IMG/VR virus record: IMGVR_UViG_3300046660_000304
Span: 1 to 50,304 of that record
Source of the DNA: a virus
DNA: 50,304 nt
Strand: one strand, 5' to 3'
Position numbers and translations under genes: made by a program
In this document: piece after piece, positions 1-50,304 of the stretch
Numbering within the stretch: position 1 is the first letter of the stretch
Layout of the letters: each line of letters opens with the position of its first letter
The notes under the pieces: model-generated
The model's database searches: none
The model's input: the letters and a program-made list of their open reading frames with translations, nothing else
What the model was told of the DNA's origin: nothing

Positions 1-167
1 ACCCCGTTTAGCTGAAGGACGCGGAATGCCTCGCATCATCAACGCATACGCGGACAATTCGTCGCTGGCCAACTCGCTGAAGGATCTCGGCGAGGCGATG
101 TTCGGCGACCAGGCCAAGAATGAGGTCTACCGGCAGACCGCTTTCGGCAAGAAGCGCGAGAACGACA
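1..167. repeat. Terminal redundancy, left copy
   Basis: These 167 bases recur at the right end with one difference (C at 127, T at 50264), a silent third-position change in the gene starting at 26. The repeat lies across the end of one gene and the start of the next, which fits an overlap at the join of a circular assembly better than a physical direct terminal repeat. The genome unit is therefore about 50,137 bp. Confidence 0.95.
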
Positions 168-1540
168 ACATTCCGCTGCTGGCCGATGCGGTGGCGCGAG
201 GAGATCGTGATGCCATTGCACGCCTCGGCGTCATGTCTAACAAGACCGGTCAGGACGCTGCCGACTTCAATCGTCTGGCTGTTTCGAATCATGCTGCTGG
301 AGTTGACGATCCTCGCATGGCTCTGGCTACGATGGGTGCTGGTGGTTCATTCACTTCGACAGCTCCGGGCCAGGGTCGGGCGCTTGCTAACGATCGTTCG
401 ATTGCAGGCGGCCACGATGCGACTACGCTCGAAAGCCAGCGTATTGCGTCCGACCGCGCCGCCGCCACCCAGCTCGCCATCGACGGGCGCACTCTAGCGC
501 CGGTCGACGACGGCAACGGTGGCTATCGCTACGCCACGAAGTCGAGCGCCGTCGGTCAAGGCGCCCCGATGTCGACGGATCAGGTCAAGGCCGGCGTCAT
601 CGCACGCGCATTGCGCGGCGTCGCGGCATCGCAGCAGCCGCAAGGTTTCCCGGCCAATGGCACAACGTCGTGGGATGCGAGCGCCGCCCCAGCACCGCAG
701 CCTGCCAAACCGCAAGGTGGCGACATCTTTGCCGGCATGACGCCGCAGGTGCGCGCGCTCGTCGGCGTCAACAGCGAAACGCCGATGGTCGACCCGCGCA
801 GCGGTCAAACGGGCGTTTCGCGCGACAACGGCACGACCCTGGAGAACGGCCAGCCGGCGGCAGGATATCTGCCGGTGTCGCCCGACGCGCGTTTGGCGCA
901 AGAACGCGACAACAACGTCAGGACGCAGGCCGCAACGTCGCTGCCGGCGCCCCCGACGGAGTATCCCGACACGGCCAAGGATGCCGCACTGACCTCCGGC
1001 CCGAAATCGTTCGCACAGAAAGAGGTGAACGATCTCAGCGGCACGTTCGGGCTCGGCGAAGCCTTCCCCGGCGTCAATCGTGCCCGCGAGAGCCTGGCCA
1101 ACCAGGCGCAGGCGACGCGCGAGTTGATCGCGAATGCGCCGGGCCGCGCCGCCGTGATGGACAAGAAATGGGCCGATGAGCTGATCCCGCAACCGGGATG
1201 GTTCGGCGTCACTGGCATCAACGCCACCGAGCAGGCCAACCGATCTGTCTCGCTGACCAGCCATTTGCGCAACATGTACACGATGGTGCAGCAGGACGCG
1301 ACGGACCCGAATACGCCTCCTGCCGAGCGCGTGAAGATGGCCGCGTATCTGCGCAACCTCGGCAATGTCATCCAGATGCGCGAGAAGGTCACGCCAGCGG
1401 CTGGCGCCGCGCCCGCTGCCGGCGCGCCGCAGCAGGCCCCGCAGCAGGCTGCACAGCCGCCAGTGGCCGGCGCCGCACAAGCGCCCGATGGGCACTGGTA
1501 CGTCAAGCAGGGCGGCCAGTATTTCCGGGTGGATCAATAA
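26..1540 (+). CDS. Putative internal virion / structural protein (504 aa)
   Basis: A 504-residue protein rich in Ala, Pro and Gln, with no domain I can name and no membrane segment. The start follows GAAGGACGCGGA and lies 10 bases after the stop of the preceding core-like gene, when read across the circular join. It belongs to a co-directional run that follows the tail tubular genes, where podoviruses carry internal core or ejection proteins, so a virion role is inferred from position. Its C-terminal 60 residues are low-complexity (repeated A, P and Q) and end with an aromatic-rich tail. Its stop overlaps the next start (TAATG). Confidence 0.7.
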   Translation: MPRIINAYADNSSLANSLKDLGEAMFGDQAKNEVYRQTAFGKKRENDNIPLLADAVARGDRDAIARLGVMSNKTGQDAADFNRLAVSNHAAGVDDPRMALATMGAGGSFTSTAPGQGRALANDRSIAGGHDATTLESQRIASDRAAATQLAIDGRTLAPVDDGNGGYRYATKSSAVGQGAPMSTDQVKAGVIARALRGVAASQQPQGFPANGTTSWDASAAPAPQPAKPQGGDIFAGMTPQVRALVGVNSETPMVDPRSGQTGVSRDNGTTLENGQPAAGYLPVSPDARLAQERDNNVRTQAATSLPAPPTEYPDTAKDAALTSGPKSFAQKEVNDLSGTFGLGEAFPGVNRARESLANQAQATRELIANAPGRAAVMDKKWADELIPQPGWFGVTGINATEQANRSVSLTSHLRNMYTMVQQDATDPNTPPAERVKMAAYLRNLGNVIQMREKVTPAAGAAPAAGAPQQAPQQAAQPPVAGAAQAPDGHWYVKQGGQYFRVDQ

Positions 1541-4404
1541 TGGTCACGCTGACGCCGGTTGATGGAGATCCTTTCGCGCAAAGCGGCGCGCCGGCCGCGC
1601 GTGCGCCAACGCTGACGCCTGTCGAAGGCAACCCCTTCGAACAGCCATCGCCGGACGCCGCTGCCGCGCAAGGCGCGCGTGAGGCCGCCGCGACGCGCGT
1701 GCGCGGACCTGTGCGGCCGCCAACCGACCGACAGCCCGAGCCCTCCTGGAGCGACGTTCGCGATGTCGTCACGCAAACGGCTACGGGCGCCAACGAAGGA
1801 CTGGCCCACACGGCGCTGCGTGCGGCGGACGCGATCCCGTACTTCATCAGCAAAGCGGCAGGCGGGGAGGGCGTTCACCCGTTCGAGGGTACGTTTAGCA
1901 AGACCTTCGTCGAACCGATCCCGCCGCCCGAGACCGACGCGCAGCAGATCGGCCGCGCCGGCGGAAACATGCTGGGCGAGAACCTGGAAAATATCGTGCC
2001 AGTTGCGGGATTGGCCAACTCCGGCGTCCGCAGTGGTGTGACACTGGCCGAACAGGCTGCGCCCGGCATCGTCGGCAAGATCCGCGGTGCAGGCGACGCC
2101 ATGCTGGACTGGATCGCGCGCAACCCCGGCAAAGCTTTCGTGTCGGATAACGTCGGCGCGGCGCAGGCCGGCGCTGGCGGCGAGTATGGGCGTGAAGTCG
2201 CGGAGGACGCCGGTGCCGGCCCCGGCATGCAACGCGTGGCCGAGATCGCGGGCCAAATGGGCGCGCCCGGCGCGATGGGGATGTACTCCAAGTTCGGCCC
2301 CGGCGCCATGGCCGCCAAGGCCGGCACCAAGGTCGCAAAGACGGTGCTCGGCGCCGTGCCGGAAGGCGTGTTGCCGGAGCGGCTGCAGCCAGCTGGCGGT
2401 ACGCTGCCCGAGCGCAACGCCGATCGGCTGGCCTTCAGCAACAACGAGGGCAAATACACCGCCAATGAGGGGCGCCCGGCCGAGGATTTGGCCGTACCGC
2501 CGCCGAAAGAGCCGAATTTCGTCCAGAAGCAGATCGACGCAGGTACGGAGGCACGCACGCAAAAAGCCTCCGACGTCGTGGCGAAGCAATTTGACGACAT
2601 CACATCGTCGCCGGAGGCGGCCGCCAACCTGGCCGAGGCCGAGCGTCTGAAGAAAGAGATTCCGGGGTTCGAGCCCGGTATTGCGAAGGCCACCAACGAT
2701 CCGGCGTTGCTCAACAAGCAACAGAATTTCGAGGCAGAAGCCACCGGCGACGAGCTCCGCCAGCGGCAAGCCGCGACCGACGCCTCGCGCGGCGCGATCC
2801 GCGAGCACATGGACAAGACCGTTCCGCCAGCGGAGACGCCGCGCCGCACACCGGAACAGGTCGGCCCGCTGCCGCCCACCGAGACGCCGCAGGACGTCGT
2901 TGCGGGTGCCAACGCCGCGCGCGTGCAAGGAGCGAACGACAAGATCGAGCAGCAAGCCGCCGGTGTTCGCCAGCAGATCCAGCAGCGTTCGGCCGAGCTG
3001 CCGGACGCAGAGCGTGCGACCAGCGGAGCCGCGTTCCGTGATATTCACGAGACAGCCGAGCGGGCGTCCAGCGATCGCACCTCAGAGCTTCGCAAAGCTA
3101 TTGCGAATCCGGATACGCCGATTCAGGTCGGCGACAAGACTATGACGATCAATGAGGCGCTCGACCGCCGCACCGCGATCAATCAGGAGCAACGCAAGTA
3201 CGCGAGTACGGTCGGAACGGTCGAAGGTGCCGACCGCATGGCGCAATTGAGCGCAGAACGTGCGACCCTCGACAAGGCTATCGAGGGCGTAAATGAACCG
3301 GGCATGAAAGAGTACCGGGACTACTATCGAGACGAACACGTTCCAAAATACCAGGAAGGCGCTGGTCGCGACGTCATTCGCTACGACCGCTTTGGGTACG
3401 ACAAGAACAAAGTTCCGGACGAAAAAGTGTTGGCGCAGTTCGGCGGCTCCAACAATATCAGTGCGGCCAAACAATTCACCGCCACCCATGGGGAAAATCC
3501 CGAAGCGGTTCAATTGATGGTCGATCATCAACTCGGGCGGCTCAAGGCCACCGCGCTAGATGGCGAAGGTGCCCTAAAACCGGGTGCGGTCGATAAATTT
3601 TTGGCTAACAACCGAGAACTGCTGGATGCGCTCCCCCCGGCCGTGCGCGACGCCGTAAAGGCAAAGAACCCCGACGATCTCTACGGGCGCCTCGGCCAGC
3701 TCGAGCAGCGTCAGCGGTCGGTCGCGGGCACCAAGGTGGCCGGATTGCTGGGCAAGAATCCGGAGCAGCACGTCGACGCAGCACTCAACGACTGGCAGGT
3801 CATGAAGGGCCTGCGCAATTCGGTGCGCGGCGACCCGCAGGCCGAAGCAGCCCTGACGCGCGCCGTGTGGGACCGTGCCAAGGCCGCAACCGGCAAGGAT
3901 ACGCTGGTGGATGCGGAGGGTCTGCAAAAGTGGATCGACGGACACCGGCGCTCGCTCGCGCAGGTATTGACGCCGCAGCACCTCAACACCCTGGAGACGG
4001 TCATCAAGGCGTCCCAGGTGGAGGCACGTCTTCCGCGTCCTGTCGGCACCTACGAGAAGACCAAGAACGCGTTCAGCAATGCCGAGGGCGTTGCCGGCAC
4101 CACCTTCCCAAGCGCCGCCGCTGCGGCGTCAGCCCTGGCCCGTGGCCGATCGTCGCCGGTGTATGAGGTGCCGCGCCTGCTGCTGAATTTCTATCGCGGC
4201 ATCTCCGAGCGAGAAGCCAACGCGATCTGGAAAGAAGCCCTTTACAATCCCAAGGTGGCCAGCCAGATCTCCGTGGCGGCCAAGGGGGGAGTGGCGACAC
4301 CGATCCAGCTGAAGCGCTTGACCAACTACATGTTGACCGTCGGCGAGCACGATGAAACCGAAGCCGAAAAACGGCTGTATGTATCACCGAATCGCGACAA
4401 GTAG
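1540..4404 (+). CDS. Large putative internal virion / DNA-ejection protein (954 aa)
   Basis: The ATG at 1540 shares a base with the previous stop; the open frame runs further upstream but inside the preceding gene. The N-terminus holds a short duplicated motif, LTPVDGDPF and LTPVEGNPF, of the kind seen at the start of large ejection proteins. The middle (about residues 300-560) is charged and predicted helical, rich in Glu, Gln and Lys. I see no lysozyme or transglycosylase motif. Its size, its place as the last gene before the lysis cassette and its partner genes suggest the counterpart of the large T7-type core protein; this is inference, not sequence homology that I can show. Confidence 0.65.
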   Translation: MVTLTPVDGDPFAQSGAPAARAPTLTPVEGNPFEQPSPDAAAAQGAREAAATRVRGPVRPPTDRQPEPSWSDVRDVVTQTATGANEGLAHTALRAADAIPYFISKAAGGEGVHPFEGTFSKTFVEPIPPPETDAQQIGRAGGNMLGENLENIVPVAGLANSGVRSGVTLAEQAAPGIVGKIRGAGDAMLDWIARNPGKAFVSDNVGAAQAGAGGEYGREVAEDAGAGPGMQRVAEIAGQMGAPGAMGMYSKFGPGAMAAKAGTKVAKTVLGAVPEGVLPERLQPAGGTLPERNADRLAFSNNEGKYTANEGRPAEDLAVPPPKEPNFVQKQIDAGTEARTQKASDVVAKQFDDITSSPEAAANLAEAERLKKEIPGFEPGIAKATNDPALLNKQQNFEAEATGDELRQRQAATDASRGAIREHMDKTVPPAETPRRTPEQVGPLPPTETPQDVVAGANAARVQGANDKIEQQAAGVRQQIQQRSAELPDAERATSGAAFRDIHETAERASSDRTSELRKAIANPDTPIQVGDKTMTINEALDRRTAINQEQRKYASTVGTVEGADRMAQLSAERATLDKAIEGVNEPGMKEYRDYYRDEHVPKYQEGAGRDVIRYDRFGYDKNKVPDEKVLAQFGGSNNISAAKQFTATHGENPEAVQLMVDHQLGRLKATALDGEGALKPGAVDKFLANNRELLDALPPAVRDAVKAKNPDDLYGRLGQLEQRQRSVAGTKVAGLLGKNPEQHVDAALNDWQVMKGLRNSVRGDPQAEAALTRAVWDRAKAATGKDTLVDAEGLQKWIDGHRRSLAQVLTPQHLNTLETVIKASQVEARLPRPVGTYEKTKNAFSNAEGVAGTTFPSAAAAASALARGRSSPVYEVPRLLLNFYRGISEREANAIWKEALYNPKVASQISVAAKGGVATPIQLKRLTNYMLTVGEHDETEAEKRLYVSPNRDK

Positions 4405-4415
4405 CTTGCGCCGGT

Positions 4416-4432
4416 TGTAGAGAACTGAGAGA
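4416..4432 (+). promoter_or_regulatory. 17-base motif / promoter candidate before the lysis genes
   Basis: This is a full match to the motif (TGTAG AGAAC TGAGAGA). A TTGCGC hexamer at 4406-4411 lies 17 bases upstream of GAGATT at 4429-4434, giving -35/-10 geometry with an extended TGA before the -10. The holin start is at 4441, which leaves almost no leader if transcription begins here. Confidence 0.6.
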
Positions 4433-4440
4433 TTAAAGCC

Positions 4441-4668
4441 ATGTTCGGACTTCGCCTAATCGACAACGCCAAGCGCGACTTGCACCGTCTCTGGACGGTT
4501 CGCATCGCGCTTGCCTATGCCGTTTTTACCGGCATGGCGATGGTGCTCAGCGCCTTCGTGGACGTGTTCAACCCGTGGTTCCTGCTCACGCTCAGCGTGG
4601 TCGTGTCCGTCGCGATTGTCGTGTTGCGGCTGGTCAAGCAGAAAGACCCGATGGAGCCAATCGCATGA
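4441..4668 (+). CDS. Holin-like membrane protein (75 aa)
   Basis: The product has two hydrophobic stretches (about residues 20-38 and 45-63) separated by a short acidic and aromatic turn, and a charged C-terminus. Size, topology and its position directly upstream of the endolysin fit a holin or pinholin that depolarises or perforates the inner membrane. The stop overlaps the endolysin start (ATGA). No specific holin family is recognisable with certainty. Confidence 0.7.
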   Translation: MFGLRLIDNAKRDLHRLWTVRIALAYAVFTGMAMVLSAFVDVFNPWFLLTLSVVVSVAIVVLRLVKQKDPMEPIA

Positions 4669-5210
4669 CGGCGCGCAAAACAGCCATCACTGTCGCCAGC
4701 GCGGCGTCGATCGCCGCGGCAGTGCCAATGGTGAAGCATTACGAGGGGTTGTGGCTCACCGTTAAGCCGGACACGCTCGCGCACGGACTGCCGACGGGCG
4801 GCTACGGCGAAACCGAGAACGTCCGCCTCGGCGAGACACACGACGAGAAGTTTTGGGCCAACCGGCTCGCGCAGCGCCTGCCGGAATACGACCGCAAGAT
4901 CGGAACCTGCATCCACGTCGACCTGCCGGACGGTGTGCGCGCGGTCGCGATCTCACTGGCCTACAACGCCGGTCCTGCCGCGGTGTGCCGTTCGCCGATG
5001 GTGGCGAAGTGGAACGCGGGCAAGGTCCGCGAAGGCTGCGAGGCGATCCGCGGCTGGTACATTCGTTCTGCGGGCCAGGTGCGCCAGGGGCTCATCAACC
5101 GCCGCAACGACGAGACCCGCAAGTGCCTGGCCGGCATCGCCGCCAAGGCCGCACCAGTTGCGCCCGTAGCACCGCCGAAGAAGTCGTGGTGGAGCTGGAT
5201 CTTCAAATGA
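4665..5210 (+). CDS. GH24 endolysin, SAR type (181 aa)
   Basis: This is a lysozyme-like muramidase that cuts the glycan backbone of peptidoglycan. The catalytic region begins HYEGLWL with Glu27, followed by Asp36 and Thr44, in keeping with the E-8-D-5-T spacing of phage lysozymes. Residues 6-23 form a weakly hydrophobic, Ala/Ser-rich segment typical of a signal-arrest-release anchor, so the enzyme may be exported by the host Sec system and activated on release from the membrane. The start shares ATGA with the holin stop. The Pro/Ala-rich tail ends in a Trp-containing basic segment. Confidence 0.9.
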   Translation: MTARKTAITVASAASIAAAVPMVKHYEGLWLTVKPDTLAHGLPTGGYGETENVRLGETHDEKFWANRLAQRLPEYDRKIGTCIHVDLPDGVRAVAISLAYNAGPAAVCRSPMVAKWNAGKVREGCEAIRGWYIRSAGQVRQGLINRRNDETRKCLAGIAAKAAPVAPVAPPKKSWWSWIFK

Positions 5211-5557
5211 TCAACCTCATCCTGCAGCAGGCGTTCGCCGGCCTATGGGGCGAGGTCTGGCGCTTCGGCCTCGGCTTCGGGATTATGATCCTGCTGCTGG
5301 CCGCAGCGTATCTCTCGCCGATCTGGAAGAAAGACTTCCTGTGGGCCGCACTGGCCGTCGGCATTTTCATGATCGCTTTTACAACTGGAGTTGTCGTCGG
5401 TGAAAAACGTGTCAGAGCTCAGTGGATGGCTGCCGACGTCGCGGCGACCAAGCAATCTCAAGACGCGTACAGCGACGCTGCTCGTACTGTGCGCGGGAAG
5501 CCTTCTTGGTGGGTGCGTTCACACGGGCGGGATGTCGATTGCCGCGACTGCAAATGA
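5207..5557 (+). CDS. Putative inner-membrane spanin-like protein (116 aa)
   Basis: Two membrane segments (about residues 18-36 and 42-60) are followed by a charged periplasmic tail of about 55 residues. The start overlaps the endolysin stop (ATGA). A second reading frame inside its 3' half encodes a lipoprotein, the usual arrangement of nested Rz/Rz1 spanins. The tail is shorter than a classical i-spanin coiled coil and two membrane segments is unusual, so the assignment rests mainly on context. Confidence 0.6.
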   Translation: MINLILQQAFAGLWGEVWRFGLGFGIMILLLAAAYLSPIWKKDFLWAALAVGIFMIAFTTGVVVGEKRVRAQWMAADVAATKQSQDAYSDAARTVRGKPSWWVRSHGRDVDCRDCK

Positions 5558-5672
5558 AGCGCGATGCGGCTGGACACGACGCATCACCTACTCGATGCAC
5601 GACACGCCGCTGACCGTTGAACAGATCCGAATTCACAACAGGTCCGGTCGGACCATCAGGTGCTGGAAGTGA
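5391..5672 (+). CDS. Nested outer-membrane lipoprotein, o-spanin-like (about 90 aa)
   Basis: This frame lies out of register within the preceding gene and extends past it. A hydrophobic stretch ending in LLGGC is a lipobox, so the mature protein would be lipid-anchored at that Cys. The C-terminal part has two Cys and the pattern DTPLTVEQIRIHN, which resembles a small-protein family common beside phage lysis genes. No ATG precedes the signal; TTG at 5391 or GTG at 5400 or 5409 are possible starts, and the exact one is unsure. It may be an Rz1-type spanin or a lysis-associated lipoprotein. Confidence 0.6.
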   Translation: MSSVKNVSELSGWLPTSRRPSNLKTRTATLLVLCAGSLLGGCVHTGGMSIAATANEARCGWTRRITYSMHDTPLTVEQIRIHNRSGRTIRCWK

Positions 5673-5938
5673 CACGTCGACGACAGAATCAAGACGACAG
5701 CAACTGGCACTTGGATAAGAAAGTTCCGATCGCACTCATACTCGCCATGGCAATGCAGACCGCCGGCGTCGTCTGGTGGGGCGCTACCACCTCGGAGCGC
5801 TTGAGCGCGCTCGAGCGCAAGGCCGATGCCGCCGCCCCGCAGGCCGAGCGCCTGGCCCGCGTCGAGACCAAGCTGGAAGCTGTGCAAAACGGCATCTCCG
5901 AGATCAAATCAATCCTCACCCCTCCGGCCCGGCGCTAG
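5669..5938 (+). CDS. Membrane-anchored coiled-coil protein of the lysis cassette (89 aa)
   Basis: The GTG start overlaps the previous stop (GTGA). A basic N-terminus is followed by one membrane segment (about residues 20-38) and then an Ala/Glu/Leu-rich helix with heptad spacing. This resembles small phage proteins of unknown function found next to endolysins. A role in membrane-bound lysis control is possible but not shown. Confidence 0.6.
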   Translation: MTRRRQNQDDSNWHLDKKVPIALILAMAMQTAGVVWWGATTSERLSALERKADAAAPQAERLARVETKLEAVQNGISEIKSILTPPARR

Positions 5939-5988
5939 ACACTCACGTTCGTGTGAAGTAGATTAAATTCCAATTTATTACTTGACCT

Positions 5989-6005
5989 TCTCTCAGTTCT
6001 CTGCT
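5989..6005 (-). promoter_or_regulatory. 17-base motif, antisense, upstream of the repressor
   Basis: On the minus strand this reads AGCAG AGAAC TGAGAGA, exact in the two right-hand blocks. It points away from the repressor and against the lysis genes. On the plus strand it fills the 17-base stretch after a TTGACC hexamer (5982-5987), a possible -35 of the repressor promoter whose -10 is poor. It could therefore be an operator on the repressor's own promoter. Confidence 0.5.
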
Positions 6006-6016
6006 TTGTCGTGATT

Positions 6017-6037
6017 TGTCGGAGTTTGAGTCCGACA
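6017..6037. promoter_or_regulatory. Inverted repeat before the repressor gene
   Basis: Perfect 7-base arms TGTCGGA and TCCGACA are separated by 7 bases. The repeat ends 32 bases before the repressor start codon, in the leader of the gene, where an autoregulatory operator of an HTH dimer would be expected. No second copy was noticed. Confidence 0.5.
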
Positions 6038-6069
6038 TTACGAGAGCAGAGTTTTCGAGGGAGAGTGCT

Positions 6070-6528
6070 ATGGCGCGACGTGCAATTAGCCACTACAACA
6101 CGTTAGGCGAGAACCGTTCTTCGGGGGATAAGGCCGTGTACGCTGAGTTCGGGCGACGCCTTCAGGCGCGCATGATCGCGCTGGGCTGGAACCAGAGCGA
6201 GCTGTCTCGGCGCGCCACCGAGCATTTGCCGAAAGCCGCCAAAGGCCAGGTGCAGGGGCACAGCCTCGGCCGGGATCGCATTTCCAGCTACATCCGGGGA
6301 AAGTACCTGCCGCGGCCCGACGCGCTGGAGGCCATCGCCAAGGCGCTGGGCTGCAAGCCGTCCGACCTGCTGCCGGCCGCCGGGGTTCCTTCCGTCGCAG
6401 AAGAAGGCCCGCTGCTCGAGATGCGTTCCGTCGACGGCCAGCGGGTCGCCCTGCGCATCAACCGCGTGGTGTCCCTGACGACGGCGACCAAAATCATCGC
6501 GCTGCTCGAGCAGGAAGACAATGCCTAG
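6070..6528 (+). CDS. XRE-family HTH repressor-like protein (152 aa)
   Basis: A lambda-type helix-turn-helix covers about residues 25-95 (FGRRLQARMIALGWNQSELS, later RISSYIRG and DALEAIAKALGCKPSDLLP). The C-terminal 50 residues are a short domain without the Ser/Lys catalytic pair of LexA-like repressors, so self-cleavage is not expected. The ATG at 6070 follows GAGGGAGAG; an upstream TTG in frame would read through the inverted repeat and is less likely. It is co-transcribed with the excisionase-like and integrase genes, as in a lysogeny cassette, and could bind the 17-base motif or the inverted repeat. Its target is unknown. Confidence 0.8.
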   Translation: MARRAISHYNTLGENRSSGDKAVYAEFGRRLQARMIALGWNQSELSRRATEHLPKAAKGQVQGHSLGRDRISSYIRGKYLPRPDALEAIAKALGCKPSDLLPAAGVPSVAEEGPLLEMRSVDGQRVALRINRVVSLTTATKIIALLEQEDNA

Positions 6529-6949
6529 GTCGGCGGACGTCGTAGAGCAAGGTCTTTGCTCGATCGAAATGTTGAAAACTGCGCTAAAGGTTTCTCGACG
6601 TTCCATCGAGCGGGCGATCGCCGCCAAACTCATCCAGCCGTGCGCCTACACCATTACTGGCCGCAGGGCACGCTTCAGCAAACAACAGGTGGAGGGTCTG
6701 AAATGCCGCGCGAAAGAAAAACGGTCCCATGGCTCAAAGTACGTGATGGGGTCCATTACGTCTATTGGTACGATCCCGACGCCGAAGCCGGTGATGGTGA
6801 AGAAGCCGAGACCGGTAAAAAAGGCAAAGGCCGCACGAAGCGCCTCTCACTGGCTACGAAAGACCCGGTTGAAGCACGATCCCGATATGCTGCGTTCCTA
6901 TCAGGTGGCCATGAAATATTTGGACCTCGACGCGATGATCGACGACTAG
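6521..6949 (+). CDS. Excisionase-like HTH protein with long overlap into integrase (142 aa)
   Basis: The start overlaps the repressor stop (ATGCCTAG). Residues 12-60 look like a winged-helix or MerR-type fold, with IEMLKTALKVSRRSIERAI followed by ARFSKQQVEGLK, as in small recombination directionality factors. The remaining 80 residues are basic and overlap the integrase gene for 247 bases in another frame, so this tail is constrained by the integrase sequence. Its position between repressor and integrase supports a role in excision or integrase control. The N-terminal domain is the firm part; whether the tail is functional is unknown. Confidence 0.6.
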   Translation: MPRSADVVEQGLCSIEMLKTALKVSRRSIERAIAAKLIQPCAYTITGRRARFSKQQVEGLKCRAKEKRSHGSKYVMGSITSIGTIPTPKPVMVKKPRPVKKAKAARSASHWLRKTRLKHDPDMLRSYQVAMKYLDLDAMIDD

Positions 6950-7851
6950 ACGTCTCGACGGCGCTCGACCAGTATCGGTTGGAACACGTCAGCAAGGAAG
7001 TGGTCGATCGCGCTCGTGCCGAAGGCATCCTCGTGTTGCTCAAGCGATGGTTCAAGGACACCCCCGTCGAGGAGATCGACATCCCGGCGTGTCGGGCCTA
7101 CGCCGACGCGCGCATGGACGGAACCCTGATCGCCCCGAAGAATGAAGACGGTTCCGGGCGAGGCGGCCGCGCCGTGTCCGAATCAACGGCGCGCCGCGAA
7201 ATAGGGATCCTGAACGCGGCCGTGGAACACGCCGCGCGCTGGAAGCGGATCGGCCCCAAGGCCAAGCCGCCGACGTCGATGCCTTCGATCGAGCTGCCGG
7301 CCGGCGGCAAGCCGCGACTGGTCTTCCTGACCCGCGAGGAGCTCGACCGGGTAGTGAACGCTAGTGAAGGCCGGCTGCGCGAGTTTATCCTAGTGCTCTA
7401 TTACACGGCGGCCCGCCGGAGGTCCGTGGAGCGCCTTACCCGCTTCCAGGTCGATCTACGGGCCGGCACCGTGAACCTCACCAGCCCGCTGGAAACCCCG
7501 AATGAGCGCAACTCTAAGAAGCGTCGTCCGGTCGTGCCGATCCACGCCAAAATTCGGCCGATAATCGAGCGCCTGTATACGACCAGTGTGGCCGCCAATG
7601 TCGAGTGGCTGTGGGGCGACGACAAGGACATGTACACGCCGTTCAATGACCACCTGACCCGGCTAGGACTGGCCGACAAGGCGTTCCCTCATGTGCTTCG
7701 GCACAGCCGGGCGTCACACCTCTTGCAGGCCGGCGTGCCGATCGCGCACGTCGCCAAACTGCTGGGGGATACCATCGCGACGGTGGATCGGGTCTATGGT
7801 AAGATGGCGCCGGACGACGTTGCGGACGCAATCGCGGAGAGTGGGATATGA
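6703..7851 (+). CDS. int: Tyrosine-type site-specific integrase (382 aa)
   Basis: This enzyme would integrate the phage genome at a host attachment site. The catalytic core is visible: Arg238 in TAARRRSVERL, the box His330-x-x-Arg333 in HVLRHSRASHLL, and the nucleophile Tyr365 in VDRVYGK. The residue after LG, usually His, is Asp356 (LLGDTIATVDRVY), a variation seen in some integrases. The N-terminal part (residues 1-80) is an arm-binding-like domain rich in Lys and Glu. ATG 6703 follows GGTGGAGGG; upstream in-frame codons lie inside the overlapping gene. A terminator follows 140 bases downstream. Confidence 0.93.
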   Translation: MPRERKTVPWLKVRDGVHYVYWYDPDAEAGDGEEAETGKKGKGRTKRLSLATKDPVEARSRYAAFLSGGHEIFGPRRDDRRLDVSTALDQYRLEHVSKEVVDRARAEGILVLLKRWFKDTPVEEIDIPACRAYADARMDGTLIAPKNEDGSGRGGRAVSESTARREIGILNAAVEHAARWKRIGPKAKPPTSMPSIELPAGGKPRLVFLTREELDRVVNASEGRLREFILVLYYTAARRRSVERLTRFQVDLRAGTVNLTSPLETPNERNSKKRRPVVPIHAKIRPIIERLYTTSVAANVEWLWGDDKDMYTPFNDHLTRLGLADKAFPHVLRHSRASHLLQAGVPIAHVAKLLGDTIATVDRVYGKMAPDDVADAIAESGI

Positions 7852-7873
7852 GGCACTTTAAACCGGCGCTAAA

Positions 7874-7891
7874 TTGGCGCTGTAGCGCCAA
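7874..7891. repeat. Inverted repeat TTGGCGCT-GT-AGCGCCAA
   Basis: Eight-base arms pair perfectly around a 2-base centre just downstream of int. Further direct copies of GGCGCT lie at about 7864 and 8105. It may be a recombinase or excisionase binding site; it has no U-tract, so it is not a standard terminator. Confidence 0.6.
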
Positions 7892-7991
7892 ATGCGTGTA
7901 GAGTTTGTCGTCATTTATTTCTCTCACATGAGCAAAATCAACGGGATGTCGAAACTCTCACCTCTACAGTCCGCCCTAGTTTGGCTATAGC

Positions 7992-8018
7992 AAAAACCCC
8001 GCCTAGAGCGGGGTTTTT
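7992..8018. terminator. Bidirectional intrinsic terminator
   Basis: An 11-base perfect stem, AAAAACCCCGC / GCGGGGTTTTT with loop CTAGA, carries an A-tract on one side and a T-tract on the other, so it can stop transcripts from both directions. It separates the plus-strand lysogeny genes from the end of the minus-strand early operon. Confidence 0.92.
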
Positions 8019-8053
8019 CATTTAAGCCTTTGTATTTGTTCTAGAAACTGCGT

Positions 8054-8070
8054 TGCAGAGAAGTGAGATT
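8054..8070 (+). promoter_or_regulatory. 17-base motif copy near the convergent junction
   Basis: It reads TGCAG AGAAG TGAGATT on the plus strand, two or three bases off consensus. It points into the 3' end of the minus-strand operon, so it is one of the few copies not facing a sense gene. Confidence 0.35.
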
Positions 8071-8097
8071 TTCGAGAACAAACCGCGATTTGGGTCG

Positions 8098-8292
8098 CTA
8101 ACTGGCGCTGGAAGGTGCCTTGGTTGTGGTGCGGCGCTTCTGCTCTTTTTCGTACTTGCCGCACCAGCCGTCGGCGCGCACCGGCTTGATCTGGCTGCCG
8201 GACGGCGGGACGAACTCCGGCGGATCGAACCGGCAGAACCGGGTTTCCTCGACGGTGTGTCCGAAGCGGCAGGTGGCGCAGGTGTCGGTCAT
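8098..8292 (-). CDS. Small Cys-rich, zinc-ribbon-like protein (64 aa)
   Basis: The pattern CATC near the N-terminus, then RFC and GWC, suggests four metal-binding cysteines in about 45 residues; the tail is basic. It is the last gene of the minus-strand early operon, 11 bases after the SprT-like gene. Similar short Cys proteins are common in phages; the function is unknown. Confidence 0.65.
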   Translation of the reverse strand: MTDTCATCRFGHTVEETRFCRFDPPEFVPPSGSQIKPVRADGWCGKYEKEQKRRTTTKAPSSAS

Positions 8293-8303
8293 GGGCTGGT
8301 TCC

Positions 8304-8666
8304 TCAGTAGAAAACTTTGAGATCGAAACCGTGGATGTTGCAGACTTCCTCGGCCAGGCTGCGGAAGGCGCCGCTGTGCGTGTTCGCGGTGCCGCGGCCG
8401 TCCATGCCGAGCTCCTCGAGGTGCAGATGGATCAGCTCGTGCGCCAGCTTCCGGACCAGGGTGTCGGTGTGTCCGATGGCGTTGGCCGAAGCGGTGATCG
8501 TGTGCTGCTTGCCGTTCCACTGGTAATGGGCGCAATGGGTCCGGAACCGGCCCACCTTGAACTTGACGTCTTCGCTCGGCGGCAGGTTCCAACTGGAGAA
8601 CGGTGGCGTGAGCGACAGGAAGTCGTAGGCGGCCGCCAGCATCTCGGGGGTGAGCGGGAGGGTCAC
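8304..8666 (-). CDS. SprT-like zinc metalloprotease (120 aa)
   Basis: The HExxH zinc motif is clear at residues 76-80 (LAHELIHLHLEELG), with a third ligand candidate at His97 in NTHSGAF. Proteins of the SprT/Spartan type degrade proteins crosslinked to DNA or act in stress responses. The GTG start overlaps the stop of the upstream small membrane gene (GTGA). Its place in the same operon as DNA polymerase suggests a replication-linked role. The usual C-terminal zinc ribbon of longer SprT proteins is absent. Confidence 0.75.
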   Translation of the reverse strand: MTLPLTPEMLAAAYDFLSLTPPFSSWNLPPSEDVKFKVGRFRTHCAHYQWNGKQHTITASANAIGHTDTLVRKLAHELIHLHLEELGMDGRGTANTHSGAFRSLAEEVCNIHGFDLKVFY

Positions 8667-8836
8667 CGCCAGAGGTCTCTCGTCGCGAACACCTGCCACG
8701 AGGTGAAACAGGTTTGCACCACGCTGTAAGTCGCGGACACCCACACGGTCCACAAGTCTGGAAAGTGCAAAAGCAGCCACGCCTGCAACAACACGACGGC
8801 CCACATGACGACCAATAACCCGACCAAAAGCTTCAC
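8663..8836 (-). CDS. Small membrane protein (57 aa)
   Basis: The GTG start overlaps the DNA polymerase stop (GTGA) and the stop overlaps the SprT-like start. The N-terminal 25 residues form a membrane segment; the rest is aromatic-rich with Trp and Phe. No family was recognised. The tight coupling on both sides supports it as a real gene. Confidence 0.6.
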   Translation of the reverse strand: MKLLVGLLVVMWAVVLLQAWLLLHFPDLWTVWVSATYSVVQTCFTSWQVFATRDLWR

Positions 8837-10863
8837 TTCTGATACCTCCGCGCCTTGAATCCGGACACAGCCAGTGGCAGGCCCTCGGCCCACTCCGGCA
8901 GCGTCGCCATCAGTTGCTTGAATTCGTCGAGGCTGCCGAAGTCCTCCGACGTCTCGCTGACCACTTCGTCGTGCACCGACAACACGACAGGATACCCTGC
9001 GTTCTCGACACGGACGATGGCCTCGGCTTCCACGTCGCGCGCGGTGCCCTGGACGGCGTTGTTGGCCAAGAGGCCGCCGTGCGCGAACTGGTCTGTCCAT
9101 TGGCGGGTGAACTGGTCGACGCCCTTGTAACAGATCGAGTCCTTCCAGACTGGCAACTGCTCGTAGACGGCGGGCGCGTCGTCGGTGGCCGGCAAAATCA
9201 TCTTGCCCTGCGTCGTCCAGGGCATCAGCTTGCGCTTCATGCAGGGGTAGGGGTAGCAAATCGCGCGGCCGCTCGGCAGACGCATGTAGAGAAACGAGCC
9301 CGCCTTGCGGAAGGCGATGCGGCCAGCGTGGTAGGTCGTGCCAGGGTTGGCGATCGCATCCTTGGCGGCCTGCTCGAGGTCGTACCACCACTGCACCACG
9401 TTCGGGTGCGCCTCGCGCCATGCGACCTTGAGCTCGTCGGCGCGCGCGTCCTCGACGATGACGCCATAGCCGACTGCCATCTTCTGGAAGGCGCCGACGC
9501 CCCCCTGGTAGCCGAGCGCGAGCTCCATCACCTTGCCGATTTGACGCTGGTCGTCCCCCACCGATTCCGGCTCGACGGAGAACGAGCGCGCGTAGGCCAG
9601 TTTGTAGATGTCATGGCCGACGCCGGCGTCGAAGTCGCGGAACGCCTGCAGCTTCCACTGCTCGTCGGCGAACCACGCGATCAATCGGCCTTCGATGTTA
9701 CTGAAGTCCGCGGCGTAAAGAGCGCATCCCGGAGCGGCCCCCACAAGTCCTCGGAGGACATCACTGACAACCGAGAGGGGATCGCCGTGGACGAGGGCGA
9801 CGAAATCGGCGGAACCGGTAGCAACGGCTTCGATATAGGCGGGGACGGCCTTTTTATTTTTTGGTCGACGGATGTTTTGCGGCTGGAATCTGCGCCCGCC
9901 CCAGCGGCCAGTGCTTGCGACATGAAATTGAAGAAGTCCGCGTGCACGGCTATCACGGCTGGCGCCGCTAACGAGCGCGTCGATTTTCTTGACGGCGGCG
10001 CCACCGCCTTCGGCCCGGATTTCGAGCACGCGCCGGACGTCTCTTGGGAGGTCGCATCCCAATAGATCGGCGACGTGGGCCTTGTCCAACGATTCCGTGG
10101 AAACCCCCTGCGCGGCAAGCCAGCTGACAAGCTGGTCGACGGCGGTGATTTTGGTGACGTCTCCATCCGTGATCTCCGCGAGTTCTTCGTTCAGCCACCT
10201 GGCCACATCGCTGACGACGGCCAGCGCACTCCGACAGAGTGACGTGTCTACGTAAATGCCGCGGTCGTTGATGACCTGATCCAGATGCCAGAGTGCCTGT
10301 TCGGACGTGCGCAGCGGCAATAGGTGCTGTTCGATCTTGCGCTCGACCACGACGTCGGTCTTGCAGTAGGCGTACAGCCGCTGCCGGCGCTCCTCGTCGT
10401 CCCACCACAACAGCTTGTCCGTCGGCTCGCCTTTGCGCGGCTTGCGTGGCTTGCTCATCCGCAGCATCAGCGAATGGCCTTCCTTGTCCTTCACGACGTC
10501 GAGGTGCAGCGCTGGCGCGCACTGCTCGAGTTTCCCTGGCAGGGCCATGGCGAGCGCCTGCACCATGACGCAGCGCCAGCTCTCCGCGCGCGGCGCCGGC
10601 CAGCCGTAGCGGGGCACAAGCACGCCGGCGGTCATCGCGCGCTCGAATGCGGCGTTCCAGGCGTGGACGGTTTCGGTGTGCTTGATGGCGTGTTTGATGT
10701 CGCGGTCGTCGAGATCCGGATGCCAGAGCTTCACCGGTTCGTTGTCGATCGCGTAGGCGGCGCACCAGACGTCGGTGCTCTCGTCCTCTGCATAGACGTA
10801 GGCGCCGGTCTTCTTCAGATCGACGGCGCTACGGCTTTCATAGTCGAGGTGGAGCGACGTCAC
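8833..10863 (-). CDS. Family A DNA polymerase (676 aa)
   Basis: This is the replicative polymerase of the phage. The N-terminal region carries a 3'-5' exonuclease-like signature (LDYES near residue 5, HAWNAAFE, then YCKTDVVVE). The polymerase domain has motif A with Asp386 in AADFSNIEGR, the O-helix motif B in RQIGKVMELALGYQGG, and motif C as His631-Asp632-Glu633 in SVHDEV. The length fits phage PolA enzymes without a 5' nuclease domain. GTG 10863 overlaps the methylase stop (GTGA). The operon also supplies ssDNA-binding protein, exonuclease and RecB-like nuclease; the primase-helicase is encoded elsewhere at 21-22.9 kb. Confidence 0.95.
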   Translation of the reverse strand: MTSLHLDYESRSAVDLKKTGAYVYAEDESTDVWCAAYAIDNEPVKLWHPDLDDRDIKHAIKHTETVHAWNAAFERAMTAGVLVPRYGWPAPRAESWRCVMVQALAMALPGKLEQCAPALHLDVVKDKEGHSLMLRMSKPRKPRKGEPTDKLLWWDDEERRQRLYAYCKTDVVVERKIEQHLLPLRTSEQALWHLDQVINDRGIYVDTSLCRSALAVVSDVARWLNEELAEITDGDVTKITAVDQLVSWLAAQGVSTESLDKAHVADLLGCDLPRDVRRVLEIRAEGGGAAVKKIDALVSGASRDSRARGLLQFHVASTGRWGGRRFQPQNIRRPKNKKAVPAYIEAVATGSADFVALVHGDPLSVVSDVLRGLVGAAPGCALYAADFSNIEGRLIAWFADEQWKLQAFRDFDAGVGHDIYKLAYARSFSVEPESVGDDQRQIGKVMELALGYQGGVGAFQKMAVGYGVIVEDARADELKVAWREAHPNVVQWWYDLEQAAKDAIANPGTTYHAGRIAFRKAGSFLYMRLPSGRAICYPYPCMKRKLMPWTTQGKMILPATDDAPAVYEQLPVWKDSICYKGVDQFTRQWTDQFAHGGLLANNAVQGTARDVEAEAIVRVENAGYPVVLSVHDEVVSETSEDFGSLDEFKQLMATLPEWAEGLPLAVSGFKARRYQK

Positions 10864-11342
10864 AGCTGCACCAGAGTGCCGGGCAACCCGCAAAAATCGA
10901 GCGCCATCACGTCGTACTCGCCATAAGCGACCAAACAGGAGGGCGCACCGGCATTAGCTGGCGCTTTGATTCCCGCGGCGTCGTGGAAGCAAAGACGTCC
11001 ATGAAGAAACAACACGGCGTCTGCGGCGTTCCAGACCGTCTCCACAAACCAAGCAGTCTCGGTTCGTGCAAAAATTAGCGCAGTCCCGCAGCCGTGCGCT
11101 GCCAGTTTACGCATCCACAGCACGGCGTCGCGGCTGTACGGAGGATTACACCAAACCCTACCTTCCCACGGCTGCACCAGTCCGTCGTCTTCTTTTGTGT
11201 AACGACGTTTCGCTGTAGTCCAAGGCATTACTGGCGGCGTGCAAGGGTCTAAGTCGAACGTCCCCAGCGACCGAATGATGTGGGGAGGCGTCAACCAAGT
11301 GTCAGTTTGGTTCACGGGGGACTCGTGGCCGCCGATGCTCAT
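10860..11342 (-). CDS. Phage N6-adenine DNA methyltransferase, Dam family (160 aa)
   Basis: The layout matches small phage Dam-type methylases: an N-terminal TDTWLTPPHII segment, FDLDPCTPP, then the catalytic NPPY motif in VWCNPPYSRD. It would transfer a methyl group from S-adenosylmethionine to adenine in DNA; the target sequence cannot be read from the protein. The start overlaps the stop of the GcrA-like gene (ATGA) and its stop overlaps the polymerase start. Since GcrA acts at methylated adenine sites in alphaproteobacteria, the pairing is notable. Confidence 0.9.
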   Translation of the reverse strand: MSIGGHESPVNQTDTWLTPPHIIRSLGTFDLDPCTPPVMPWTTAKRRYTKEDDGLVQPWEGRVWCNPPYSRDAVLWMRKLAAHGCGTALIFARTETAWFVETVWNAADAVLFLHGRLCFHDAAGIKAPANAGAPSCLVAYGEYDVMALDFCGLPGTLVQL

Positions 11343-11605
11343 TTGCGCTCCCGCACATATTCGTCCACTGGCACGATCTTTGATGGCGCCTCGGACGGCC
11401 GGCGCACCACGCTGTGCTCGACGCCGTGAATCATGTTCTCCAGCACGCCGACTTGCAGGCCGTAGCCATGGTGGCAGAGCTCGTGATGCTCCTCGCAATA
11501 GGAACTGCCGACGATCGCCGGCTCGCCACAGAACAGGAACGGCGTGTCGTCTGTCACACAGTAGCGGCACTCGTGCGAGCGGATGGTCAGAATGTCGCGA
11601 ATCAT
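11339..11605 (-). CDS. GcrA-like C-terminal domain protein (88 aa)
   Basis: The segment SHECRYC...FLFCGEP...GSSYCEEHHELC resembles the Cys/His-rich C-terminal part of the alphaproteobacterial cell-cycle regulator GcrA, which binds the sigma-70 holoenzyme. The N-terminal DNA-binding region of full GcrA is missing, so this protein may act only through RNA polymerase. The start was set at ATG 11605, just after a 17-base motif copy. It is followed by the Dam-type methylase with ATGA overlap. The family match is from memory of the motif pattern and is moderately sure. Confidence 0.65.
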   Translation of the reverse strand: MIRDILTIRSHECRYCVTDDTPFLFCGEPAIVGSSYCEEHHELCHHGYGLQVGVLENMIHGVEHSVVRRPSEAPSKIVPVDEYVRERK

Positions 11606-11617
11606 TGGCCCCTGCAA

Positions 11618-11634
11618 TCTCTCAGTTCGCAACA
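11618..11634 (-). promoter_or_regulatory. 17-base motif before the GcrA-like gene
   Basis: It reads TGTTG CGAAC TGAGAGA, one base off consensus, in the only sizeable gap (62 bases) between the GapR-like and GcrA-like genes. It is 12 bases upstream of the start codon. Confidence 0.6.
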
Positions 11635-11667
11635 CCGGCGGCGCAGAAACGCCGCCGGTGGTAGTTG

Positions 11668-11988
11668 TCAATCCAGGATGCCGAGGGCACTCATGTAGGT
11701 GTCCAGCACGGCCTCGGCGCTCTCGCGCTTCGCACGCTTGGACTCATCCTCCATCTGCCGCTTGACGATGGCCTTGATAGCAGCGGGCTCGAACCCGTTG
11801 CCCTTCGCCTCCTTGGCCAGCTCCTTTACATCCTGACGGATGTCGTCGGCTGCCTCGGCCAGGGTGGTGAAACGCTCGACGTAGCTCTTGAGCTGGCCGT
11901 TCGAATTGTGACCCGGCGCCGGCGGCTTGGCGGAGGTCACGGTGGCGTTGTGCTTCGCGGCCACCTCCGCGGCTGTCAGCGTCTTCAT
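11668..11988 (-). CDS. GapR-like DUF2312 nucleoid protein (106 aa)
   Basis: After a 30-residue linker, the protein shows the DUF2312 pattern: QLKSYVERFTTLAEAADDI, DVKELAKEAKGNGFE, AIKAIVKR, and a C-terminal DTYMSALG. GapR of Caulobacter belongs to this family and binds overtwisted DNA, helping replication and transcription. A phage copy could coat the phage DNA or affect the host nucleoid. ATG 11988 overlaps the exonuclease stop (ATGA). Confidence 0.85.
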   Translation of the reverse strand: MKTLTAAEVAAKHNATVTSAKPPAPGHNSNGQLKSYVERFTTLAEAADDIRQDVKELAKEAKGNGFEPAAIKAIVKRQMEDESKRAKRESAEAVLDTYMSALGILD

Positions 11989-12521
11989 GCTGCTTTGCTC
12001 CGTAGGGCGAGCGCCGCCGCAACACACCGAACCTGGTGCTTCGCGTCGTCGAGCGCGTTGTGGTAGGTGCCGGCGCGCTTGACGACGGCGGGGTTCATGT
12101 CGGCGATGTCGTAGACAGTTCGGGTGTCGCGGACGTTCCAGAACTTCCACGGCACCGGATTGTTGACGGCCAGTGCGGCAGCTTCCCAAAGGGCGGGATC
12201 GAAGTTCGCCCCTTGAGCCCACACCTTGCCCGTCAGACCCACGTTGGCGATGAACCAGCCGTGGAAGTCTGCGACGACCCACGGCAACGGCCGGGGATCG
12301 ACAAGCAAGGAATCGCGGGCCTCTTTGCTCTGGCGCGACCACCACTCGGCGGTGTTCGCGTCAACCGTCAGACCTGCGGTGTGACAGGTCTGCTGGTCGA
12401 TGTTGTAGTAGAGCTCCGGTCCCATGGTGCCGTCGAGTTCGAACACCACGGCGCCGATCGAACGCAACACGCTGCCGGGCTTGGTCCCGAACGTCTCAAG
12501 GTCGAGCATCACATGTTTCAT
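11985..12521 (-). CDS. DEDD-type 3'-5' exonuclease (178 aa)
   Basis: The first exonuclease motif is MLDLETFG with Asp7 and Glu9, followed by a conserved RSIGAVVFELDG strand, a middle Asp in QGANFDPALW, and a C-terminal HNALDDAKHQ box carrying the His/Asp pair of the DEDDh group. This layout matches the phage and bacterial Rv2179c-like exonuclease family. It likely degrades single strands during replication or recombination. It overlaps its neighbours by ATGA on both sides. Confidence 0.85.
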   Translation of the reverse strand: MKHVMLDLETFGTKPGSVLRSIGAVVFELDGTMGPELYYNIDQQTCHTAGLTVDANTAEWWSRQSKEARDSLLVDPRPLPWVVADFHGWFIANVGLTGKVWAQGANFDPALWEAAALAVNNPVPWKFWNVRDTRTVYDIADMNPAVVKRAGTYHNALDDAKHQVRCVAAALALRSKAA

Positions 12522-12775
12522 TTGCGTGCTTTCTTGGTGAGCAATCGGGCCAGTGCCAGGATGTGGTCCGCTTGTTCGTAAAGCGAGATCGCGGCGAGCC
12601 ACACCGTTGTGGCGTGCTCCCGGAGGGCGGCGTGGCCCTCCGGATCGGTCTCGAGTTCGATGGGCTTGACCGCGCTCACGACGTCGCCAAAGGCGTCGCG
12701 AGTTTCCTTCATGCCATCACCGAGCAGCAGCAAGTCGGAGAGCTGCGTCTTGAGGCGGTCGATGTCGTCTGACAT
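12518..12775 (-). CDS. Hypothetical helical protein (85 aa)
   Basis: An all-helical acidic protein without cysteines or membrane segments and no recognised family. The start is 8 bases after the ssDNA-binding protein gene and its stop overlaps the exonuclease start, so it is clearly an operon member. Confidence 0.65.
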   Translation of the reverse strand: MSDDIDRLKTQLSDLLLLGDGMKETRDAFGDVVSAVKPIELETDPEGHAALREHATTVWLAAISLYEQADHILALARLLTKKARK

Positions 12776-12783
12776 TGGCCGGC

Positions 12784-13398
12784 TCAGAAGATGTCGTCGG
12801 TCGAGGCGGGCTTGCCACCGGACGGCGCGGCACCAACGTCGGCGACGTCGAAGCCAGCGTTGGACGTGTTGCCGCCGGCCATGCCGAGACGTTCGTCGTG
12901 GTCAAGCAGCTGCACGCGGTTGAGATTCCAGCCGACACCGAGGCTGCCGGTCGTGTAGCCCCAAGCGGCGCCAGCGATCACGCACCAGCGGCCGCCATAG
13001 ACCTCTGACTTGTCGCCCTTGAACGGCTTGGCGTCCGGCCCGAACACCGCCGGCGGGAAGTCTTCGTTGGCGGACGGCTTGAGCGCGTAGGGGTACGCTT
13101 CGGCGAGTTCGGCCAGGCGAGGGAATTCCTCTGCGGTCTTGACGAGCGGACGGCGCAGCTTGAGTTCCTTCCACTTCTTGCCGTGGGTCTCTTCGGCGGC
13201 GCGGATGATCTCGTTCTTGATCTCCTCGATGTCAGCCGCGGCGGGGATCAGCGCCACGCAGCTGAACTTCGGCTTGCTGCCGGGCACCTTCGGATTCGGG
13301 ACGGCCGTGAAAAAGGCGGGGCGGAACACGAGCCGCACCTTCGGCGACATGATCTCGCCGGTCTCTTCGTTCTTCCAAGCTTTCAACAATTTCGACAT
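12784..13398 (-). CDS. Single-stranded DNA-binding protein, DUF2815 type (204 aa)
   Basis: The sequence follows the phage ssDNA-binding family related in role to T7 gp2.5: VRLVFRPAFFTAVPN near the N-terminus, KFSCVALIP, a long charged middle, SEVYGGRWCVIAGAAWGY, and GWNLNRVQLL. The tail is acidic and ends in DDIF, the kind of C-terminus such proteins use to contact replication partners. The ATG is only 2 bases after a 17-base motif copy. Confidence 0.85.
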   Translation of the reverse strand: MSKLLKAWKNEETGEIMSPKVRLVFRPAFFTAVPNPKVPGSKPKFSCVALIPAAADIEEIKNEIIRAAEETHGKKWKELKLRRPLVKTAEEFPRLAELAEAYPYALKPSANEDFPPAVFGPDAKPFKGDKSEVYGGRWCVIAGAAWGYTTGSLGVGWNLNRVQLLDHDERLGMAGGNTSNAGFDVADVGAAPSGGKPASTDDIF

Positions 13399-13400
13399 TT

Positions 13401-13417
13401 TCTCTCACTTTTCGACA
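13401..13417 (-). promoter_or_regulatory. 17-base motif abutting the ssDNA-binding gene
   Basis: It reads TGTCG AAAAG TGAGAGA in a 30-base gap. It ends 2 bases from the start codon, so a promoter at this site could not yield a normal leader. Confidence 0.65.
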
Positions 13418-13428
13418 AAAAGGACACG

Positions 13429-14607
13429 TTAAAGGTCGGTCGTGTCCGTTACCGATTGGTCTTCGAACCCATTGGCCGCCGTGGCGTCGATCGCGGGCCG
13501 CGGATCGCTCAGCGGCGCCAGCACGGTCCCGCTGGACTCTGCCTTGGCCAGATCCTTGAGCAGCGCCTTCTTCGCCTTCGGCAGCAGCTTCTCGACCACC
13601 GCTGGCGACTTCAGCTTCGGCGGCTCGTAGAGGTCATCGAGATCGGCGCCGGCGGCGACGAGCTCACGACCGGCGGCCTCCTCATCGACCCACTTGCGGA
13701 AGGCGCGCTTCGGCACGAGCTTGGCGCCTGGTGGCGGGTTGCCGGCGACTGCCTGTGCGTGCAGGAAGCCCTCGCGCCCCTTCAGCCACTGGCCGACCAG
13801 GTTCAACTCCGACTGCTCGATTTGCCAGTCCTGCAGCGGTTTCGCTTCCGGTTGCTCGAGACCCATGATCGCCTTCACCTTCTTTTCGAGCGCGCCGCAG
13901 AACCCGGCAGCTTTGCAAAACTTGCAGTGATCGCCGACAACCAGCGGCGCGTTCGGATCCTCGACGGCAACCGCCGCAGACTGCAGCGCGGCGACGTGTT
14001 CGTAGAGCTCAATGACGCCGGTGCTCCAGCGGCGCACCGGCCCACCAGGGTGCGGTGCGCGCGGCTGCACGATAATCAATTCCACCTCGCGGATGCCACG
14101 GTTGTGGTAGCGCTCGGCGACGCCCATGGCGTAGGTGAGGAGCTGTTCGTTCTCCTCGACCTCGACGGCGACGCCCTTGCCGTACTTGAGGTCCGCGATC
14201 GTGACTTTCTGCGTCGCCTCTTTGTAGGCGATGATGTCGCCGGTGCCGAACACGCCGGGCACCAGCGCCGTCATGTCCATCCGTTGCTCGCTCTCGAACT
14301 CGTCCGATTCAGCGCGCAACTCCTCGGCGACGTCGAGGTAGACCTGGACCGCCTCGACCATCTCCGGCGTCACGACGAACTTCTGCTCGCCGACGAAGAT
14401 CATCTCGCCGGCAAACCGTGACGCGGGGAAGGCACCCTTTATGCACATCTCGGCGAGCTCATGCGCGGCGGTGCCTTCTGCGGCGAACACGCTGCCAACG
14501 TCGACGATGCCGGATGACATCCGGATCGAGCCAGGGCAGGCCAGCCAACGGTGTGCGCTGGAGGGAGCGAGCGTAGCGTGGGCGCGGTCGGAGTGTTGTG
14601 GGGTCAC
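13429..14607 (-). CDS. DUF2800 protein, RecB/Cas4-like nuclease (392 aa)
   Basis: Typical features of DUF2800 phage proteins are present: an N-terminal SSAHRWLACPGS, a GTAAHELAE segment, then GTGDIIAYKE and IADLKYGKGV with the Asp and Asp-x-Lys expected of PD-(D/E)XK nucleases, and a C-terminal Cys cluster (HCKFCKAAGFC) like the iron-sulfur or zinc site of RecB-family enzymes. It probably works with the ssDNA-binding protein in recombination or replication. GTG 14607 overlaps the previous stop (GTGA). Confidence 0.85.
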   Translation of the reverse strand: MTPQHSDRAHATLAPSSAHRWLACPGSIRMSSGIVDVGSVFAAEGTAAHELAEMCIKGAFPASRFAGEMIFVGEQKFVVTPEMVEAVQVYLDVAEELRAESDEFESEQRMDMTALVPGVFGTGDIIAYKEATQKVTIADLKYGKGVAVEVEENEQLLTYAMGVAERYHNRGIREVELIIVQPRAPHPGGPVRRWSTGVIELYEHVAALQSAAVAVEDPNAPLVVGDHCKFCKAAGFCGALEKKVKAIMGLEQPEAKPLQDWQIEQSELNLVGQWLKGREGFLHAQAVAGNPPPGAKLVPKRAFRKWVDEEAAGRELVAAGADLDDLYEPPKLKSPAVVEKLLPKAKKALLKDLAKAESSGTVLAPLSDPRPAIDATAANGFEDQSVTDTTDL

Positions 14608-14843
14608 GCACGCCCCCTTGGCTCGTAGTGGCCCTGCACGCACATGTATCGCTCGATGGTGTAGGCGTCGTTCCGGTAGATCGGGTGCTGCGCCTTCCAT
14701 GCCGCGAGCGGCGCCTGGCCGCCCATGAGGCAGCCTTGGAATGTCAGACCGTCCGTCAACGTGGAGTCGGTGACGATCTCCTCCACGCAGACAGGTGTGG
14801 CGCCGATCATGTGGCAGACGAATGCGACGACGGTCACGAACAT
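14604..14843 (-). CDS. Small exported-like Cys protein (79 aa)
   Basis: A hydrophobic N-terminus (MFVTVVAFVCHMIGA) resembles a signal peptide or membrane anchor. Three further cysteines are spread through the remainder (VCVEE, FQGCLMGGQ, RYMCVQGHY). Proteins of this shape recur in alphaproteobacterial phages, with unknown function. The stop of the upstream gene directly precedes its ATG. Confidence 0.6.
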   Translation of the reverse strand: MFVTVVAFVCHMIGATPVCVEEIVTDSTLTDGLTFQGCLMGGQAPLAAWKAQHPIYRNDAYTIERYMCVQGHYEPRGRA

Positions 14844-15353
14844 CTACGCCTCCGCTGTGCCGTTGAGATACGCTTCCGACGCTTCCAGGAACTCTGCGAA
14901 CTGCTCCGGCTTGAGCTGCGGCGCCTTGGCGATGCCGAACGGGCCGTAGAGCTTCTGGATGTACGCGACCGTCTCAGGCATCGACATGCCGCGCTTGGTG
15001 CACGCCGCCGAGATCGCCTGCAGCCGCGGTTTGATGTCGCCGTCGAGCGTCAGTTCTTTCGCGGTTTCCGCCGGCGCGCCGCCGAGGTCGGAAATATCGT
15101 CGTTGAGTTCTTCGGTCTTGGTCTTTGGCTTGGGACCGCGCTTTTTCCCGGCGGTTGGCGCCGGCGCTTCGGCGAACTCTTCGACGATCTTATCGGCCGC
15201 AACCTGTTCAGCGACGGTCTCTTCGACCACGACAACTTCGGCCACTGGCTCGGCCGGCATCGCCGTCGATCCCTTGAGCATGATCGAAAGCGTCTTGATG
15301 CAGTTGAAGTACAGTTCTTCCGGCGTGTTGCCGGTGATCTCAAGCCGATGCAT
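14844..15353 (-). CDS. Hypothetical protein with AT-hook-like basic centre (169 aa)
   Basis: The first 30 residues look like a small alpha-beta unit, followed by an acidic Val/Glu/Ala stretch, a basic KKRGPKPKTK patch that resembles an AT-hook, and a helical C-terminal 80 residues. DNA binding is possible. The start overlaps the end of the winged-helix gene by 14 bases and has a 17-base motif copy upstream. Confidence 0.6.
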   Translation of the reverse strand: MHRLEITGNTPEELYFNCIKTLSIMLKGSTAMPAEPVAEVVVVEETVAEQVAADKIVEEFAEAPAPTAGKKRGPKPKTKTEELNDDISDLGGAPAETAKELTLDGDIKPRLQAISAACTKRGMSMPETVAYIQKLYGPFGIAKAPQLKPEQFAEFLEASEAYLNGTAEA

Positions 15354-15717
15354 GTGCGGTCTCCCTTCTCTCAGTTTGCGACATTTCAGGCAAGATGGTG
15401 AGGCGATAGCCACGCCCCCACGTGTTCTCGACGTCCAGCCCTATGGGCCGGATCTTGTTCCGCAACTGCGTCACGGATACTTTGATGTTGGTGTCGGCGT
15501 AATCGGGCTCGTCGGCGCCCCACATCTGCTGCGTGATCGTGGCGTGGGAGACGGTCTCCGGCATCCGACGTGCGAGCGCAAACGCCAGGTCGGTCAGGCG
15601 CGACGTGAGGCGGATGGAGTGTTCGCGAAACCGCAACCGGTTCTCTTCCAGGCTGACAACGACCGTGGACGACATCGTGGTCGCTTGGCCGCAACACGGG
15701 CACTTATTCTCAGTCAC
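15340..15717 (-). CDS. PhoB/OmpR-type winged-helix regulator with Cys knuckle (125 aa)
   Basis: Residues 30-105 match the effector domain of OmpR/PhoB response regulators: LTSRLTDLAFALARRM, then a recognition helix region KVSVTQLRNKIRP and the wing NTWGRGYRLT. There is no receiver domain; instead the N-terminus has CPCCG, a possible metal knuckle. It is therefore a phosphorylation-independent DNA binder, probably a phage transcription regulator. The start is GTG 15717, 9 bases after a doubled 17-base motif. Confidence 0.85.
   Translation of the reverse strand: MTENKCPCCGQATTMSSTVVVSLEENRLRFREHSIRLTSRLTDLAFALARRMPETVSHATITQQMWGADEPDYADTNIKVSVTQLRNKIRPIGLDVENTWGRGYRLTILPEMSQTERRETAHASA
15367..15383 (-). 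promoter_or_regulatory. 17-base motif inside the winged-helix gene
   Basis: It reads TGTCG CAAAC TGAGAGA with TTGCCT at 15388-15393, 17 bases before a GAGAAG hexamer. It lies in the 3' end of the winged-helix gene, 13 bases before the start of the next gene. Confidence 0.6.
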
Positions 15718-15726
15718 TTGATTCTC

Positions 15727-15743
15727 CCTCTCTGTTCCGTTTC
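15727..15743 (-). promoter_or_regulatory. Degenerate 17-base motif, tandem copy
   Basis: It reads GAAAC GGAAC AGAGAGG, matching only the two right-hand blocks. It abuts the better copy at 15742-15758, giving a tandem pair before the winged-helix gene. Confidence 0.35.
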
Positions 15744-15758
15744 TCTCACTTCTCTACA
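15742..15758 (-). promoter_or_regulatory. 17-base motif / promoter candidate before the winged-helix gene
   Basis: An exact copy (TGTAG AGAAG TGAGAGA) with TTGACG at 15763-15768 spaced 17 bases from GAGAAA. It occupies the 52-base gap between the 93-aa gene and the winged-helix gene. Confidence 0.65.
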
Positions 15759-15769
15759 CGCGCGTCAAG

Positions 15770-16051
15770 TCAACCCAGCAACAAATTCTTGTATTCCCGC
15801 AGCGTCGGCGATAGTTCTTCGGCGGCGATCTTTTTCGACACCTCGACGATCCAGTGCGCGGTGCATGCTTCAGCCAGGGTCATCATCTCAGGCAGCGTCA
15901 TCGAGTTAATCGGCCGCATCGTGTTGACGGACTGCTTCAGGTGCGCGGCCATCGCCCACGCGCAGCTCTCGCGCAGCGCGTCCACCCATTGATCGTCGGG
16001 GTTCGGTGGCCGCGGACGCGTCTCCGGCGCCGGCTTCTCAGGTTTCGGCAT
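15770..16051 (-). CDS. Hypothetical protein (93 aa)
   Basis: A Pro-rich N-terminal 20 residues is followed by helices with Met- and Ala-rich faces. No family was recognised. The start overlaps the upstream gene by 14 bases, and the next gene has its own motif-marked start. Confidence 0.55.
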   Translation of the reverse strand: MPKPEKPAPETRPRPPNPDDQWVDALRESCAWAMAAHLKQSVNTMRPINSMTLPEMMTLAEACTAHWIVEVSKKIAAEELSPTLREYKNLLLG

Positions 16052-16295
16052 GAGGGTCTTGTGGTGGTTTCACAGGATCGTGGAAGAGGCGCATCTCAAC
16101 GTCCTCAAATTCTTCCGCATCCACCACGTCTGACGGGTCGATAATCAGCTCTGCGAGGTCATTGAATTCATCATCGTCGGCCTCGTCCTCGACCAACTTC
16201 TGATAACGCTCGAACGTCTCGCGGCTGATGGTCCTGATCTGGTCGTAGGACACTTCTTGCCGGGCCGTGATCCTAACCGTGACTGTATCGCTCAT
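16038..16295 (-). CDS. Hypothetical acidic protein (85 aa)
   Basis: A short beta-rich N-terminus (DTVTVRITARQEVSYDQI) precedes a strongly acidic helix with many Asp and Glu. The start overlaps the previous stop by one base (TGATG). Acidic early phage proteins often act as inhibitors or DNA mimics, but nothing here proves it. Confidence 0.55.
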   Translation of the reverse strand: MSDTVTVRITARQEVSYDQIRTISRETFERYQKLVEDEADDDEFNDLAELIIDPSDVVDAEEFEDVEMRLFHDPVKPPQDPHAET

Positions 16296-16759
16296 CAAAC
16301 TTCTCCTGAATGGTGTTGCGAAGGAAGCTCTGAACCCATCCCGCAGACGCCGCAGCGATCCTGGCCGGGCCAATGATTGCAGCGGGGAGGCTCTTCCTTC
16401 ATGTATCGGATACGCTCGGCGCACTCGTCGCATGCGTCCTGCATGATTTTGTATTGGCTGGTTGCCAACAGCGCCTTGTGAATGTCCTTGACGTAAAGTT
16501 CACCAGCCCAATCGCCTAACTGGTCACAAACCTTCGCGCACTCTTCGATGATGGCGTCTCGGTCCTTCTTTGCAGAACCCAATCCGTTGATCAGGTTTGC
16601 GAGATGAGCGTCCTTCGTCATGAACGCCTGTATTACAGAGGACAGCGTGAGCGCGGTGATCTGGGGCGGGACATCCGTCTCTCCGGATTCGAAGCGCTTG
16701 GCGAGCGTCTCAAGGCGGGACAGCTCGACCAAAATTGAAGTCTCTTGCGTGACGGTCAT
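16295..16759 (-). CDS. Hypothetical protein with C-terminal Cys cluster (154 aa)
   Basis: The protein is helical. The C-terminal third carries CDEC, CNHW and CGVCG, enough for one or two zinc sites. ATG 16759 overlaps the stop of the upstream 63-aa gene (ATGA). No family was recognised. Confidence 0.6.
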   Translation of the reverse strand: MTVTQETSILVELSRLETLAKRFESGETDVPPQITALTLSSVIQAFMTKDAHLANLINGLGSAKKDRDAIIEECAKVCDQLGDWAGELYVKDIHKALLATSQYKIMQDACDECAERIRYMKEEPPRCNHWPGQDRCGVCGMGSELPSQHHSGEV

Positions 16760-16947
16760 TTTCCGATCCTGCCTCGATAAGGCTCTGTAGTGGTCCAATG
16801 GGCGGCCAACTGTTCCGCAGCCGATGGTTTCAATCCCGCTCGCCTTGTCATCAGCTCGACAAGATCCGCCTTCCCCAACTGCCGGCGCGCTCCGAACCTG
16901 TAGAGCGCGCCAAGCCTGATTTCCTGGACCGCCTTACGCTGCGGCAC
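16756..16947 (-). CDS. Hypothetical small basic protein (63 aa)
   Basis: GTG 16947 is the most likely start (a TTG at 16965 is possible); both overlap the end of the first operon gene. The central LGKADLVELMTRRAGLKPSAAEQLAAHW looks like two helices of a small helical domain with DNA-binding character, but no family is assigned. Confidence 0.5.
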   Translation of the reverse strand: MPQRKAVQEIRLGALYRFGARRQLGKADLVELMTRRAGLKPSAAEQLAAHWTTTEPYRGRIGK

Positions 16948-17095
16948 ACTCGTCTCCCGCCTCAATCCAGTCCAAAATCATGTCGCGGAGCTGTTCGTCC
17001 GAGGCGGCTTCGATCACGGCCAGGTCGAACTTGCATTCGAAGATCGCCGCGATTTCGAGTTCTGCCCGGCTGGTGTTCTGGTCGATGATGGTCAT
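16934..17095 (-). CDS. First gene of the leftward early operon (53 aa)
   Basis: A small acidic helical protein that begins after GGGAGACGG and lies immediately downstream of a near-consensus sigma-70 promoter. It was not recognised as any family. Being the first product of the operon, it may have an immediate early function. Confidence 0.6.
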   Translation of the reverse strand: MTIIDQNTSRAELEIAAIFECKFDLAVIEAASDEQLRDMILDWIEAGDECAAA

Positions 17096-17117
17096 GTCCG
17101 TCTCCCGTGATCTGATA

Positions 17118-17146
17118 TTGCGTTTATAAGCGATATTGGATATGAT
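17118..17146 (+). promoter_or_regulatory. Rightward promoter of the RHH gene
   Basis: TTGCGT at 17118-17123 and TATGAT at 17141-17146 are 17 bases apart. The spacer contains one half-operator (ATAAGCGATATT) and a palindromic operator lies just downstream of the expected start site, so the promoter looks self-repressed. Confidence 0.75.
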
Positions 17147-17151
17147 GTCAA
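17123..17151 (-). promoter_or_regulatory. Leftward early promoter
   Basis: On the minus strand, TTGACA (17146-17151) and TATAAA (17123-17128) are spaced exactly 17 bases, close to sigma-70 consensus and the best promoter in the window. It overlaps the rightward promoter almost entirely and drives the 8.1-17.1 kb operon. Confidence 0.85.
17126..17137. promoter_or_regulatory. Operator half-site O1
   Basis: ATAAGCGATATT repeats the left arm of the palindrome at 17153-17166. It sits between the -35 and -10 of both promoters, where bound protein would block polymerase. Confidence 0.6.
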
Positions 17152-17152
17152 T

Positions 17153-17166
17153 AAGCGATATCGCTT
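17153..17166. promoter_or_regulatory. Palindromic operator O2
   Basis: AAGCGATATCGCTT is a perfect 14-base palindrome, 26 bases from the copy in O1 as measured between arm starts. It ends 15 bases before the RHH start codon. Ribbon-helix-helix dimers commonly bind such short palindromes in tandem. Confidence 0.7.
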
Positions 17167-17180
17167 TTAGGGAGATAATT

Positions 17181-17354
17181 TTGAAAAAAGTTGAGACCAG
17201 GGGCCGTCCCGATATGAACGTCAAGCCAACCGTGATCCGACTCCCGGCCGGGATGCCGGAGCGCATTGACGCCATTGCCGGGCCAAATAAGAGGGCCGAG
17301 TTCATTCGGGAAGCCGTTGAGAAGGAGTTGAAGCGACGGGAGCGGAAGGGGTAG
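17181..17354 (+). CDS. Ribbon-helix-helix DNA-binding regulator (57 aa)
   Basis: The strand KPTVIRLP followed by helices MPERIDAIAG and KRAEFIREAVEKELKRRE is the Arc/CopG type fold. The TTG start at 17181 is preceded by GGAG at a 6-base spacing and is preferred to ATG 17214, which has no clear ribosome site. The gene reads away from the leftward early operon, and its promoter region carries repeated operator-like sequences. It is probably the repressor of both divergent promoters. Its 3' end overlaps the convergent gene by 53 bases. Confidence 0.8.
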   Translation: MKKVETRGRPDMNVKPTVIRLPAGMPERIDAIAGPNKRAEFIREAVEKELKRRERKG

Positions 17355-17979
17355 GGCCGCGATGCTCTGGGCGCGAGAGCGCGAGTGATTCCAGCGCCGT
17401 TCGGATGTCGCCGCGAACGACACTTGCCTGAAAGCACATCCCGGCCACGTCAGAACCCACAATCGCGGCCCAAGCGCGCTCAACGTCTGCATCAGTCACT
17501 TGGACTGCCTGCGGTTCATTGCGAGTGAGGAAAAGCACATCATCAGCAGCCAAAAGATACTCGGCTTGGTGTGTCTCTTCTTCCCATTCCATGTGGTGCT
17601 CTGGCGCGAACTTATGCCAAAGGTTGATGGCAATGCGCTCCCGTAGGAGGCCGTCAGCCACACTGCCGGCAGAGAAGGGCGAGACCGGCCGGCGCAGACA
17701 CTCGCCATTGAGCAGCTTCACGAACTCGTCGCCGTGCGAACCTTGTTGAATGGCGTATTCGAATGGCTCATCATTGACCTTGAGCCAGTGGACTTGATCC
17801 CCCTTCTTGTTCTCGACCGGAGCGGCCGGCGGCTGGGCGGCGAGTGCGGCATCGATCTGAGCTAGAAGTCGATCAGCCCACGGCACATCGGTATCCGGCT
17901 CGATGTATTCCCGAGCCGCTATAAGCGCATCCCGCATCCCGCATCCTTGGGCATCATTGAAAGTGTGGTCCTTGGTCAT
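17302..17979 (-). CDS. Hypothetical protein (225 aa)
   Basis: An Ala-rich helical N-terminal part (DALIAAREYIEP, WADRLLAQIDAALAA) leads to a mixed domain with Trp and His, and a Pro-rich tail. It is the last gene of the second minus-strand operon and its ATG overlaps the XF1762-type stop (ATGA). No family or function was recognised. Confidence 0.6.
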   Translation of the reverse strand: MTKDHTFNDAQGCGMRDALIAAREYIEPDTDVPWADRLLAQIDAALAAQPPAAPVENKKGDQVHWLKVNDEPFEYAIQQGSHGDEFVKLLNGECLRRPVSPFSAGSVADGLLRERIAINLWHKFAPEHHMEWEEETHQAEYLLAADDVLFLTRNEPQAVQVTDADVERAWAAIVGSDVAGMCFQASVVRGDIRTALESLALSRPEHRGPTPSAPVASTPSQRLPE

Positions 17980-18449
17980 GCTGCAAGCCTCCTCAGCCAG
18001 CGGCGCTTTGGTTCGGGGCGTTCGGCAGGTTTGCGGGCGCGGGAAGGGCGGTCCCATTCGCCGCCGTCGGTGAGACCCATATCGATGAAGCCAGCGCCGA
18101 CGAGCGTCTTGCCGCTTTCGTGGGGCAAGGTGTAGGTCCAAGCCTCAAGGTATCCGAGAGCTTTTGCAGCTCGGCAGAGTGAACCGTAGAGCATCGTGCA
18201 TGCCGGGGCGGCATGGTTGCCGACGCCAGGAAGTCCCTCTTTGGCTGCTACGCGCGTAATGACGCCGCGCCCCGTATTCTGCCAAACTCGCGAGGGGTTG
18301 CCGAACACTGCAACCGCGCAGCATTCCCCATCGGGGCCGATTATTTGCGCCGCGAACAACCCGCCTTGAAGTTTCTTTAGATGGCGATGCCACGCGGCCA
18401 CCTGCTTCGTGGCAGCCTTAATTGTGCATGGCGCGACGCGATAGGTCAC
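17976..18449 (-). CDS. XF1762-family protein, acetyltransferase-like (157 aa)
   Basis: The sequence fits the XF1762 family found in phages and prophages: an N-terminal AAWHRHLKKLQGG, then AVAVFGNPSR, a central ITRVAAK, PACTMLYGSLCRAAKALGY, TYTLPHESGKTLVGAGF, and a C-terminal WDRPSRARK. The fold is thought to be related to GNAT acyltransferases; the substrate is unknown and a link to DNA modification is only speculative. The start is GTG 18449, overlapping the upstream stop. Confidence 0.8.
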   Translation of the reverse strand: MTYRVAPCTIKAATKQVAAWHRHLKKLQGGLFAAQIIGPDGECCAVAVFGNPSRVWQNTGRGVITRVAAKEGLPGVGNHAAPACTMLYGSLCRAAKALGYLEAWTYTLPHESGKTLVGAGFIDMGLTDGGEWDRPSRARKPAERPEPKRRWLRRLAA

Positions 18450-18607
18450 TTCGCGCCCCTTTCATCTCTCAAATATTCGGCGACGGCTTCTTCCCATCGG
18501 CGAGTAGCCCTAACGGGCTCGATAAAATGCCCGTAGGGCTCCAAAGCCGTTCGCTTTGTGCATCCGGGTATCGTGGCGGGCGCATCCGATGCCGGTTTCT
18601 CGATCAT
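18446..18607 (-). CDS. Hypothetical small protein (53 aa)
   Basis: A short protein ending in a helical, charged tail (WEEAVAEYLRDERG). ATG 18607 overlaps the previous stop (ATGA), and its stop overlaps the next start. No family was recognised. Confidence 0.5.
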   Translation of the reverse strand: MIEKPASDAPATIPGCTKRTALEPYGHFIEPVRATRRWEEAVAEYLRDERGAK

Positions 18608-18807
18608 CGGTCGCCCTCCGCTTCGTAAATCATGCCGCCGGCACCGTTGCAGGCCTTGCAAGTCAGGACTTGGGCGCACGGCGGGTCGATAGACCAACTG
18701 CTCACACCTTCCCAGACCTCGATTCCGCCTTCGCCGCCGCACTCGGGACAGTCAAGCCAGGCCTCCGGCACACTTTCACTCCCAGCGGAAGAACGGGGAT
18801 CTAGCAT
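18604..18807 (-). CDS. DnaJ-type zinc-finger small protein (67 aa)
   Basis: Two CxxCxGxG-like units (CPECGGEGG and CKACNGAGG) form a single zinc finger of the DnaJ central type. There is no J domain. The start at 18807 overlaps the end of the membrane micro-protein gene. Probably a small zinc-binding adaptor; the partner is unknown. Confidence 0.65.
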   Translation of the reverse strand: MLDPRSSAGSESVPEAWLDCPECGGEGGIEVWEGVSSWSIDPPCAQVLTCKACNGAGGMIYEAEGDR

Positions 18808-18932
18808 TTGATTCTCACATTCTTGAGGATCCAACCCAGTGCGAGCAGGCCGAGCACGATGGGCACGCCGGCGAACACCCAACTCATGACGGGTATGATG
18901 TACGGTGCGGCCGCGGGGATACTGAAGTTCAT
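18801..18932 (-). CDS. Membrane micro-protein (43 aa)
   Basis: Residues 8-36 are strongly hydrophobic (one membrane helix), with a short basic C-terminus. It overlaps the RuvC-like stop (ATGA) and the start of the zinc-finger gene, so the operon architecture supports it. Function unknown. Confidence 0.55.
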   Translation of the reverse strand: MNFSIPAAAPYIIPVMSWVFAGVPIVLGLLALGWILKNVRIKC

Positions 18933-19384
18933 GCGACACCTCCCGTCTTCAGGACCAGGATGGCGATCGCATCGGCCTCGTTGTCATCGCAGGGGTCGTA
19001 GCCGCGTCGGCGCGCCTCGGCGATCATCTCGTCCTTGCTCGCCTTCCCATTTCCCGTCCAGAATTCTTTGATTTCGCCGACCGGCACGGATTGATATTCG
19101 ACACGGTTGTCGACGCACCACGCTTGCAGGACCGCTAAGAATCCACCGTAGACGTGCGCTGCGGTCGTGCCGAGATGCCGGCGCACTTCTTCAAAGTAGA
19201 TCATCTTTACGCCGCTATCCCGCCGCATGATGTCGAGCTGTTCGCGGAACCGGATGAAGCGCATGCCAACGCTTTCGATCCGCTTGTTAACCGAAAAGTC
19301 CCATGTGCCGCTGATGCAGACACCGGTGGGGTGTAGCAGCGCGAAGCCGGTGCTGGTACCGAGGTCGAGGGCCAGTGTGCTCAC
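18929..19384 (-). CDS. RuvC-like Holliday-junction resolvase (151 aa)
   Basis: RNase H-fold motifs of phage RuvC-type nucleases are visible: Asp7 in LALDLGTSTGFAL, Glu65/66 in IYFEEV, and Asp134 and Asp138 in the C-terminal CDDNEADAIAIL. It likely cuts branched DNA before packaging. The start is GTG 19384, overlapping the previous stop (GTGA). Confidence 0.88.
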   Translation of the reverse strand: MSTLALDLGTSTGFALLHPTGVCISGTWDFSVNKRIESVGMRFIRFREQLDIMRRDSGVKMIYFEEVRRHLGTTAAHVYGGFLAVLQAWCVDNRVEYQSVPVGEIKEFWTGNGKASKDEMIAEARRRGYDPCDDNEADAIAILVLKTGGVA

Positions 19385-20034
19385 GTCAGCGGCTCCGTGC
19401 GTTGCGGGACCAACTTCAGGCTGCTCGGATACCAGCCGCCGCGCGGATAGTTGGTGGTGTCCACCAGCACGAACTGATTATCGAAGCCGACAACAGTGCC
19501 GCGCTGTCCGTCGTACACCTTAACCATGTCCCCAACGGTGAAGCCGTGGCGGGACTCACGCTGGACGACAGGATTGGATTTTTGCGCGCCGAGCGCAGTC
19601 CGGCAGATCGCCTCGCTCATGCTCTCGCCTGGCTTCTGCTTCACCGCGATGTAGCCGCCGGCGGCCGGAATCACTGGCGAGCCACCTTCGGTCTTGGCGC
19701 CGCGCGGCAAAGGCAACCCGTGCGCCTTCTCCAGTTCTTCCTGCAGCAGCGCCAGCGCGCGCCAGGCCAGAGCTCCGCTCTCGCGCACATCGCCGTCGAA
19801 CTGGCCATGCCGCGTCAGGTGACGCGCACAACAATCGGCGTGATCCATCGACTTGCCACGGGCATGATGCAGCGGCTCGCCTGGATTGTGCTTCTCGTTG
19901 CCCTGGTGCGACACCCACGCCACATAGGCGAGCGCGTCGGGGAAGTAGGCCAGTAGGCCGCTGAACATCGGATAGGTCTTGCGCGTGGCGCTGTCGGCGA
20001 CGAGCAGCCGGTCGCGTTGCGTTGTTTCGGTCAT
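19381..20034 (-). CDS. dATP/dGTP diphosphohydrolase-like protein with SH3-like tail (217 aa)
   Basis: The N-terminal 110 residues follow the pattern of the phage dATP/dGTP diphosphohydrolase N-terminal family (YPMFSGLLAYFPDALAYVAW, then HADCCARHLTRHGQFD and ALAWRALALLQEELE). The C-terminal 50 residues (FTVGDMVKVYDGQRGTVVGF...GGWYPSSLKLV) look like a small beta-barrel of KOW/SH3 type. It may adjust the dNTP pool during replication. The catalytic activity is inferred from the family name only. Confidence 0.65.
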   Translation of the reverse strand: MTETTQRDRLLVADSATRKTYPMFSGLLAYFPDALAYVAWVSHQGNEKHNPGEPLHHARGKSMDHADCCARHLTRHGQFDGDVRESGALAWRALALLQEELEKAHGLPLPRGAKTEGGSPVIPAAGGYIAVKQKPGESMSEAICRTALGAQKSNPVVQRESRHGFTVGDMVKVYDGQRGTVVGFDNQFVLVDTTNYPRGGWYPSSLKLVPQRTEPLT

Positions 20035-20038
20035 AGTG

Positions 20039-20251
20039 TCAATCCTGCTGATCGTGGATGGTGTGAGCGCAGGTCGACACGCGCGACCAATAGCTGCGTA
20101 TAAACAAACGGAGGGCGATAGGGTCGACACGCGACAGCCCCATGTGCCGCTCCATCAACGACGCCAGCATCGCAGCCGCGTCTTTTGCGTCTTGCTCAGA
20201 GATGCGACGCTGGCCTTGCGACTGCCCGCCGTGATAGCCGGTACCGTTCAT
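20039..20251 (-). CDS. Hypothetical protein (70 aa)
   Basis: A Gly/Gln-rich start is followed by two predicted helices (EQDAKDAAAMLASLMERHMG and DPIALRLFIRSYWSRV). The ATG overlaps the upstream stop (ATGA). No family was recognised. Confidence 0.55.
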   Translation of the reverse strand: MNGTGYHGGQSQGQRRISEQDAKDAAAMLASLMERHMGLSRVDPIALRLFIRSYWSRVSTCAHTIHDQQD

Positions 20252-20418
20252 AGTCCTTCCCCCGTGCTCAATCCTTGCGACAGGCACAGCTCGCACGCGG
20301 TGCCGATGAAATAGGGCGGCCGTTCGTAGTCGTCCGCCCATGGCGCGATGTGCAGCCAGAAGCCGAACCACCGAAACCAGCCAGCGGCGTGCGCGGCGCG
20401 CTCGCATTGTTGCGACAT
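20248..20418 (-). CDS. Hypothetical Trp/Cys protein, first gene of its operon (56 aa)
   Basis: A compact aromatic protein (GWFRWFGFWLHIAPW, then ERPPYFIGTACELC) with three cysteines in all. It begins 6 bases after a 17-base motif copy that heads the 17.3-20.4 kb minus-strand operon. No family was recognised. Confidence 0.55.
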   Translation of the reverse strand: MSQQCERAAHAAGWFRWFGFWLHIAPWADDYERPPYFIGTACELCLSQGLSTGEGL

Positions 20419-20424
20419 CTCGAA

Positions 20425-20441
20425 TCCCTCACTTCCCTACA
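20425..20441 (-). promoter_or_regulatory. 17-base motif heading the minus-strand operon
   Basis: It reads TGTAG GGAAG TGAGGGA, one base off consensus. Upstream on the same strand TTGACA (20469-20474) stands 17 bases from CATGTT (20446-20451), so here the motif would fall at the transcription start. Confidence 0.6.
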
Positions 20442-20473
20442 GCGGAACATGCGTCGGGTTCGATTGACTGTCA

Positions 20474-20490
20474 AGCGTAAAAGTGAGAGA
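20474..20490 (+). promoter_or_regulatory. Partial 17-base motif, rightward copy 1
   Basis: It reads AGCGT AAAAG TGAGAGA: the right-hand blocks are exact, the left block is not. It faces the deoxyribosyltransferase-like gene. Confidence 0.45.
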
Positions 20491-20499
20491 TATGCAATC

Positions 20500-20516
20500 T
20501 CTACAAACCAGAGAGG
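20500..20516 (+). promoter_or_regulatory. Partial 17-base motif, rightward copy 2
   Basis: It reads TCTAC AAACC AGAGAGG, a weak match 26 bases after copy 1 and 10 bases before the start codon at 20527. Confidence 0.35.
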
Positions 20517-20526
20517 GATTCTGACC

Positions 20527-20916
20527 ATGAAGATTTATTTGGCTGCGCCATTCGCCGACCGCGGCAAGATGGAGACCATCGCCAACTACTTGAAGGTCAA
20601 GGGGCACGAGATCACGGCCAGTTGGGTCTATGGTGGCGAGGACGGGCTTGACCGTCGGCAGATCGCGCTGCTCGACCTGGATGACGTCGACAAGGCCGAC
20701 GTCGTGATTTCCTTCACTTTCCCACGCGGAACGCCATCAACTGGCGGCGGCCGGCACGTCGAGTTCGGGTATGCGCTCGCCAAGGGGAAGCGCGTCGTCG
20801 TCATCGGCGAGCGGGAGAACGTGTTCCACCATCACCCGTCGGTGAAGCTGCACGCGTCCGTCGATGATTGGCTGCGAGATACCGCATATGAGGAAGCATT
20901 GGCGATTCTAGACTAG
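20527..20916 (+). CDS. Nucleoside 2-deoxyribosyltransferase-like protein (129 aa)
   Basis: The N-terminus MKIYLAAPFADR, the central ALLDLDDVDKADVVISF and the GGRHVEFGYALAKGKRVVVIG segment match the small nucleoside deoxyribosyltransferase family, with a candidate catalytic Glu in HVEFGYAL. Such enzymes exchange bases on deoxynucleosides and scavenge precursors. It is the first gene rightward from a divergent regulatory region. Confidence 0.82.
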   Translation: MKIYLAAPFADRGKMETIANYLKVKGHEITASWVYGGEDGLDRRQIALLDLDDVDKADVVISFTFPRGTPSTGGGRHVEFGYALAKGKRVVVIGERENVFHHHPSVKLHASVDDWLRDTAYEEALAILD

Positions 20917-20944
20917 CCCTTGTGTCTTCCGCTCGCGCTCAGTT

Positions 20945-20961
20945 TGTAGGAAACTGAGAGT
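20945..20961 (+). promoter_or_regulatory. 17-base motif before the primase-helicase gene
   Basis: It reads TGTAG GAAAC TGAGAGT, 21 bases before the ATG at 20983 and 28 bases after the previous stop. No TTG hexamer is in the -35 position here. Confidence 0.6.
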
Positions 20962-20982
20962 TCGCCATTTTGAGGGGCCTAC

Positions 20983-22878
20983 ATGTTTGCCACTAAGCTG
21001 GATGCCGCGCTTGCCGCGCGCGCTCAAGGGTTTAACGTCTTTCCAGCAGTGGAAAACACCAAGGTGGCCAGGATCAAAAACTGGCAACACCTGGCCACCT
21101 CAGACGAGAAGCAGATCCGGGAATGGTGGGGCCAGTGGCCGAACGATAACGTCGCGGGCCTCACTACCGACAAGCTCGTGCTCGACATCGACGTCAGAAA
21201 CGACGGGCACGTATCGTTCAAAGAGTTCATGGACATGTCTCAGCTGGTCGGCGATGAGCTGACCAAAACGACCGTCCACAAGACGCAAGGCGGCGGCAAG
21301 CACGTCATTTATGCGTTGCCGCCCCACACCCACATCAAGGGCGGCGCTCACAAGTTCGGCCGCGGCCTCGACCTGAAATCCTGGAATGGCTACATCTTGC
21401 TGCCGGGCAGCACGATCGACGGCAAGTCATACGAACGACAGAACCAAGCGCAAATCGCGCTCGCGCCGCAATGGCTGATCGACAAGGGCAAATCGCACCG
21501 TCAAAAGACCGACGCCGCCGGCAAGCGGATCGTCGAGGAGGACGACCAGGCGCGAGAGCTGTTCGAGCAATGGATGCAGAAGCATGCACCCATGGCCTAT
21601 GATGGTGAAATCGACGACACCACATACAAGATGGCGGCCAGGGGTTACGACTTCGGTTGCAGCGAGCAGACCGTGCTCGAGGTCGTGTCCGCGTGGGATG
21701 AAACAAACTGCTTCCCGCAGAACGATCCAGACCGCTTGCTGGTCGTGGTCGAATCGGCCGGGCGCAACCGGGAAAAGGCCATCGGCGCGAATCACCCAAG
21801 CGCGCCCGGTTTCGAGCCCGTCGAGATCGACGAAACAAAGGCGCCACACATCGAAGCGGAACAAGCCGCGCGCGCCAAATTCTACGCGATCCGCGCAGAC
21901 GAAGGCGCCCGCACCGCGCTCACCCGCCGCGGCAAACCCTTAATCAAAGGGATCCTCAACTGTAGCACCATGTCGGTGCTTGTGGGCCCACCTGGCGGCG
22001 GTAAGACCTTCCTGGCGATCGATTGGAGCTATCACATCGCCAAGGGGCTGGAATGGGCCGGCAGGCGCACGCAGCAAGGCGCTGTGGTCTATCTGGCGGC
22101 GGAAGCCGGCCACATGATCCTGTCCCGCCTGGCGGCCCTGGAGCAGCACTACGGGCCGCTCGGCGATGCACCGCTCTACATGGTTCCGTGTGGCGCCGAC
22201 TTCGCCCACGGCGCCGAGGACGCGAAAGCGCTGCTGGCGCTGATCCGCGACATAGAGAAGCAGTCGGGCCAGAAGGTGGTGATGTTCGTGGTCGACACGT
22301 TGGCCAGGGTGTTGGCCGGCGGCGATGAGAACTCGAGCAAGGATATGGGCGCCATCATCCGGGCGGTCGACTTCATCCGGGAGCAGGCGGACTGCCACAC
22401 GCTGGTGATCCACCATCCGAACAAAGCAGGCACTGGCGGCGGGCGAGGGCACTCGAACGTGTTGGGCGGAACCGACACCGAGATGCAGATAGACAATCAC
22501 ACCCTGGTATTCAGCAAGCAGCGCGACATGGCGATGGGGGCCGACATCAAGTTCAAGCTGGTGCCCGTCCACATCGGCAAGGATGACGACGGCGAGCCCG
22601 TGACAAGCTGCGTGGTTAACGTACCGAAGGCCGGGGAGGACGAGCCCCGCGGGGAATTGACCGGGCGACTTCGCGACGTTTGGGACCGCCTCGAGGCCGC
22701 TTTGTTGGACGCAGATTTGACCACGTTTGACATGGCGTTTTTACGGAAAATCGAATTTGACAATGCTCCGACGAGAACTGGGATTTTGAAATGGATGTCA
22801 GAATTGTCAGAAAATGGGTATGTCAAAAAAGCGCAACGGGGTCAGTGGGTTACAGCCAATGTCACCAATGTCAAATAA
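20983..22878 (+). CDS. Prim-Pol primase fused to RepA-type helicase (631 aa)
   Basis: The N-terminal 250 residues form a bifunctional primase-polymerase domain: metal-binding Asp68-Ile-Asp70 in VLDIDVRNDG, then HKTQGGGKHVIY. The C-terminal half is an AAA-type hexameric helicase of the RepA kind with Walker A GPPGGGKT at residues 335-342 and Walker B MFVVDTLAR. A final 60 residues look like a winged helix. It supplies both primer synthesis and unwinding for the family A polymerase encoded at 8.8-10.9 kb. Repeats of TGTCA begin in its last 90 bases. Confidence 0.93.
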   Translation: MFATKLDAALAARAQGFNVFPAVENTKVARIKNWQHLATSDEKQIREWWGQWPNDNVAGLTTDKLVLDIDVRNDGHVSFKEFMDMSQLVGDELTKTTVHKTQGGGKHVIYALPPHTHIKGGAHKFGRGLDLKSWNGYILLPGSTIDGKSYERQNQAQIALAPQWLIDKGKSHRQKTDAAGKRIVEEDDQARELFEQWMQKHAPMAYDGEIDDTTYKMAARGYDFGCSEQTVLEVVSAWDETNCFPQNDPDRLLVVVESAGRNREKAIGANHPSAPGFEPVEIDETKAPHIEAEQAARAKFYAIRADEGARTALTRRGKPLIKGILNCSTMSVLVGPPGGGKTFLAIDWSYHIAKGLEWAGRRTQQGAVVYLAAEAGHMILSRLAALEQHYGPLGDAPLYMVPCGADFAHGAEDAKALLALIRDIEKQSGQKVVMFVVDTLARVLAGGDENSSKDMGAIIRAVDFIREQADCHTLVIHHPNKAGTGGGRGHSNVLGGTDTEMQIDNHTLVFSKQRDMAMGADIKFKLVPVHIGKDDDGEPVTSCVVNVPKAGEDEPRGELTGRLRDVWDRLEAALLDADLTTFDMAFLRKIEFDNAPTRTGILKWMSELSENGYVKKAQRGQWVTANVTNVK

Positions 22879-22917
22879 TGTCACTAGTTCAAAGTCAATG
22901 AATGTCACCAAATGTCC
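22795..22917 (+). repeat. TGTCA direct repeats, possible iterons
   Basis: TGTCA preceded by A/T-rich bases occurs near 22796, 22805, 22821, 22860, 22869, 22879 and 22903, and AATGTCC follows at 22911. The best copies are AATGTCA at 22858, 22867, 22877 and 22901, mostly 9-10 bases or a multiple apart. The array straddles the end of the primase-helicase gene and the following gap. Spaced short repeats beside a replication initiator recall iterons of an origin. Confidence 0.45.
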
Positions 22918-22934
22918 CCCCCTTATAGGGGGAC
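22914..22934. other. Hairpin GTCCCCC / GGGGGAC
   Basis: Seven-base arms enclose a 7-base loop, directly after the repeat array and 34 bases before the next start codon. There is no T-tract, so it is not a usual terminator; it may shape the leader of the next gene or the origin. Confidence 0.5.
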
Positions 22935-22968
22935 AAGTGACAATCGACCGATGTTGAGGAAAACAGGA

Positions 22969-23502
22969 ATGCCGAAGTTTGACCCCGCAAATCCGTTCGG
23001 CGAAGAAGGTATGCTCGCAGTCCTAATACGACTGGCCGATGAGAATGACCGGAGCTATCGCTGGCCGAAGAAGGGTGACCGGATGCCGCGCGATGTCGTC
23101 GAGAAGGCGAGGGCGACGCGACAGCGGAACTTGAAGGCGAAGAAGGACGCGGCAACAAATCGGATCCTGGCTGCAGCGAGTGCACGGGACAACACCGCGC
23201 GACCGCCGGGCGAGGACATTGCCAGCCGGATGTTGAAGGCGATGGAGCCGCAAGCCTGGTACGGTATGGGCGATCTAATCCGCATGATCGGCGAAACCCG
23301 ACAAGCCCGCAGCAAGGTGCATCAGACCCTGGTCAAGCGGGGATGGGTTGAGAAGGCCAGAAACCCACGCTACAGCGCGCGGCGCTTCAGCCCCGATGAG
23401 ATAGAGGCCGGAGCCGAACCCGAACCGGAGCACCTCTACAGGCTCACTGAGGCCGGGTTGCATCGCAGGAACAGACTCGACAAGTTAAATAAACCCGTAT
23501 AG
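22969..23502 (+). CDS. Winged-helix-like hypothetical protein (177 aa)
   Basis: The basic N-terminal 80 residues are followed by a MarR-like pattern (YGMGDLIRMIGETRQARSKV, then LVKRGWVEKARNP and a YRLTEAGLHRR wing). DNA binding is likely; the target is unknown. ATG 22969 has AGGA just upstream; two upstream ATGs in the same frame lie in or near the hairpin. Confidence 0.65.
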   Translation: MPKFDPANPFGEEGMLAVLIRLADENDRSYRWPKKGDRMPRDVVEKARATRQRNLKAKKDAATNRILAAASARDNTARPPGEDIASRMLKAMEPQAWYGMGDLIRMIGETRQARSKVHQTLVKRGWVEKARNPRYSARRFSPDEIEAGAEPEPEHLYRLTEAGLHRRNRLDKLNKPV

Positions 23503-23511
23503 GTACGGTGC

Positions 23512-23649
23512 ATGTCTATTGACGGCATATTGACTGCAATCGTAATGCTGGCGAACATCGCCTTGGCGATCGCCGCGGTACGAATCTTATGGTGGCTGTT
23601 TAAGGTGTTTGTGCGCGGCACCGGCAAAGCCTGGCGCGGCGAAGCGTGA
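23512..23649 (+). CDS. Membrane micro-protein (45 aa)
   Basis: Residues 5-32 form a single membrane helix followed by a basic tail (FVRGTGKAWRGEA). It starts 9 bases after the winged-helix gene and ends before a hairpin. Function unknown. Confidence 0.5.
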   Translation: MSIDGILTAIVMLANIALAIAAVRILWWLFKVFVRGTGKAWRGEA

Positions 23650-23654
23650 AAAGC

Positions 23655-23695
23655 AAAACCCGCCCCGCGGTCAGGCGGAACGGGCTTAAACAAAA
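23655..23695. terminator. Weak bidirectional hairpin between convergent genes
   Basis: CCCG and CCGC arms pair with GCGG and CGGG around a 2x2 internal mismatch, flanked by A-rich sequence on one side and an AAACAAAAG run on the other. It lies in the 55-base gap between a plus and a minus gene, where a terminator is expected, but the stem is imperfect. Confidence 0.45.
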
Positions 23696-23704
23696 GTTTG
23701 AAAG

Positions 23705-23884
23705 TCAGGTCTTTTGGTGTTTCGATAGCAATTGCATGAATTCGAGCGCTATCGACATCGGAACGCAAGCATCGATCAGAACTAAACCGCGTTGGTCGGG
23801 TTGGCTGATCTCGAAACTGTAGGCATTGCGAGGAGTGATGTCCTCGCCGTCCGGAACCGCCGGCCGTAATTGCACAACGTTCAT
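23705..23884 (-). CDS. Hypothetical protein (59 aa)
   Basis: The reading frame from ATG 23884 gives a mixed alpha-beta protein (AYSFEISQPDQRGLVLIDACVP is its core, here shortened to the idea of a strand-turn-strand) with a helical C-terminus. It is convergent with the membrane micro-protein gene. No family was recognised. Confidence 0.45.
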   Translation of the reverse strand: MNVVQLRPAVPDGEDITPRNAYSFEISQPDQRGLVLIDACVPMSIALEFMQLLSKHQKT

Positions 23885-23970
23885 TTGATTAGCCCCAATA
23901 AACTGTGGTGTTTTTCCCTTTTCTTAGAGCGCTGTTTATTATTCCCCTTTCTATTCCCCTTCAGCCTCTC
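23885..23970. other. AT-rich gap upstream of the 59-aa gene
   Basis: This short T-rich stretch holds two direct copies of GGGGAATA (minus strand) and no clear promoter. I see no further feature. Confidence 0.3.
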
Positions 23971-24060
23971 TCAGCTGCCCCGAGAGCTGGTGAAGTATCC
24001 GACCGCCAACGCCAGGAGCGCGGCGGATAGGTGCACGGCGAATGCCACGAAATCATCCAT
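23971..24060 (-). CDS. Possible membrane micro-protein (29 aa)
   Basis: The frame from ATG 24060 encodes a single hydrophobic helix (FAVHLSAALLALAVGYF). Its stop lies in a weak match to the 17-base motif. Size makes this uncertain. Confidence 0.35.
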   Translation of the reverse strand: MDDFVAFAVHLSAALLALAVGYFTSSRGS

Positions 24061-24130
24061 GGTGTGTCCGTTCTGTGTCCGGTTGTATGCCTGAGGAATT
24101 CACGTGTCTATAGAGAAACTTAACCTAGGT

Positions 24131-24358
24131 TTATATGCCTAGAGCCGTGCTTATGGCGTTCAAAACGGCAGCCTTTGCCGTTTTGCCGAGCCGGGCTTTT
24201 GCGCAGAGCTGGAGCGCATCGAGCATGTCGGGCGCCGCCAGTATCAACCGTTTGTTTGCCAAATGATTCGGGCCGCGTTCGACATGGCATACGGTTCCAC
24301 CTATTGAAGCGAAAACGGTTCCGTTGATGGTGAACCATGGGCCTGGTGAGTGTGGCAT
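24131..24358 (-). CDS. Phage HTPGPW-type / Ea22-like hypothetical protein (75 aa)
   Basis: The start (HSPGPWFTING) and the pattern KRLILAAPDMLDALQ resemble a very common phage accessory protein group that has an N-terminal TPGPW box and a LI-AAPDLL box. The function is unknown. It is translated just after the 47-aa membrane gene. Confidence 0.65.
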   Translation of the reverse strand: MPHSPGPWFTINGTVFASIGGTVCHVERGPNHLANKRLILAAPDMLDALQLCAKARLGKTAKAAVLNAISTALGI

Positions 24359-24359
24359 A

Positions 24360-24503
24360 TCAGCCCCACCCGGCATTGATTGCGATCTGTGCCCAAATGG
24401 CGGCGGCGCCCAGGAACAACACCATGGCGATGAAGGCGAGCAGGTCGGATGCGTCGCGTGGTTCGTCGTTGCGAAAGTGGTTGTGGGGCTTTTCGTGTTT
24501 CAT
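24360..24503 (-). CDS. Small membrane protein (47 aa)
   Basis: A His/Asn-rich hydrophilic N-terminus is followed by one membrane helix (LLAFIAMVLFLGAAAIWAQI). The next gene starts 1 base after its stop. Function unknown. Confidence 0.5.
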   Translation of the reverse strand: MKHEKPHNHFRNDEPRDASDLLAFIAMVLFLGAAAIWAQIAINAGWG

Positions 24504-24508
24504 GGCGC

Positions 24509-24880
24509 TCAACCGAAATAAAACTGCTGAGCGTACGCGAGCAAAACTTCTTCGTCGCAATCGGGCACACACGTCCAAGGCGTGCCCCAATCCTGGGCCT
24601 GGAGCTCTGCCGTCACAGGCTCGTTGTGGTCGCCGATCTTGCCGTATAGGCGCAACGCCGGTCCGCCGGTCGAGAGCAGGATTTCATACTCCTCTGGACC
24701 TTCGCACGTGTCGCCGCCCGGCATGTGCCAGCCGTCACGCACCATGACCGAAAGCGGCCCTTCCTGAATCTGCTGTTCTGCATTCTCGCGTTCGTCGTCG
24801 TTCTCGAGCGCCGCGACGAGCTGAGCGATGTCCTGATACCAGGAGCGGCCGTTTTCGAAGGCGTGTTTCATGTCAGACAT
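24509..24880 (-). CDS. Conserved phage protein with QDWGTPW box (123 aa)
   Basis: The features EGPLSVMVRDGWHMPG, YEILLSTGGPALRLYG, QDWGTPW and a C-terminal LAYAQQFYFG belong to a widespread phage and plasmid protein family of unknown function. The start is ATG 24880 or 24871. A 17-base motif lies 19 bases upstream. Confidence 0.7.
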   Translation of the reverse strand: MSDMKHAFENGRSWYQDIAQLVAALENDDERENAEQQIQEGPLSVMVRDGWHMPGGDTCEGPEEYEILLSTGGPALRLYGKIGDHNEPVTAELQAQDWGTPWTCVPDCDEEVLLAYAQQFYFG

Positions 24881-24899
24881 GGTGTAACCCTTTCTAATT

Positions 24900-24916
24900 T
24901 CTCTCTGTTCTCTACA
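24900..24916 (-). promoter_or_regulatory. 17-base motif before the QDWGTPW gene
   Basis: It reads TGTAG AGAAC AGAGAGA. On its upstream side it shares AAACCCACGCCCATT with the site at 25139-25155, so the conserved block is longer here. Confidence 0.6.
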
Positions 24917-24930
24917 AAATGGGCGTGGGT

Positions 24931-25128
24931 TTAGATTTCGTAGTGCTTGTTGGCTTCGATTTGCAGCTGTTCGCCAATGGAGAAGGCTTTGGCGAAACTC
25001 TTGACCAGTTTTGGGTGTGTCGCGAGCAGAACGTCGCGGCCTCTGCGAACTTCGATCCGATAGCCGCTGCGACCTTCGCGGATGAGCAACGTTCGAATTA
25101 AACTCGGATTGTCGAAATCTATCGGCAT
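24931..25128 (-). CDS. Hypothetical protein (65 aa)
   Basis: A basic alpha-beta protein (IRTLLIREGRSGYRIEVRRGRDVLLATHPKL is split by short turns). ATG 25128 is preferred because it lies just after the motif at 25139-25155; an upstream GTG-frame start would run through the motif. No family was recognised. Confidence 0.55.
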   Translation of the reverse strand: MPIDFDNPSLIRTLLIREGRSGYRIEVRRGRDVLLATHPKLVKSFAKAFSIGEQLQIEANKHYEI

Positions 25129-25138
25129 GGCTGCGCTT

Positions 25139-25155
25139 TCTCTCGGTTCACGACA
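25139..25155 (-). promoter_or_regulatory. 17-base motif before the 65-aa gene
   Basis: It reads TGTCG TGAAC CGAGAGA, 10 bases from the start codon, preceded by the same AAACCCACGCCCATT block as the 24900 site. Confidence 0.6.
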
Positions 25156-25178
25156 CAATGGGCGTGGGTTTGGGCTGG

Positions 25179-25349
25179 TTAGGGGTGCTTCTCAGTGCGT
25201 ATGACGTCGAAAGCCTCGCCTTTGGTGACCTTGCGCAGCCGTTCGTGCAGGAACAGCACGCGACGCGCGGGCGACATGTACGCCCACGCTTGTGTGTCGA
25301 TGTCAGTTGATCCCGTTCCGCCTTGAATCGTGATGGTGATTTTCGACAT
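25179..25349 (-). CDS. Hypothetical protein (56 aa)
   Basis: The start MSKITITIQGGTGS follows a motif copy by 6 bases. The remainder is a basic helix pair. The open frame extends upstream but would cross the motif. No family was recognised. Confidence 0.5.
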   Translation of the reverse strand: MSKITITIQGGTGSTDIDTQAWAYMSPARRVLFLHERLRKVTKGEAFDVIRTEKHP

Positions 25350-25355
25350 TTGAAT

Positions 25356-25372
25356 TCTCTCTGTTTTCGACA
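25356..25372 (-). promoter_or_regulatory. 17-base motif before the 56-aa gene
   Basis: It reads TGTCG AAAAC AGAGAGA and is followed by AT, so the expected -10 would be GAGAAT. It is 6 bases from the start codon. Confidence 0.55.
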
Positions 25373-25464
25373 ATTGGCGCGCGGCTTTGGTCCCGTTCGC
25401 CAGTGCGGCCGCGCTTGCACACTGGCGGGAGACTTGTTGATGGTGGGTTCTGTGCATAGGCGGT

Positions 25465-25725
25465 TTAATCCTTTGGCAACTGAGCGCGAACGGAGTCCGA
25501 CCACGCGTAAACGGCGTCACAAAGCGCACCTTCGTCATAGGCGGCGCTGTCATAGTCGAGGTTGTCCAAGATCAGATCGCCGATGTGGTCGCGCACAACG
25601 TAGCCAACGCCATCGCAGCAATCGTTGTAGAGCTGTTCGGCCGAAACCTGCTCGCCTGTCTTCGGGTGGATGATCGGCAGGGCAAAGCGTGTGTTGACGT
25701 TGGCGAGGCGGAAGGCTTGGGGCAT
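25465..25725 (-). CDS. Hypothetical acidic protein (86 aa)
   Basis: A mixed protein with the motif YNDCCDGVGYVVRDHIGD and an acidic C-terminal half. It is the first gene of the 23.7-25.7 kb minus-strand group, 15 bases after a motif copy. No family was recognised. Confidence 0.55.
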   Translation of the reverse strand: MPQAFRLANVNTRFALPIIHPKTGEQVSAEQLYNDCCDGVGYVVRDHIGDLILDNLDYDSAAYDEGALCDAVYAWSDSVRAQLPKD

Positions 25726-25740
25726 CTGTCTAGTTCCTTA

Positions 25741-25757
25741 TCTCTCTGTTCTCGACA
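25741..25757 (-). promoter_or_regulatory. 17-base motif / promoter candidate heading the accessory operon
   Basis: It reads TGTCG AGAAC AGAGAGA with TTGTGG (25762-25767) 17 bases before GAGATA. It faces the minus-strand accessory genes. Confidence 0.6.
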
Positions 25758-25861
25758 ATCTCCACAAAGCACGGCACGATTTGCTTGACAAGCGAATTTG
25801 TCGTAGTTTGTTTTGGATCACGCTTTTGTGATCTACGGCGGTTCTAGGGGATTGTTGACGC
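25758..25861. promoter_or_regulatory. Divergent region between accessory genes and small terminase
   Basis: This gap contains TTGACA (25785-25790) with no good -10, and a hairpin GATCAC-GTGATC at about 25816-25833. It must carry the start of the rightward packaging and fibre transcripts unless they come from further upstream. Confidence 0.4.
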
Positions 25862-26356
25862 GTGGCCTTAGACGTCTTTCTCCACAAAGACTTCACCGAG
25901 AAGCAACGGGCTTTTGTGGACGCTTTGGTTGAAAATCCCAATATTACCAAGGCGGCGATCGCTGCCGGGTACTCTGCAGAGCATGCACCGCAGATAGGAT
26001 CTGTCATGGTGCGCCAGCCTGCAATCCTGGCTGCAGTGCAAATCGGCATCGCGCGCGACCTGGCAATAGGCGCGGCCAAGTCGAATCGGCTCTTGCAAGC
26101 GGTTGTCGAGGATACGAGCGCGGATCTGCGCCTGCGCGTCGTTTGCGCACGCGACATTCTCAACAGAGCGGGGCACATCGCGCCCAAAGCCGTCGCTGCA
26201 GGCTCTACGGCGGCAAAGCCGCTCAATGAGATGTCAATGACTGAGCTGCGCGAGCTCGCGGACAAGCTGGAAGACGAGCTATCAGGCCGGGCGAAAGACG
26301 TTTCCAGCGCCACAGCGGCGCCAGTGAAACCGCAAGCCCTTGAAGATATTATCTAA
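25862..26356 (+). CDS. terS: Terminase small subunit (164 aa)
   Basis: The HTH region TEKQRAFVDALVENPNITKAAIAAGY is the typical DNA-recognition start of small terminases, followed by helices and an acidic C-terminus that would contact the large subunit. GTG 25862 follows AGGGGA at some distance. It is 6.4 kb from the large subunit gene, with fibre genes in between. Confidence 0.85.
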   Translation: MALDVFLHKDFTEKQRAFVDALVENPNITKAAIAAGYSAEHAPQIGSVMVRQPAILAAVQIGIARDLAIGAAKSNRLLQAVVEDTSADLRLRVVCARDILNRAGHIAPKAVAAGSTAAKPLNEMSMTELRELADKLEDELSGRAKDVSSATAAPVKPQALEDII

Positions 26357-26359
26357 TCG

Positions 26360-26392
26360 GCGCCTAGCATAGGCGATAGCATGCCTAGGCGC
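26360..26392. repeat. Inverted repeat after the small terminase gene
   Basis: Arms GCGCCTAG (26360-26367) and CTAGGCGC (26385-26392) pair perfectly and continue inward with GCAT/ATGC. No T-tract follows. Its place next to terS suggests a packaging (pac/cos) element or a transcript-folding signal. Confidence 0.5.
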
Positions 26393-26562
26393 TCGAGCTC
26401 GGCGCGTGGCCGGCCACCCGCCACCCCGCCGGCACCCCCCGACCTCTCAAGGAAAATATGCCGTAATGTGCCAGCGCTAATTTGCCAAAAATCCAAATTC
26501 AGGGGTGGAACTCGGCGGCGTTTCATGCCACGGTTGTGAGAGAAACGAGGGAAGGGCGCCCA
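26393..26562. other. Gap after terS
   Basis: Apart from the inverted repeat and a C-rich tract near 26420-26440, I see no ORF or promoter that can be supported. A weak motif half-copy (TGAGAGA at 26537) precedes the next small gene. Confidence 0.3.
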
Positions 26563-26661
26563 ATGAAGAAGATCCTCACACAAACGCTGTTCGCGATCGG
26601 CTGCGCCGCGGGCGTCACGCTCGCCGTGATCCAATATGCGCAGATGTTCGGGCACTGGTGA
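26563..26661 (+). CDS. Membrane micro-protein (32 aa)
   Basis: The frame encodes one membrane helix (TLFAIGCAAGVTLAVIQYA) after a Lys-rich N-terminus. It has GAGGGAAGGG upstream as ribosome site. Function unknown. Confidence 0.5.
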   Translation: MKKILTQTLFAIGCAAGVTLAVIQYAQMFGHW

Positions 26662-26700
26662 CAGGCGGCCACCCCGGGCCGCAAATCCGCTTGACCGCGA

Positions 26701-26717
26701 CGTAGAGAACTGAGAGA
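26701..26717 (+). promoter_or_regulatory. 17-base motif / promoter candidate, micro-protein cluster
   Basis: CGTAG AGAAC TGAGAGA with TTGACC at 26691-26696 exactly 17 bases before GAGATT. The next start is 130 bases downstream, so this copy could work as a true promoter with a leader. Confidence 0.68.
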
Positions 26718-26847
26718 TTATACACGTCGCCGCTGCTCCGACGCGTTGTTCGCTTTCCCCGCTCTCTGAACCGTCCCCCTCCCTCCCGGTTCGCTCACCC
26801 CAGGGGTAAAAGCCAAATATCGGGCGCTGAACACGAGGTACGTAGTC

Positions 26848-27063
26848 ATGATTCCAGGCCACACTCACGCACCCGCAGCGCCTCACAGCGCGAGCCCGTC
26901 ACCCCTGGCCGCCATGCTTCAGCGCCACGCGATGGCTGCGCCGCCCATGCAGCACGCTGCCGGTCCCGCGCCGCAGATGCCGGGCGCGGCGTTGCCGCTC
27001 AACGCTGGCGGGCACCCCGCCGGCCGCGCAGGCCACATGCCGTCGATGATCCCCGGAGCCTGA
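26848..27063 (+). CDS. Pro/Ala/His-rich small protein (71 aa)
   Basis: Low-complexity sequence rich in Pro, Ala, His, Gly and Met, with no predicted fold. The start has ACGAGG upstream. Possibly a minor virion protein; no family was recognised. Confidence 0.5.
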   Translation: MIPGHTHAPAAPHSASPSPLAAMLQRHAMAAPPMQHAAGPAPQMPGAALPLNAGGHPAGRAGHMPSMIPGA

Positions 27064-27065
27064 CG

Positions 27066-27176
27066 ATGAAGAAATCCCGCAAGGCGATGAAGCCGTACGC
27101 GCTCATGATCGCGCTCGGCCGCGCCAAGGTCGCGAAGCTGAACGGCAAGCTCGTCGTTCTCGTCAAGCTGCGCTGA
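27066..27176 (+). CDS. Basic micro-protein (36 aa)
   Basis: A strongly basic N-terminus (MKKSRKAMKPY) is followed by an amphipathic helix and strand (KLNGKLVVLVKLR). It starts 2 bases after the previous stop and its stop overlaps the next start (TGATG). Confidence 0.5.
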   Translation: MKKSRKAMKPYALMIALGRAKVAKLNGKLVVLVKLR

Positions 27177-27295
27177 TGATTCCGAACTTCGTCGGCCAAG
27201 CGCAAGCCGCAGCACCTTTCATCCTGGCCGCCGTAGGTATCGCCGTGTTTCTGCTCGTCATGGAGCGCTTCGGCATTCCCAAGGGCCGACGATGA
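27176..27295 (+). CDS. Membrane micro-protein (39 aa)
   Basis: One membrane helix (PFILAAVGIAVFLLVMERF) with a basic C-terminus. It is coupled on both sides by overlapping start and stop codons. Function unknown. Confidence 0.5.
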   Translation: MIPNFVGQAQAAAPFILAAVGIAVFLLVMERFGIPKGRR

Positions 27296-27651
27296 CCGTC
27301 CAGGAACACCCCAACGGCGAAGAATTCCGACCGGTGCGCGCCGCGAGCGAGGCGCTGGACGCGCATTTGACGTCGGCAATCGCCGAATTGTCTCAGGAGA
27401 AACCCGTCGTGACCGCACCACAGACCGGAAACTTCGCTTCGCAGATCCGCGGCATGTTGGATCAGGCCCGCGCCGACCTCGAGGCCGCGCGCAACGCGGG
27501 TCTTGCCAAGGTCGGCGGCGCCATCGAGAAGATGCGGGACGCTCAGACGCAGACGCAGCTCGTTACGGCCGGCATGGCCAAGACGATCGAGGACGAGGCC
27601 GCTGCTGTCTTGGCTGAGCTCGGTCAGATCAGCAACTTCCCGCCCGCGTAG
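27292..27651 (+). CDS. Hypothetical helical protein (119 aa)
   Basis: An Ala/Glu/Gln-rich helical protein with a potential coiled coil in residues 50-85. The start overlaps the previous stop (ATGA). It may be a minor structural or assembly protein before the fibre genes. Confidence 0.6.
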   Translation: MTVQEHPNGEEFRPVRAASEALDAHLTSAIAELSQEKPVVTAPQTGNFASQIRGMLDQARADLEAARNAGLAKVGGAIEKMRDAQTQTQLVTAGMAKTIEDEAAAVLAELGQISNFPPA

Positions 27652-27659
27652 TTGCCGCG

Positions 27660-27676
27660 CGTAGCGAACTGAGATA
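27660..27676 (+). promoter_or_regulatory. 17-base motif before fibre gene 1
   Basis: CGTAG CGAAC TGAGATA; the -10 position reads GATAAT, five of six bases of the sigma-70 consensus. The best upstream hexamer (TTGCCG, 27652-27657) is at a 15-base spacing. The gene starts 64 bases downstream. Confidence 0.6.
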
Positions 27677-27740
27677 ATCTACACACTGGCCGACATTAGC
27701 TGCGCTCGCCTGCGGCGATCTTCAACGTGAAGACCCCATA

Positions 27741-29945
27741 ATGTCGCAGCCTCCACGCTATACGCCAAATCACTCCTTCGTTTCCGATTCCGCGACCCTG
27801 GCCAATTTCCCCGGTCAGGCGCTGGACGTCGAATTTCAGGAAATCAAAGCCGTCACCGACGGGATCGAGAACAACCTTGCGCTGATCCAGCGCGATGATG
27901 GCGCACTGGCGAATGGAACGGTCGGCTATGACCAGCTTTCCGCGTCGTTGCAGACTGCGGGGATAGCACCGGCGACGGCATGGGTGACGGCGCACGCATA
28001 TGCCGCCAACGATAGCGTCGTTACCAATGGCAGTTTATACCGCGCGTTGATTGCGCACACTTCCGGCGTCTTCGCGACCGACCTGGCCGCAGGCAAGTGG
28101 CTGTTCATCGGCTCGTTGACGTCCGGTGGGGCGCTGGTGATCACGACGCCGCCGAACACGCTTGCGCAGAGCCTCGTGGCGAACGGGTCGCTGCCCGCCA
28201 CCGGCGCATCGTCGACTACGTTCAATTTTGCCGAGATCAACGGCGTCAATCCCGGCTACACGGTCAGTGGCGCCATTCTCGACCCCGCTACGGGCGGTTA
28301 TCCAGCCACAAACGCGCTTCGTGTGACATACACTGCTGCTGGTGGGTCTCCAATCAATTCCGCTGTGTGGGGAGCTGCCAAACAGACCGGCTCGACGTCG
28401 AATCTGACCGGCGTCATAGGATCCGCGTATTCGAATGTATCGGCCCCAGGAGACGGCCTGTGGGGCATGATTGGTTTCGTGAACGCTGGCCCGTCCAGCA
28501 ATCTCGGTGCGATCATCGGTATCGACGGCGAGATTATCGCGGGCACGGGCGCTGTCATCGGGACGCGTGTTGGTGTTGCCGCAACCTCGCAGACGGACAT
28601 CAAGGGCACCAATCTCGACGCCGCCTTTGCTGTTGCGACCGGCCCCGCCCCTGGCACTACGAACTACATGAACACGGGGCCTTGGAAGAACGGCTTTGTG
28701 CTGTCGCGCATTCTATACGGCAACCAGGGAGCCCCGCTAACTACCGACGGCAAGGTGTTGTTCGCCGACACCGCGTTCACAACGCAAGACTTCGCGGACA
28801 TGAGCGCCGTGACGTTCACGGGGAAGCTGTTCAATTTCACCAATTACGCGATGGATGCGAGCGGCTACACGGTGGTCGGCGGCGGTGCCGCGCAGATCCC
28901 GGCCGGGGATACTCGCCTTCTTGTGACCGGAGCCTCGCGTGGTACCGTCGAAACGCTTGCTGCACAGAACACCACCACTGGCGGAGACGGCTTCCAGATC
29001 TCGGCGAGCACAGGCGCGATTCAGGCGTTCGTTGGCGTGGCCGAGCCGGGCAACACAACCAGTCGTTTTGGTGTGACCCTCGGCGGGTACGCACAGATGA
29101 TCAGCTACGCGTCCAGCAACGGGCTGTTGATTGGAAGCGTTACCAACAAGCCGGTCATACTTGGCACGAACAACACCGAGGTCATGCGCCTCGCGGCCAG
29201 CGGTGGCGTCACTGTTCCGTCGACCGTGACGGGCGGCGACAAGGGCGCCGGCACGCTCAACGCGAGCGGGCTTTACGACACCGGCAACCGGGTGTTGACA
29301 TCCGCCAGTCTCGGCACTGGCGTTGCGACATTCCTTTCGACGCCAAGCAGCGCCAACCTTCGCGCTGCCTTGACCGACGAAAGCGGTACTGGATCGGCGT
29401 TGTTCCAGGGGGGAGATCTTGGCACGCCGTCCGCAGGCGTCGGCACCAATCTGACCGGACTAAACGGCACGCAGCTCACCAGTGGCACGATCCCGGCCGC
29501 GCGCACCAACGGACACCAGAACGGCACAGCCACCAATGACAACGCGGCGGCCGGCGAGATCGGCGAGTACACAACGGCTAGCCAAGGCACGCCGCAAGCG
29601 TTGACCACGGGCACTGCTCTGACCATCATCAGCGTATCCCTCACCGCGGGCGATTGGGATGTTTCAGGCACGTTGAGCTACGCCTACGCCGCGACAACGG
29701 TAGCTCAAACCTTAGTTGCCGACATCAGTCTGACCAACAACACCCTCGACGGGACGCTCGGTCGTCTGAACTCGTTCAACTTTGGCTCTGCCGGCATCGT
29801 CCCGAACGGCGGCTTCACCATGAACTCGCCAACGGTGCGATTGTCCTTGAGCGCCACGACCACAGTGTACCTGGTGGCGCAAACAACGTTCACCACTTCG
29901 ACTGCGACGGCTACGGGCTTCATCCGGGCTCGTAGGGTCAGGTAA
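27741..29945 (+). CDS. Tail fibre / receptor-binding protein 1 (734 aa)
   Basis: The N-terminal 125 residues resemble the start of the next gene's product (MSQPP, LIQRDDG, HTSGVFATDLAAGKW), so both probably dock to the same virion site. The body is Gly/Thr/Ser/Ala-rich with repeating beta patterns. The C-terminal 110 residues (GEYTTASQGTPQALTTGTA and following) look like a trimeric receptor-binding head. It likely decides host-surface recognition. Confidence 0.8.
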   Translation: MSQPPRYTPNHSFVSDSATLANFPGQALDVEFQEIKAVTDGIENNLALIQRDDGALANGTVGYDQLSASLQTAGIAPATAWVTAHAYAANDSVVTNGSLYRALIAHTSGVFATDLAAGKWLFIGSLTSGGALVITTPPNTLAQSLVANGSLPATGASSTTFNFAEINGVNPGYTVSGAILDPATGGYPATNALRVTYTAAGGSPINSAVWGAAKQTGSTSNLTGVIGSAYSNVSAPGDGLWGMIGFVNAGPSSNLGAIIGIDGEIIAGTGAVIGTRVGVAATSQTDIKGTNLDAAFAVATGPAPGTTNYMNTGPWKNGFVLSRILYGNQGAPLTTDGKVLFADTAFTTQDFADMSAVTFTGKLFNFTNYAMDASGYTVVGGGAAQIPAGDTRLLVTGASRGTVETLAAQNTTTGGDGFQISASTGAIQAFVGVAEPGNTTSRFGVTLGGYAQMISYASSNGLLIGSVTNKPVILGTNNTEVMRLAASGGVTVPSTVTGGDKGAGTLNASGLYDTGNRVLTSASLGTGVATFLSTPSSANLRAALTDESGTGSALFQGGDLGTPSAGVGTNLTGLNGTQLTSGTIPAARTNGHQNGTATNDNAAAGEIGEYTTASQGTPQALTTGTALTIISVSLTAGDWDVSGTLSYAYAATTVAQTLVADISLTNNTLDGTLGRLNSFNFGSAGIVPNGGFTMNSPTVRLSLSATTTVYLVAQTTFTTSTATATGFIRARRVR
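28054..28101 (+). repeat. 48-base identical segment, fibre 1 copy
   Basis: These 48 bases are identical to 30322-30369 in the second fibre gene and encode HTSGVFATDLAAGKW. The surrounding sequence has diverged, which points to recent exchange or strong constraint. Confidence 0.9.
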
Positions 29946-29985
29946 GGAGATCGTCAGAGGCACAGTGTTGCTAATCTGGCCTGTT

Positions 29986-30002
29986 TGTAGGAAACTGAGA
30001 GA
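29986..30002 (+). promoter_or_regulatory. 17-base motif touching the fibre 2 start codon
   Basis: TGTAG GAAAC TGAGAGA ends directly before the ATG at 30003. A promoter at this register would start inside the gene, so this copy probably acts in another way. Confidence 0.65.
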
Positions 30003-31568
30003 ATGTCGCAGCCTCCCGCATATTCGCGTTCGTTCAGCTTCACGAACTATCAGGCCCAAAACCCGACGGCGGCGCTGCCGGGTTCGCAGGTCGACCTCGA
30101 GCTGAACAGCGCCAAGGCGACGCTGGACGCTGTACTGGCCAACCTGAAGCTGATCCAGCGCGATGATGGTGGCATCAAGAACGCGACGGTCGGGCTCGAC
30201 CAGCTTAAGGCCGAGGTGCCCGTCGGGTTCAATGCTCCGGTGGCGTGGGTCACGGGAGCGGCATTCACGGCCGGCAGCAGCACGGTTTTTCAAGGTTCCG
30301 GCTTCTATCGCTGTCTGGTCACGCACACTTCCGGCGTCTTCGCGACCGACCTGGCCGCAGGCAAGTGGCAGCTGATCGTCAACCTCGCGGCGGTGCCGCT
30401 TGTGAACGCCAGCCAGATTGCGGTGACGCCCTCTGGCGTGCTCACGAGCGACGTGCAGACGTCGCTGCAGGCGCTCGACACCGGCAAAGCGGCCACTTCG
30501 CACACGCATCCGTCGTCCGCGATCTCCGATTCTACGGCCGCGGGGCGAGCGCTGTTGACCGCAGCAGACGTCAACGCGCAGAACGCGTTGCTTGGCACCG
30601 CGTTGCTAGGCTTTCAGCCTGGCGACATCAAGGAGACGGCTTGTCCGCTCTTGCAGAGCGGCTGGTATTACTGCGATGGCTCGTCCAAGAACCGTGTCAC
30701 CGACGTCAATCTGTTCAATGCCATCACGATTCAGCAGTCCGGCACGCTGACGAGCGCATCTCCAGTTGTCACAGGCTTGTCCGACACCAGCAATATGTCC
30801 CCTGGTATGCCGCTCAGCGGCACTGGTATCGCGGCTTCCACGTTCATCCAATCCGTCGACAGTGGTACGCAGATTACGATGACGGCGAACGCCACGGCGT
30901 CGTCGACCACGCAGATTGTTGTCGCGCCATATGGCGTCGGCGACGGCAGCACGACCTTCAACCTGCCGAACCGCGCGTATGTCGGTGTTGGCCGCGATAA
31001 CGCCAGCGGCTCCGCGTCGAACATCAATCAGGTGTCGACCACGATCTCGACCACCAACGCGAGCGTTACGGCCACTGTCGGCTCCGCGATTGGCATATTC
31101 GTGGGCATGTACGTCGCGCACCCAAAAGTCCCGCTTGGAACCACTATAACGGCAGTCTCCGGCACCACGATCACGTTGTCTGCTGCTGCAACCGGCACCG
31201 TCACGACGTCTGCCGCGCGCTTTTCCCCACTAGCGGACGCGCAGACCATCGGTCGCACAACGGCCGCGGGCAGTATTGCTAGATCGTTCACGCTCGTCAC
31301 GGCCAATCTGCCGCCCTATACGCCGGCGGGCTCCATCGTCTCCGCGGACAGCGGGCACACGCACAACGCGCTCCAGCCTACGCAAACCCGCAACGACGGC
31401 ACCTCTACGGCGAGCTTGTTCGCGTTCGCCACAAGTCAGGCGACTTCGGTGGGTTTTGCCAACATCACCTCCACGTTCACAGGCAGTGCGCAAGGGGGCA
31501 CGAGTGCGCCAGTCGCCGTGTCGAGCATGCAGCCGACGATCGTCATGAACTACATCATCAAGCGGTGA
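30003..31568 (+). CDS. Tail fibre / receptor-binding protein 2 with collar domain (521 aa)
   Basis: The N-terminus is related to fibre 1. Residues about 205-300 form a tail-collar domain (GWYYCDGSSKNR, then YGVGDGSTTFNLPN), interrupted by a beta-rich insertion of about 70 residues and followed by a second one. The end SMQPTIVMNYIIKR is typical of phage collar or microcystin-dependent proteins. It is likely a second adhesin or a fibre-tip protein. Confidence 0.82.
   Translation: MSQPPAYSRSFSFTNYQAQNPTAALPGSQVDLELNSAKATLDAVLANLKLIQRDDGGIKNATVGLDQLKAEVPVGFNAPVAWVTGAAFTAGSSTVFQGSGFYRCLVTHTSGVFATDLAAGKWQLIVNLAAVPLVNASQIAVTPSGVLTSDVQTSLQALDTGKAATSHTHPSSAISDSTAAGRALLTAADVNAQNALLGTALLGFQPGDIKETACPLLQSGWYYCDGSSKNRVTDVNLFNAITIQQSGTLTSASPVVTGLSDTSNMSPGMPLSGTGIAASTFIQSVDSGTQITMTANATASSTTQIVVAPYGVGDGSTTFNLPNRAYVGVGRDNASGSASNINQVSTTISTTNASVTATVGSAIGIFVGMYVAHPKVPLGTTITAVSGTTITLSAAATGTVTTSAARFSPLADAQTIGRTTAAGSIARSFTLVTANLPPYTPAGSIVSADSGHTHNALQPTQTRNDGTSTASLFAFATSQATSVGFANITSTFTGSAQGGTSAPVAVSSMQPTIVMNYIIKR
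30322..30369 (+). repeat. 48-base identical segment, fibre 2 copy
   Basis: Partner of 28054-28101; it lies at the same place in the related N-terminal domain of the second fibre protein. Confidence 0.9.
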
Positions 31569-31581
31569 GGGAGAACCACCA

Positions 31582-32598
31582 ATGGACGCGAGGGAAGCCG
31601 AGAACCTGGTGAAGGTTCACGGGAGCATCAGAGCTGCTGCGAAAGCCACCGGCGTGCCGTATGCGACGCTTAACGGTCGTTTGAAGGGCGTCCAGGATCG
31701 CGCTGCGCCCAAAATGTCGGAAACTGAGGGTTTGGTGTTTCCGGACTTGCCCTCGAGCGAGTTGAAGCCGCAGGAGATCGCGGCGCAGGCCGCGAAAAAC
31801 TTCGCCAAGCATCTCGCTGCACGCGACGCGCGCCGCTGGATGGAGATCAAGGTCAAGTCGAACCGGCCGATCGGCGTGGCGTTCGTCGGCGACCCACATT
31901 TGGACAACAACGGCTGCAACTGGCCGCTGCTGAACCGCGACATCGAAGTCCTCGCCAATACGCCGGGTTTGCACGCGGTCAACATGGGCGACATCACGGA
32001 CAATTGGGTTGGGCGTTTGATCCGGCTCTACGCCGACCAGGAGATGAGCAAAAAGCAGGCATGGAAGCTCGCCGCGTGGTTCATGAACAGCGCCGGCATC
32101 AGTTGGATGTGCCACATCCTCGGCAATCACGACGCATGGAATGACGGCCCCTACCTCATCAAGGCCAACGCGACACCGCAGGTGCCCGTCGAGGACTGGC
32201 AGTCACGATTCAAGATCTGCTTTCCGAACGGCAACGAGGTCAAGGTGCACGCTGCGCACGATTTTCCGGGTTCGTCGATCTGGAATGACCTGCACGGCGC
32301 GCAGAAAGCCTCCATGCAACTCGAGCAGGCGGACATCTACGCCTGCGCGCACAAGCACAATTGGGCGATCAAGCACGGCGAGAACGCTCACCGGAACTTC
32401 GTCTACCACCTGATCCGGTCCCGCGGTTACAAGTTCATCGACAGTTATGCGGACCAAGGCGGCTACGGTTCTCAGCAATACGGTGCGACGATTACGGCCG
32501 TCATTGATCCGTCCGCCACGGGACCGACGAAGATCCAGATGTTTGCCGATCTCGTCGAGGCCGCCAAATACCTGACGTATCTGAGGGCGCGCGCATGA
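31582..32598 (+). CDS. HTH plus calcineurin-like phosphoesterase (338 aa)
   Basis: Residues 1-40 look like a helix-turn-helix (SIRAAAKATGVPYATLNGRL). From about residue 95 the metallophosphoesterase motifs follow: GDPHLDNN, GDITDN, GNHD and a C-terminal HKH. Such enzymes cleave phosphodiesters or phosphomonoesters with two metal ions. Its place just before the large terminase suggests a packaging or DNA-processing role. A motif-like sequence (31715-31731) lies in the coding region. Confidence 0.82.
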   Translation: MDAREAENLVKVHGSIRAAAKATGVPYATLNGRLKGVQDRAAPKMSETEGLVFPDLPSSELKPQEIAAQAAKNFAKHLAARDARRWMEIKVKSNRPIGVAFVGDPHLDNNGCNWPLLNRDIEVLANTPGLHAVNMGDITDNWVGRLIRLYADQEMSKKQAWKLAAWFMNSAGISWMCHILGNHDAWNDGPYLIKANATPQVPVEDWQSRFKICFPNGNEVKVHAAHDFPGSSIWNDLHGAQKASMQLEQADIYACAHKHNWAIKHGENAHRNFVYHLIRSRGYKFIDSYADQGGYGSQQYGATITAVIDPSATGPTKIQMFADLVEAAKYLTYLRARA

Positions 32599-32744
32599 GC
32601 GTCGTCCCGCTGAAAAAGTACACCTATCTGGATTGGGTTTCGATCTCGGCCAGGGTGTCCGCGCAGCGCGCGCAGAAGGGCATCGAGCCGTGGCCGCACT
32701 ACGCGATCGACGCGCTGTGGCGTGAATTCTTCGGCGAAGGCTGA
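32595..32744 (+). CDS. Hypothetical small protein (49 aa)
   Basis: A short protein with several Trp and Tyr (YTYLDWVSISARV, EPWPHYAIDALWREFFG). It overlaps the phosphoesterase stop (ATGA) and the terL start (TGATG), so it is translationally coupled to both. No family was recognised. Confidence 0.55.
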   Translation: MSVVPLKKYTYLDWVSISARVSAQRAQKGIEPWPHYAIDALWREFFGEG

Positions 32745-34387
32745 TGAAAAAGCCGGCGCCCATCGACCCGCGGGTTCACCAGCTCAAGGCCGTCAATCGT
32801 TTGATCGCCGCGCAGGAAGCGCGCGACAAGCTATTGCCGTTCATGCTGTTGACGATGCCGGACCCGGTGGACGTCGAGGACGCCAAGCTCTCGCGCTATG
32901 AAATCACGCCGCAGGCGCGGCTGCTGTGCGAGATCATGGAAAAGGTCGAGCGGGGCGAGCTCAAGCGCGTCTGTGTTTCGATCGGCCCGCAGCTCGGCAA
33001 GTCGCAGATCCTGTCGCGCGGCGCGCCCGCGTGGATCGCCGGCCGCAATCCGTACCGCAACATGATCCTCGGCAGCTACAACCAGGACTTTGCCAACGAG
33101 TTCGGGTTTGAGGTGCGCAACATCATCGACACCGCGGCGTACCGGCAGGTATTCCCCGAGTACAAGCTGATGAAGGGCGGCACCGCCAAAGACCTGCTGG
33201 TGAGCGAGGAGGGCGGCAAACTGGCCTTCGTCGGCGTCGGCGGCTCCGGCACCGGTAAGCCCGCAGACCTGTTCGTGGTCGACGACCCCTTCCGGAACGA
33301 CGAGGACGCCAACAGCGCGACCTATCGCGAGAAGGTCTGGAAATGGTTTCAGTCGACCGTGTTCTCGCGCACGACCGACAAGACGGCGATCGTGATCGTG
33401 CACACGCGCTGGCACCAGGACGACCTTATCGGCCGGCTCTGCGATCCCTCGCACCCGGAGCGCGACGGTCTCTACAAGGGCATTGCCAAGCGATGGACCT
33501 ACATCAACATTCCGGCCGTGGTCGAGGATCCGAGCTTGGCGAAGGCGCTCGGCCTCTCGCTGACGAAGCAGACGGACCCCGATATTTTGGAGCAATTTGG
33601 GCCGCAGCCCATGTCCGCCTTGTGGCCTGGCCGGAAATCGCTGCCTTTGTTGGCCGAAGCCAAGCAGTCCGATCCGCGTACTTTCAACGCCCTCTACATG
33701 GGCAAGCCGGCGCCGGAGCAGGGCGAGTATTTCAAGGCGGACTACATCCTCGAATACGACCGCCGCGACCTTCCGAAGCGCCTGCGCATGTACGGCGCTT
33801 CCGACCATGCGGTCTCCAAGAAACAGCGGCGCGACTATACCGCGCTTGGATGCGTGGGGATTGACGAGAACGACGAGATTTGGGTGATGCCCGATCTCGT
33901 CTGGCGCCGCATGGAGACCGACAAGACGGTCGAGGAGCTGCTTGGCCAGTTCAAGATCCACAAGCCGTCGCTGTGGTGGCTCGAGAACGAGATGATCTCC
34001 AAGTCGTTCGGCCCGTTCCTGCGCAAGCGCATGATCGAAGACAAAATCTACACGACGCTGGACCCCATCACGCCGGCGTCCGACCTGGAGACCCGCGCGC
34101 GTTCGATCCAGGGCCGCATGGCTATGCAGATGGTGCATTTCCCCAAGTTCGCACCGTGGTGGCAGAACGCACGCACGCAGATTTTGACGTTCCCTTACGC
34201 CACCAACGACGACTTCGTGTCGTGGCTGGCGCTGGTCGGCCTCGGCCTCACCAAGGAATTGAAGCCTGCGAGCGAGAAGAAACTGAAGATCGAACCCGGC
34301 AAGCCCGGATCGATCGAGTGGATTTTGAACGCCGCGGAACAGACCATGCGCAAAAAGACGCGCGAAAACTCGACAGCCGGATGGTGA
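32744..34387 (+). CDS. terL: Terminase large subunit (547 aa)
   Basis: The ATPase motor has a variant Walker A in IGPQLGKSQ (residues 80-88) and Walker B DLFVVDDP (Asp175 to Asp181). The C-terminal nuclease starts near YGASDHAVSKKQRRDYTAL, where Asp marks the first metal site. It drives DNA packaging into the prohead and cuts concatemers. It is followed directly by the portal gene. Confidence 0.93.
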   Translation: MKKPAPIDPRVHQLKAVNRLIAAQEARDKLLPFMLLTMPDPVDVEDAKLSRYEITPQARLLCEIMEKVERGELKRVCVSIGPQLGKSQILSRGAPAWIAGRNPYRNMILGSYNQDFANEFGFEVRNIIDTAAYRQVFPEYKLMKGGTAKDLLVSEEGGKLAFVGVGGSGTGKPADLFVVDDPFRNDEDANSATYREKVWKWFQSTVFSRTTDKTAIVIVHTRWHQDDLIGRLCDPSHPERDGLYKGIAKRWTYINIPAVVEDPSLAKALGLSLTKQTDPDILEQFGPQPMSALWPGRKSLPLLAEAKQSDPRTFNALYMGKPAPEQGEYFKADYILEYDRRDLPKRLRMYGASDHAVSKKQRRDYTALGCVGIDENDEIWVMPDLVWRRMETDKTVEELLGQFKIHKPSLWWLENEMISKSFGPFLRKRMIEDKIYTTLDPITPASDLETRARSIQGRMAMQMVHFPKFAPWWQNARTQILTFPYATNDDFVSWLALVGLGLTKELKPASEKKLKIEPGKPGSIEWILNAAEQTMRKKTRENSTAGW

Positions 34388-34391
34388 CGAC

Positions 34392-36551
34392 ATGACCGAC
34401 GACCTTGCACTCGATGACAATCCGGCAACCGTGCCCGGCGGCAACACCGACGACGCTTCGACCGAGAAGCCGGAGATTCCGGAGGCGGAAAAGAAGTTCG
34501 TCCAGGAGTGGTGCTCGCGCATCAAGAAGGCGAAAAAGTTCTACGAGAAGGACGATGGGCCGTTCAAGCGGATGGACTATTGCATGCAGCTCGCCAAGAA
34601 CGGCGCCGAGAAGGACTGGCTGTCGAGCGGCAAGAAATACGTCGTCCCCATCATCAATCGGCACATCAACCAGGCCGTGGCGCAGCTCTACGCCAAGAAT
34701 CCGAAGGCCATCGCCAAGCGGAAGCAGCGCCGCATGTTCACGGTGTGGGACGGCCAGTTGGCATCGCTGAAGGAAGCCGCCGACGCGATCCAGCACGCGA
34801 CGCAGCAGGCGCAGATGGCCGCACAAGCGGGCGTCCCGCCGGAGCAGATCCCGCCGCCCGACCCGAACATGATCGCGATCCTGCAGGACGCCGAGGTGGT
34901 CAAAAAGTACGACATCATGGTGGAGGGCATCGCCGACACCCTGACGATCCTGCACAACCATTTCATGACCGACGCGAGCACGCAGTACAAGCAGCAGTTC
35001 AAGGCGCTGGTCCGGCGCACCAAGGTCAACTGCATCGGCTACGTCAAGCTCGGCTTCCAGCGCATCCTCGAGAAGAACCCCGAGGTGACGACGCAGATCG
35101 ACACCTACAGCGAACAGCTGGCGACGTTGCGCGAGCTCATGCAGGACGCGAGCGAACCGGACTTCGACGAGAACTCCGCCAAGGCCGAGCAGCTGAAGAC
35201 GCTGATCGCGGACCTCCAGCAGAACGACACGGTGATCGTGAAGGAGGGGCCGATGTACTCGTTCCCGCGGTCCAAGTCGATCATCATCGATCCAGCGGTC
35301 GAGCACCTGAAAACCCTGGCCGGCGCTGGCTGGATCGCTGAGGAATACAGCAAGACGCCGGAGGAGATCGAGAAGCTGTGGCAGGTCGACGTCAAGAAGG
35401 ATTACACCGCGCAGAAGGCGGATTCGAGCTCGTGGGCGAAGTGGTCTGAAAAGGACGGTAAGGAGAGCGACACCGCGCTGGTGTGGCGCGTGATGAACCG
35501 CGAGACCGGGCAGGAGTTCTTTGTCTGCGACGGCTATCCCGGCTATCTGCAGCCGCCGGCGCCGCCGAAGGTGAAACTGCGCCGTTTCTTCGACATCTTC
35601 CCGCTGGTGTTCAACGAGGTGGAATCGGAGGACGATCAGTTCCCGCCGTCGGACGTGTGGCTGGCCCGTCATTTGCAGAACGAGTACAACCGCAACCGCG
35701 AGGGTCTGCGCGAGCACCGTCGGCAGAACCGGCCGGGGTATGTGGCGGCCAAAGGTTCGTTTGAAGAAACCGACCTGATGAAGCTGTCGAACCACGAGTC
35801 CGGCGCGATCATCGAGCTCAACCAGCTGCAGCAGGGCGAGAAGATCGCCGACAAGCTGCAGGCCAAGCCTGTCATGATGATCGACCCCAAGATGTACGAG
35901 GTGGATTCGATCTTCCAGGATCTGCTGCGGGTCGTCGGCTCGCAACAGGCCAATCTCGGTCCCACCGCCGACGCCACCGCGACCGAAAGTTCGATCGCCG
36001 AGCAGAGCCGCACGGTGTCGTTGGCCGACAACGTGGACGATCTCGACGACCTGCTCAGCGTGCTCGCCGAATCCACGGGCGAGATCATGCTGCAGGAGAT
36101 GTCGGCCGAGACCGTCAAGGCGATCGTCGGCCCCGGAGCCGTCTGGCCGGAAATGCCTGAGACCCGCGAAGATATCATCGAGGAAATCATGCTCGACATT
36201 CGCGCGGGCTCGAGCGGCCGGCCGAACCAGGCGGCAGACTTGGCCAAAATGGAACGTGCGATGCCGTTCGTGTTGCAGCTGCCCGGCGTCAACCCGATCC
36301 CGTGGGGCCAGAAGTACCTCGACCTGCTGGATGTCGACGCCGAGGACGCGATCGTTGAAGGTCTGCCGTCCATCACGGCGGTCAACGCCATGGCAGGCCA
36401 TCCAGCGGCCACACAGCCGGGCACAGGAGACCCGCAGTCCGATCCGGCGGCGCAAGGTGGCCAGGGCGCGCAGAACGCACCACAGCAGCCCGGAACCGCA
36501 CCTGGCCCGCAGCCAGCGTTCCCGGCGCCAGAGGCCCACATCCCGCGTTGA
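34392..36551 (+). CDS. Portal (head-tail connector) protein (719 aa)
   Basis: Position after terL, length and sequence agree with podovirus-type portals: an acidic N-terminus, a long helical core, a central FPLVFNEVESEDDQFPPSD segment, then the crown-side DIRAGSSGRPNQAADLAKMERAMP box, and a low-complexity Gln/Pro/Gly tail. It forms the dodecameric vertex through which DNA enters and leaves. Confidence 0.9.
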   Translation: MTDDLALDDNPATVPGGNTDDASTEKPEIPEAEKKFVQEWCSRIKKAKKFYEKDDGPFKRMDYCMQLAKNGAEKDWLSSGKKYVVPIINRHINQAVAQLYAKNPKAIAKRKQRRMFTVWDGQLASLKEAADAIQHATQQAQMAAQAGVPPEQIPPPDPNMIAILQDAEVVKKYDIMVEGIADTLTILHNHFMTDASTQYKQQFKALVRRTKVNCIGYVKLGFQRILEKNPEVTTQIDTYSEQLATLRELMQDASEPDFDENSAKAEQLKTLIADLQQNDTVIVKEGPMYSFPRSKSIIIDPAVEHLKTLAGAGWIAEEYSKTPEEIEKLWQVDVKKDYTAQKADSSSWAKWSEKDGKESDTALVWRVMNRETGQEFFVCDGYPGYLQPPAPPKVKLRRFFDIFPLVFNEVESEDDQFPPSDVWLARHLQNEYNRNREGLREHRRQNRPGYVAAKGSFEETDLMKLSNHESGAIIELNQLQQGEKIADKLQAKPVMMIDPKMYEVDSIFQDLLRVVGSQQANLGPTADATATESSIAEQSRTVSLADNVDDLDDLLSVLAESTGEIMLQEMSAETVKAIVGPGAVWPEMPETREDIIEEIMLDIRAGSSGRPNQAADLAKMERAMPFVLQLPGVNPIPWGQKYLDLLDVDAEDAIVEGLPSITAVNAMAGHPAATQPGTGDPQSDPAAQGGQGAQNAPQQPGTAPGPQPAFPAPEAHIPR

Positions 36552-36557
36552 CGAAAA

Positions 36558-36574
36558 TGTCGGAAACTGAGAGA
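36558..36574 (+). promoter_or_regulatory. 17-base motif / promoter candidate after the portal gene
   Basis: TGTCG GAAAC TGAGAGA with TTGACG (36548-36553) exactly 17 bases before GAGAAT. The next gene starts 64 bases downstream. Confidence 0.68.
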
Positions 36575-36638
36575 ATGGTCGTCGGCAGATGACAGTCGTT
36601 TCGCCGGCGACGGACCTCGTTTTTGAGGAATTGCCGGC

Positions 36639-36941
36639 ATGGCTATCTCGTCTCAATTCGCAATCCTGACCGCTGACGGCCAGTCCGCGTCGATCCCTTG
36701 GCTCGGCGGCCGCGGCGTGTTCACCGCATGGGGCACGTTCGGCGGCGGCACCATCAAGCTGCAGCAGTCCCCCGACGACGGCACCACCTGGATTGACCTT
36801 GATCGATCCGGCGACACCTTCTGCACCTTCACGGCGAACGGCGAGGGCGGCTTTGAATTACAGCCGTGTCTGCTGCGCGTGTCGCTGTCCGGCTCGACGG
36901 CGCCCAACATCAAGTCAGGCGTGCAGGCCGCATTCCGGTGA
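36639..36941 (+). CDS. Small beta-rich virion-associated protein (100 aa)
   Basis: A beta-strand-rich protein (GVFTAWGTFGGGTIKLQQSPD, TFTANGEGGFELQ) that resembles short phage proteins often encoded before decoration or tail genes. The next gene begins at GTG overlapping its stop. Confidence 0.6.
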   Translation: MAISSQFAILTADGQSASIPWLGGRGVFTAWGTFGGGTIKLQQSPDDGTTWIDLDRSGDTFCTFTANGEGGFELQPCLLRVSLSGSTAPNIKSGVQAAFR

Positions 36942-39673
36942 GCACCTATCCGATCACGTATCCTGTCACGCGCGCTGTGACGTACGCGCCGTCGCGCGCT
37001 CTCCTCGGGAGAGCGGGGACGGGGGGCGGTGGCTTCACCATCACCACCTACCTCGAGGACCACTTCAACAACACGGGTGGCGCGAACGTCTCCCTAGTCG
37101 GGTGGGTACCTGACACGAAGGGGAATGTCGCCTGGTCCAAGAACACGGTATCCCCGACCGATAACGCCCAGGTGGCATTTGCGACTGATAATGTCATCGG
37201 TACCGATGCAACGGGATCGTACTACGTCAACAAGTCAACCCTCCCGGTCTCCGATTACCAGATTTCAGCCAATTTGGCGGACACCTTCGGTGCGAGCGTT
37301 CTGGCGCGCTTCTCCGACACAGCACTAACCGGATATCAGGTTTTCCGGGACAGCACGAACACGTCCGCGACTTATGGGTTCACGCTTCGCCGTGGCAATG
37401 CCGGTTCATTTACGAACATCGGGGCGATCGGAGCCTTCCCGTCCAATAATGTTGTCCTCTCGACTTGGGTTATGTCGGACCGCGTTCGGTTCAAGCTTCA
37501 GGACTTCACCACTGGCGGCACGGTAATCGTTGACGATGTTTCGGGATCGCAGGTCACCGCGCAGAACTTCCCCGGCCTCAGCGTCAGGACAACGGCAGAG
37601 GTGGACGACTTCGTTGTTACCAACGTCCCCCCGGTGGCTCGCGGCGGATCTCAGCTTACCGCAAACGGGATCTGGACTTGGTTCAATGACCCGCGCGCCA
37701 TCACGGTCAATGGCAAAACGTATTTCAGTTATGTCACAGCCGCCGGCAGCATCATGCTGGCGCGGCTTGACGGTGGCATCGTTGTTACCGAAGTCGTCGT
37801 CTCTTCTGCGCTCGAACAGGACGACCACGACAATGGCGGTCTCATCGTCCTTCCGGGCGGCCGCATCGCTGTGTTCTATTCGAAGCATTCGTCCGACACC
37901 GTTGGCATGCGGTATCGTGTATCGACCAATCCGCTGCCGGATATTTCATCGTTCAACGCCGAAGTGCAGATTTCAAACGGCGGCGTGGACTCGACGGCAT
38001 ACGCAAAACCCTACTACTTCGCCGACGACAACAAGATCAGGCTTTACTATCGCTCGGCGACGACGACCACGCGCCCGCAGAAGGTCGCCATTGCAGATGC
38101 CACGCTGATTGAGGCTGGCACGGCGACATGGAGCACGAACTCCGTCCTGAACATCGCCAATAATCGTCCGTATGTTCTGATGGTTCAGAACGTCGCCAAT
38201 CGCGTCGATTTCTTCATGACGAACGGCCATCCGAACGAGGTGGCTACGTCGATCTACCACATGTACATGACCGTCAGCGGAGGCGTGGAGAGCTATTTTA
38301 CGACCGATGGCACTCCGATCGCTGGTGGCCTGCCAATCGATCCCAGCACCTCCGCAACGCTGATTGACGGCACGACTGGTGGGCGTTCGTGGAACTGGTC
38401 AATTGGCATCGGGGCCGATGGTTTCCCGCGCGTGCTTTATGCCAAATACCCGTCCAGCACAGGTGCGCGCGACGTTTTCTTCACGGACGTGCAATACTGG
38501 CACGGCCGCTGGAACGGGTCGGCGTGGGTCAAGACGCAGCTCAATTCCGGCCAGCATTCGCTTTATGCCAACGAGAACCACTACCTCGGCGGCATGGCCT
38601 TCGACGCCAACGACGTGACTACTTTCGTCCTCAGCGAGTGGAATAGCACGAACGCTGTCAATAGGCTTGTCGAGTATTCATTCAACGAGACGACCGGCGT
38701 AAAGACGCAGACCCGAATAATCGCAGACGATCCGAGCTCGCATCAATTGCGACCCTATAGCCCGCGAAACCACGGCGATGATTGCAAGTGGGTGTGGGCC
38801 GAGGGAGGGTATGTATGTTATGGCGTTGGTTCTGCGCAGGCCAGCACCGTCCCCACACCGCCGGCATTTCCGCCCTATAACACGACGCTGCGTTACGCCA
38901 CGAAGCAGGGCTATACGCCGCCAGCATATAGCTTCATCAATGCTGAAGCTGCGGCGGTCGCCGCCGCGTTCACGACGCCTCCGGTCGATACGCGCAAGAT
39001 CCTGATCGACAACATGATATCGGAGCTAAAGTCGGCCGGCATTTGGTCCTTGCTGGACGTCTTTTACGTGCTGGCGGCGGCGGACAGCCAAGCCGGAACT
39101 ATCAACTGGATCACTCCGGCCTCGTTCACGCTCATCCCGGTCAACTCGCCAGGATTCCTTGCCGACCGTGGCTATATCGGCAACGGCACGACTTCCAGGC
39201 TTCGCACCCAGTTCATCCCGAGCACGAATGGCGTGCAGGGTACGCTTAACAACTACTCGCTTTCTGCGTTCTCTCTTACCCAGCTCGATGCTGCCAATCA
39301 GGCTGACTTTGGCAGCGTCACCGCTCCCCGCTCGTTCGTCAACCCGCTATCGGGTGGTTTTGCATCGTGGAGTGTCAACGACGCTGGCGGCGGAACGAAC
39401 CCTGCGGCCGTAAGCTCGGTAGGTCTTTTCCAGGCACAGCGCACGCTTAGCACAGCGTCGAGACTGTTCCGGAATGGTGTACAGCTTGGTGCTGACAGGG
39501 TGGTCACCTCGACCGCTCTCGCATCACAAGAGCAGTGGATTTGCGGCGCCGACGCGACGAACTTCTCAGCTCGCCGTATTGCTATGGCCGCGTGGGGGGC
39601 AGGTCTCGCTGGCAAGGAAGTCTCATTCTACAATATCGTGAATGAGTACCTTCACGCGATTGGGGCGACCTAG
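36938..39673 (+). CDS. Tailspike-like protein with BNR_4 beta-propeller (911 aa)
   Basis: After an N-terminal linker, residues about 40-230 form a jelly-roll lectin-like domain. The middle follows the BNR_4 repeat pattern: WFNDPRAITVNGKTYFSYV, then QDDHDNGGLIVLPGGRIAVFYSKHSS, with Asp-box-like turns. The last 200 residues resemble a C-terminal domain shared by several phage tail proteins. BNR_4 is found in polysaccharide lyases and glycosidases, so this may be a capsule or polysaccharide depolymerase. The active site cannot be assigned from sequence alone. Confidence 0.72.
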   Translation: MSTYPITYPVTRAVTYAPSRALLGRAGTGGGGFTITTYLEDHFNNTGGANVSLVGWVPDTKGNVAWSKNTVSPTDNAQVAFATDNVIGTDATGSYYVNKSTLPVSDYQISANLADTFGASVLARFSDTALTGYQVFRDSTNTSATYGFTLRRGNAGSFTNIGAIGAFPSNNVVLSTWVMSDRVRFKLQDFTTGGTVIVDDVSGSQVTAQNFPGLSVRTTAEVDDFVVTNVPPVARGGSQLTANGIWTWFNDPRAITVNGKTYFSYVTAAGSIMLARLDGGIVVTEVVVSSALEQDDHDNGGLIVLPGGRIAVFYSKHSSDTVGMRYRVSTNPLPDISSFNAEVQISNGGVDSTAYAKPYYFADDNKIRLYYRSATTTTRPQKVAIADATLIEAGTATWSTNSVLNIANNRPYVLMVQNVANRVDFFMTNGHPNEVATSIYHMYMTVSGGVESYFTTDGTPIAGGLPIDPSTSATLIDGTTGGRSWNWSIGIGADGFPRVLYAKYPSSTGARDVFFTDVQYWHGRWNGSAWVKTQLNSGQHSLYANENHYLGGMAFDANDVTTFVLSEWNSTNAVNRLVEYSFNETTGVKTQTRIIADDPSSHQLRPYSPRNHGDDCKWVWAEGGYVCYGVGSAQASTVPTPPAFPPYNTTLRYATKQGYTPPAYSFINAEAAAVAAAFTTPPVDTRKILIDNMISELKSAGIWSLLDVFYVLAAADSQAGTINWITPASFTLIPVNSPGFLADRGYIGNGTTSRLRTQFIPSTNGVQGTLNNYSLSAFSLTQLDAANQADFGSVTAPRSFVNPLSGGFASWSVNDAGGGTNPAAVSSVGLFQAQRTLSTASRLFRNGVQLGADRVVTSTALASQEQWICGADATNFSARRIAMAAWGAGLAGKEVSFYNIVNEYLHAIGAT

Positions 39674-39837
39674 TGGTCGATCCCACCACCCCGAAATACT
39701 CCCCTGAGATCGCCCGCATCATCCGTCTTGAGTTCGAGCGGATCGCCAAGAGGGTGGAGAAGGAAGCCGGCAATAGCGCCTACAGGTGCGCGTTTGCCAA
39801 GGCTGCCAGGATCATCAGAGCGAACAAGCCGGACTAG
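39673..39837 (+). CDS. Hypothetical helical protein (54 aa)
   Basis: GTG 39673 overlaps the tailspike stop by one base. It encodes a basic helical protein (EIARIIRLEFERIAKRVEKEAG). It ends the rightward block; the next 2 kb are on the minus strand. No family was recognised. Confidence 0.55.
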   Translation: MVDPTTPKYSPEIARIIRLEFERIAKRVEKEAGNSAYRCAFAKAARIIRANKPD

Positions 39838-39852
39838 CGCGCTGGCTCAGGG

Positions 39853-40113
39853 TCAGTGGGGATGACCAACGGCCGCATCGATCATCACGGGCCACGCTAT
39901 GCCGGCCTCAAAATCAGCTTTGGCTTGTTCGCATGCGGCCCACATTTCGTCCGTCGGCTCCCGCATGGCTTCGATCGCAGCGCGTGCCAGCTCTGAATAG
40001 TAGCTCTTCAAGTCCAATTGCAGAGCTTCCCATGTGACCATCACATGCGGGTTGGCTAGGCACATATTGTCGTAAAGAGCCTTCGCCACCCGCTCAATCA
40101 TCTCGCTCATCAT
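39853..40113 (-). CDS. Hypothetical phage accessory protein (86 aa)
   Basis: The pattern MIERVAKALY...LARAAIEAMREPTDEMW recurs in small phage proteins of unknown function. It ends the minus-strand accessory block, 15 bases from a convergent gene. Its start overlaps the upstream stop. Confidence 0.6.
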   Translation of the reverse strand: MMSEMIERVAKALYDNMCLANPHVMVTWEALQLDLKSYYSELARAAIEAMREPTDEMWAACEQAKADFEAGIAWPVMIDAAVGHPH

Positions 40114-40280
40114 TCCCTCACTTCTATGGGCCGCTCGGCATCGTCAGACTTTATTTCGTCCATAACAGCCTGCTGCGCCTGCTCGAAAGTCTCGCCAAAA
40201 AGCAGCATGCGAGTTTTGACCCTGGCCATCAGGTAGTCGAGCAATTTGTCTAGGACTTCTTTGCATTCGCGGTGGTTCAC
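40110..40280 (-). CDS. Hypothetical helical protein (56 aa)
   Basis: GTG 40280 begins a helical protein (CKEVLDKLLDYLMARVKTRM) whose stop overlaps the next ATG. A motif-like match at 40114-40130 falls in its last codons and may be coincidental. Confidence 0.45.
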   Translation of the reverse strand: MNHRECKEVLDKLLDYLMARVKTRMLLFGETFEQAQQAVMDEIKSDDAERPIEVRE

Positions 40281-40306
40281 ACTTTCGCTCCTTGCCCAGC
40301 AACGCC

Positions 40307-40504
40307 TTAGTAGCCGTCTGATGCGGCGGCATACTCAGCATCAGCGAATGCCGCGACCTCATCCACCCATGCTTTCGGCAGCTTGTCCGGCGCCATCTTG
40401 CGAACCGTCTTCCCGCTGCAAGGCCAATAGGGCACGATCAGCCACTCGTTCTCGGCGCTGCCGGTAATTTTCCCAAATCCTTCATCGATCTCGACCTTGA
40501 CCAT
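40307..40504 (-). CDS. Hypothetical protein (65 aa)
   Basis: A compact mixed protein (NEWLIVPYWPCSGKTVRK, then WVDEVAAFADAEY). A degenerate motif half-copy lies just upstream of ATG 40504. No family was recognised. Confidence 0.5.
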   Translation of the reverse strand: MVKVEIDEGFGKITGSAENEWLIVPYWPCSGKTVRKMAPDKLPKAWVDEVAAFADAEYAAASDGY

Positions 40505-40533
40505 TTCAAATCCTCACTTTCGATGTTCGCTTA

Positions 40534-40719
40534 TCAATCCCAGTGCTCTTGGCTGGCAAGGCTTTCGGCCCACTCAACCAGTGCCATCCTCTGCTCAATC
40601 TTGAACGTTCCCCACATGTCCTGGACGTTCTCCGGGACGTGGTTGCGCCAGTCGTGGACCCTTGTTGCCTTGTCCCATTCTGGATTGAAGGCGGCCCGAG
40701 TGATAAAGTCCTGCGCCAT
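40534..40719 (-). CDS. Hypothetical protein (61 aa)
   Basis: A Trp-rich helical protein (NPEWDKATRVHDWRNHVPE). ATG 40719 lies 17 bases after the upstream gene. No family was recognised. Confidence 0.5.
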   Translation of the reverse strand: MAQDFITRAAFNPEWDKATRVHDWRNHVPENVQDMWGTFKIEQRMALVEWAESLASQEHWD

Positions 40720-40736
40720 GGTCTGGCCCTTCCTGC

Positions 40737-40976
40737 TCAAGACGAGTGAACCGTTCCGCTGAGGCGCGATGCCAGATCGTGATCTGACAATGGCGGACAA
40801 TCTTCCACCAAAGAAAGCACCGTATGCAGTCCGGCAAGCTTGCCGAATGCTCGATTCCAAGCACCCGTGCCCGGCGCCCATCCAAAGCGGCGCTGGTCGG
40901 CCCTGACCTTTTCGATTTCATCTAAAATCATTGCGGCGATCTGCCTGTCGCGCTCTGCAAACGATGCTATAGCCAT
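40737..40976 (-). CDS. Hypothetical helical protein (79 aa)
   Basis: A helical protein (DRQIAAMILDEIEKVRADQRR). It sits in the accessory block with short gaps on both sides. No family was recognised. Confidence 0.5.
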   Translation of the reverse strand: MAIASFAERDRQIAAMILDEIEKVRADQRRFGWAPGTGAWNRAFGKLAGLHTVLSLVEDCPPLSDHDLASRLSGTVHSS

Positions 40977-40994
40977 GGGTCTTTTCCTCCTCGG

Positions 40995-41213
40995 TCACGA
41001 GCGCGGCGGTGTCGGCAGCGGCATCCAGTGGGATGGCCGCACAAGGAAGTGGCCTTCGTCCTGAAGGTTGAATAGACCTTCCCATTCGTCCTTCCAGTAT
41101 GCCACGTGAATAGTGTCTGGCTCTTCCTGCGATGAGCCAACGCGGCTTCCTGGCACAAATACGAGCACCGGCTCGAATTTGTTAGGTCGATCTTTTATCG
41201 ACTTCCAAATCAT
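40995..41213 (-). CDS. DUF551-like protein (72 aa)
   Basis: The pattern WKSIKDRPNKFEPVLVF...VAYWKDEW...VRPSHWMPLPTPP matches the DUF551 group of small phage proteins, which end with a HWMPLPxPP box. Function unknown. ATG 41213 overlaps the upstream stop (ATGA). Confidence 0.75.
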   Translation of the reverse strand: MIWKSIKDRPNKFEPVLVFVPGSRVGSSQEEPDTIHVAYWKDEWEGLFNLQDEGHFLVRPSHWMPLPTPPRS

Positions 41214-41395
41214 GAACGCTCTCCGTCCGTCAGTCGTTGACGGGCCTCGCGCATGGCCGGCAGGACCCAATCTGGAGCGCCAAGGTTCTTCCATAGCGTC
41301 TCGCTGGTCAACGTATCTGGCCGGACGCCTTCAGCGCGGCAGGCGTCGATTGCGCGAAATACCCAATGCAGCAGGTATTTGTCTTCGTTGCTCAT
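41210..41395 (-). CDS. Hypothetical protein (61 aa)
   Basis: A small helical protein (DKYLLHWVFRAIDACRAEG). ATG 41395 has GAGGACGGG upstream and is preferred to ATG 41413, which lies inside the previous gene. No family was recognised. Confidence 0.5.
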   Translation of the reverse strand: MSNEDKYLLHWVFRAIDACRAEGVRPDTLTSETLWKNLGAPDWVLPAMREARQRLTDGERS

Positions 41396-41402
41396 CCCGT
41401 CC

Positions 41403-41558
41403 TCATTCTCCATTCGTAAGCTCTGTGGTATACTCGCGCCAAACGTCGCGAGCCTCGCGCTGGGCCTCTATGAATTCGCTCTGGGCGGCGGCGTAGGCTT
41501 TCGTGGCCTTGTCCAGCCGCTCCTTGGCCTTTATCAGTCGATCGCAACGATCCGTCAC
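41403..41558 (-). CDS. Coiled-coil-like small protein (51 aa)
   Basis: GTG 41558 follows GAGGAG. The product is one long charged helix (RLIKAKERLDKATKAYAAAQ) with heptad character. Function unknown. Confidence 0.5.
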   Translation of the reverse strand: MTDRCDRLIKAKERLDKATKAYAAAQSEFIEAQREARDVWREYTTELTNGE

Positions 41559-41580
41559 AGATGGTCTCCTCGTCTCACCA

Positions 41581-41841
41581 TTAAAGCCCAAGCAGCGCGG
41601 CACGGGCGACCTGCAGAATGTCTTCGCGGAGGCCAGCGGGACAATTCTCCAGCCGCGCGACTTTCTCTTCCAACATATACGGGAGTGTCTGCCGTTCATC
41701 CCTCGCCCAAACTTGGCGAACGTCGTCCGGCAATTTCTCCAGCTGTTCGATGATGTCCGAGATTGCGATGCCGTTTGGGGTATCGGCGCCTTCCGCAGAT
41801 CGCGTAGCGATTAGACGTGTACGACAAGTTGCAAGATCCAT
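41581..41841 (-). CDS. Hypothetical helical protein, first of the accessory block (86 aa)
   Basis: ATG 41841 follows GGAGGG. The protein is helical and acidic (AISDIIEQLEKLPDDVRQVW). On the minus strand a TTGACA (41896-41901) lies 17 bases from TACAGG, a possible promoter of this block that shares DNA with the rightward motif. Confidence 0.55.
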   Translation of the reverse strand: MDLATCRTRLIATRSAEGADTPNGIAISDIIEQLEKLPDDVRQVWARDERQTLPYMLEEKVARLENCPAGLREDILQVARAALLGL

Positions 41842-41874
41842 TTTCCCTCCGAATCTCTGGCTACTTGACATTCC

Positions 41875-41891
41875 TGTAGTGAACTGAGAGA
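41875..41891 (+). promoter_or_regulatory. 17-base motif / promoter candidate before the head genes
   Basis: TGTAG TGAAC TGAGAGA with a consensus TTGACA at 41865-41870 exactly 17 bases before GAGATT. It faces the scaffold gene, 71 bases downstream, and overlaps a leftward TTGACA-type promoter. Confidence 0.72.
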
Positions 41892-41962
41892 TTACTGTCA
41901 ACAACGCTTTCGCCAAGCCCTCCATCCTGGTGGGTTTTGCAAAGGCGTTCGGGAGAGACTGG

Positions 41963-43003
41963 ATGCTGGACTCGTCACCGGCTTCGACCGCGGACACCTC
42001 CGCTGTCGTAGACACCACCAATTCCGCGGCCGATGTTGCCGCAAAGACCACCTCCGACGCAACTACCGCAGCCTCGTCAACTGCAGACGAAAAACCGGCA
42101 GGAACGATGCTCGACGCGGTGAAAGCCGCGATCGCGCCGAAGGGTGAATCGCCAGCACCAAAGAGCACGGACACGCCGGCCGACGGCGACCCTGCCTCGA
42201 AAGCTGAAGATGACGCCGACGACGAGATGTCGCCGGAGGAAATCAAGGCACTCACCGCACGCACTCAGCGGCGTTTCACCAAGCTCACCAAGAATTTGAA
42301 GGCCCAAAGCGCCGAGATCGAAAGTCTCAAGCCGAAGGCCGCCGAATTCGAGAAGATCGACACGTTCGTTCGCAACGCTGGCCTGTCCCCCGAGGACGTC
42401 GCCGGCACGCTGGAAATTGCAGCGATGTTGCGCTCTCCGCGTCCACAGGACGCGCTCGCGCGGCTGATGCCCATCGTGGCCAAGCTGCAGGAGATGTCGG
42501 GCGAGACACTTCCGGCCGATCTGCAGACGCGGGTTGACCAGGGGTATCTCACCGAAGCCGACGCGAAGACCCTGGCCAAGGCGCAAGCCGAGGCGAGGCT
42601 GGCGACCAACCACGTCACGCAGATGACGGAACGCCAGAAGATCGATCAGCAGCGAAGTGAGCACCAGACGCTGACCAACAGCACGGTGAGCTCGATCGAG
42701 ACATGGGAAGCGAAGAAGGCCGAACGCGATCCGGATTGGCATCTGAAGCGTGACCAGGTTGCAGAACTTGTCGAACTGGCCATCGAGCGCAAGACCCGCG
42801 AAGTAGGTCGTCCGTGGTTTCCGAACTCCGAGGAGGCGATCAAGCTTTCCGAGGACGCTTTGAAGACCGTCACGGATCGCACCAAGCGGTTTGCCCCGAA
42901 GGCCCAGGAAATCCGGCCCGTTCTCAATGGTGGCGCTTCGCCCCGTTCAACTGCCGCCCCGAAAAACATGCTCGACGTAGTTCGGCAATCGGTCGGCGCC
43001 TGA
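41963..43003 (+). CDS. Scaffold / capsid assembly protein (346 aa)
   Basis: An acidic, Ala/Thr-rich N-terminal half leads to a long coiled coil (about residues 110-280, many Lys/Glu/Gln) and a basic C-terminal tail, as usual for phage scaffolds. It directly precedes the major capsid gene. ATG 41963 with GGAGAG upstream is preferred to GTG 41930. Confidence 0.8.
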   Translation: MLDSSPASTADTSAVVDTTNSAADVAAKTTSDATTAASSTADEKPAGTMLDAVKAAIAPKGESPAPKSTDTPADGDPASKAEDDADDEMSPEEIKALTARTQRRFTKLTKNLKAQSAEIESLKPKAAEFEKIDTFVRNAGLSPEDVAGTLEIAAMLRSPRPQDALARLMPIVAKLQEMSGETLPADLQTRVDQGYLTEADAKTLAKAQAEARLATNHVTQMTERQKIDQQRSEHQTLTNSTVSSIETWEAKKAERDPDWHLKRDQVAELVELAIERKTREVGRPWFPNSEEAIKLSEDALKTVTDRTKRFAPKAQEIRPVLNGGASPRSTAAPKNMLDVVRQSVGA

Positions 43004-43028
43004 ACGGTCCATTCCCTAGGGGATTACA

Positions 43029-44072
43029 GTGGCCTTCACTCTCCAAGAAGTTGAGAACATCGCCAACGCGGCGATCGACTTCCATTTCAAGCGCGGGACG
43101 ATCTTCTCGCAGACCATCCAGAACAAGCCGCTTCTCAAAGCCATGCAGGGCAAAGAGAAGACCATTCCCGGCGGCCAGGGCAACGTCACCGTGCGCGTCA
43201 AGGGCGTGTACTCGACGACCATCCAGGGTTTCCAGCACGACGATACCGTCGGCTACGTCAACCCGGCGAACATCAAGACCGCGACCTACCCGTACAAGCT
43301 GATCCACGCCGGCATCTCGTTCTCGATGCACGAGCTCATCAAGGACGGCATCGAGGTCAACGACTCCACGACTGGCGAAAGCACGTCGAAGGCGTCCGAC
43401 CGCGAGATGACCGCGCTCGCCAACCTGCTCGAGGACAAGCTCGAGGACATGCAGGAAGGCATCGATCGTGGCTTCAACACCATGTACTGGAAGGACGGCA
43501 CGCAGGACTCCAACCTGATCCCCGGCATCCGTTCGCTGATTCTCGATGCTCCGACCTCCGGCGCAGTCGTGGGCGGCATCGATCCCGTCGCCAACAACTG
43601 GTGGCAGAACCGCGCGTCGCTGGCCCTCAACACCGGCACCCCCGGCAACCTGGTGCTCACCACCAAGCTGCAGAACGAGTTCCGGCAGCTCCGTCGTTAC
43701 GGCGGCAAGCCGAACCTGTTCCTCGCCGGCTCGTCCTTCCTGGACGCGTTCGAGCAGGAGCTGCGGTCGAAGGGCAACTTCACCATGGAAGGCTGGGCCA
43801 AGTCCGGTCGTCTTGACGCGAGCGTTGCCGATCTGAGCTTCAAGGGCCTCGATCTGGAATATGATCCGACCCTCGATGACCTCGGCCTGGCCAAGTACGG
43901 CTTCGTGCTCGACACCAGCCACATCTTCCCGACGGTGGTTGCCGGCGAGAACATGAAGAAGCACGCGCCCGCCCGTCCCGAAAACAAGTACGTGTTCTAT
44001 CGTGCTGTGACTTACGCGGGAGCACTGACGTGCAACCAGCGTAACTGCCACGGCGTGTATTCGATCGCGTAA
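43029..44072 (+). CDS. Major capsid protein (347 aa)
   Basis: Position after the scaffold and the sequence layout fit a phage capsid protein: a helical N-terminus, a TVRVKGVYSTTIQGF strand pair, a long E-loop-like region, and PNLFLAGSSFLDAFEQELRS in the centre. The start is GTG 43029 after AGGGGATT. It would assemble with the portal to form the head. Confidence 0.88.
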   Translation: MAFTLQEVENIANAAIDFHFKRGTIFSQTIQNKPLLKAMQGKEKTIPGGQGNVTVRVKGVYSTTIQGFQHDDTVGYVNPANIKTATYPYKLIHAGISFSMHELIKDGIEVNDSTTGESTSKASDREMTALANLLEDKLEDMQEGIDRGFNTMYWKDGTQDSNLIPGIRSLILDAPTSGAVVGGIDPVANNWWQNRASLALNTGTPGNLVLTTKLQNEFRQLRRYGGKPNLFLAGSSFLDAFEQELRSKGNFTMEGWAKSGRLDASVADLSFKGLDLEYDPTLDDLGLAKYGFVLDTSHIFPTVVAGENMKKHAPARPENKYVFYRAVTYAGALTCNQRNCHGVYSIA

Positions 44073-44086
44073 CGGAGAACACGCAC

Positions 44087-45013
44087 ATGGCTTTCGTCCT
44101 CGCATCCACCACTGCCTCGGCCGCTGTTGCTACCAACGGCACCTTCACGGTCGCAGCGCCCACCGCAACCCTGGCCGGCGCTATCAAAAATCGCGGCGGT
44201 CACGTGATGAGCATCCATGCCATGGGTGCCATCTTCAACTACCCGAACGACTTCTCGATCTCGTGGTCGGGCGCCACCGCCACCATCACCTATCTCGGAA
44301 CGACCACGATCCCGGCCGGCTCCAAGGTGGACTTCCAGTTCGAACTGGATGGTGACGACACCAACTTCCCGTACCACAACTTGAATGGCAATCAGGTCGA
44401 CAAGACCGGTGCGTACCGTGGCTCGTTCGGCCAGGTGTTCAAGGTCGACTTCGGGGCTCCGTTGGTTGCGAACACCACTTTGGTGCTCGCCACGACTGCC
44501 GTGCTGGTCACGACGCTGGTCCCGCTTGCCGCCCCGGTCGTGTTCGACGTACCCCGGAACGCGCAGGTCGTGTCGTCCACCACGGACACCACGCAGACCA
44601 TCACGCTTCGCGGTCTCGACGAGTACGGCGTGGCTCTGACTGAAACCCTGACGCTCAACGGCACCACCCCGGTGCTCGGGCTCAAGGCATTCAAGCAGAT
44701 CAACTCCTACCAGGCCTCGCTGGCACTGGCGGGCAACCTGTCGATCGGCTCCGGCGCGAAGTTGGGCTTGCCCTACTACCTGCCGCCGCAGACCGGCACG
44801 GGCATCGGCAACATCCTCAAGGAGTCGCAGGACGGCGCCACGCCGACCGCCGGCACCGCTGTGGGTGGTGTGCAGACCAAGGCGACCGCGACCACGGGCG
44901 ATGTCCGCGGCACGATCACCCCGAACGTCACGCCGGACGGCACCAAGGTCTACTCGGTCTACATGTTCGTGGCCGATCCGAGCTTCCTGGGCGTCCCGCA
45001 GTACGGCGCGTAA
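44087..45013 (+). CDS. Head decoration or minor capsid-like protein (308 aa)
   Basis: A Thr/Ala/Val-rich, beta-strand-dominated protein without charged clusters, encoded directly after the major capsid gene. Proteins of this place and composition are often capsid decoration or head-fibre proteins. A terminator follows, so it ends the high-expression head unit. Confidence 0.65.
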   Translation: MAFVLASTTASAAVATNGTFTVAAPTATLAGAIKNRGGHVMSIHAMGAIFNYPNDFSISWSGATATITYLGTTTIPAGSKVDFQFELDGDDTNFPYHNLNGNQVDKTGAYRGSFGQVFKVDFGAPLVANTTLVLATTAVLVTTLVPLAAPVVFDVPRNAQVVSSTTDTTQTITLRGLDEYGVALTETLTLNGTTPVLGLKAFKQINSYQASLALAGNLSIGSGAKLGLPYYLPPQTGTGIGNILKESQDGATPTAGTAVGGVQTKATATTGDVRGTITPNVTPDGTKVYSVYMFVADPSFLGVPQYGA

Positions 45014-45023
45014 ATCTGAAACC

Positions 45024-45047
45024 GAGAGCGGGGGCAACCCCGCTCTC
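45024..45047 (+). terminator. Hairpin terminator after the head genes
   Basis: A perfect 10-base stem GAGAGCGGGG / CCCCGCTCTC closes on a GCAA tetraloop and is followed by ACAATTCTT. It probably lowers read-through into the tail genes. The left arm overlaps a degenerate motif copy. Confidence 0.8.
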
Positions 45048-45064
45048 ACAATTCTTGAGGGCAC

Positions 45065-45502
45065 ATGGATCTCTACAGCTGCAAAGTCCGTCTCGACGGC
45101 AGTCTCGACAACGAAGTCATCAAGCACAACGTGACGGCATCTGAAATTCATGTGCTGGCGGTGATCCACAACGGGCAGGGCAAGCATCCGCCGATCGTGG
45201 ACATCGTGAAGACCGGCACCGTGAACCGCTCCGATATGAAGGAGCGCGCCCGCCTGGCCGAGCTCTACACCAAGGGCGAGCTCACCGAAGACCGCGGCAC
45301 CAAGATCATCACTGGCATTTTCGGCGTCGCCGGCGTGCCGCTGCCGCAGACCTATGTGGCGCCCGAAGTCGTCGAGGCCATCGAATACAATCCCGGCGAA
45401 GACGAAGTGGAAGAGGTCATCACCCCGGTCGAGGAGCCGGTACGTGCGACGTCGCTTCGTGAATCGCGCCGCGCCCGTGCGTCGGCCGAAGTCACGGCCT
45501 AA
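45065..45502 (+). CDS. Small virion-associated protein (145 aa)
   Basis: The first 90 residues contain a mixed alpha-beta pattern (MDLYSCKVRLDGSL, ASEIHVLAVIHNGQ) seen in uncharacterised phage proteins encoded between capsid and tail genes. The C-terminal part is acidic and then basic. A head-completion role is possible. Confidence 0.6.
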   Translation: MDLYSCKVRLDGSLDNEVIKHNVTASEIHVLAVIHNGQGKHPPIVDIVKTGTVNRSDMKERARLAELYTKGELTEDRGTKIITGIFGVAGVPLPQTYVAPEVVEAIEYNPGEDEVEEVITPVEEPVRATSLRESRRARASAEVTA

Positions 45503-45505
45503 CCA

Positions 45506-46234
45506 GTGGCCCGCGGTACGCAGCTCCTGAAGCTCGTCGAGATGTTGCGCGAGGAAGTCAATCGCGCGACATCCGTCGCCGTGGGCAACGACGATCTGCC
45601 GTCGCTAAAGAACAAGCTCTCGCGCACGCAGGAAGTCCTCTACGACGAATACGACTGGCCGTTCCTGCGCCAGGTGTTTGAAGCCAAGCCGCTGCAGGCC
45701 GGCGAACGCTATTACGACTTCCCCGATGGCCTGAACGTAGACCGCATCGACGACAACGACGCGACCATCGGTCCCGGCGTGGTCATCTGGTACTCGAATT
45801 TCCCGCGCCCCATCCAGCGCGGCATCGGCTTCAAGGAATACGCGATCTACAACTCCGACGCAGGCGTCCGGCAGGAGCCGGCACTGGCGTGGGACGTCCG
45901 CTGGACCGGCGCGAAAGAGCAGTGCGAGGTCTGGCCGATCCCGGTCTCGAACTCGATGACGATCCAGTTCAAGGGCATTCGCAAGTTGCGGCCGCTGATT
46001 CAAGACAGCGACGTTTGCGACCTCGACGACCAGCTAATCGTGCTGTTCGCGGCGTCTGAGATCCTGGCCCGCCAAGGTAGCCAGTCGGCTCCCGGTCTCG
46101 CCGCGATGGCGAAAGCACGTCTCGCGCGCGTCAAGGGCCGCAGCAAGGCCGCGTCGCAGACCTACCGTCTCGGCATGGGCGAAGGCGAGAAGGACGCGCG
46201 CTTCCCGATCGTGGTTCACGCAAGGTCCACCTAA
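45506..46234 (+). CDS. Tail tubular protein A-like head-tail adaptor (242 aa)
   Basis: The protein shows features of T7 gp11-type adaptors: helical N-terminal third, YDEYDWPFLRQVF, YDFPDGLNVDRI, and a C-terminal helical repeat region. It would connect the portal with the tail nozzle. The GTG start follows the previous stop by 3 bases. Confidence 0.8.
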   Translation: MARGTQLLKLVEMLREEVNRATSVAVGNDDLPSLKNKLSRTQEVLYDEYDWPFLRQVFEAKPLQAGERYYDFPDGLNVDRIDDNDATIGPGVVIWYSNFPRPIQRGIGFKEYAIYNSDAGVRQEPALAWDVRWTGAKEQCEVWPIPVSNSMTIQFKGIRKLRPLIQDSDVCDLDDQLIVLFAASEILARQGSQSAPGLAAMAKARLARVKGRSKAASQTYRLGMGEGEKDARFPIVVHARST

Positions 46235-48301
46235 GTGGGCGAAATTTTTATCAGTGACTGGAAATTTGGCCTTGACAGACGCAGGCCCAGGGTCGCCGGC
46301 GTACCCGGCACGTTGTGGGATGCCAAGAACGTCCAGATCAGCCGCGGCGGCGACATCGAGCGCCCGAAGCGGTTCACTCCGACGTTCACGCTCCCGGCCG
46401 GCAAGACCTTCGGCCTCGCAGCCGTCAAGGGGCAGGTCTACACCTTCGGATCGGTCGCGGCGAACACGCTGACCGTGCCGAACGGCATTCAATACCAGCA
46501 GCTGGCACCGCCCAACGGCGCCGCCATGACTGGCGTGCTCGACGTGCGAACCCCCAACGGGCAGCTCTACGTCATCGCGCAATTCTCCGACGGCAACGTC
46601 TACCACTACCTCAACGGCGCCCGCGTCACCGATTGGGACGCACTGGCGACCACCAGCGCCAGCGCCGCCGTCCTCGCAGCATACCTGGCCGACCTCGCGA
46701 ACTCCGGCACCGCCGTGAACGCGCAGGCCAACGGCAACACCATCACGCTGTCGGCGCGCGTCCCCGGCGTACCCTTCACCGTATCCCGGTCGACCGCAGA
46801 CGTCGGTGGAACGAACGATCAGGACATCGTGCTCACCAATGTGCGCGACAATGTGTCGGCAGCCCCCGAAACGCAGGCGAAATCCACGCTGACGGTGTTG
46901 TCGGGCTCGACCGGCCAGGTGACAGACATCACCGCCCACGGTGTTTCGCTCATGCAGGCGTCTGTGCTGTGGACTGGCGACACCATCACCATGGCGGCTG
47001 CGATCGCGCAGCAGATCAACAACAAAACCGCGACGTCCGGATATTCTGCGGCGGCCGCCGGCGCAAATATCGTGCTTTCGGCGCCACCCGGCCTCGGCGC
47101 GACCGCCAACGAATACGTGGTGACCGCCGTCACCACTGGCGACCTCGTTCTGGCCACGCCAACGATGTCCGGCGGCGTTAGCGCGACGACCGCCGTCGCG
47201 CAGATCGTCACCGCGACGCTCACCGGCACGTTCGAAGCGACCGACGTCTACACGCTCACTATCAACGGCTCGGTGTTCGTGGCGACCGGGAAGGCGGCCG
47301 CGACCGGTTATTCCTTGATGGTGTTCCTGCGCCGCGTCTGGTCGACCGCCGGATCGCTGTGGGAATACTCCAAGCTCAACACCTTCAACAACTGGAACGA
47401 TGCGACGGCCGCGACCGGCTCCGGATTTCTGAACATCTCGAACGAGGCCGAAGGCAGCGAACCGCTTGTCGGCGGTGGCGTGTACCTGAATTACGGCGCC
47501 ATCTTCTCGCGCCGGAACTGCCGCATCTACAATCTCAGCACCGATGCGACGACGTTCTCGATCGCACAGACCATCGATGGCGTCGGCGCACTGGCCGCAC
47601 GTGCGATCTGCACCTATGGCGCCGAGGATCTGATCTTCCTCGACGAAACCGGCATCCGGTCGTTGCGAGCTCGAGATGCGATGACGACCGCCAACGTCAA
47701 CGACATGGGCGTGGCGATCGACAGCTTCATCCGCGCGCACATCGACGCGACCCCGAATTCCGTCGTGCGCCGCGCCGTCGCGATCATCGAGCCGCGCGAT
47801 GGCCGCTTCTGGCTGGCGCTGGACAACCGCATCTACGTGCTGTCGTTCTTCCCCGGTAGCCAGATCAGCGCGTGGACCTATTTCGAGCCAGGGTTCTCGG
47901 TCAGCGACTTCGCTCGCGCCTACAACCAGCTCTACGCGCGCGCCGGCGATCAGGTGTATCTCTATGGCGGCCAGTTGGGGCAGGATTACCCCATCGCCGG
48001 CGAGATGCCTGCCGACGTCGCGCTGCCGTTCGCGGCCGGCAGCCCGCCGAAGTCGCAACTATGCGAAGGCATCGACATCGCCTCGAGCGGCGAATGGGTC
48101 GTCGACATCCTGACGGACCCGAACAACGAGAACGCGACGATCCGCGGTGGTACGCTGGACGGCATCACCTACGGCGACGCCGACATCGCCAACCCTGGCC
48201 GATTCACCCACATTGCGCTGCGGCTGCGCTGCACGGCGGCGGGTCCGGCCAGCGTCTCGAACGTGACGATCCACCACGATGGGCAGGAGCCGACACAGTG
48301 A
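46235..48301 (+). CDS. Tail tubular protein B-like nozzle protein (688 aa)
   Basis: The layout of T7 gp12-like nozzle proteins is visible: an N-terminal GLDRRRPRVAGVPGTLWDAKN segment, an Ala/Thr-rich beta insertion in the middle, then a beta-propeller-like half (AEDLIFLDETGIRSLRARD, GRFWLALDNRIYVLSFFPG). It forms the tail channel together with protein A. GTG 46235 directly follows the previous stop. Confidence 0.82.
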   Translation: MGEIFISDWKFGLDRRRPRVAGVPGTLWDAKNVQISRGGDIERPKRFTPTFTLPAGKTFGLAAVKGQVYTFGSVAANTLTVPNGIQYQQLAPPNGAAMTGVLDVRTPNGQLYVIAQFSDGNVYHYLNGARVTDWDALATTSASAAVLAAYLADLANSGTAVNAQANGNTITLSARVPGVPFTVSRSTADVGGTNDQDIVLTNVRDNVSAAPETQAKSTLTVLSGSTGQVTDITAHGVSLMQASVLWTGDTITMAAAIAQQINNKTATSGYSAAAAGANIVLSAPPGLGATANEYVVTAVTTGDLVLATPTMSGGVSATTAVAQIVTATLTGTFEATDVYTLTINGSVFVATGKAAATGYSLMVFLRRVWSTAGSLWEYSKLNTFNNWNDATAATGSGFLNISNEAEGSEPLVGGGVYLNYGAIFSRRNCRIYNLSTDATTFSIAQTIDGVGALAARAICTYGAEDLIFLDETGIRSLRARDAMTTANVNDMGVAIDSFIRAHIDATPNSVVRRAVAIIEPRDGRFWLALDNRIYVLSFFPGSQISAWTYFEPGFSVSDFARAYNQLYARAGDQVYLYGGQLGQDYPIAGEMPADVALPFAAGSPPKSQLCEGIDIASSGEWVVDILTDPNNENATIRGGTLDGITYGDADIANPGRFTHIALRLRCTAAGPASVSNVTIHHDGQEPTQ

Positions 48302-48783
48302 TCAAGATCGCCACCGCCGAAGACGTCCGCTACGTCGCCGAACGGATGCGGCCACACGATGCAGCGGAGCGGCTGGCGCTATCCCACGGCAACGACCCGG
48401 TAGCATGTGCCCTTGGCTTCCTCGCGCTCCCACACCTCGCTGTGACGGTCTGGAAGGGCACTCCGATCGCCGTGATTGGCGTGGTGTTTCCGCACCCCGG
48501 CGTCGCTTCGACGATCTTCTTCGCGACCGACCAGTTCAACCACGTCGCACTGGCCACCACCCGGTTCATCCGCCGCAAGCTGTTCCCGATCCTGGTTTCG
48601 ACCGGCATCCACCGGTTGCAGGTCTGCTCGATGGACGGGCCAGAGGGCACCCATAGCTGGATTGAGGGCTTCGGCGCCCGCCAAGAGGCGTTTTTGTACC
48701 AGTACGGCCGCAACGGCGAGGATTTTCGGCTTTTCACGCTGTCGAAGGCCGGCATGGCGCGCGTGACAAGCGTCGCGAACTGA
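48298..48783 (+). CDS. T7 gp13-like / GNAT-like internal protein (161 aa)
   Basis: GTG 48298 overlaps the previous stop (GTGA). The alpha-beta sequence (TAEDVRYVAERMRP, IAVIGVVFPHPGVASTIFF, HSWIEGFGARQEAFLYQYG) resembles acyltransferase-like small proteins encoded after tail nozzle genes in podoviruses. Its role in the virion is inferred from position. Confidence 0.65.
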   Translation: MIKIATAEDVRYVAERMRPHDAAERLALSHGNDPVACALGFLALPHLAVTVWKGTPIAVIGVVFPHPGVASTIFFATDQFNHVALATTRFIRRKLFPILVSTGIHRLQVCSMDGPEGTHSWIEGFGARQEAFLYQYGRNGEDFRLFTLSKAGMARVTSVAN

Positions 48784-48787
48784 GATA
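48771..48787 (+). promoter_or_regulatory. 17-base motif before the core protein genes
   Basis: CGTCG CGAAC TGAGATA contains the stop codon of the preceding gene. The -10 position reads GATATT; GTGACA lies at a 15-base spacing. The next gene starts 67 bases downstream. Confidence 0.55.
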
Positions 48788-48854
48788 TTCTGAGAACTCC
48801 CGCGGATAACCGGACCTCGCGATTCCGGCTCACTTCTACGAGCACCAATCGCGC

Positions 48855-49481
48855 ATGTGTAACCTTTTCGGGAGCTCCGACAACTCCGCGCAGCAAGCCG
48901 CGCTGCAACAGCAGCAGGCGACGCAGGCGCAGGAAGACAAGCGCCAAGCGGCGATCGGGCAGGGCAAGCAGAACATCGATTCTGCGTTTTCGCAGTTCGA
49001 CCAGCCCTATTTCGACAATTATACCAAGACCTACACCACGGCGCAGAACGGCGGACTGGCCGACCAGTACGGCATCGCCAAGGACAAGCTGGTTGCCGCG
49101 CTTGCCGGCCGCGACACGCTAGAGAGCACCGGCGGCGCGAACGCGATCTCGCAGCTCGACAAGACCAACCAGGACGCGCAGGCGCAGATCGGCAGCAATG
49201 CGGTCGACGCCACTAACCAGTTGAAATCTAACGTAAACAACGCCAAGACCGGCCTCTACAACCAGAACATCAACGCCGCCGACCCGCTGGCCGCCGCGTC
49301 CGAGGCGCAGGCGACCGCCGGCACGATCGTGGCGCCGCAGTCGGTTCCGACGCTCAGCGGCGTGTTCGCCAGTGCGCTGCAGCCGCTCGCGACCGCGCAG
49401 AAGGTCAACAACGGCTCGCTGTTCCCGTCACAGAATTTCAACGCACCGCTCAGCGGTAGCGGCAGCAGTGTGTGGACCTAA
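48855..49481 (+). CDS. Putative internal virion protein (208 aa)
   Basis: Gln/Ala/Asn-rich helical protein with an N-terminal glutamine-rich helix, typical of podovirus core proteins (T7 gp14-like position). The stop overlaps the next start (TAATG). Similar low-complexity style continues in the next gene. Confidence 0.65.
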   Translation: MCNLFGSSDNSAQQAALQQQQATQAQEDKRQAAIGQGKQNIDSAFSQFDQPYFDNYTKTYTTAQNGGLADQYGIAKDKLVAALAGRDTLESTGGANAISQLDKTNQDAQAQIGSNAVDATNQLKSNVNNAKTGLYNQNINAADPLAAASEAQATAGTIVAPQSVPTLSGVFASALQPLATAQKVNNGSLFPSQNFNAPLSGSGSSVWT

Positions 49482-50152
49482 TGTGCGATCCCTTTACCGC
49501 CGCAGCGGCTGTCGGCCTCAACGTCGGCGCCAAGATACTGTCGAATAACGAAGCCACGAACAACGCCAAGGCGGAAGCCGCCGCGCGCAACGCCGTATTG
49601 CAGGACACGCTGCGGCGCGAGCAGGGCTTTGCCGACAGCAACAAGACGCAGCTGGACACCAACCTGGCCCACTACGCGCCCGGCGCGCAGCAGACGCAGC
49701 TGCAGGACGCGCAAACCGCGCGCGGGAACACCGTCACCGGCAACATGACGACCGCGAATGCGAACGACGTGCCGTTGACCGCCGATGCGCCCGCAGCGGT
49801 GCGCGGCGAGATCGCGAAGCGGCTGATGTCCGTCCATGACGGCGCAGTCGAACGTGCCAAGAACAACGCCAACCTCGGCGGCTACGGCGACACCTGGCTG
49901 ACGAATTCGCTCAACACGGCGGACGCGGATCGCAACATCGGCGTCAACAACAACTACGCCAACGGCCAGAAGTCGATCTTGTCGTCGCTGCAGGACAGCG
50001 CCGGCGCGGCCGCCTACAAGCCGCCGTCGATCTGGAGCACCATTCTCGGCGGCGCATCGAGCCTCGCGGCCGGCGCCGCGGGCAGGGGCGGCAGCGGCTC
50101 TGCAGGACCGATGACTTTGGGCGGCCCCGGCGGCCCCACCCCGTTTAGCTGA
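49481..50152 (+). CDS. Putative internal virion protein (223 aa)
   Basis: Starts MCDPFTAAAAVGLNVG, an Ala-rich helical segment, then a long helical region with Gln/Asn/Ala and a Gly-rich C-terminus. The N-terminal CDPF start recurs in phage core proteins. Read across the genome join it is followed 10 bases later by the 504-aa gene. Confidence 0.68.
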   Translation: MCDPFTAAAAVGLNVGAKILSNNEATNNAKAEAAARNAVLQDTLRREQGFADSNKTQLDTNLAHYAPGAQQTQLQDAQTARGNTVTGNMTTANANDVPLTADAPAAVRGEIAKRLMSVHDGAVERAKNNANLGGYGDTWLTNSLNTADADRNIGVNNNYANGQKSILSSLQDSAGAAAYKPPSIWSTILGGASSLAAGAAGRGGSGSAGPMTLGGPGGPTPFS

Positions 50153-50304
50153 AGGACGCGGAATGCCTCGCATCATCAACGCATACGCGGACAATTCGTC
50201 GCTGGCCAACTCGCTGAAGGATCTCGGCGAGGCGATGTTCGGCGACCAGGCCAAGAATGAGGTTTACCGGCAGACCGCTTTCGGCAAGAAGCGCGAGAAC
50301 GACA
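50138..50304. repeat. Terminal redundancy, right copy
   Basis: It matches bases 1-167 with one mismatch (T at 50264), and marks the join of the circular genome. Confidence 0.95.
50163..50304 (+). CDS. 5' fragment of the 504-aa gene, second copy
   Basis: The first 47 codons of the gene starting at 26 are repeated here because of the terminal overlap. The gene is complete at the left end; this is not a separate or broken gene. Confidence 0.9.
   Translation, partial: MPRIINAYADNSSLANSLKDLGEAMFGDQAKNEVYRQTAFGKKREND

Follow-up and report, generated by a model that had tools for sequence, protein, structure and literature searches.

A free GcrA sigma-interacting domain beside GapR-like and Dam-type methylase genes in the replication operon of a phage

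Layout of the replication operon

The virus record IMGVR_UViG_3300046660_000304, whose full 50,304 bp were analysed and are referred to below as the window, carries genes for an integrase, an endolysin, a terminase and a major head protein. On its minus strand, genes for a GapR-like protein (P0001), a GcrA-like protein (P0002) and a Dam-type methylase (P0003) form a tight operon that leads from a single-stranded DNA-binding protein and an exonuclease to the family A DNA polymerase PolA (Table 1). All three genes were found where a sequence-only reading had described them as neighbours, each scoring above its Pfam cut-off. Their coordinates give 4-nt overlaps between the upstream exonuclease and the GapR-like gene, between the GcrA-like stop and the methylase start, and between the methylase stop and the GTG start of PolA. 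A scan with the sigma-70 consensus returned no promoter. The block is also present, with zero nucleotide differences across the GapR-like, GcrA-like and methylase genes, on a second contig of 24.5 kb.

Table 1. Genes and features in and near the replication operon, in window coordinates
Feature	Position	Strand	Basis or remark
Mom-like gene	17976-18449		
Stand-alone winged-helix (Trans_reg_C) protein without receiver domain	15340-15717	minus	PF00486, 46 bits
Exonuclease (phrog_69)	13429-14700	minus	phrog_69, E 3e-100; ORF start uncertain
Gp2.5-like ssDNA-binding protein	12784-13398	minus	phrog_112, E 2e-21
Small gene without assigned product	12518-12775	minus	
Exonuclease upstream of the GapR-like gene	11985-12521	minus	phrog_255, E 1e-46
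GapR-like protein P0001, 106 aa	11668-11988	minus	PF10073, 62.3 bits (cut-off 22.6); GapR matches in the PDB
Hairpin, 11 bp, GC-rich, no T-run	11633-11660	minus	Fold z = -2.69; between GapR stop and GcrA-like start
GcrA-like P0002, free sigma-interacting domain, 88 aa	11339-11605	minus	PF07750, 28.8 bits (cut-off 26.9)
Dam-type N6-adenine methyltransferase P0003, 160 aa	10860-11342	minus	PF05869, 56.1 bits (cut-off 28.1); phrog_111, 160 bits; NPPY motif
Family A DNA polymerase (PolA)	8833-10863	minus	phrog_17, E 9e-97; GTG start

Of 16 palindromes compared in the window, GANTC shows the strongest depletion (76 seen versus 125.5 expected), and the host likely has GANTC methylation. This depletion, taken together with the relatives of GapR and GcrA, makes an alphaproteobacterial host probable; two scans of bacterial genomes turned up no prophage relatives that would indicate the host. 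Near-absence of GANTC was considered as a mark of GcrA-bearing phages and rejected, since polA relatives without GcrA also lack the site, and depletion is only mild in the window and in several GcrA phages.

Identity of the three accessory proteins

By Pfam profile, leave-one-out profile and predicted fold, P0002 is a GcrA sigma-interacting domain (SID). The PF07750 match covers only profile positions 102-144 of 155. No further PF07750 segment occurs in the whole record, where only profile positions 88-144 were matched, and no DNA-binding-domain profile matched in the P0002 frame. This agrees with the earlier description of the gene as a GcrA C-terminal domain lacking the DNA-binding half. When a SID profile was built without P0002, the protein was the sole match among all six translated frames of the window (E 1.7e-15), which places its identity well beyond chance. 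Against NF050816, the NCBIfam equivalog profile of GcrA, it scored 17.8 bits, below the required 280. All conserved Cys and His residues of the SID are kept, and the reading frame looks coding. The ATG at 11605 is the likelier start because AGGGG lies just upstream and the 11-bp hairpin separates this ATG from the GapR stop; an alternative start at a TTG, giving 110 aa, is possible but was judged less likely.

AlphaFold2 modelled P0002 with confidence as far as about residue 45 but not in residues 49-76, and the C-terminal tail is of low confidence. A search with this model against 350,542 PDB chains yielded just three chains at E-values of 10 or lower, all of them GcrA (5yix_B, 7ye2_G, 7ye1_G). 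The best, 5yix_B, matched with a probability of 0.99 and 1.3 A over 41 columns, in a chain of 48. The E-values are weak (0.15-0.29), which is expected for so short a domain, and since GcrA relatives were in the input alignment, the model does not give evidence independent of the sequence comparison. The predicted structure superposes on the GcrA SID, so that the comparison proposed with the sequence-only reading came out in favour of GcrA kinship.

P0001 was recognised as a DUF2312/GapR-like protein both by its Pfam profile and by sequence matches to GapR crystal structures (best E 2e-13), as had been proposed. Its score against the NCBIfam GapR equivalog NF052541 was 56.4 bits, below the required 140. 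The model consists of two long helices, and a fold search with it gave no useful match. P0001 shares these helices and the PF10073 domain with GapR (DUF2312, UPF0335) and with T4 DsbA. Six GapR lysines are reported to contact DNA, namely K34, K42, K49, K56, K59 and K66 (PMC7373187). P0001 keeps equivalents of K42, K49 and K59, whereas K34, K56 and K66 have no equivalent; among 94 compared sequences, six retain equally few of these lysines. It further differs from GapR by a 3-residue insertion, and the reported structural pair E28-R65 is replaced by T and Q. Because the oligomerising helices are kept while several DNA-contact residues are absent, P0001 most likely serves the topology of phage replication or mixes into host GapR tetramers.

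The Dam-type identity proposed for P0003 held, given the PF05869 match and the NPPY motif. PF05869 is its only Pfam match, and by Pfam P0003 does not belong to the CcrM-type family (PF01555). Its nearest relatives, about 61-66% identical, are methylases of Gordonia, Mycobacterium and Pseudomonas phages, the closest of them sitting in actinobacterial phages, and 383 phage records from many hosts, mostly Gordonia, Vibrio and Lactococcus, match the protein. P0003 differs from these PF05869/phrog_111 methylases only in its setting, the replication operon of an alphaphage. P0003 is probably a mobile modification gene with a protective role, and the Mom-like gene elsewhere in the window fits the same need.

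GapR, GcrA and methylase genes in other phages

The sequence-only reading had treated the three genes as one combination. Among 49 records related to the window through polymerase, GapR or GcrA, none carries PF05869; conversely, in 25 long contigs that carry a relative of this methylase there is no GcrA and no GapR above the cut-off. The Dam gene was therefore rejected as a fixed member of a GapR-GcrA module: it is absent from related records, its own relatives lie elsewhere, and the GapR-GcrA pair recurs without PF05869. P0003 is most likely a separate DNA-modification gene, a common phage enzyme that came from elsewhere into the slot before PolA.

The content of this slot varies among relatives. 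Full-length GcrA lies directly before PolA in two contigs (L133, L139) and one gene before it in a third (L135), where the order is GcrA, a DpdA-type DNA-modification gene (PF23859, 142 bits) and PolA. GapR directly precedes PolA in L218, and in L211 it is followed by a PF01555 methylase that ends at the start of PolA. L106 and L107 carry a single-stranded DNA-binding protein, GapR, a winged-helix gene and further genes, including a C5 methylase in L107; the winged-helix gene stands directly after GapR in L106 and is a homologue of the type found upstream in the window (37 bits). GapR, GcrA and a DNA-modification gene thus each recur in the slot before PolA, whose content varies, and the window's trio is one version of it.

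Such variability raises the question of whether the window simply holds a mosaic, in which a GapR linked to replication, a fragment of GcrA and a methylase that counters restriction are unrelated accessories and do not act together. The different slot fillings, the lack of co-occurrence of the Dam gene with GapR or GcrA, and the presence of the Mom-like gene in the same window all speak for this. So does the frequency of GcrA, which shows no enrichment with GapR: a SID is present in 11 of 50 GapR-positive records, counted over whole contigs, and in 3 of 22 GapR-negative polA relatives. The spacing of the two genes argues against it. An alignment-based GapR scan found 455 viral contigs, of which 80 were kept; of 79 loci, 10 had a SID gene near GapR at the threshold applied to the neighbourhoods, nine of these within 1.3 kb. 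In the 11 shared contigs, the GapR-GcrA gap is 0.3-1.1 kb in seven and 16-20 kb in the others. Under uniform placement, seven of 11 within 1.3 kb has P about 4e-7, a value that is overstated as early genes cluster anyway; with an assumed collapse to four of eight independent lineages, P is about 7e-4. We regard such a mosaic as rather unlikely. The survey of co-occurrence proposed earlier therefore bore out one part of the idea, the closeness of GapR and GcrA in other phages, and not the other, as the methylase does not travel with them. Trios with methylases of other families exist but are rare: L199 holds GcrA, a PF01555 methylase and GapR inside 1.4 kb, and L233 has a putative methylase with an NPPF motif and no Pfam match downstream of GapR.

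Phage SIDs occur in several architectures. Full-length GcrA is encoded by L003, L004, L048, L133, L135 and L139, and compact GcrA without a linker by L154, L157 and L158. The SID stands alone in the window and in L148-L153, L180, L184, L188 and L200. The nearest parallel to the window is L200, in which a 63-aa SID-only protein follows right after a DnaA domain IV gene, 1.1 kb before GapR. In L181, a 446-aa open frame joins Bac_DnaA_C (residues 147-209, 36 bits) to a GcrA SID (residues 382-420, 28 bits); no relatives of this fusion were found in viral or phage collections, so that it stands as a single contig.

Five rows of one SID-only lineage form a clade (support 99/97) with the window protein outside it, and the SID-only form therefore likely arose twice, judging by this tree. 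As full-length GcrA precedes PolA in L133, L139 and L135, the form in the window fits a loss of the DNA-binding half. The same matching position would also suit a gene in decay, left over from a full-length phage GcrA. This is very improbable, considering that the conserved Cys and His residues are all retained in a frame that looks coding, that the gene is coupled by overlap to the next one, and that SID-only genes recur in other lineages.

A possible role at host sigma-70

In Caulobacter GcrA, binding to sigma domain 2 maps to residues 108-173 and binding to methylated DNA to residues 1-45 (PMC7403470). P0002 shares with this sigma-70 cofactor of Caulobacter crescentus the SID sequence, the predicted fold (SID structure 5yix) and the conserved Cys and His residues, but it has neither the N-terminal methyl-DNA-binding domain nor the linker, and its C-terminal tail is different. 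A free SID would imply sigma-70 binding without promoter choice. Our preferred reading, held tentatively, is that the free SID attaches to host sigma-70 at domain 2 and displaces host GcrA. P0002 would be made together with the replication proteins and would bind domain 2 of sigma-70 in the RNA polymerase holoenzyme; by filling this site it would drive host GcrA from the holoenzyme and uncouple host sigma-70 from methylated GANTC cell-cycle promoters. The analysis shows the order of the genes, the homology of P0002 to the SID, its predicted fold, the missing DNA-binding half and the recurrence in other phages; for P0002 we infer the binding to sigma-70, the competition with GcrA and any effect on promoters. 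P0002 and P0001 appear alike in keeping the partner-binding part and losing DNA contacts, which we count for competition. The low-confidence C-terminal tail of P0002 counts against displacement.

Alternatively, the SID could recruit, holding sigma-70 polymerase on phage DNA by way of a DNA-binding partner encoded by another gene; this would be GapR or the winged-helix protein in the window and DnaA domain IV elsewhere. The L181 fusion, which places both domains in one frame, and the frequent DnaA domain IV neighbours favour recruitment over competition, at least in other phages. In one scan, all 15 loci, mostly of related phages, have a DnaA domain IV gene at most 0.3 kb from the SID gene; of 12 GapR-linked SID loci, five have one within 0.9 kb. 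The short GapR-GcrA gaps point the same way, as does T4 DsbA, a potential late-promoter activator that was proposed as a GapR homologue (PMC7824862). However, the linkage to DnaA almost vanishes in a second SID scan (1 of 31, the L181 fusion itself), and being constant in one scan and rare in another it is bound to certain lineages. The window has no DnaA domain IV, the fusion is a single contig, and P0001 has lost DNA-contact lysines. Recruitment in the window is accordingly rather doubtful.

Since the genes sit in a replication operon, a takeover of cell-cycle transcription, as put forward in the sequence-only reading, is one reading among several. The SID identity, the closeness of GapR and GcrA and the recurrence of SID-only genes are consistent with it; a conserved trio was not found, and P0003 falls outside the CcrM family by Pfam.

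Phage-encoded members of the GcrA family are already known. Full-length GcrA was reported from phiCbK-like phages in 2012 and proposed to raise the expression of host replication genes (PMC3556154), and was mentioned again later (PMC9437464). Like P0002, phiCbK gp222 (PMC3556154) and the GcrA proteins of Rhizobium phage RHph_Y1_10 and Synechococcus phage Ssp-JY42 belong to this family, but the two phage proteins examined are full length with the DNA-binding half, whereas P0002 is a SID only. The phage sigma-70 appropriators AsiA and Gp39 would resemble P0002 as small phage proteins acting on host sigma-70, with no homology claimed; they target sigma domain 4 (PMC7403470), whereas the SID would target domain 2. 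In the literature searched, which included few subscription papers, we found no description of a SID-only GcrA, a DnaA-SID fusion or a phage GapR-GcrA pair, so that free and DnaA-fused SIDs appear undescribed there; this absence is weak evidence. It is possible, though doubtful, that the GcrA SID is a portable sigma-70-binding module of alphaproteobacterial phages that redirects host RNA polymerase during phage replication and is used alone or joined to DnaA domain IV, by fusion or as a neighbouring gene, or to GapR as a neighbouring gene.

The domain 2 region of sigma is used by the known activators RbpA, Crl and GcrA, whereas the phage sigma-repressors described so far bind domain 4. If the free SID binds domain 2 of sigma-70, the phage would have a factor for the sigma region that known activators use, unlike the domain-4 repressors. 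P0002 may also offer a natural minimal construct with which to ask whether the sigma binding of GcrA, apart from its binding to methylated DNA, activates or blocks transcription.

DNA-modification genes and GANTC content

Because of its Mom-like gene, the window phage may encode two adenine-modifying enzymes. On the phage loci L142 and L135, a modification gene of the DpdA type is placed between GcrA and PolA; the L142 gene and L135:7165-7992 are the same gene. Many phages with a related PolA, both GcrA-bearing and GcrA-free, lack GANTC completely (0 sites vs 16-33 expected in L111, L114, L120-L122, L125, L126, L130, L132, L135 and L138), while GATC is normal in these genomes.

Features of the window and related viral loci
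Feature	Location	Strand	Support
Mom-like DNA modification protein	window:17976-18449	minus	phrog_1384, E 8e-12
DpdA-type gene, 7-deazaguanine DNA modification family	L142:737-1564	minus	PF23859, 142 bits
Winged-helix output domain on its own (Trans_reg_C), receiver domain absent	window:15340-15717	minus	
SprT-like gene	window:8304-8804	minus	PF10263, 27 bits
DnaA domain IV-GcrA SID fusion	L181:4822-6162 (IMGVR_UViG_3300033997_000310)		single 446-aa open frame

Possible recombination in or near the polymerase gene

The SprT-like gene adjoins the polymerase gene. Window positions 8826-17673 are 99.6% identical to the sister contig L105, with 34 of the 36 mismatches, mostly synonymous, lying in the polymerase gene, vs only 95.3% identity at 799-8665. 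This difference in identity suggests recombination within or close to the polymerase gene.

GcrA and GapR in other phages

A gene of the same stand-alone winged-helix kind directly follows GapR in L106, another phage locus. The fusion frame of L181 joins the helix-turn-helix of DnaA domain IV to the GcrA sigma-interacting domain, and its 115-kb contig also holds a GapR match (113 bits). GcrA and GapR are genes typical of alphaproteobacteria. GcrA or GapR genes also occur in phages whose recorded host is Synechococcus or Microcystis (L004, L049 and record PP395640.1). These host records may be wrong, and the true hosts may be companion bacteria in the cultures.

Follow-up and report, generated by a model that had tools for sequence, protein, structure and literature searches.

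A small ribbon-helix-helix gene with paired operators between divergent promoters as a probable autorepressing accessory cassette in a phage contig

The divergent promoter region at positions 17118-17166 probably belongs to a self-contained, autorepressing accessory regulatory cassette inserted in a leftward operon. The cassette would consist of a ribbon-helix-helix (RHH) gene read rightward, a "cargo" gene read leftward, two divergent promoters and two operators. The window, i.e., the whole stretch of DNA that was analysed, comprises one entire IMG/VR contig record (50,304 bases, 61.8% GC). More than 100 related cassettes, mostly from phages and genomes of Alphaproteobacteria, have unrelated neighbours; thus, the cassette looks like an interchangeable add-on control unit. 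The elements of the locus are as follows.

17118..17146, + strand: rightward promoter for the RHH gene, TTGCGT-17-TATGAT (-35 box at 17118-17123, -10 box at 17141-17146)
17123..17151, - strand: leftward promoter, TTGACA-17-TATAAA (-35 box at 17151-17146, -10 box at 17128-17123)
17126..17143, no strand assigned: predicted operator O1, ATAAGCGATATTGGATAT, lying in the two promoter spacers and in contact with both -10 boxes (PWM score 26.4)
17151..17168, no strand assigned: predicted operator O2, ATAAGCGATATCGCTTTT, over the predicted transcription start of the RHH gene (PWM score 31.3)
17181..17354, + strand: 57-aa RHH (CopG/Arc-like) gene of a conserved RHH family, TTG start, predicted autorepressor
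16934..17095, - strand: first leftward gene, 53 aa, the putative cargo of the cassette, with its ATG at 17095, about 30 nt from O1, and a GGGAG ribosome site

The initial annotation described a near-perfect leftward promoter and a rightward promoter on the same bases, and the hexamers and spacers were confirmed in the sequence. Both promoters are of the sigma-70 type, and their 17-nt spacers overlap within a shared stretch at 17118-17151. The leftward promoter agrees with the consensus at 11 of 12 positions; the rightward one is weaker and poor by consensus. A simple promoter scan of the window listed neither of them and found no significant promoter. Both escaped the scanner through its requirements for the -10 box and for the total number of matches, and its outcome was not counted as evidence against either promoter. 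Rfam and tRNA scans found nothing, and a DNA search of phage records with positions 12000-26000 of the window returned no match.

The same annotation placed AAGCGATAT once between the hexamers and once downstream, as a 14-base palindrome. Both elements are present, but the first copy, at 17128-17136, is only half of O1, an 18-bp imperfect palindrome that overlaps both -10 boxes. The perfect 14-base palindrome AAGCGATATCGCTT, at 17153-17166, is part of O2, which also abuts the leftward -35 box. The two predicted sites are 18 bp each, with centres 25 bp apart. Allowing one mismatch, the 9-mer AAGCGATAT was found five times in the window against 5.7 expected, which is chance level; the significance of the locus thus lies in the paired 18-bp operators and not in the count of the 9-mer. 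When all 50,304 bases were searched for such pairs, O1/O2 was the only one, and no pair occurred in 13 related phage segments without the RHH gene. In the near-identical contig 3300046507_000433 (L249), O1 differs by one base (T to C at 17137), giving ATAAGCGATATCGGATAT. A wider regulon in the window was considered and rejected, the next-best site having a PWM score of 10.1 and 20 Markov shuffles reaching up to 15.7.

That the rightward product is a 57-aa RHH protein, as first proposed, was borne out by its open reading frame and by the family profile. The TTG start at 17181 is preceded by a fitting AGGGAG ribosome site, and the family has a GRP motif, a beta-strand and two helices. The family profile A2 matched the CopG-family structures 6iya and 7by2 at an E-value of about 2e-4; the window protein alone matched Pfam RHH_1 at an E-value of 0.046, with a score that falls short of the cut-off. 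In the single-chain AlphaFold2 model of the 57-aa protein, helices span residues 25-33 and 38-56 (mean pLDDT 71.5) and the beta-strand is not visible; a Foldseek search with this model gave no match, an outcome to be expected with a chain of this length. Taken together, the profile homology and the predicted helices place the protein in the RHH superfamily (MetJ/Arc/CopG), and it is the only RHH protein in the window. An extended start at ATG 17145, which would give 69 aa, was discarded, since transcription is predicted to begin downstream of it. The TTG codon and its ribosome site are kept in L003/L090 and L108, and TTG starts recur in L012-L036; perhaps these recurring TTG starts keep translation of the repressor low.

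Viral contigs were searched with the window RHH protein, and its relatives were found to carry the same sites upstream. Searched with the operator pattern alone, 2.9 million viral contigs yielded 26 loci; in about 21 of them, an RHH relative lies directly beside the site. The family alignment, in turn, recovered 130 viral matches (80 kept) and 49 in bacterial genomes, the latter nearly all from Alphaproteobacteria. An operator pair was present upstream in 40 of 49 non-redundant relatives; neither Markov shuffles nor other parts of these loci gave any. The remaining nine relatives lacked a pair under the rule applied. This comparative evidence ties the operators to the RHH family. It also bears on the notion that this AT-rich patch of promoters and repeats arose by chance in a GC-rich genome, with which the empty promoter scan and the chance-level count of the 9-mer would agree. 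Conservation of the pair in relatives and its uniqueness in the window refute this notion, to which we assign a negligible probability.

The sites in relatives follow the template ATANNNGNNNNCNNNTAT with a lineage-specific core (GATATC, GGTACC, GATAAC, GTCCCC, GATTGC, GGTGCC and others), and the commonest inter-site spacing is that of the window, 25 bp (29 of 78 loci). Operator distance tracks the distance between RHH beta-strands when the helices are allowed for (partial r 0.34; Mantel 0/2000). It also tracks the helices (partial r 0.29); since these carry signal too, relatedness is not fully removed and was controlled only roughly in the co-variation test. A leftward TTGAC -35 box was found in 30 of 42 representatives against a background of 5.4%, and a strong leftward promoter match in 55% of relatives against 9% in the null. 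At the threshold used, the figures for the rightward promoter were modest (17% against 6%). Many loci have the leftward start codon at a distance of about 27-34 nt from O1. Additional operators in relatives numbered 12, with 4.7 expected, and two of the 12 belong to a second cassette. Two cassettes with different operators are present in L108 (GGTACC and GTGTACATG types) and in L126 (ATACC/CATCG and GTGCC types); second RHH genes are also present in L136. The literature searched, which comprised open-licence papers, contained no description of this family, which is weak evidence of novelty; the family is widespread and apparently undescribed so far.

The leftward genes vary from locus to locus. 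The 53-aa protein of the window matched no PHROG at an E-value of 0.001 and no Pfam family above the cut-off, and its homologue was found only in the near-identical contig. Across loci, 78 leftward neighbours fell into 57 unrelated clusters, with matches to HNH nucleases, methyltransferases, ribonucleotide reductase and HTH proteins, and mostly with no known function; PHROG and Pfam scans of these genes revealed no common function. In genomes of sphingomonads (Sphingobium, Sphingomonas, Novosphingobium) and of Rhizobiaceae/Brucella, the leftward proteins next to the cassette belong to two small host-group-specific families (loci L045, L046, L049, L054 and L060, L063, L067, L069, L072). The first of these families has an RR-containing N-terminus resembling a secretion signal.

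Thus, at the level of sequence, the comparison shows a conserved layout, the association of the operators with the family, the co-variation of operator and beta-strand and the interchangeability of the leftward genes, as well as absence from phages with the same gene module and duplicate cassettes with different operators. In the proposed mechanism, RHH dimers would bind O1 and O2. At O1, the protein would block both promoters because this site lies between the hexamers of each. Binding at O2 would cover the RHH start and abut the leftward -35 box and, together with O1, would shut both promoters. In a newly entered cell that lacks RHH protein, the leftward promoter, the stronger of the two, would fire at once; as the protein accumulated, both promoters would be turned down. 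The net result would be an early leftward pulse followed by a low steady level of both products. Control is suggested to be strictly local, given that no more operators were found in the window and few beyond chance in relatives. By read-through, the cassette may also extend its transcription to genes of replication behind it, those for SSB and pol A. The surrounding genes are listed below.

8304..16947, - strand: leftward run downstream of the cassette, with small genes followed by DUF2800, SSB and pol A
8833-10635, - strand: pol A
12784-13398, - strand: Gp2.5-like SSB
13429-14700, - strand: DUF2800 nuclease-like gene
17302..20407, - strand: leftward genes converging on the RHH gene
20983-22878, + strand: Prim-Pol/AAA primase-helicase, on the far side beyond the RHH gene

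The genes of the 8304-16947 run are possible read-through targets of the leftward promoter, and the run may be co-transcribed, judging from its close same-strand packing only. The genes at 17302-20407 and at 8304-17095 appear to be one ancestral leftward operon interrupted by the cassette. In L260 and L250, the RuvC-like gene, DUF2800, SSB and polA all run in one direction, and there is neither an RHH gene nor an operator pair. Within the converging genes of the window, the leftward gene at 17976-18449 matched a PHROG of Mom-like DNA modification proteins (E-value 7.6e-12). A divergent gap at 20408-20526 separates the leftward operon (20407) from the rightward gene before the primase-helicase. 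It contains TTGACTGTCAA, a leftward TTGACA and an 11-nt inverted repeat (20424-20434 / 20481-20491), and is a candidate for the main early promoter region.

The locus was originally read as the likely lysis-lysogeny switch of the phage. The RHH protein, the divergent overlapping promoters and operators placed to affect both of them stand, but the switch role itself is mostly unsupported. Under this reading, the RHH protein would be an immunity switch that keeps the leftward replication operon repressed in the lysogen; the diversity of operators would reflect heteroimmunity. The operators do overlap the leftward promoter, pol A, SSB and DUF2800 do lie leftward, the operators diversify with the protein between lineages in the manner of immunity specificities, and several relatives have an integrase near the RHH gene. 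For this phage, a switch role is conceivable because the leftward transcript could run into the replication genes; if it reached pol A, SSB and DUF2800, the RHH protein could matter for replication. Contrary to the first claim, however, not every replication gene is in the leftward operon, because the primase-helicase is rightward and outside the leftward run. In relatives, moreover, the leftward neighbours are mutually unrelated and mostly not replication genes.

Phages that share the module of XRE repressor, integrase, polA, SSB and DUF2800 (L250, L251/L252 and L260) also argue against the switch. Their XRE repressor and integrase are 35-39% identical to those of the window and their polA 44-52%, yet both the RHH gene and the operator pair are absent from them, and their leftward genes continue without interruption. 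The RHH gene is also absent from L170, and in L162 it lies elsewhere, between the integrase and the distal end of the polA operon, away from its head. A place at the head of the replication operon is therefore not conserved among same-module phages, and only one near-identical contig, L249, has the arrangement of the window. The replication genes and XRE repressor of L249 are 99-100% identical to those of the window, the integrase 90% and gene 8304 71%; the two contigs are mosaic around the integrase end.

Of the 28 RHH-bearing phage records, 24 have an integrase and 18 a Cro/CI-type HTH_3 protein, in at least seven cases as an adjacent divergent pair. The remaining 10 had no HTH_3 match; hence, the RHH protein could be the only repressor found in some of them. 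StopSmel, a Mu-like phage with an RHH gene, has its own c repressor and Ner, and the window has a separate XRE repressor beside the integrase, so the RHH protein does not stand as a main repressor without a separate CI- or c-type protein. The distance of this XRE-integrase pair from the locus had been given as 11 kb, which is right (about 9-11 kb). The presence of two different cassettes in one phage likewise speaks against a single immunity switch. We therefore regard the switch as unlikely and would not treat the site as the lysogeny switch of this phage. The choice of lysogeny more likely falls to the separate XRE repressor beside the integrase than to the RHH protein, the role of the former being our inference. 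Nested inverted repeats (CTCTGCT...AGCAGAG around GTCGGA...TCCGAC) at 5950-6069, just upstream of the XRE gene at 6070, are a possible XRE operator.

Several known systems resemble the autorepressing cassette in part. Arc and Mnt of P22 (immI) are phage RHH repressors acting at overlapping divergent promoters. The window locus shares the RHH fold and this promoter arrangement with them, and a small protein with an operator between the hexamers would suit Arc/Mnt-style control of an antirepressor gene or another gene of secondary immunity, on the model of P22 immI. Weak similarity to "Arc-like repressor" PHROGs (E-values of 0.08-0.2 for the window protein and 0.0025 for the best in the family) points the same way. 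The Arc/Mnt-style architecture initially assigned to the locus was not upheld, however: the window has a single RHH gene and not an Arc/Mnt pair, and the first leftward genes include no antirepressor family. Additionally, the leftward genes across loci are unrelated, and the cassette is dispensable in same-module phages. We consider regulation of the immI kind quite improbable.

Many antitoxins are RHH autorepressors, RelB being an example (PMC2812701), and a type II toxin-antitoxin system, with the RHH protein as antitoxin and the divergent gene as toxin, was considered for this reason. The RHH gene of the window is, however, a single gene followed by a convergent one and not part of an operon with a toxin, and its 57-aa product ends after the second helix, without a C-terminal toxin-binding tail. 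The divergent genes are mutually unrelated, with no toxin family among the matches listed. Without an operon partner or a C-terminal tail, an antitoxin was rejected as scarcely credible. Plasmid autorepressors of the CopG type are very short RHH proteins, each binding to a palindrome that overlies its own promoter, and the profile match to 6iya and 7by2 is in keeping with them; unlike these, the cassettes have two or three operators with lineage-specific cores, between divergent genes in phages. The CI/Cro switch shares divergent promoters with common operators, but the window locus lacks a Cro-like partner, and CI/Cro pairs are separate in many phages with RHH cassettes.

In its logic, the cassette resembles the anti-CRISPR-associated (Aca) autorepressors of phages. 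In these systems, a small phage repressor acts on its own promoter and on that of a linked, interchangeable accessory gene, turning both down so that an early pulse results, and ten helix-turn-helix Aca families are described (PMC9410906). As far as can be read from DNA, the likeness lies in an RHH autorepressor linked to a varying accessory gene through a shared operator. By profile, the cassette repressor is instead a ribbon-helix-helix protein and belongs to none of these described helix-turn-helix Aca families (PMC9410906); its genes are divergent rather than in one operon, and none of the linked genes is known to be an anti-CRISPR. We tentatively propose, as a possibility, that these loci form a widespread "Aca-like" class of RHH cassettes in alphaproteobacterial phages and mobile elements, with orthogonal operators and a leftward pool of counter-defence or other host-takeover genes that can be found via the operator pair. 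With an operator specificity of its own for each cassette, several could work side by side. If the reading as an accessory cassette is right, the paired operators and RHH gene would be a DNA-readable handle by which hidden accessory genes of alphaproteobacterial phages could be traced, in the way that Aca genes pointed to anti-CRISPRs. The family also offers a natural series of RHH repressors whose operator cores are many, with two sometimes in a single phage, so that the RHH recognition code and the way orthogonal repressors evolve could be put to a direct test.

Two further features were observed elsewhere in the window. Between the primase-helicase and the gene at 22969, positions 22903-22942 contain an extended inverted repeat, TGTCAC-CAAA-TGTCCCCC-loop-GGGGGACA-A-GTGACA. 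The adjacent proteins encoded at 27741-29945 and 30003-31568 have a similar start (MSQPPxYxxxxSF...LIQRDDG) and are probably the products of duplicated tail-fibre-like genes.
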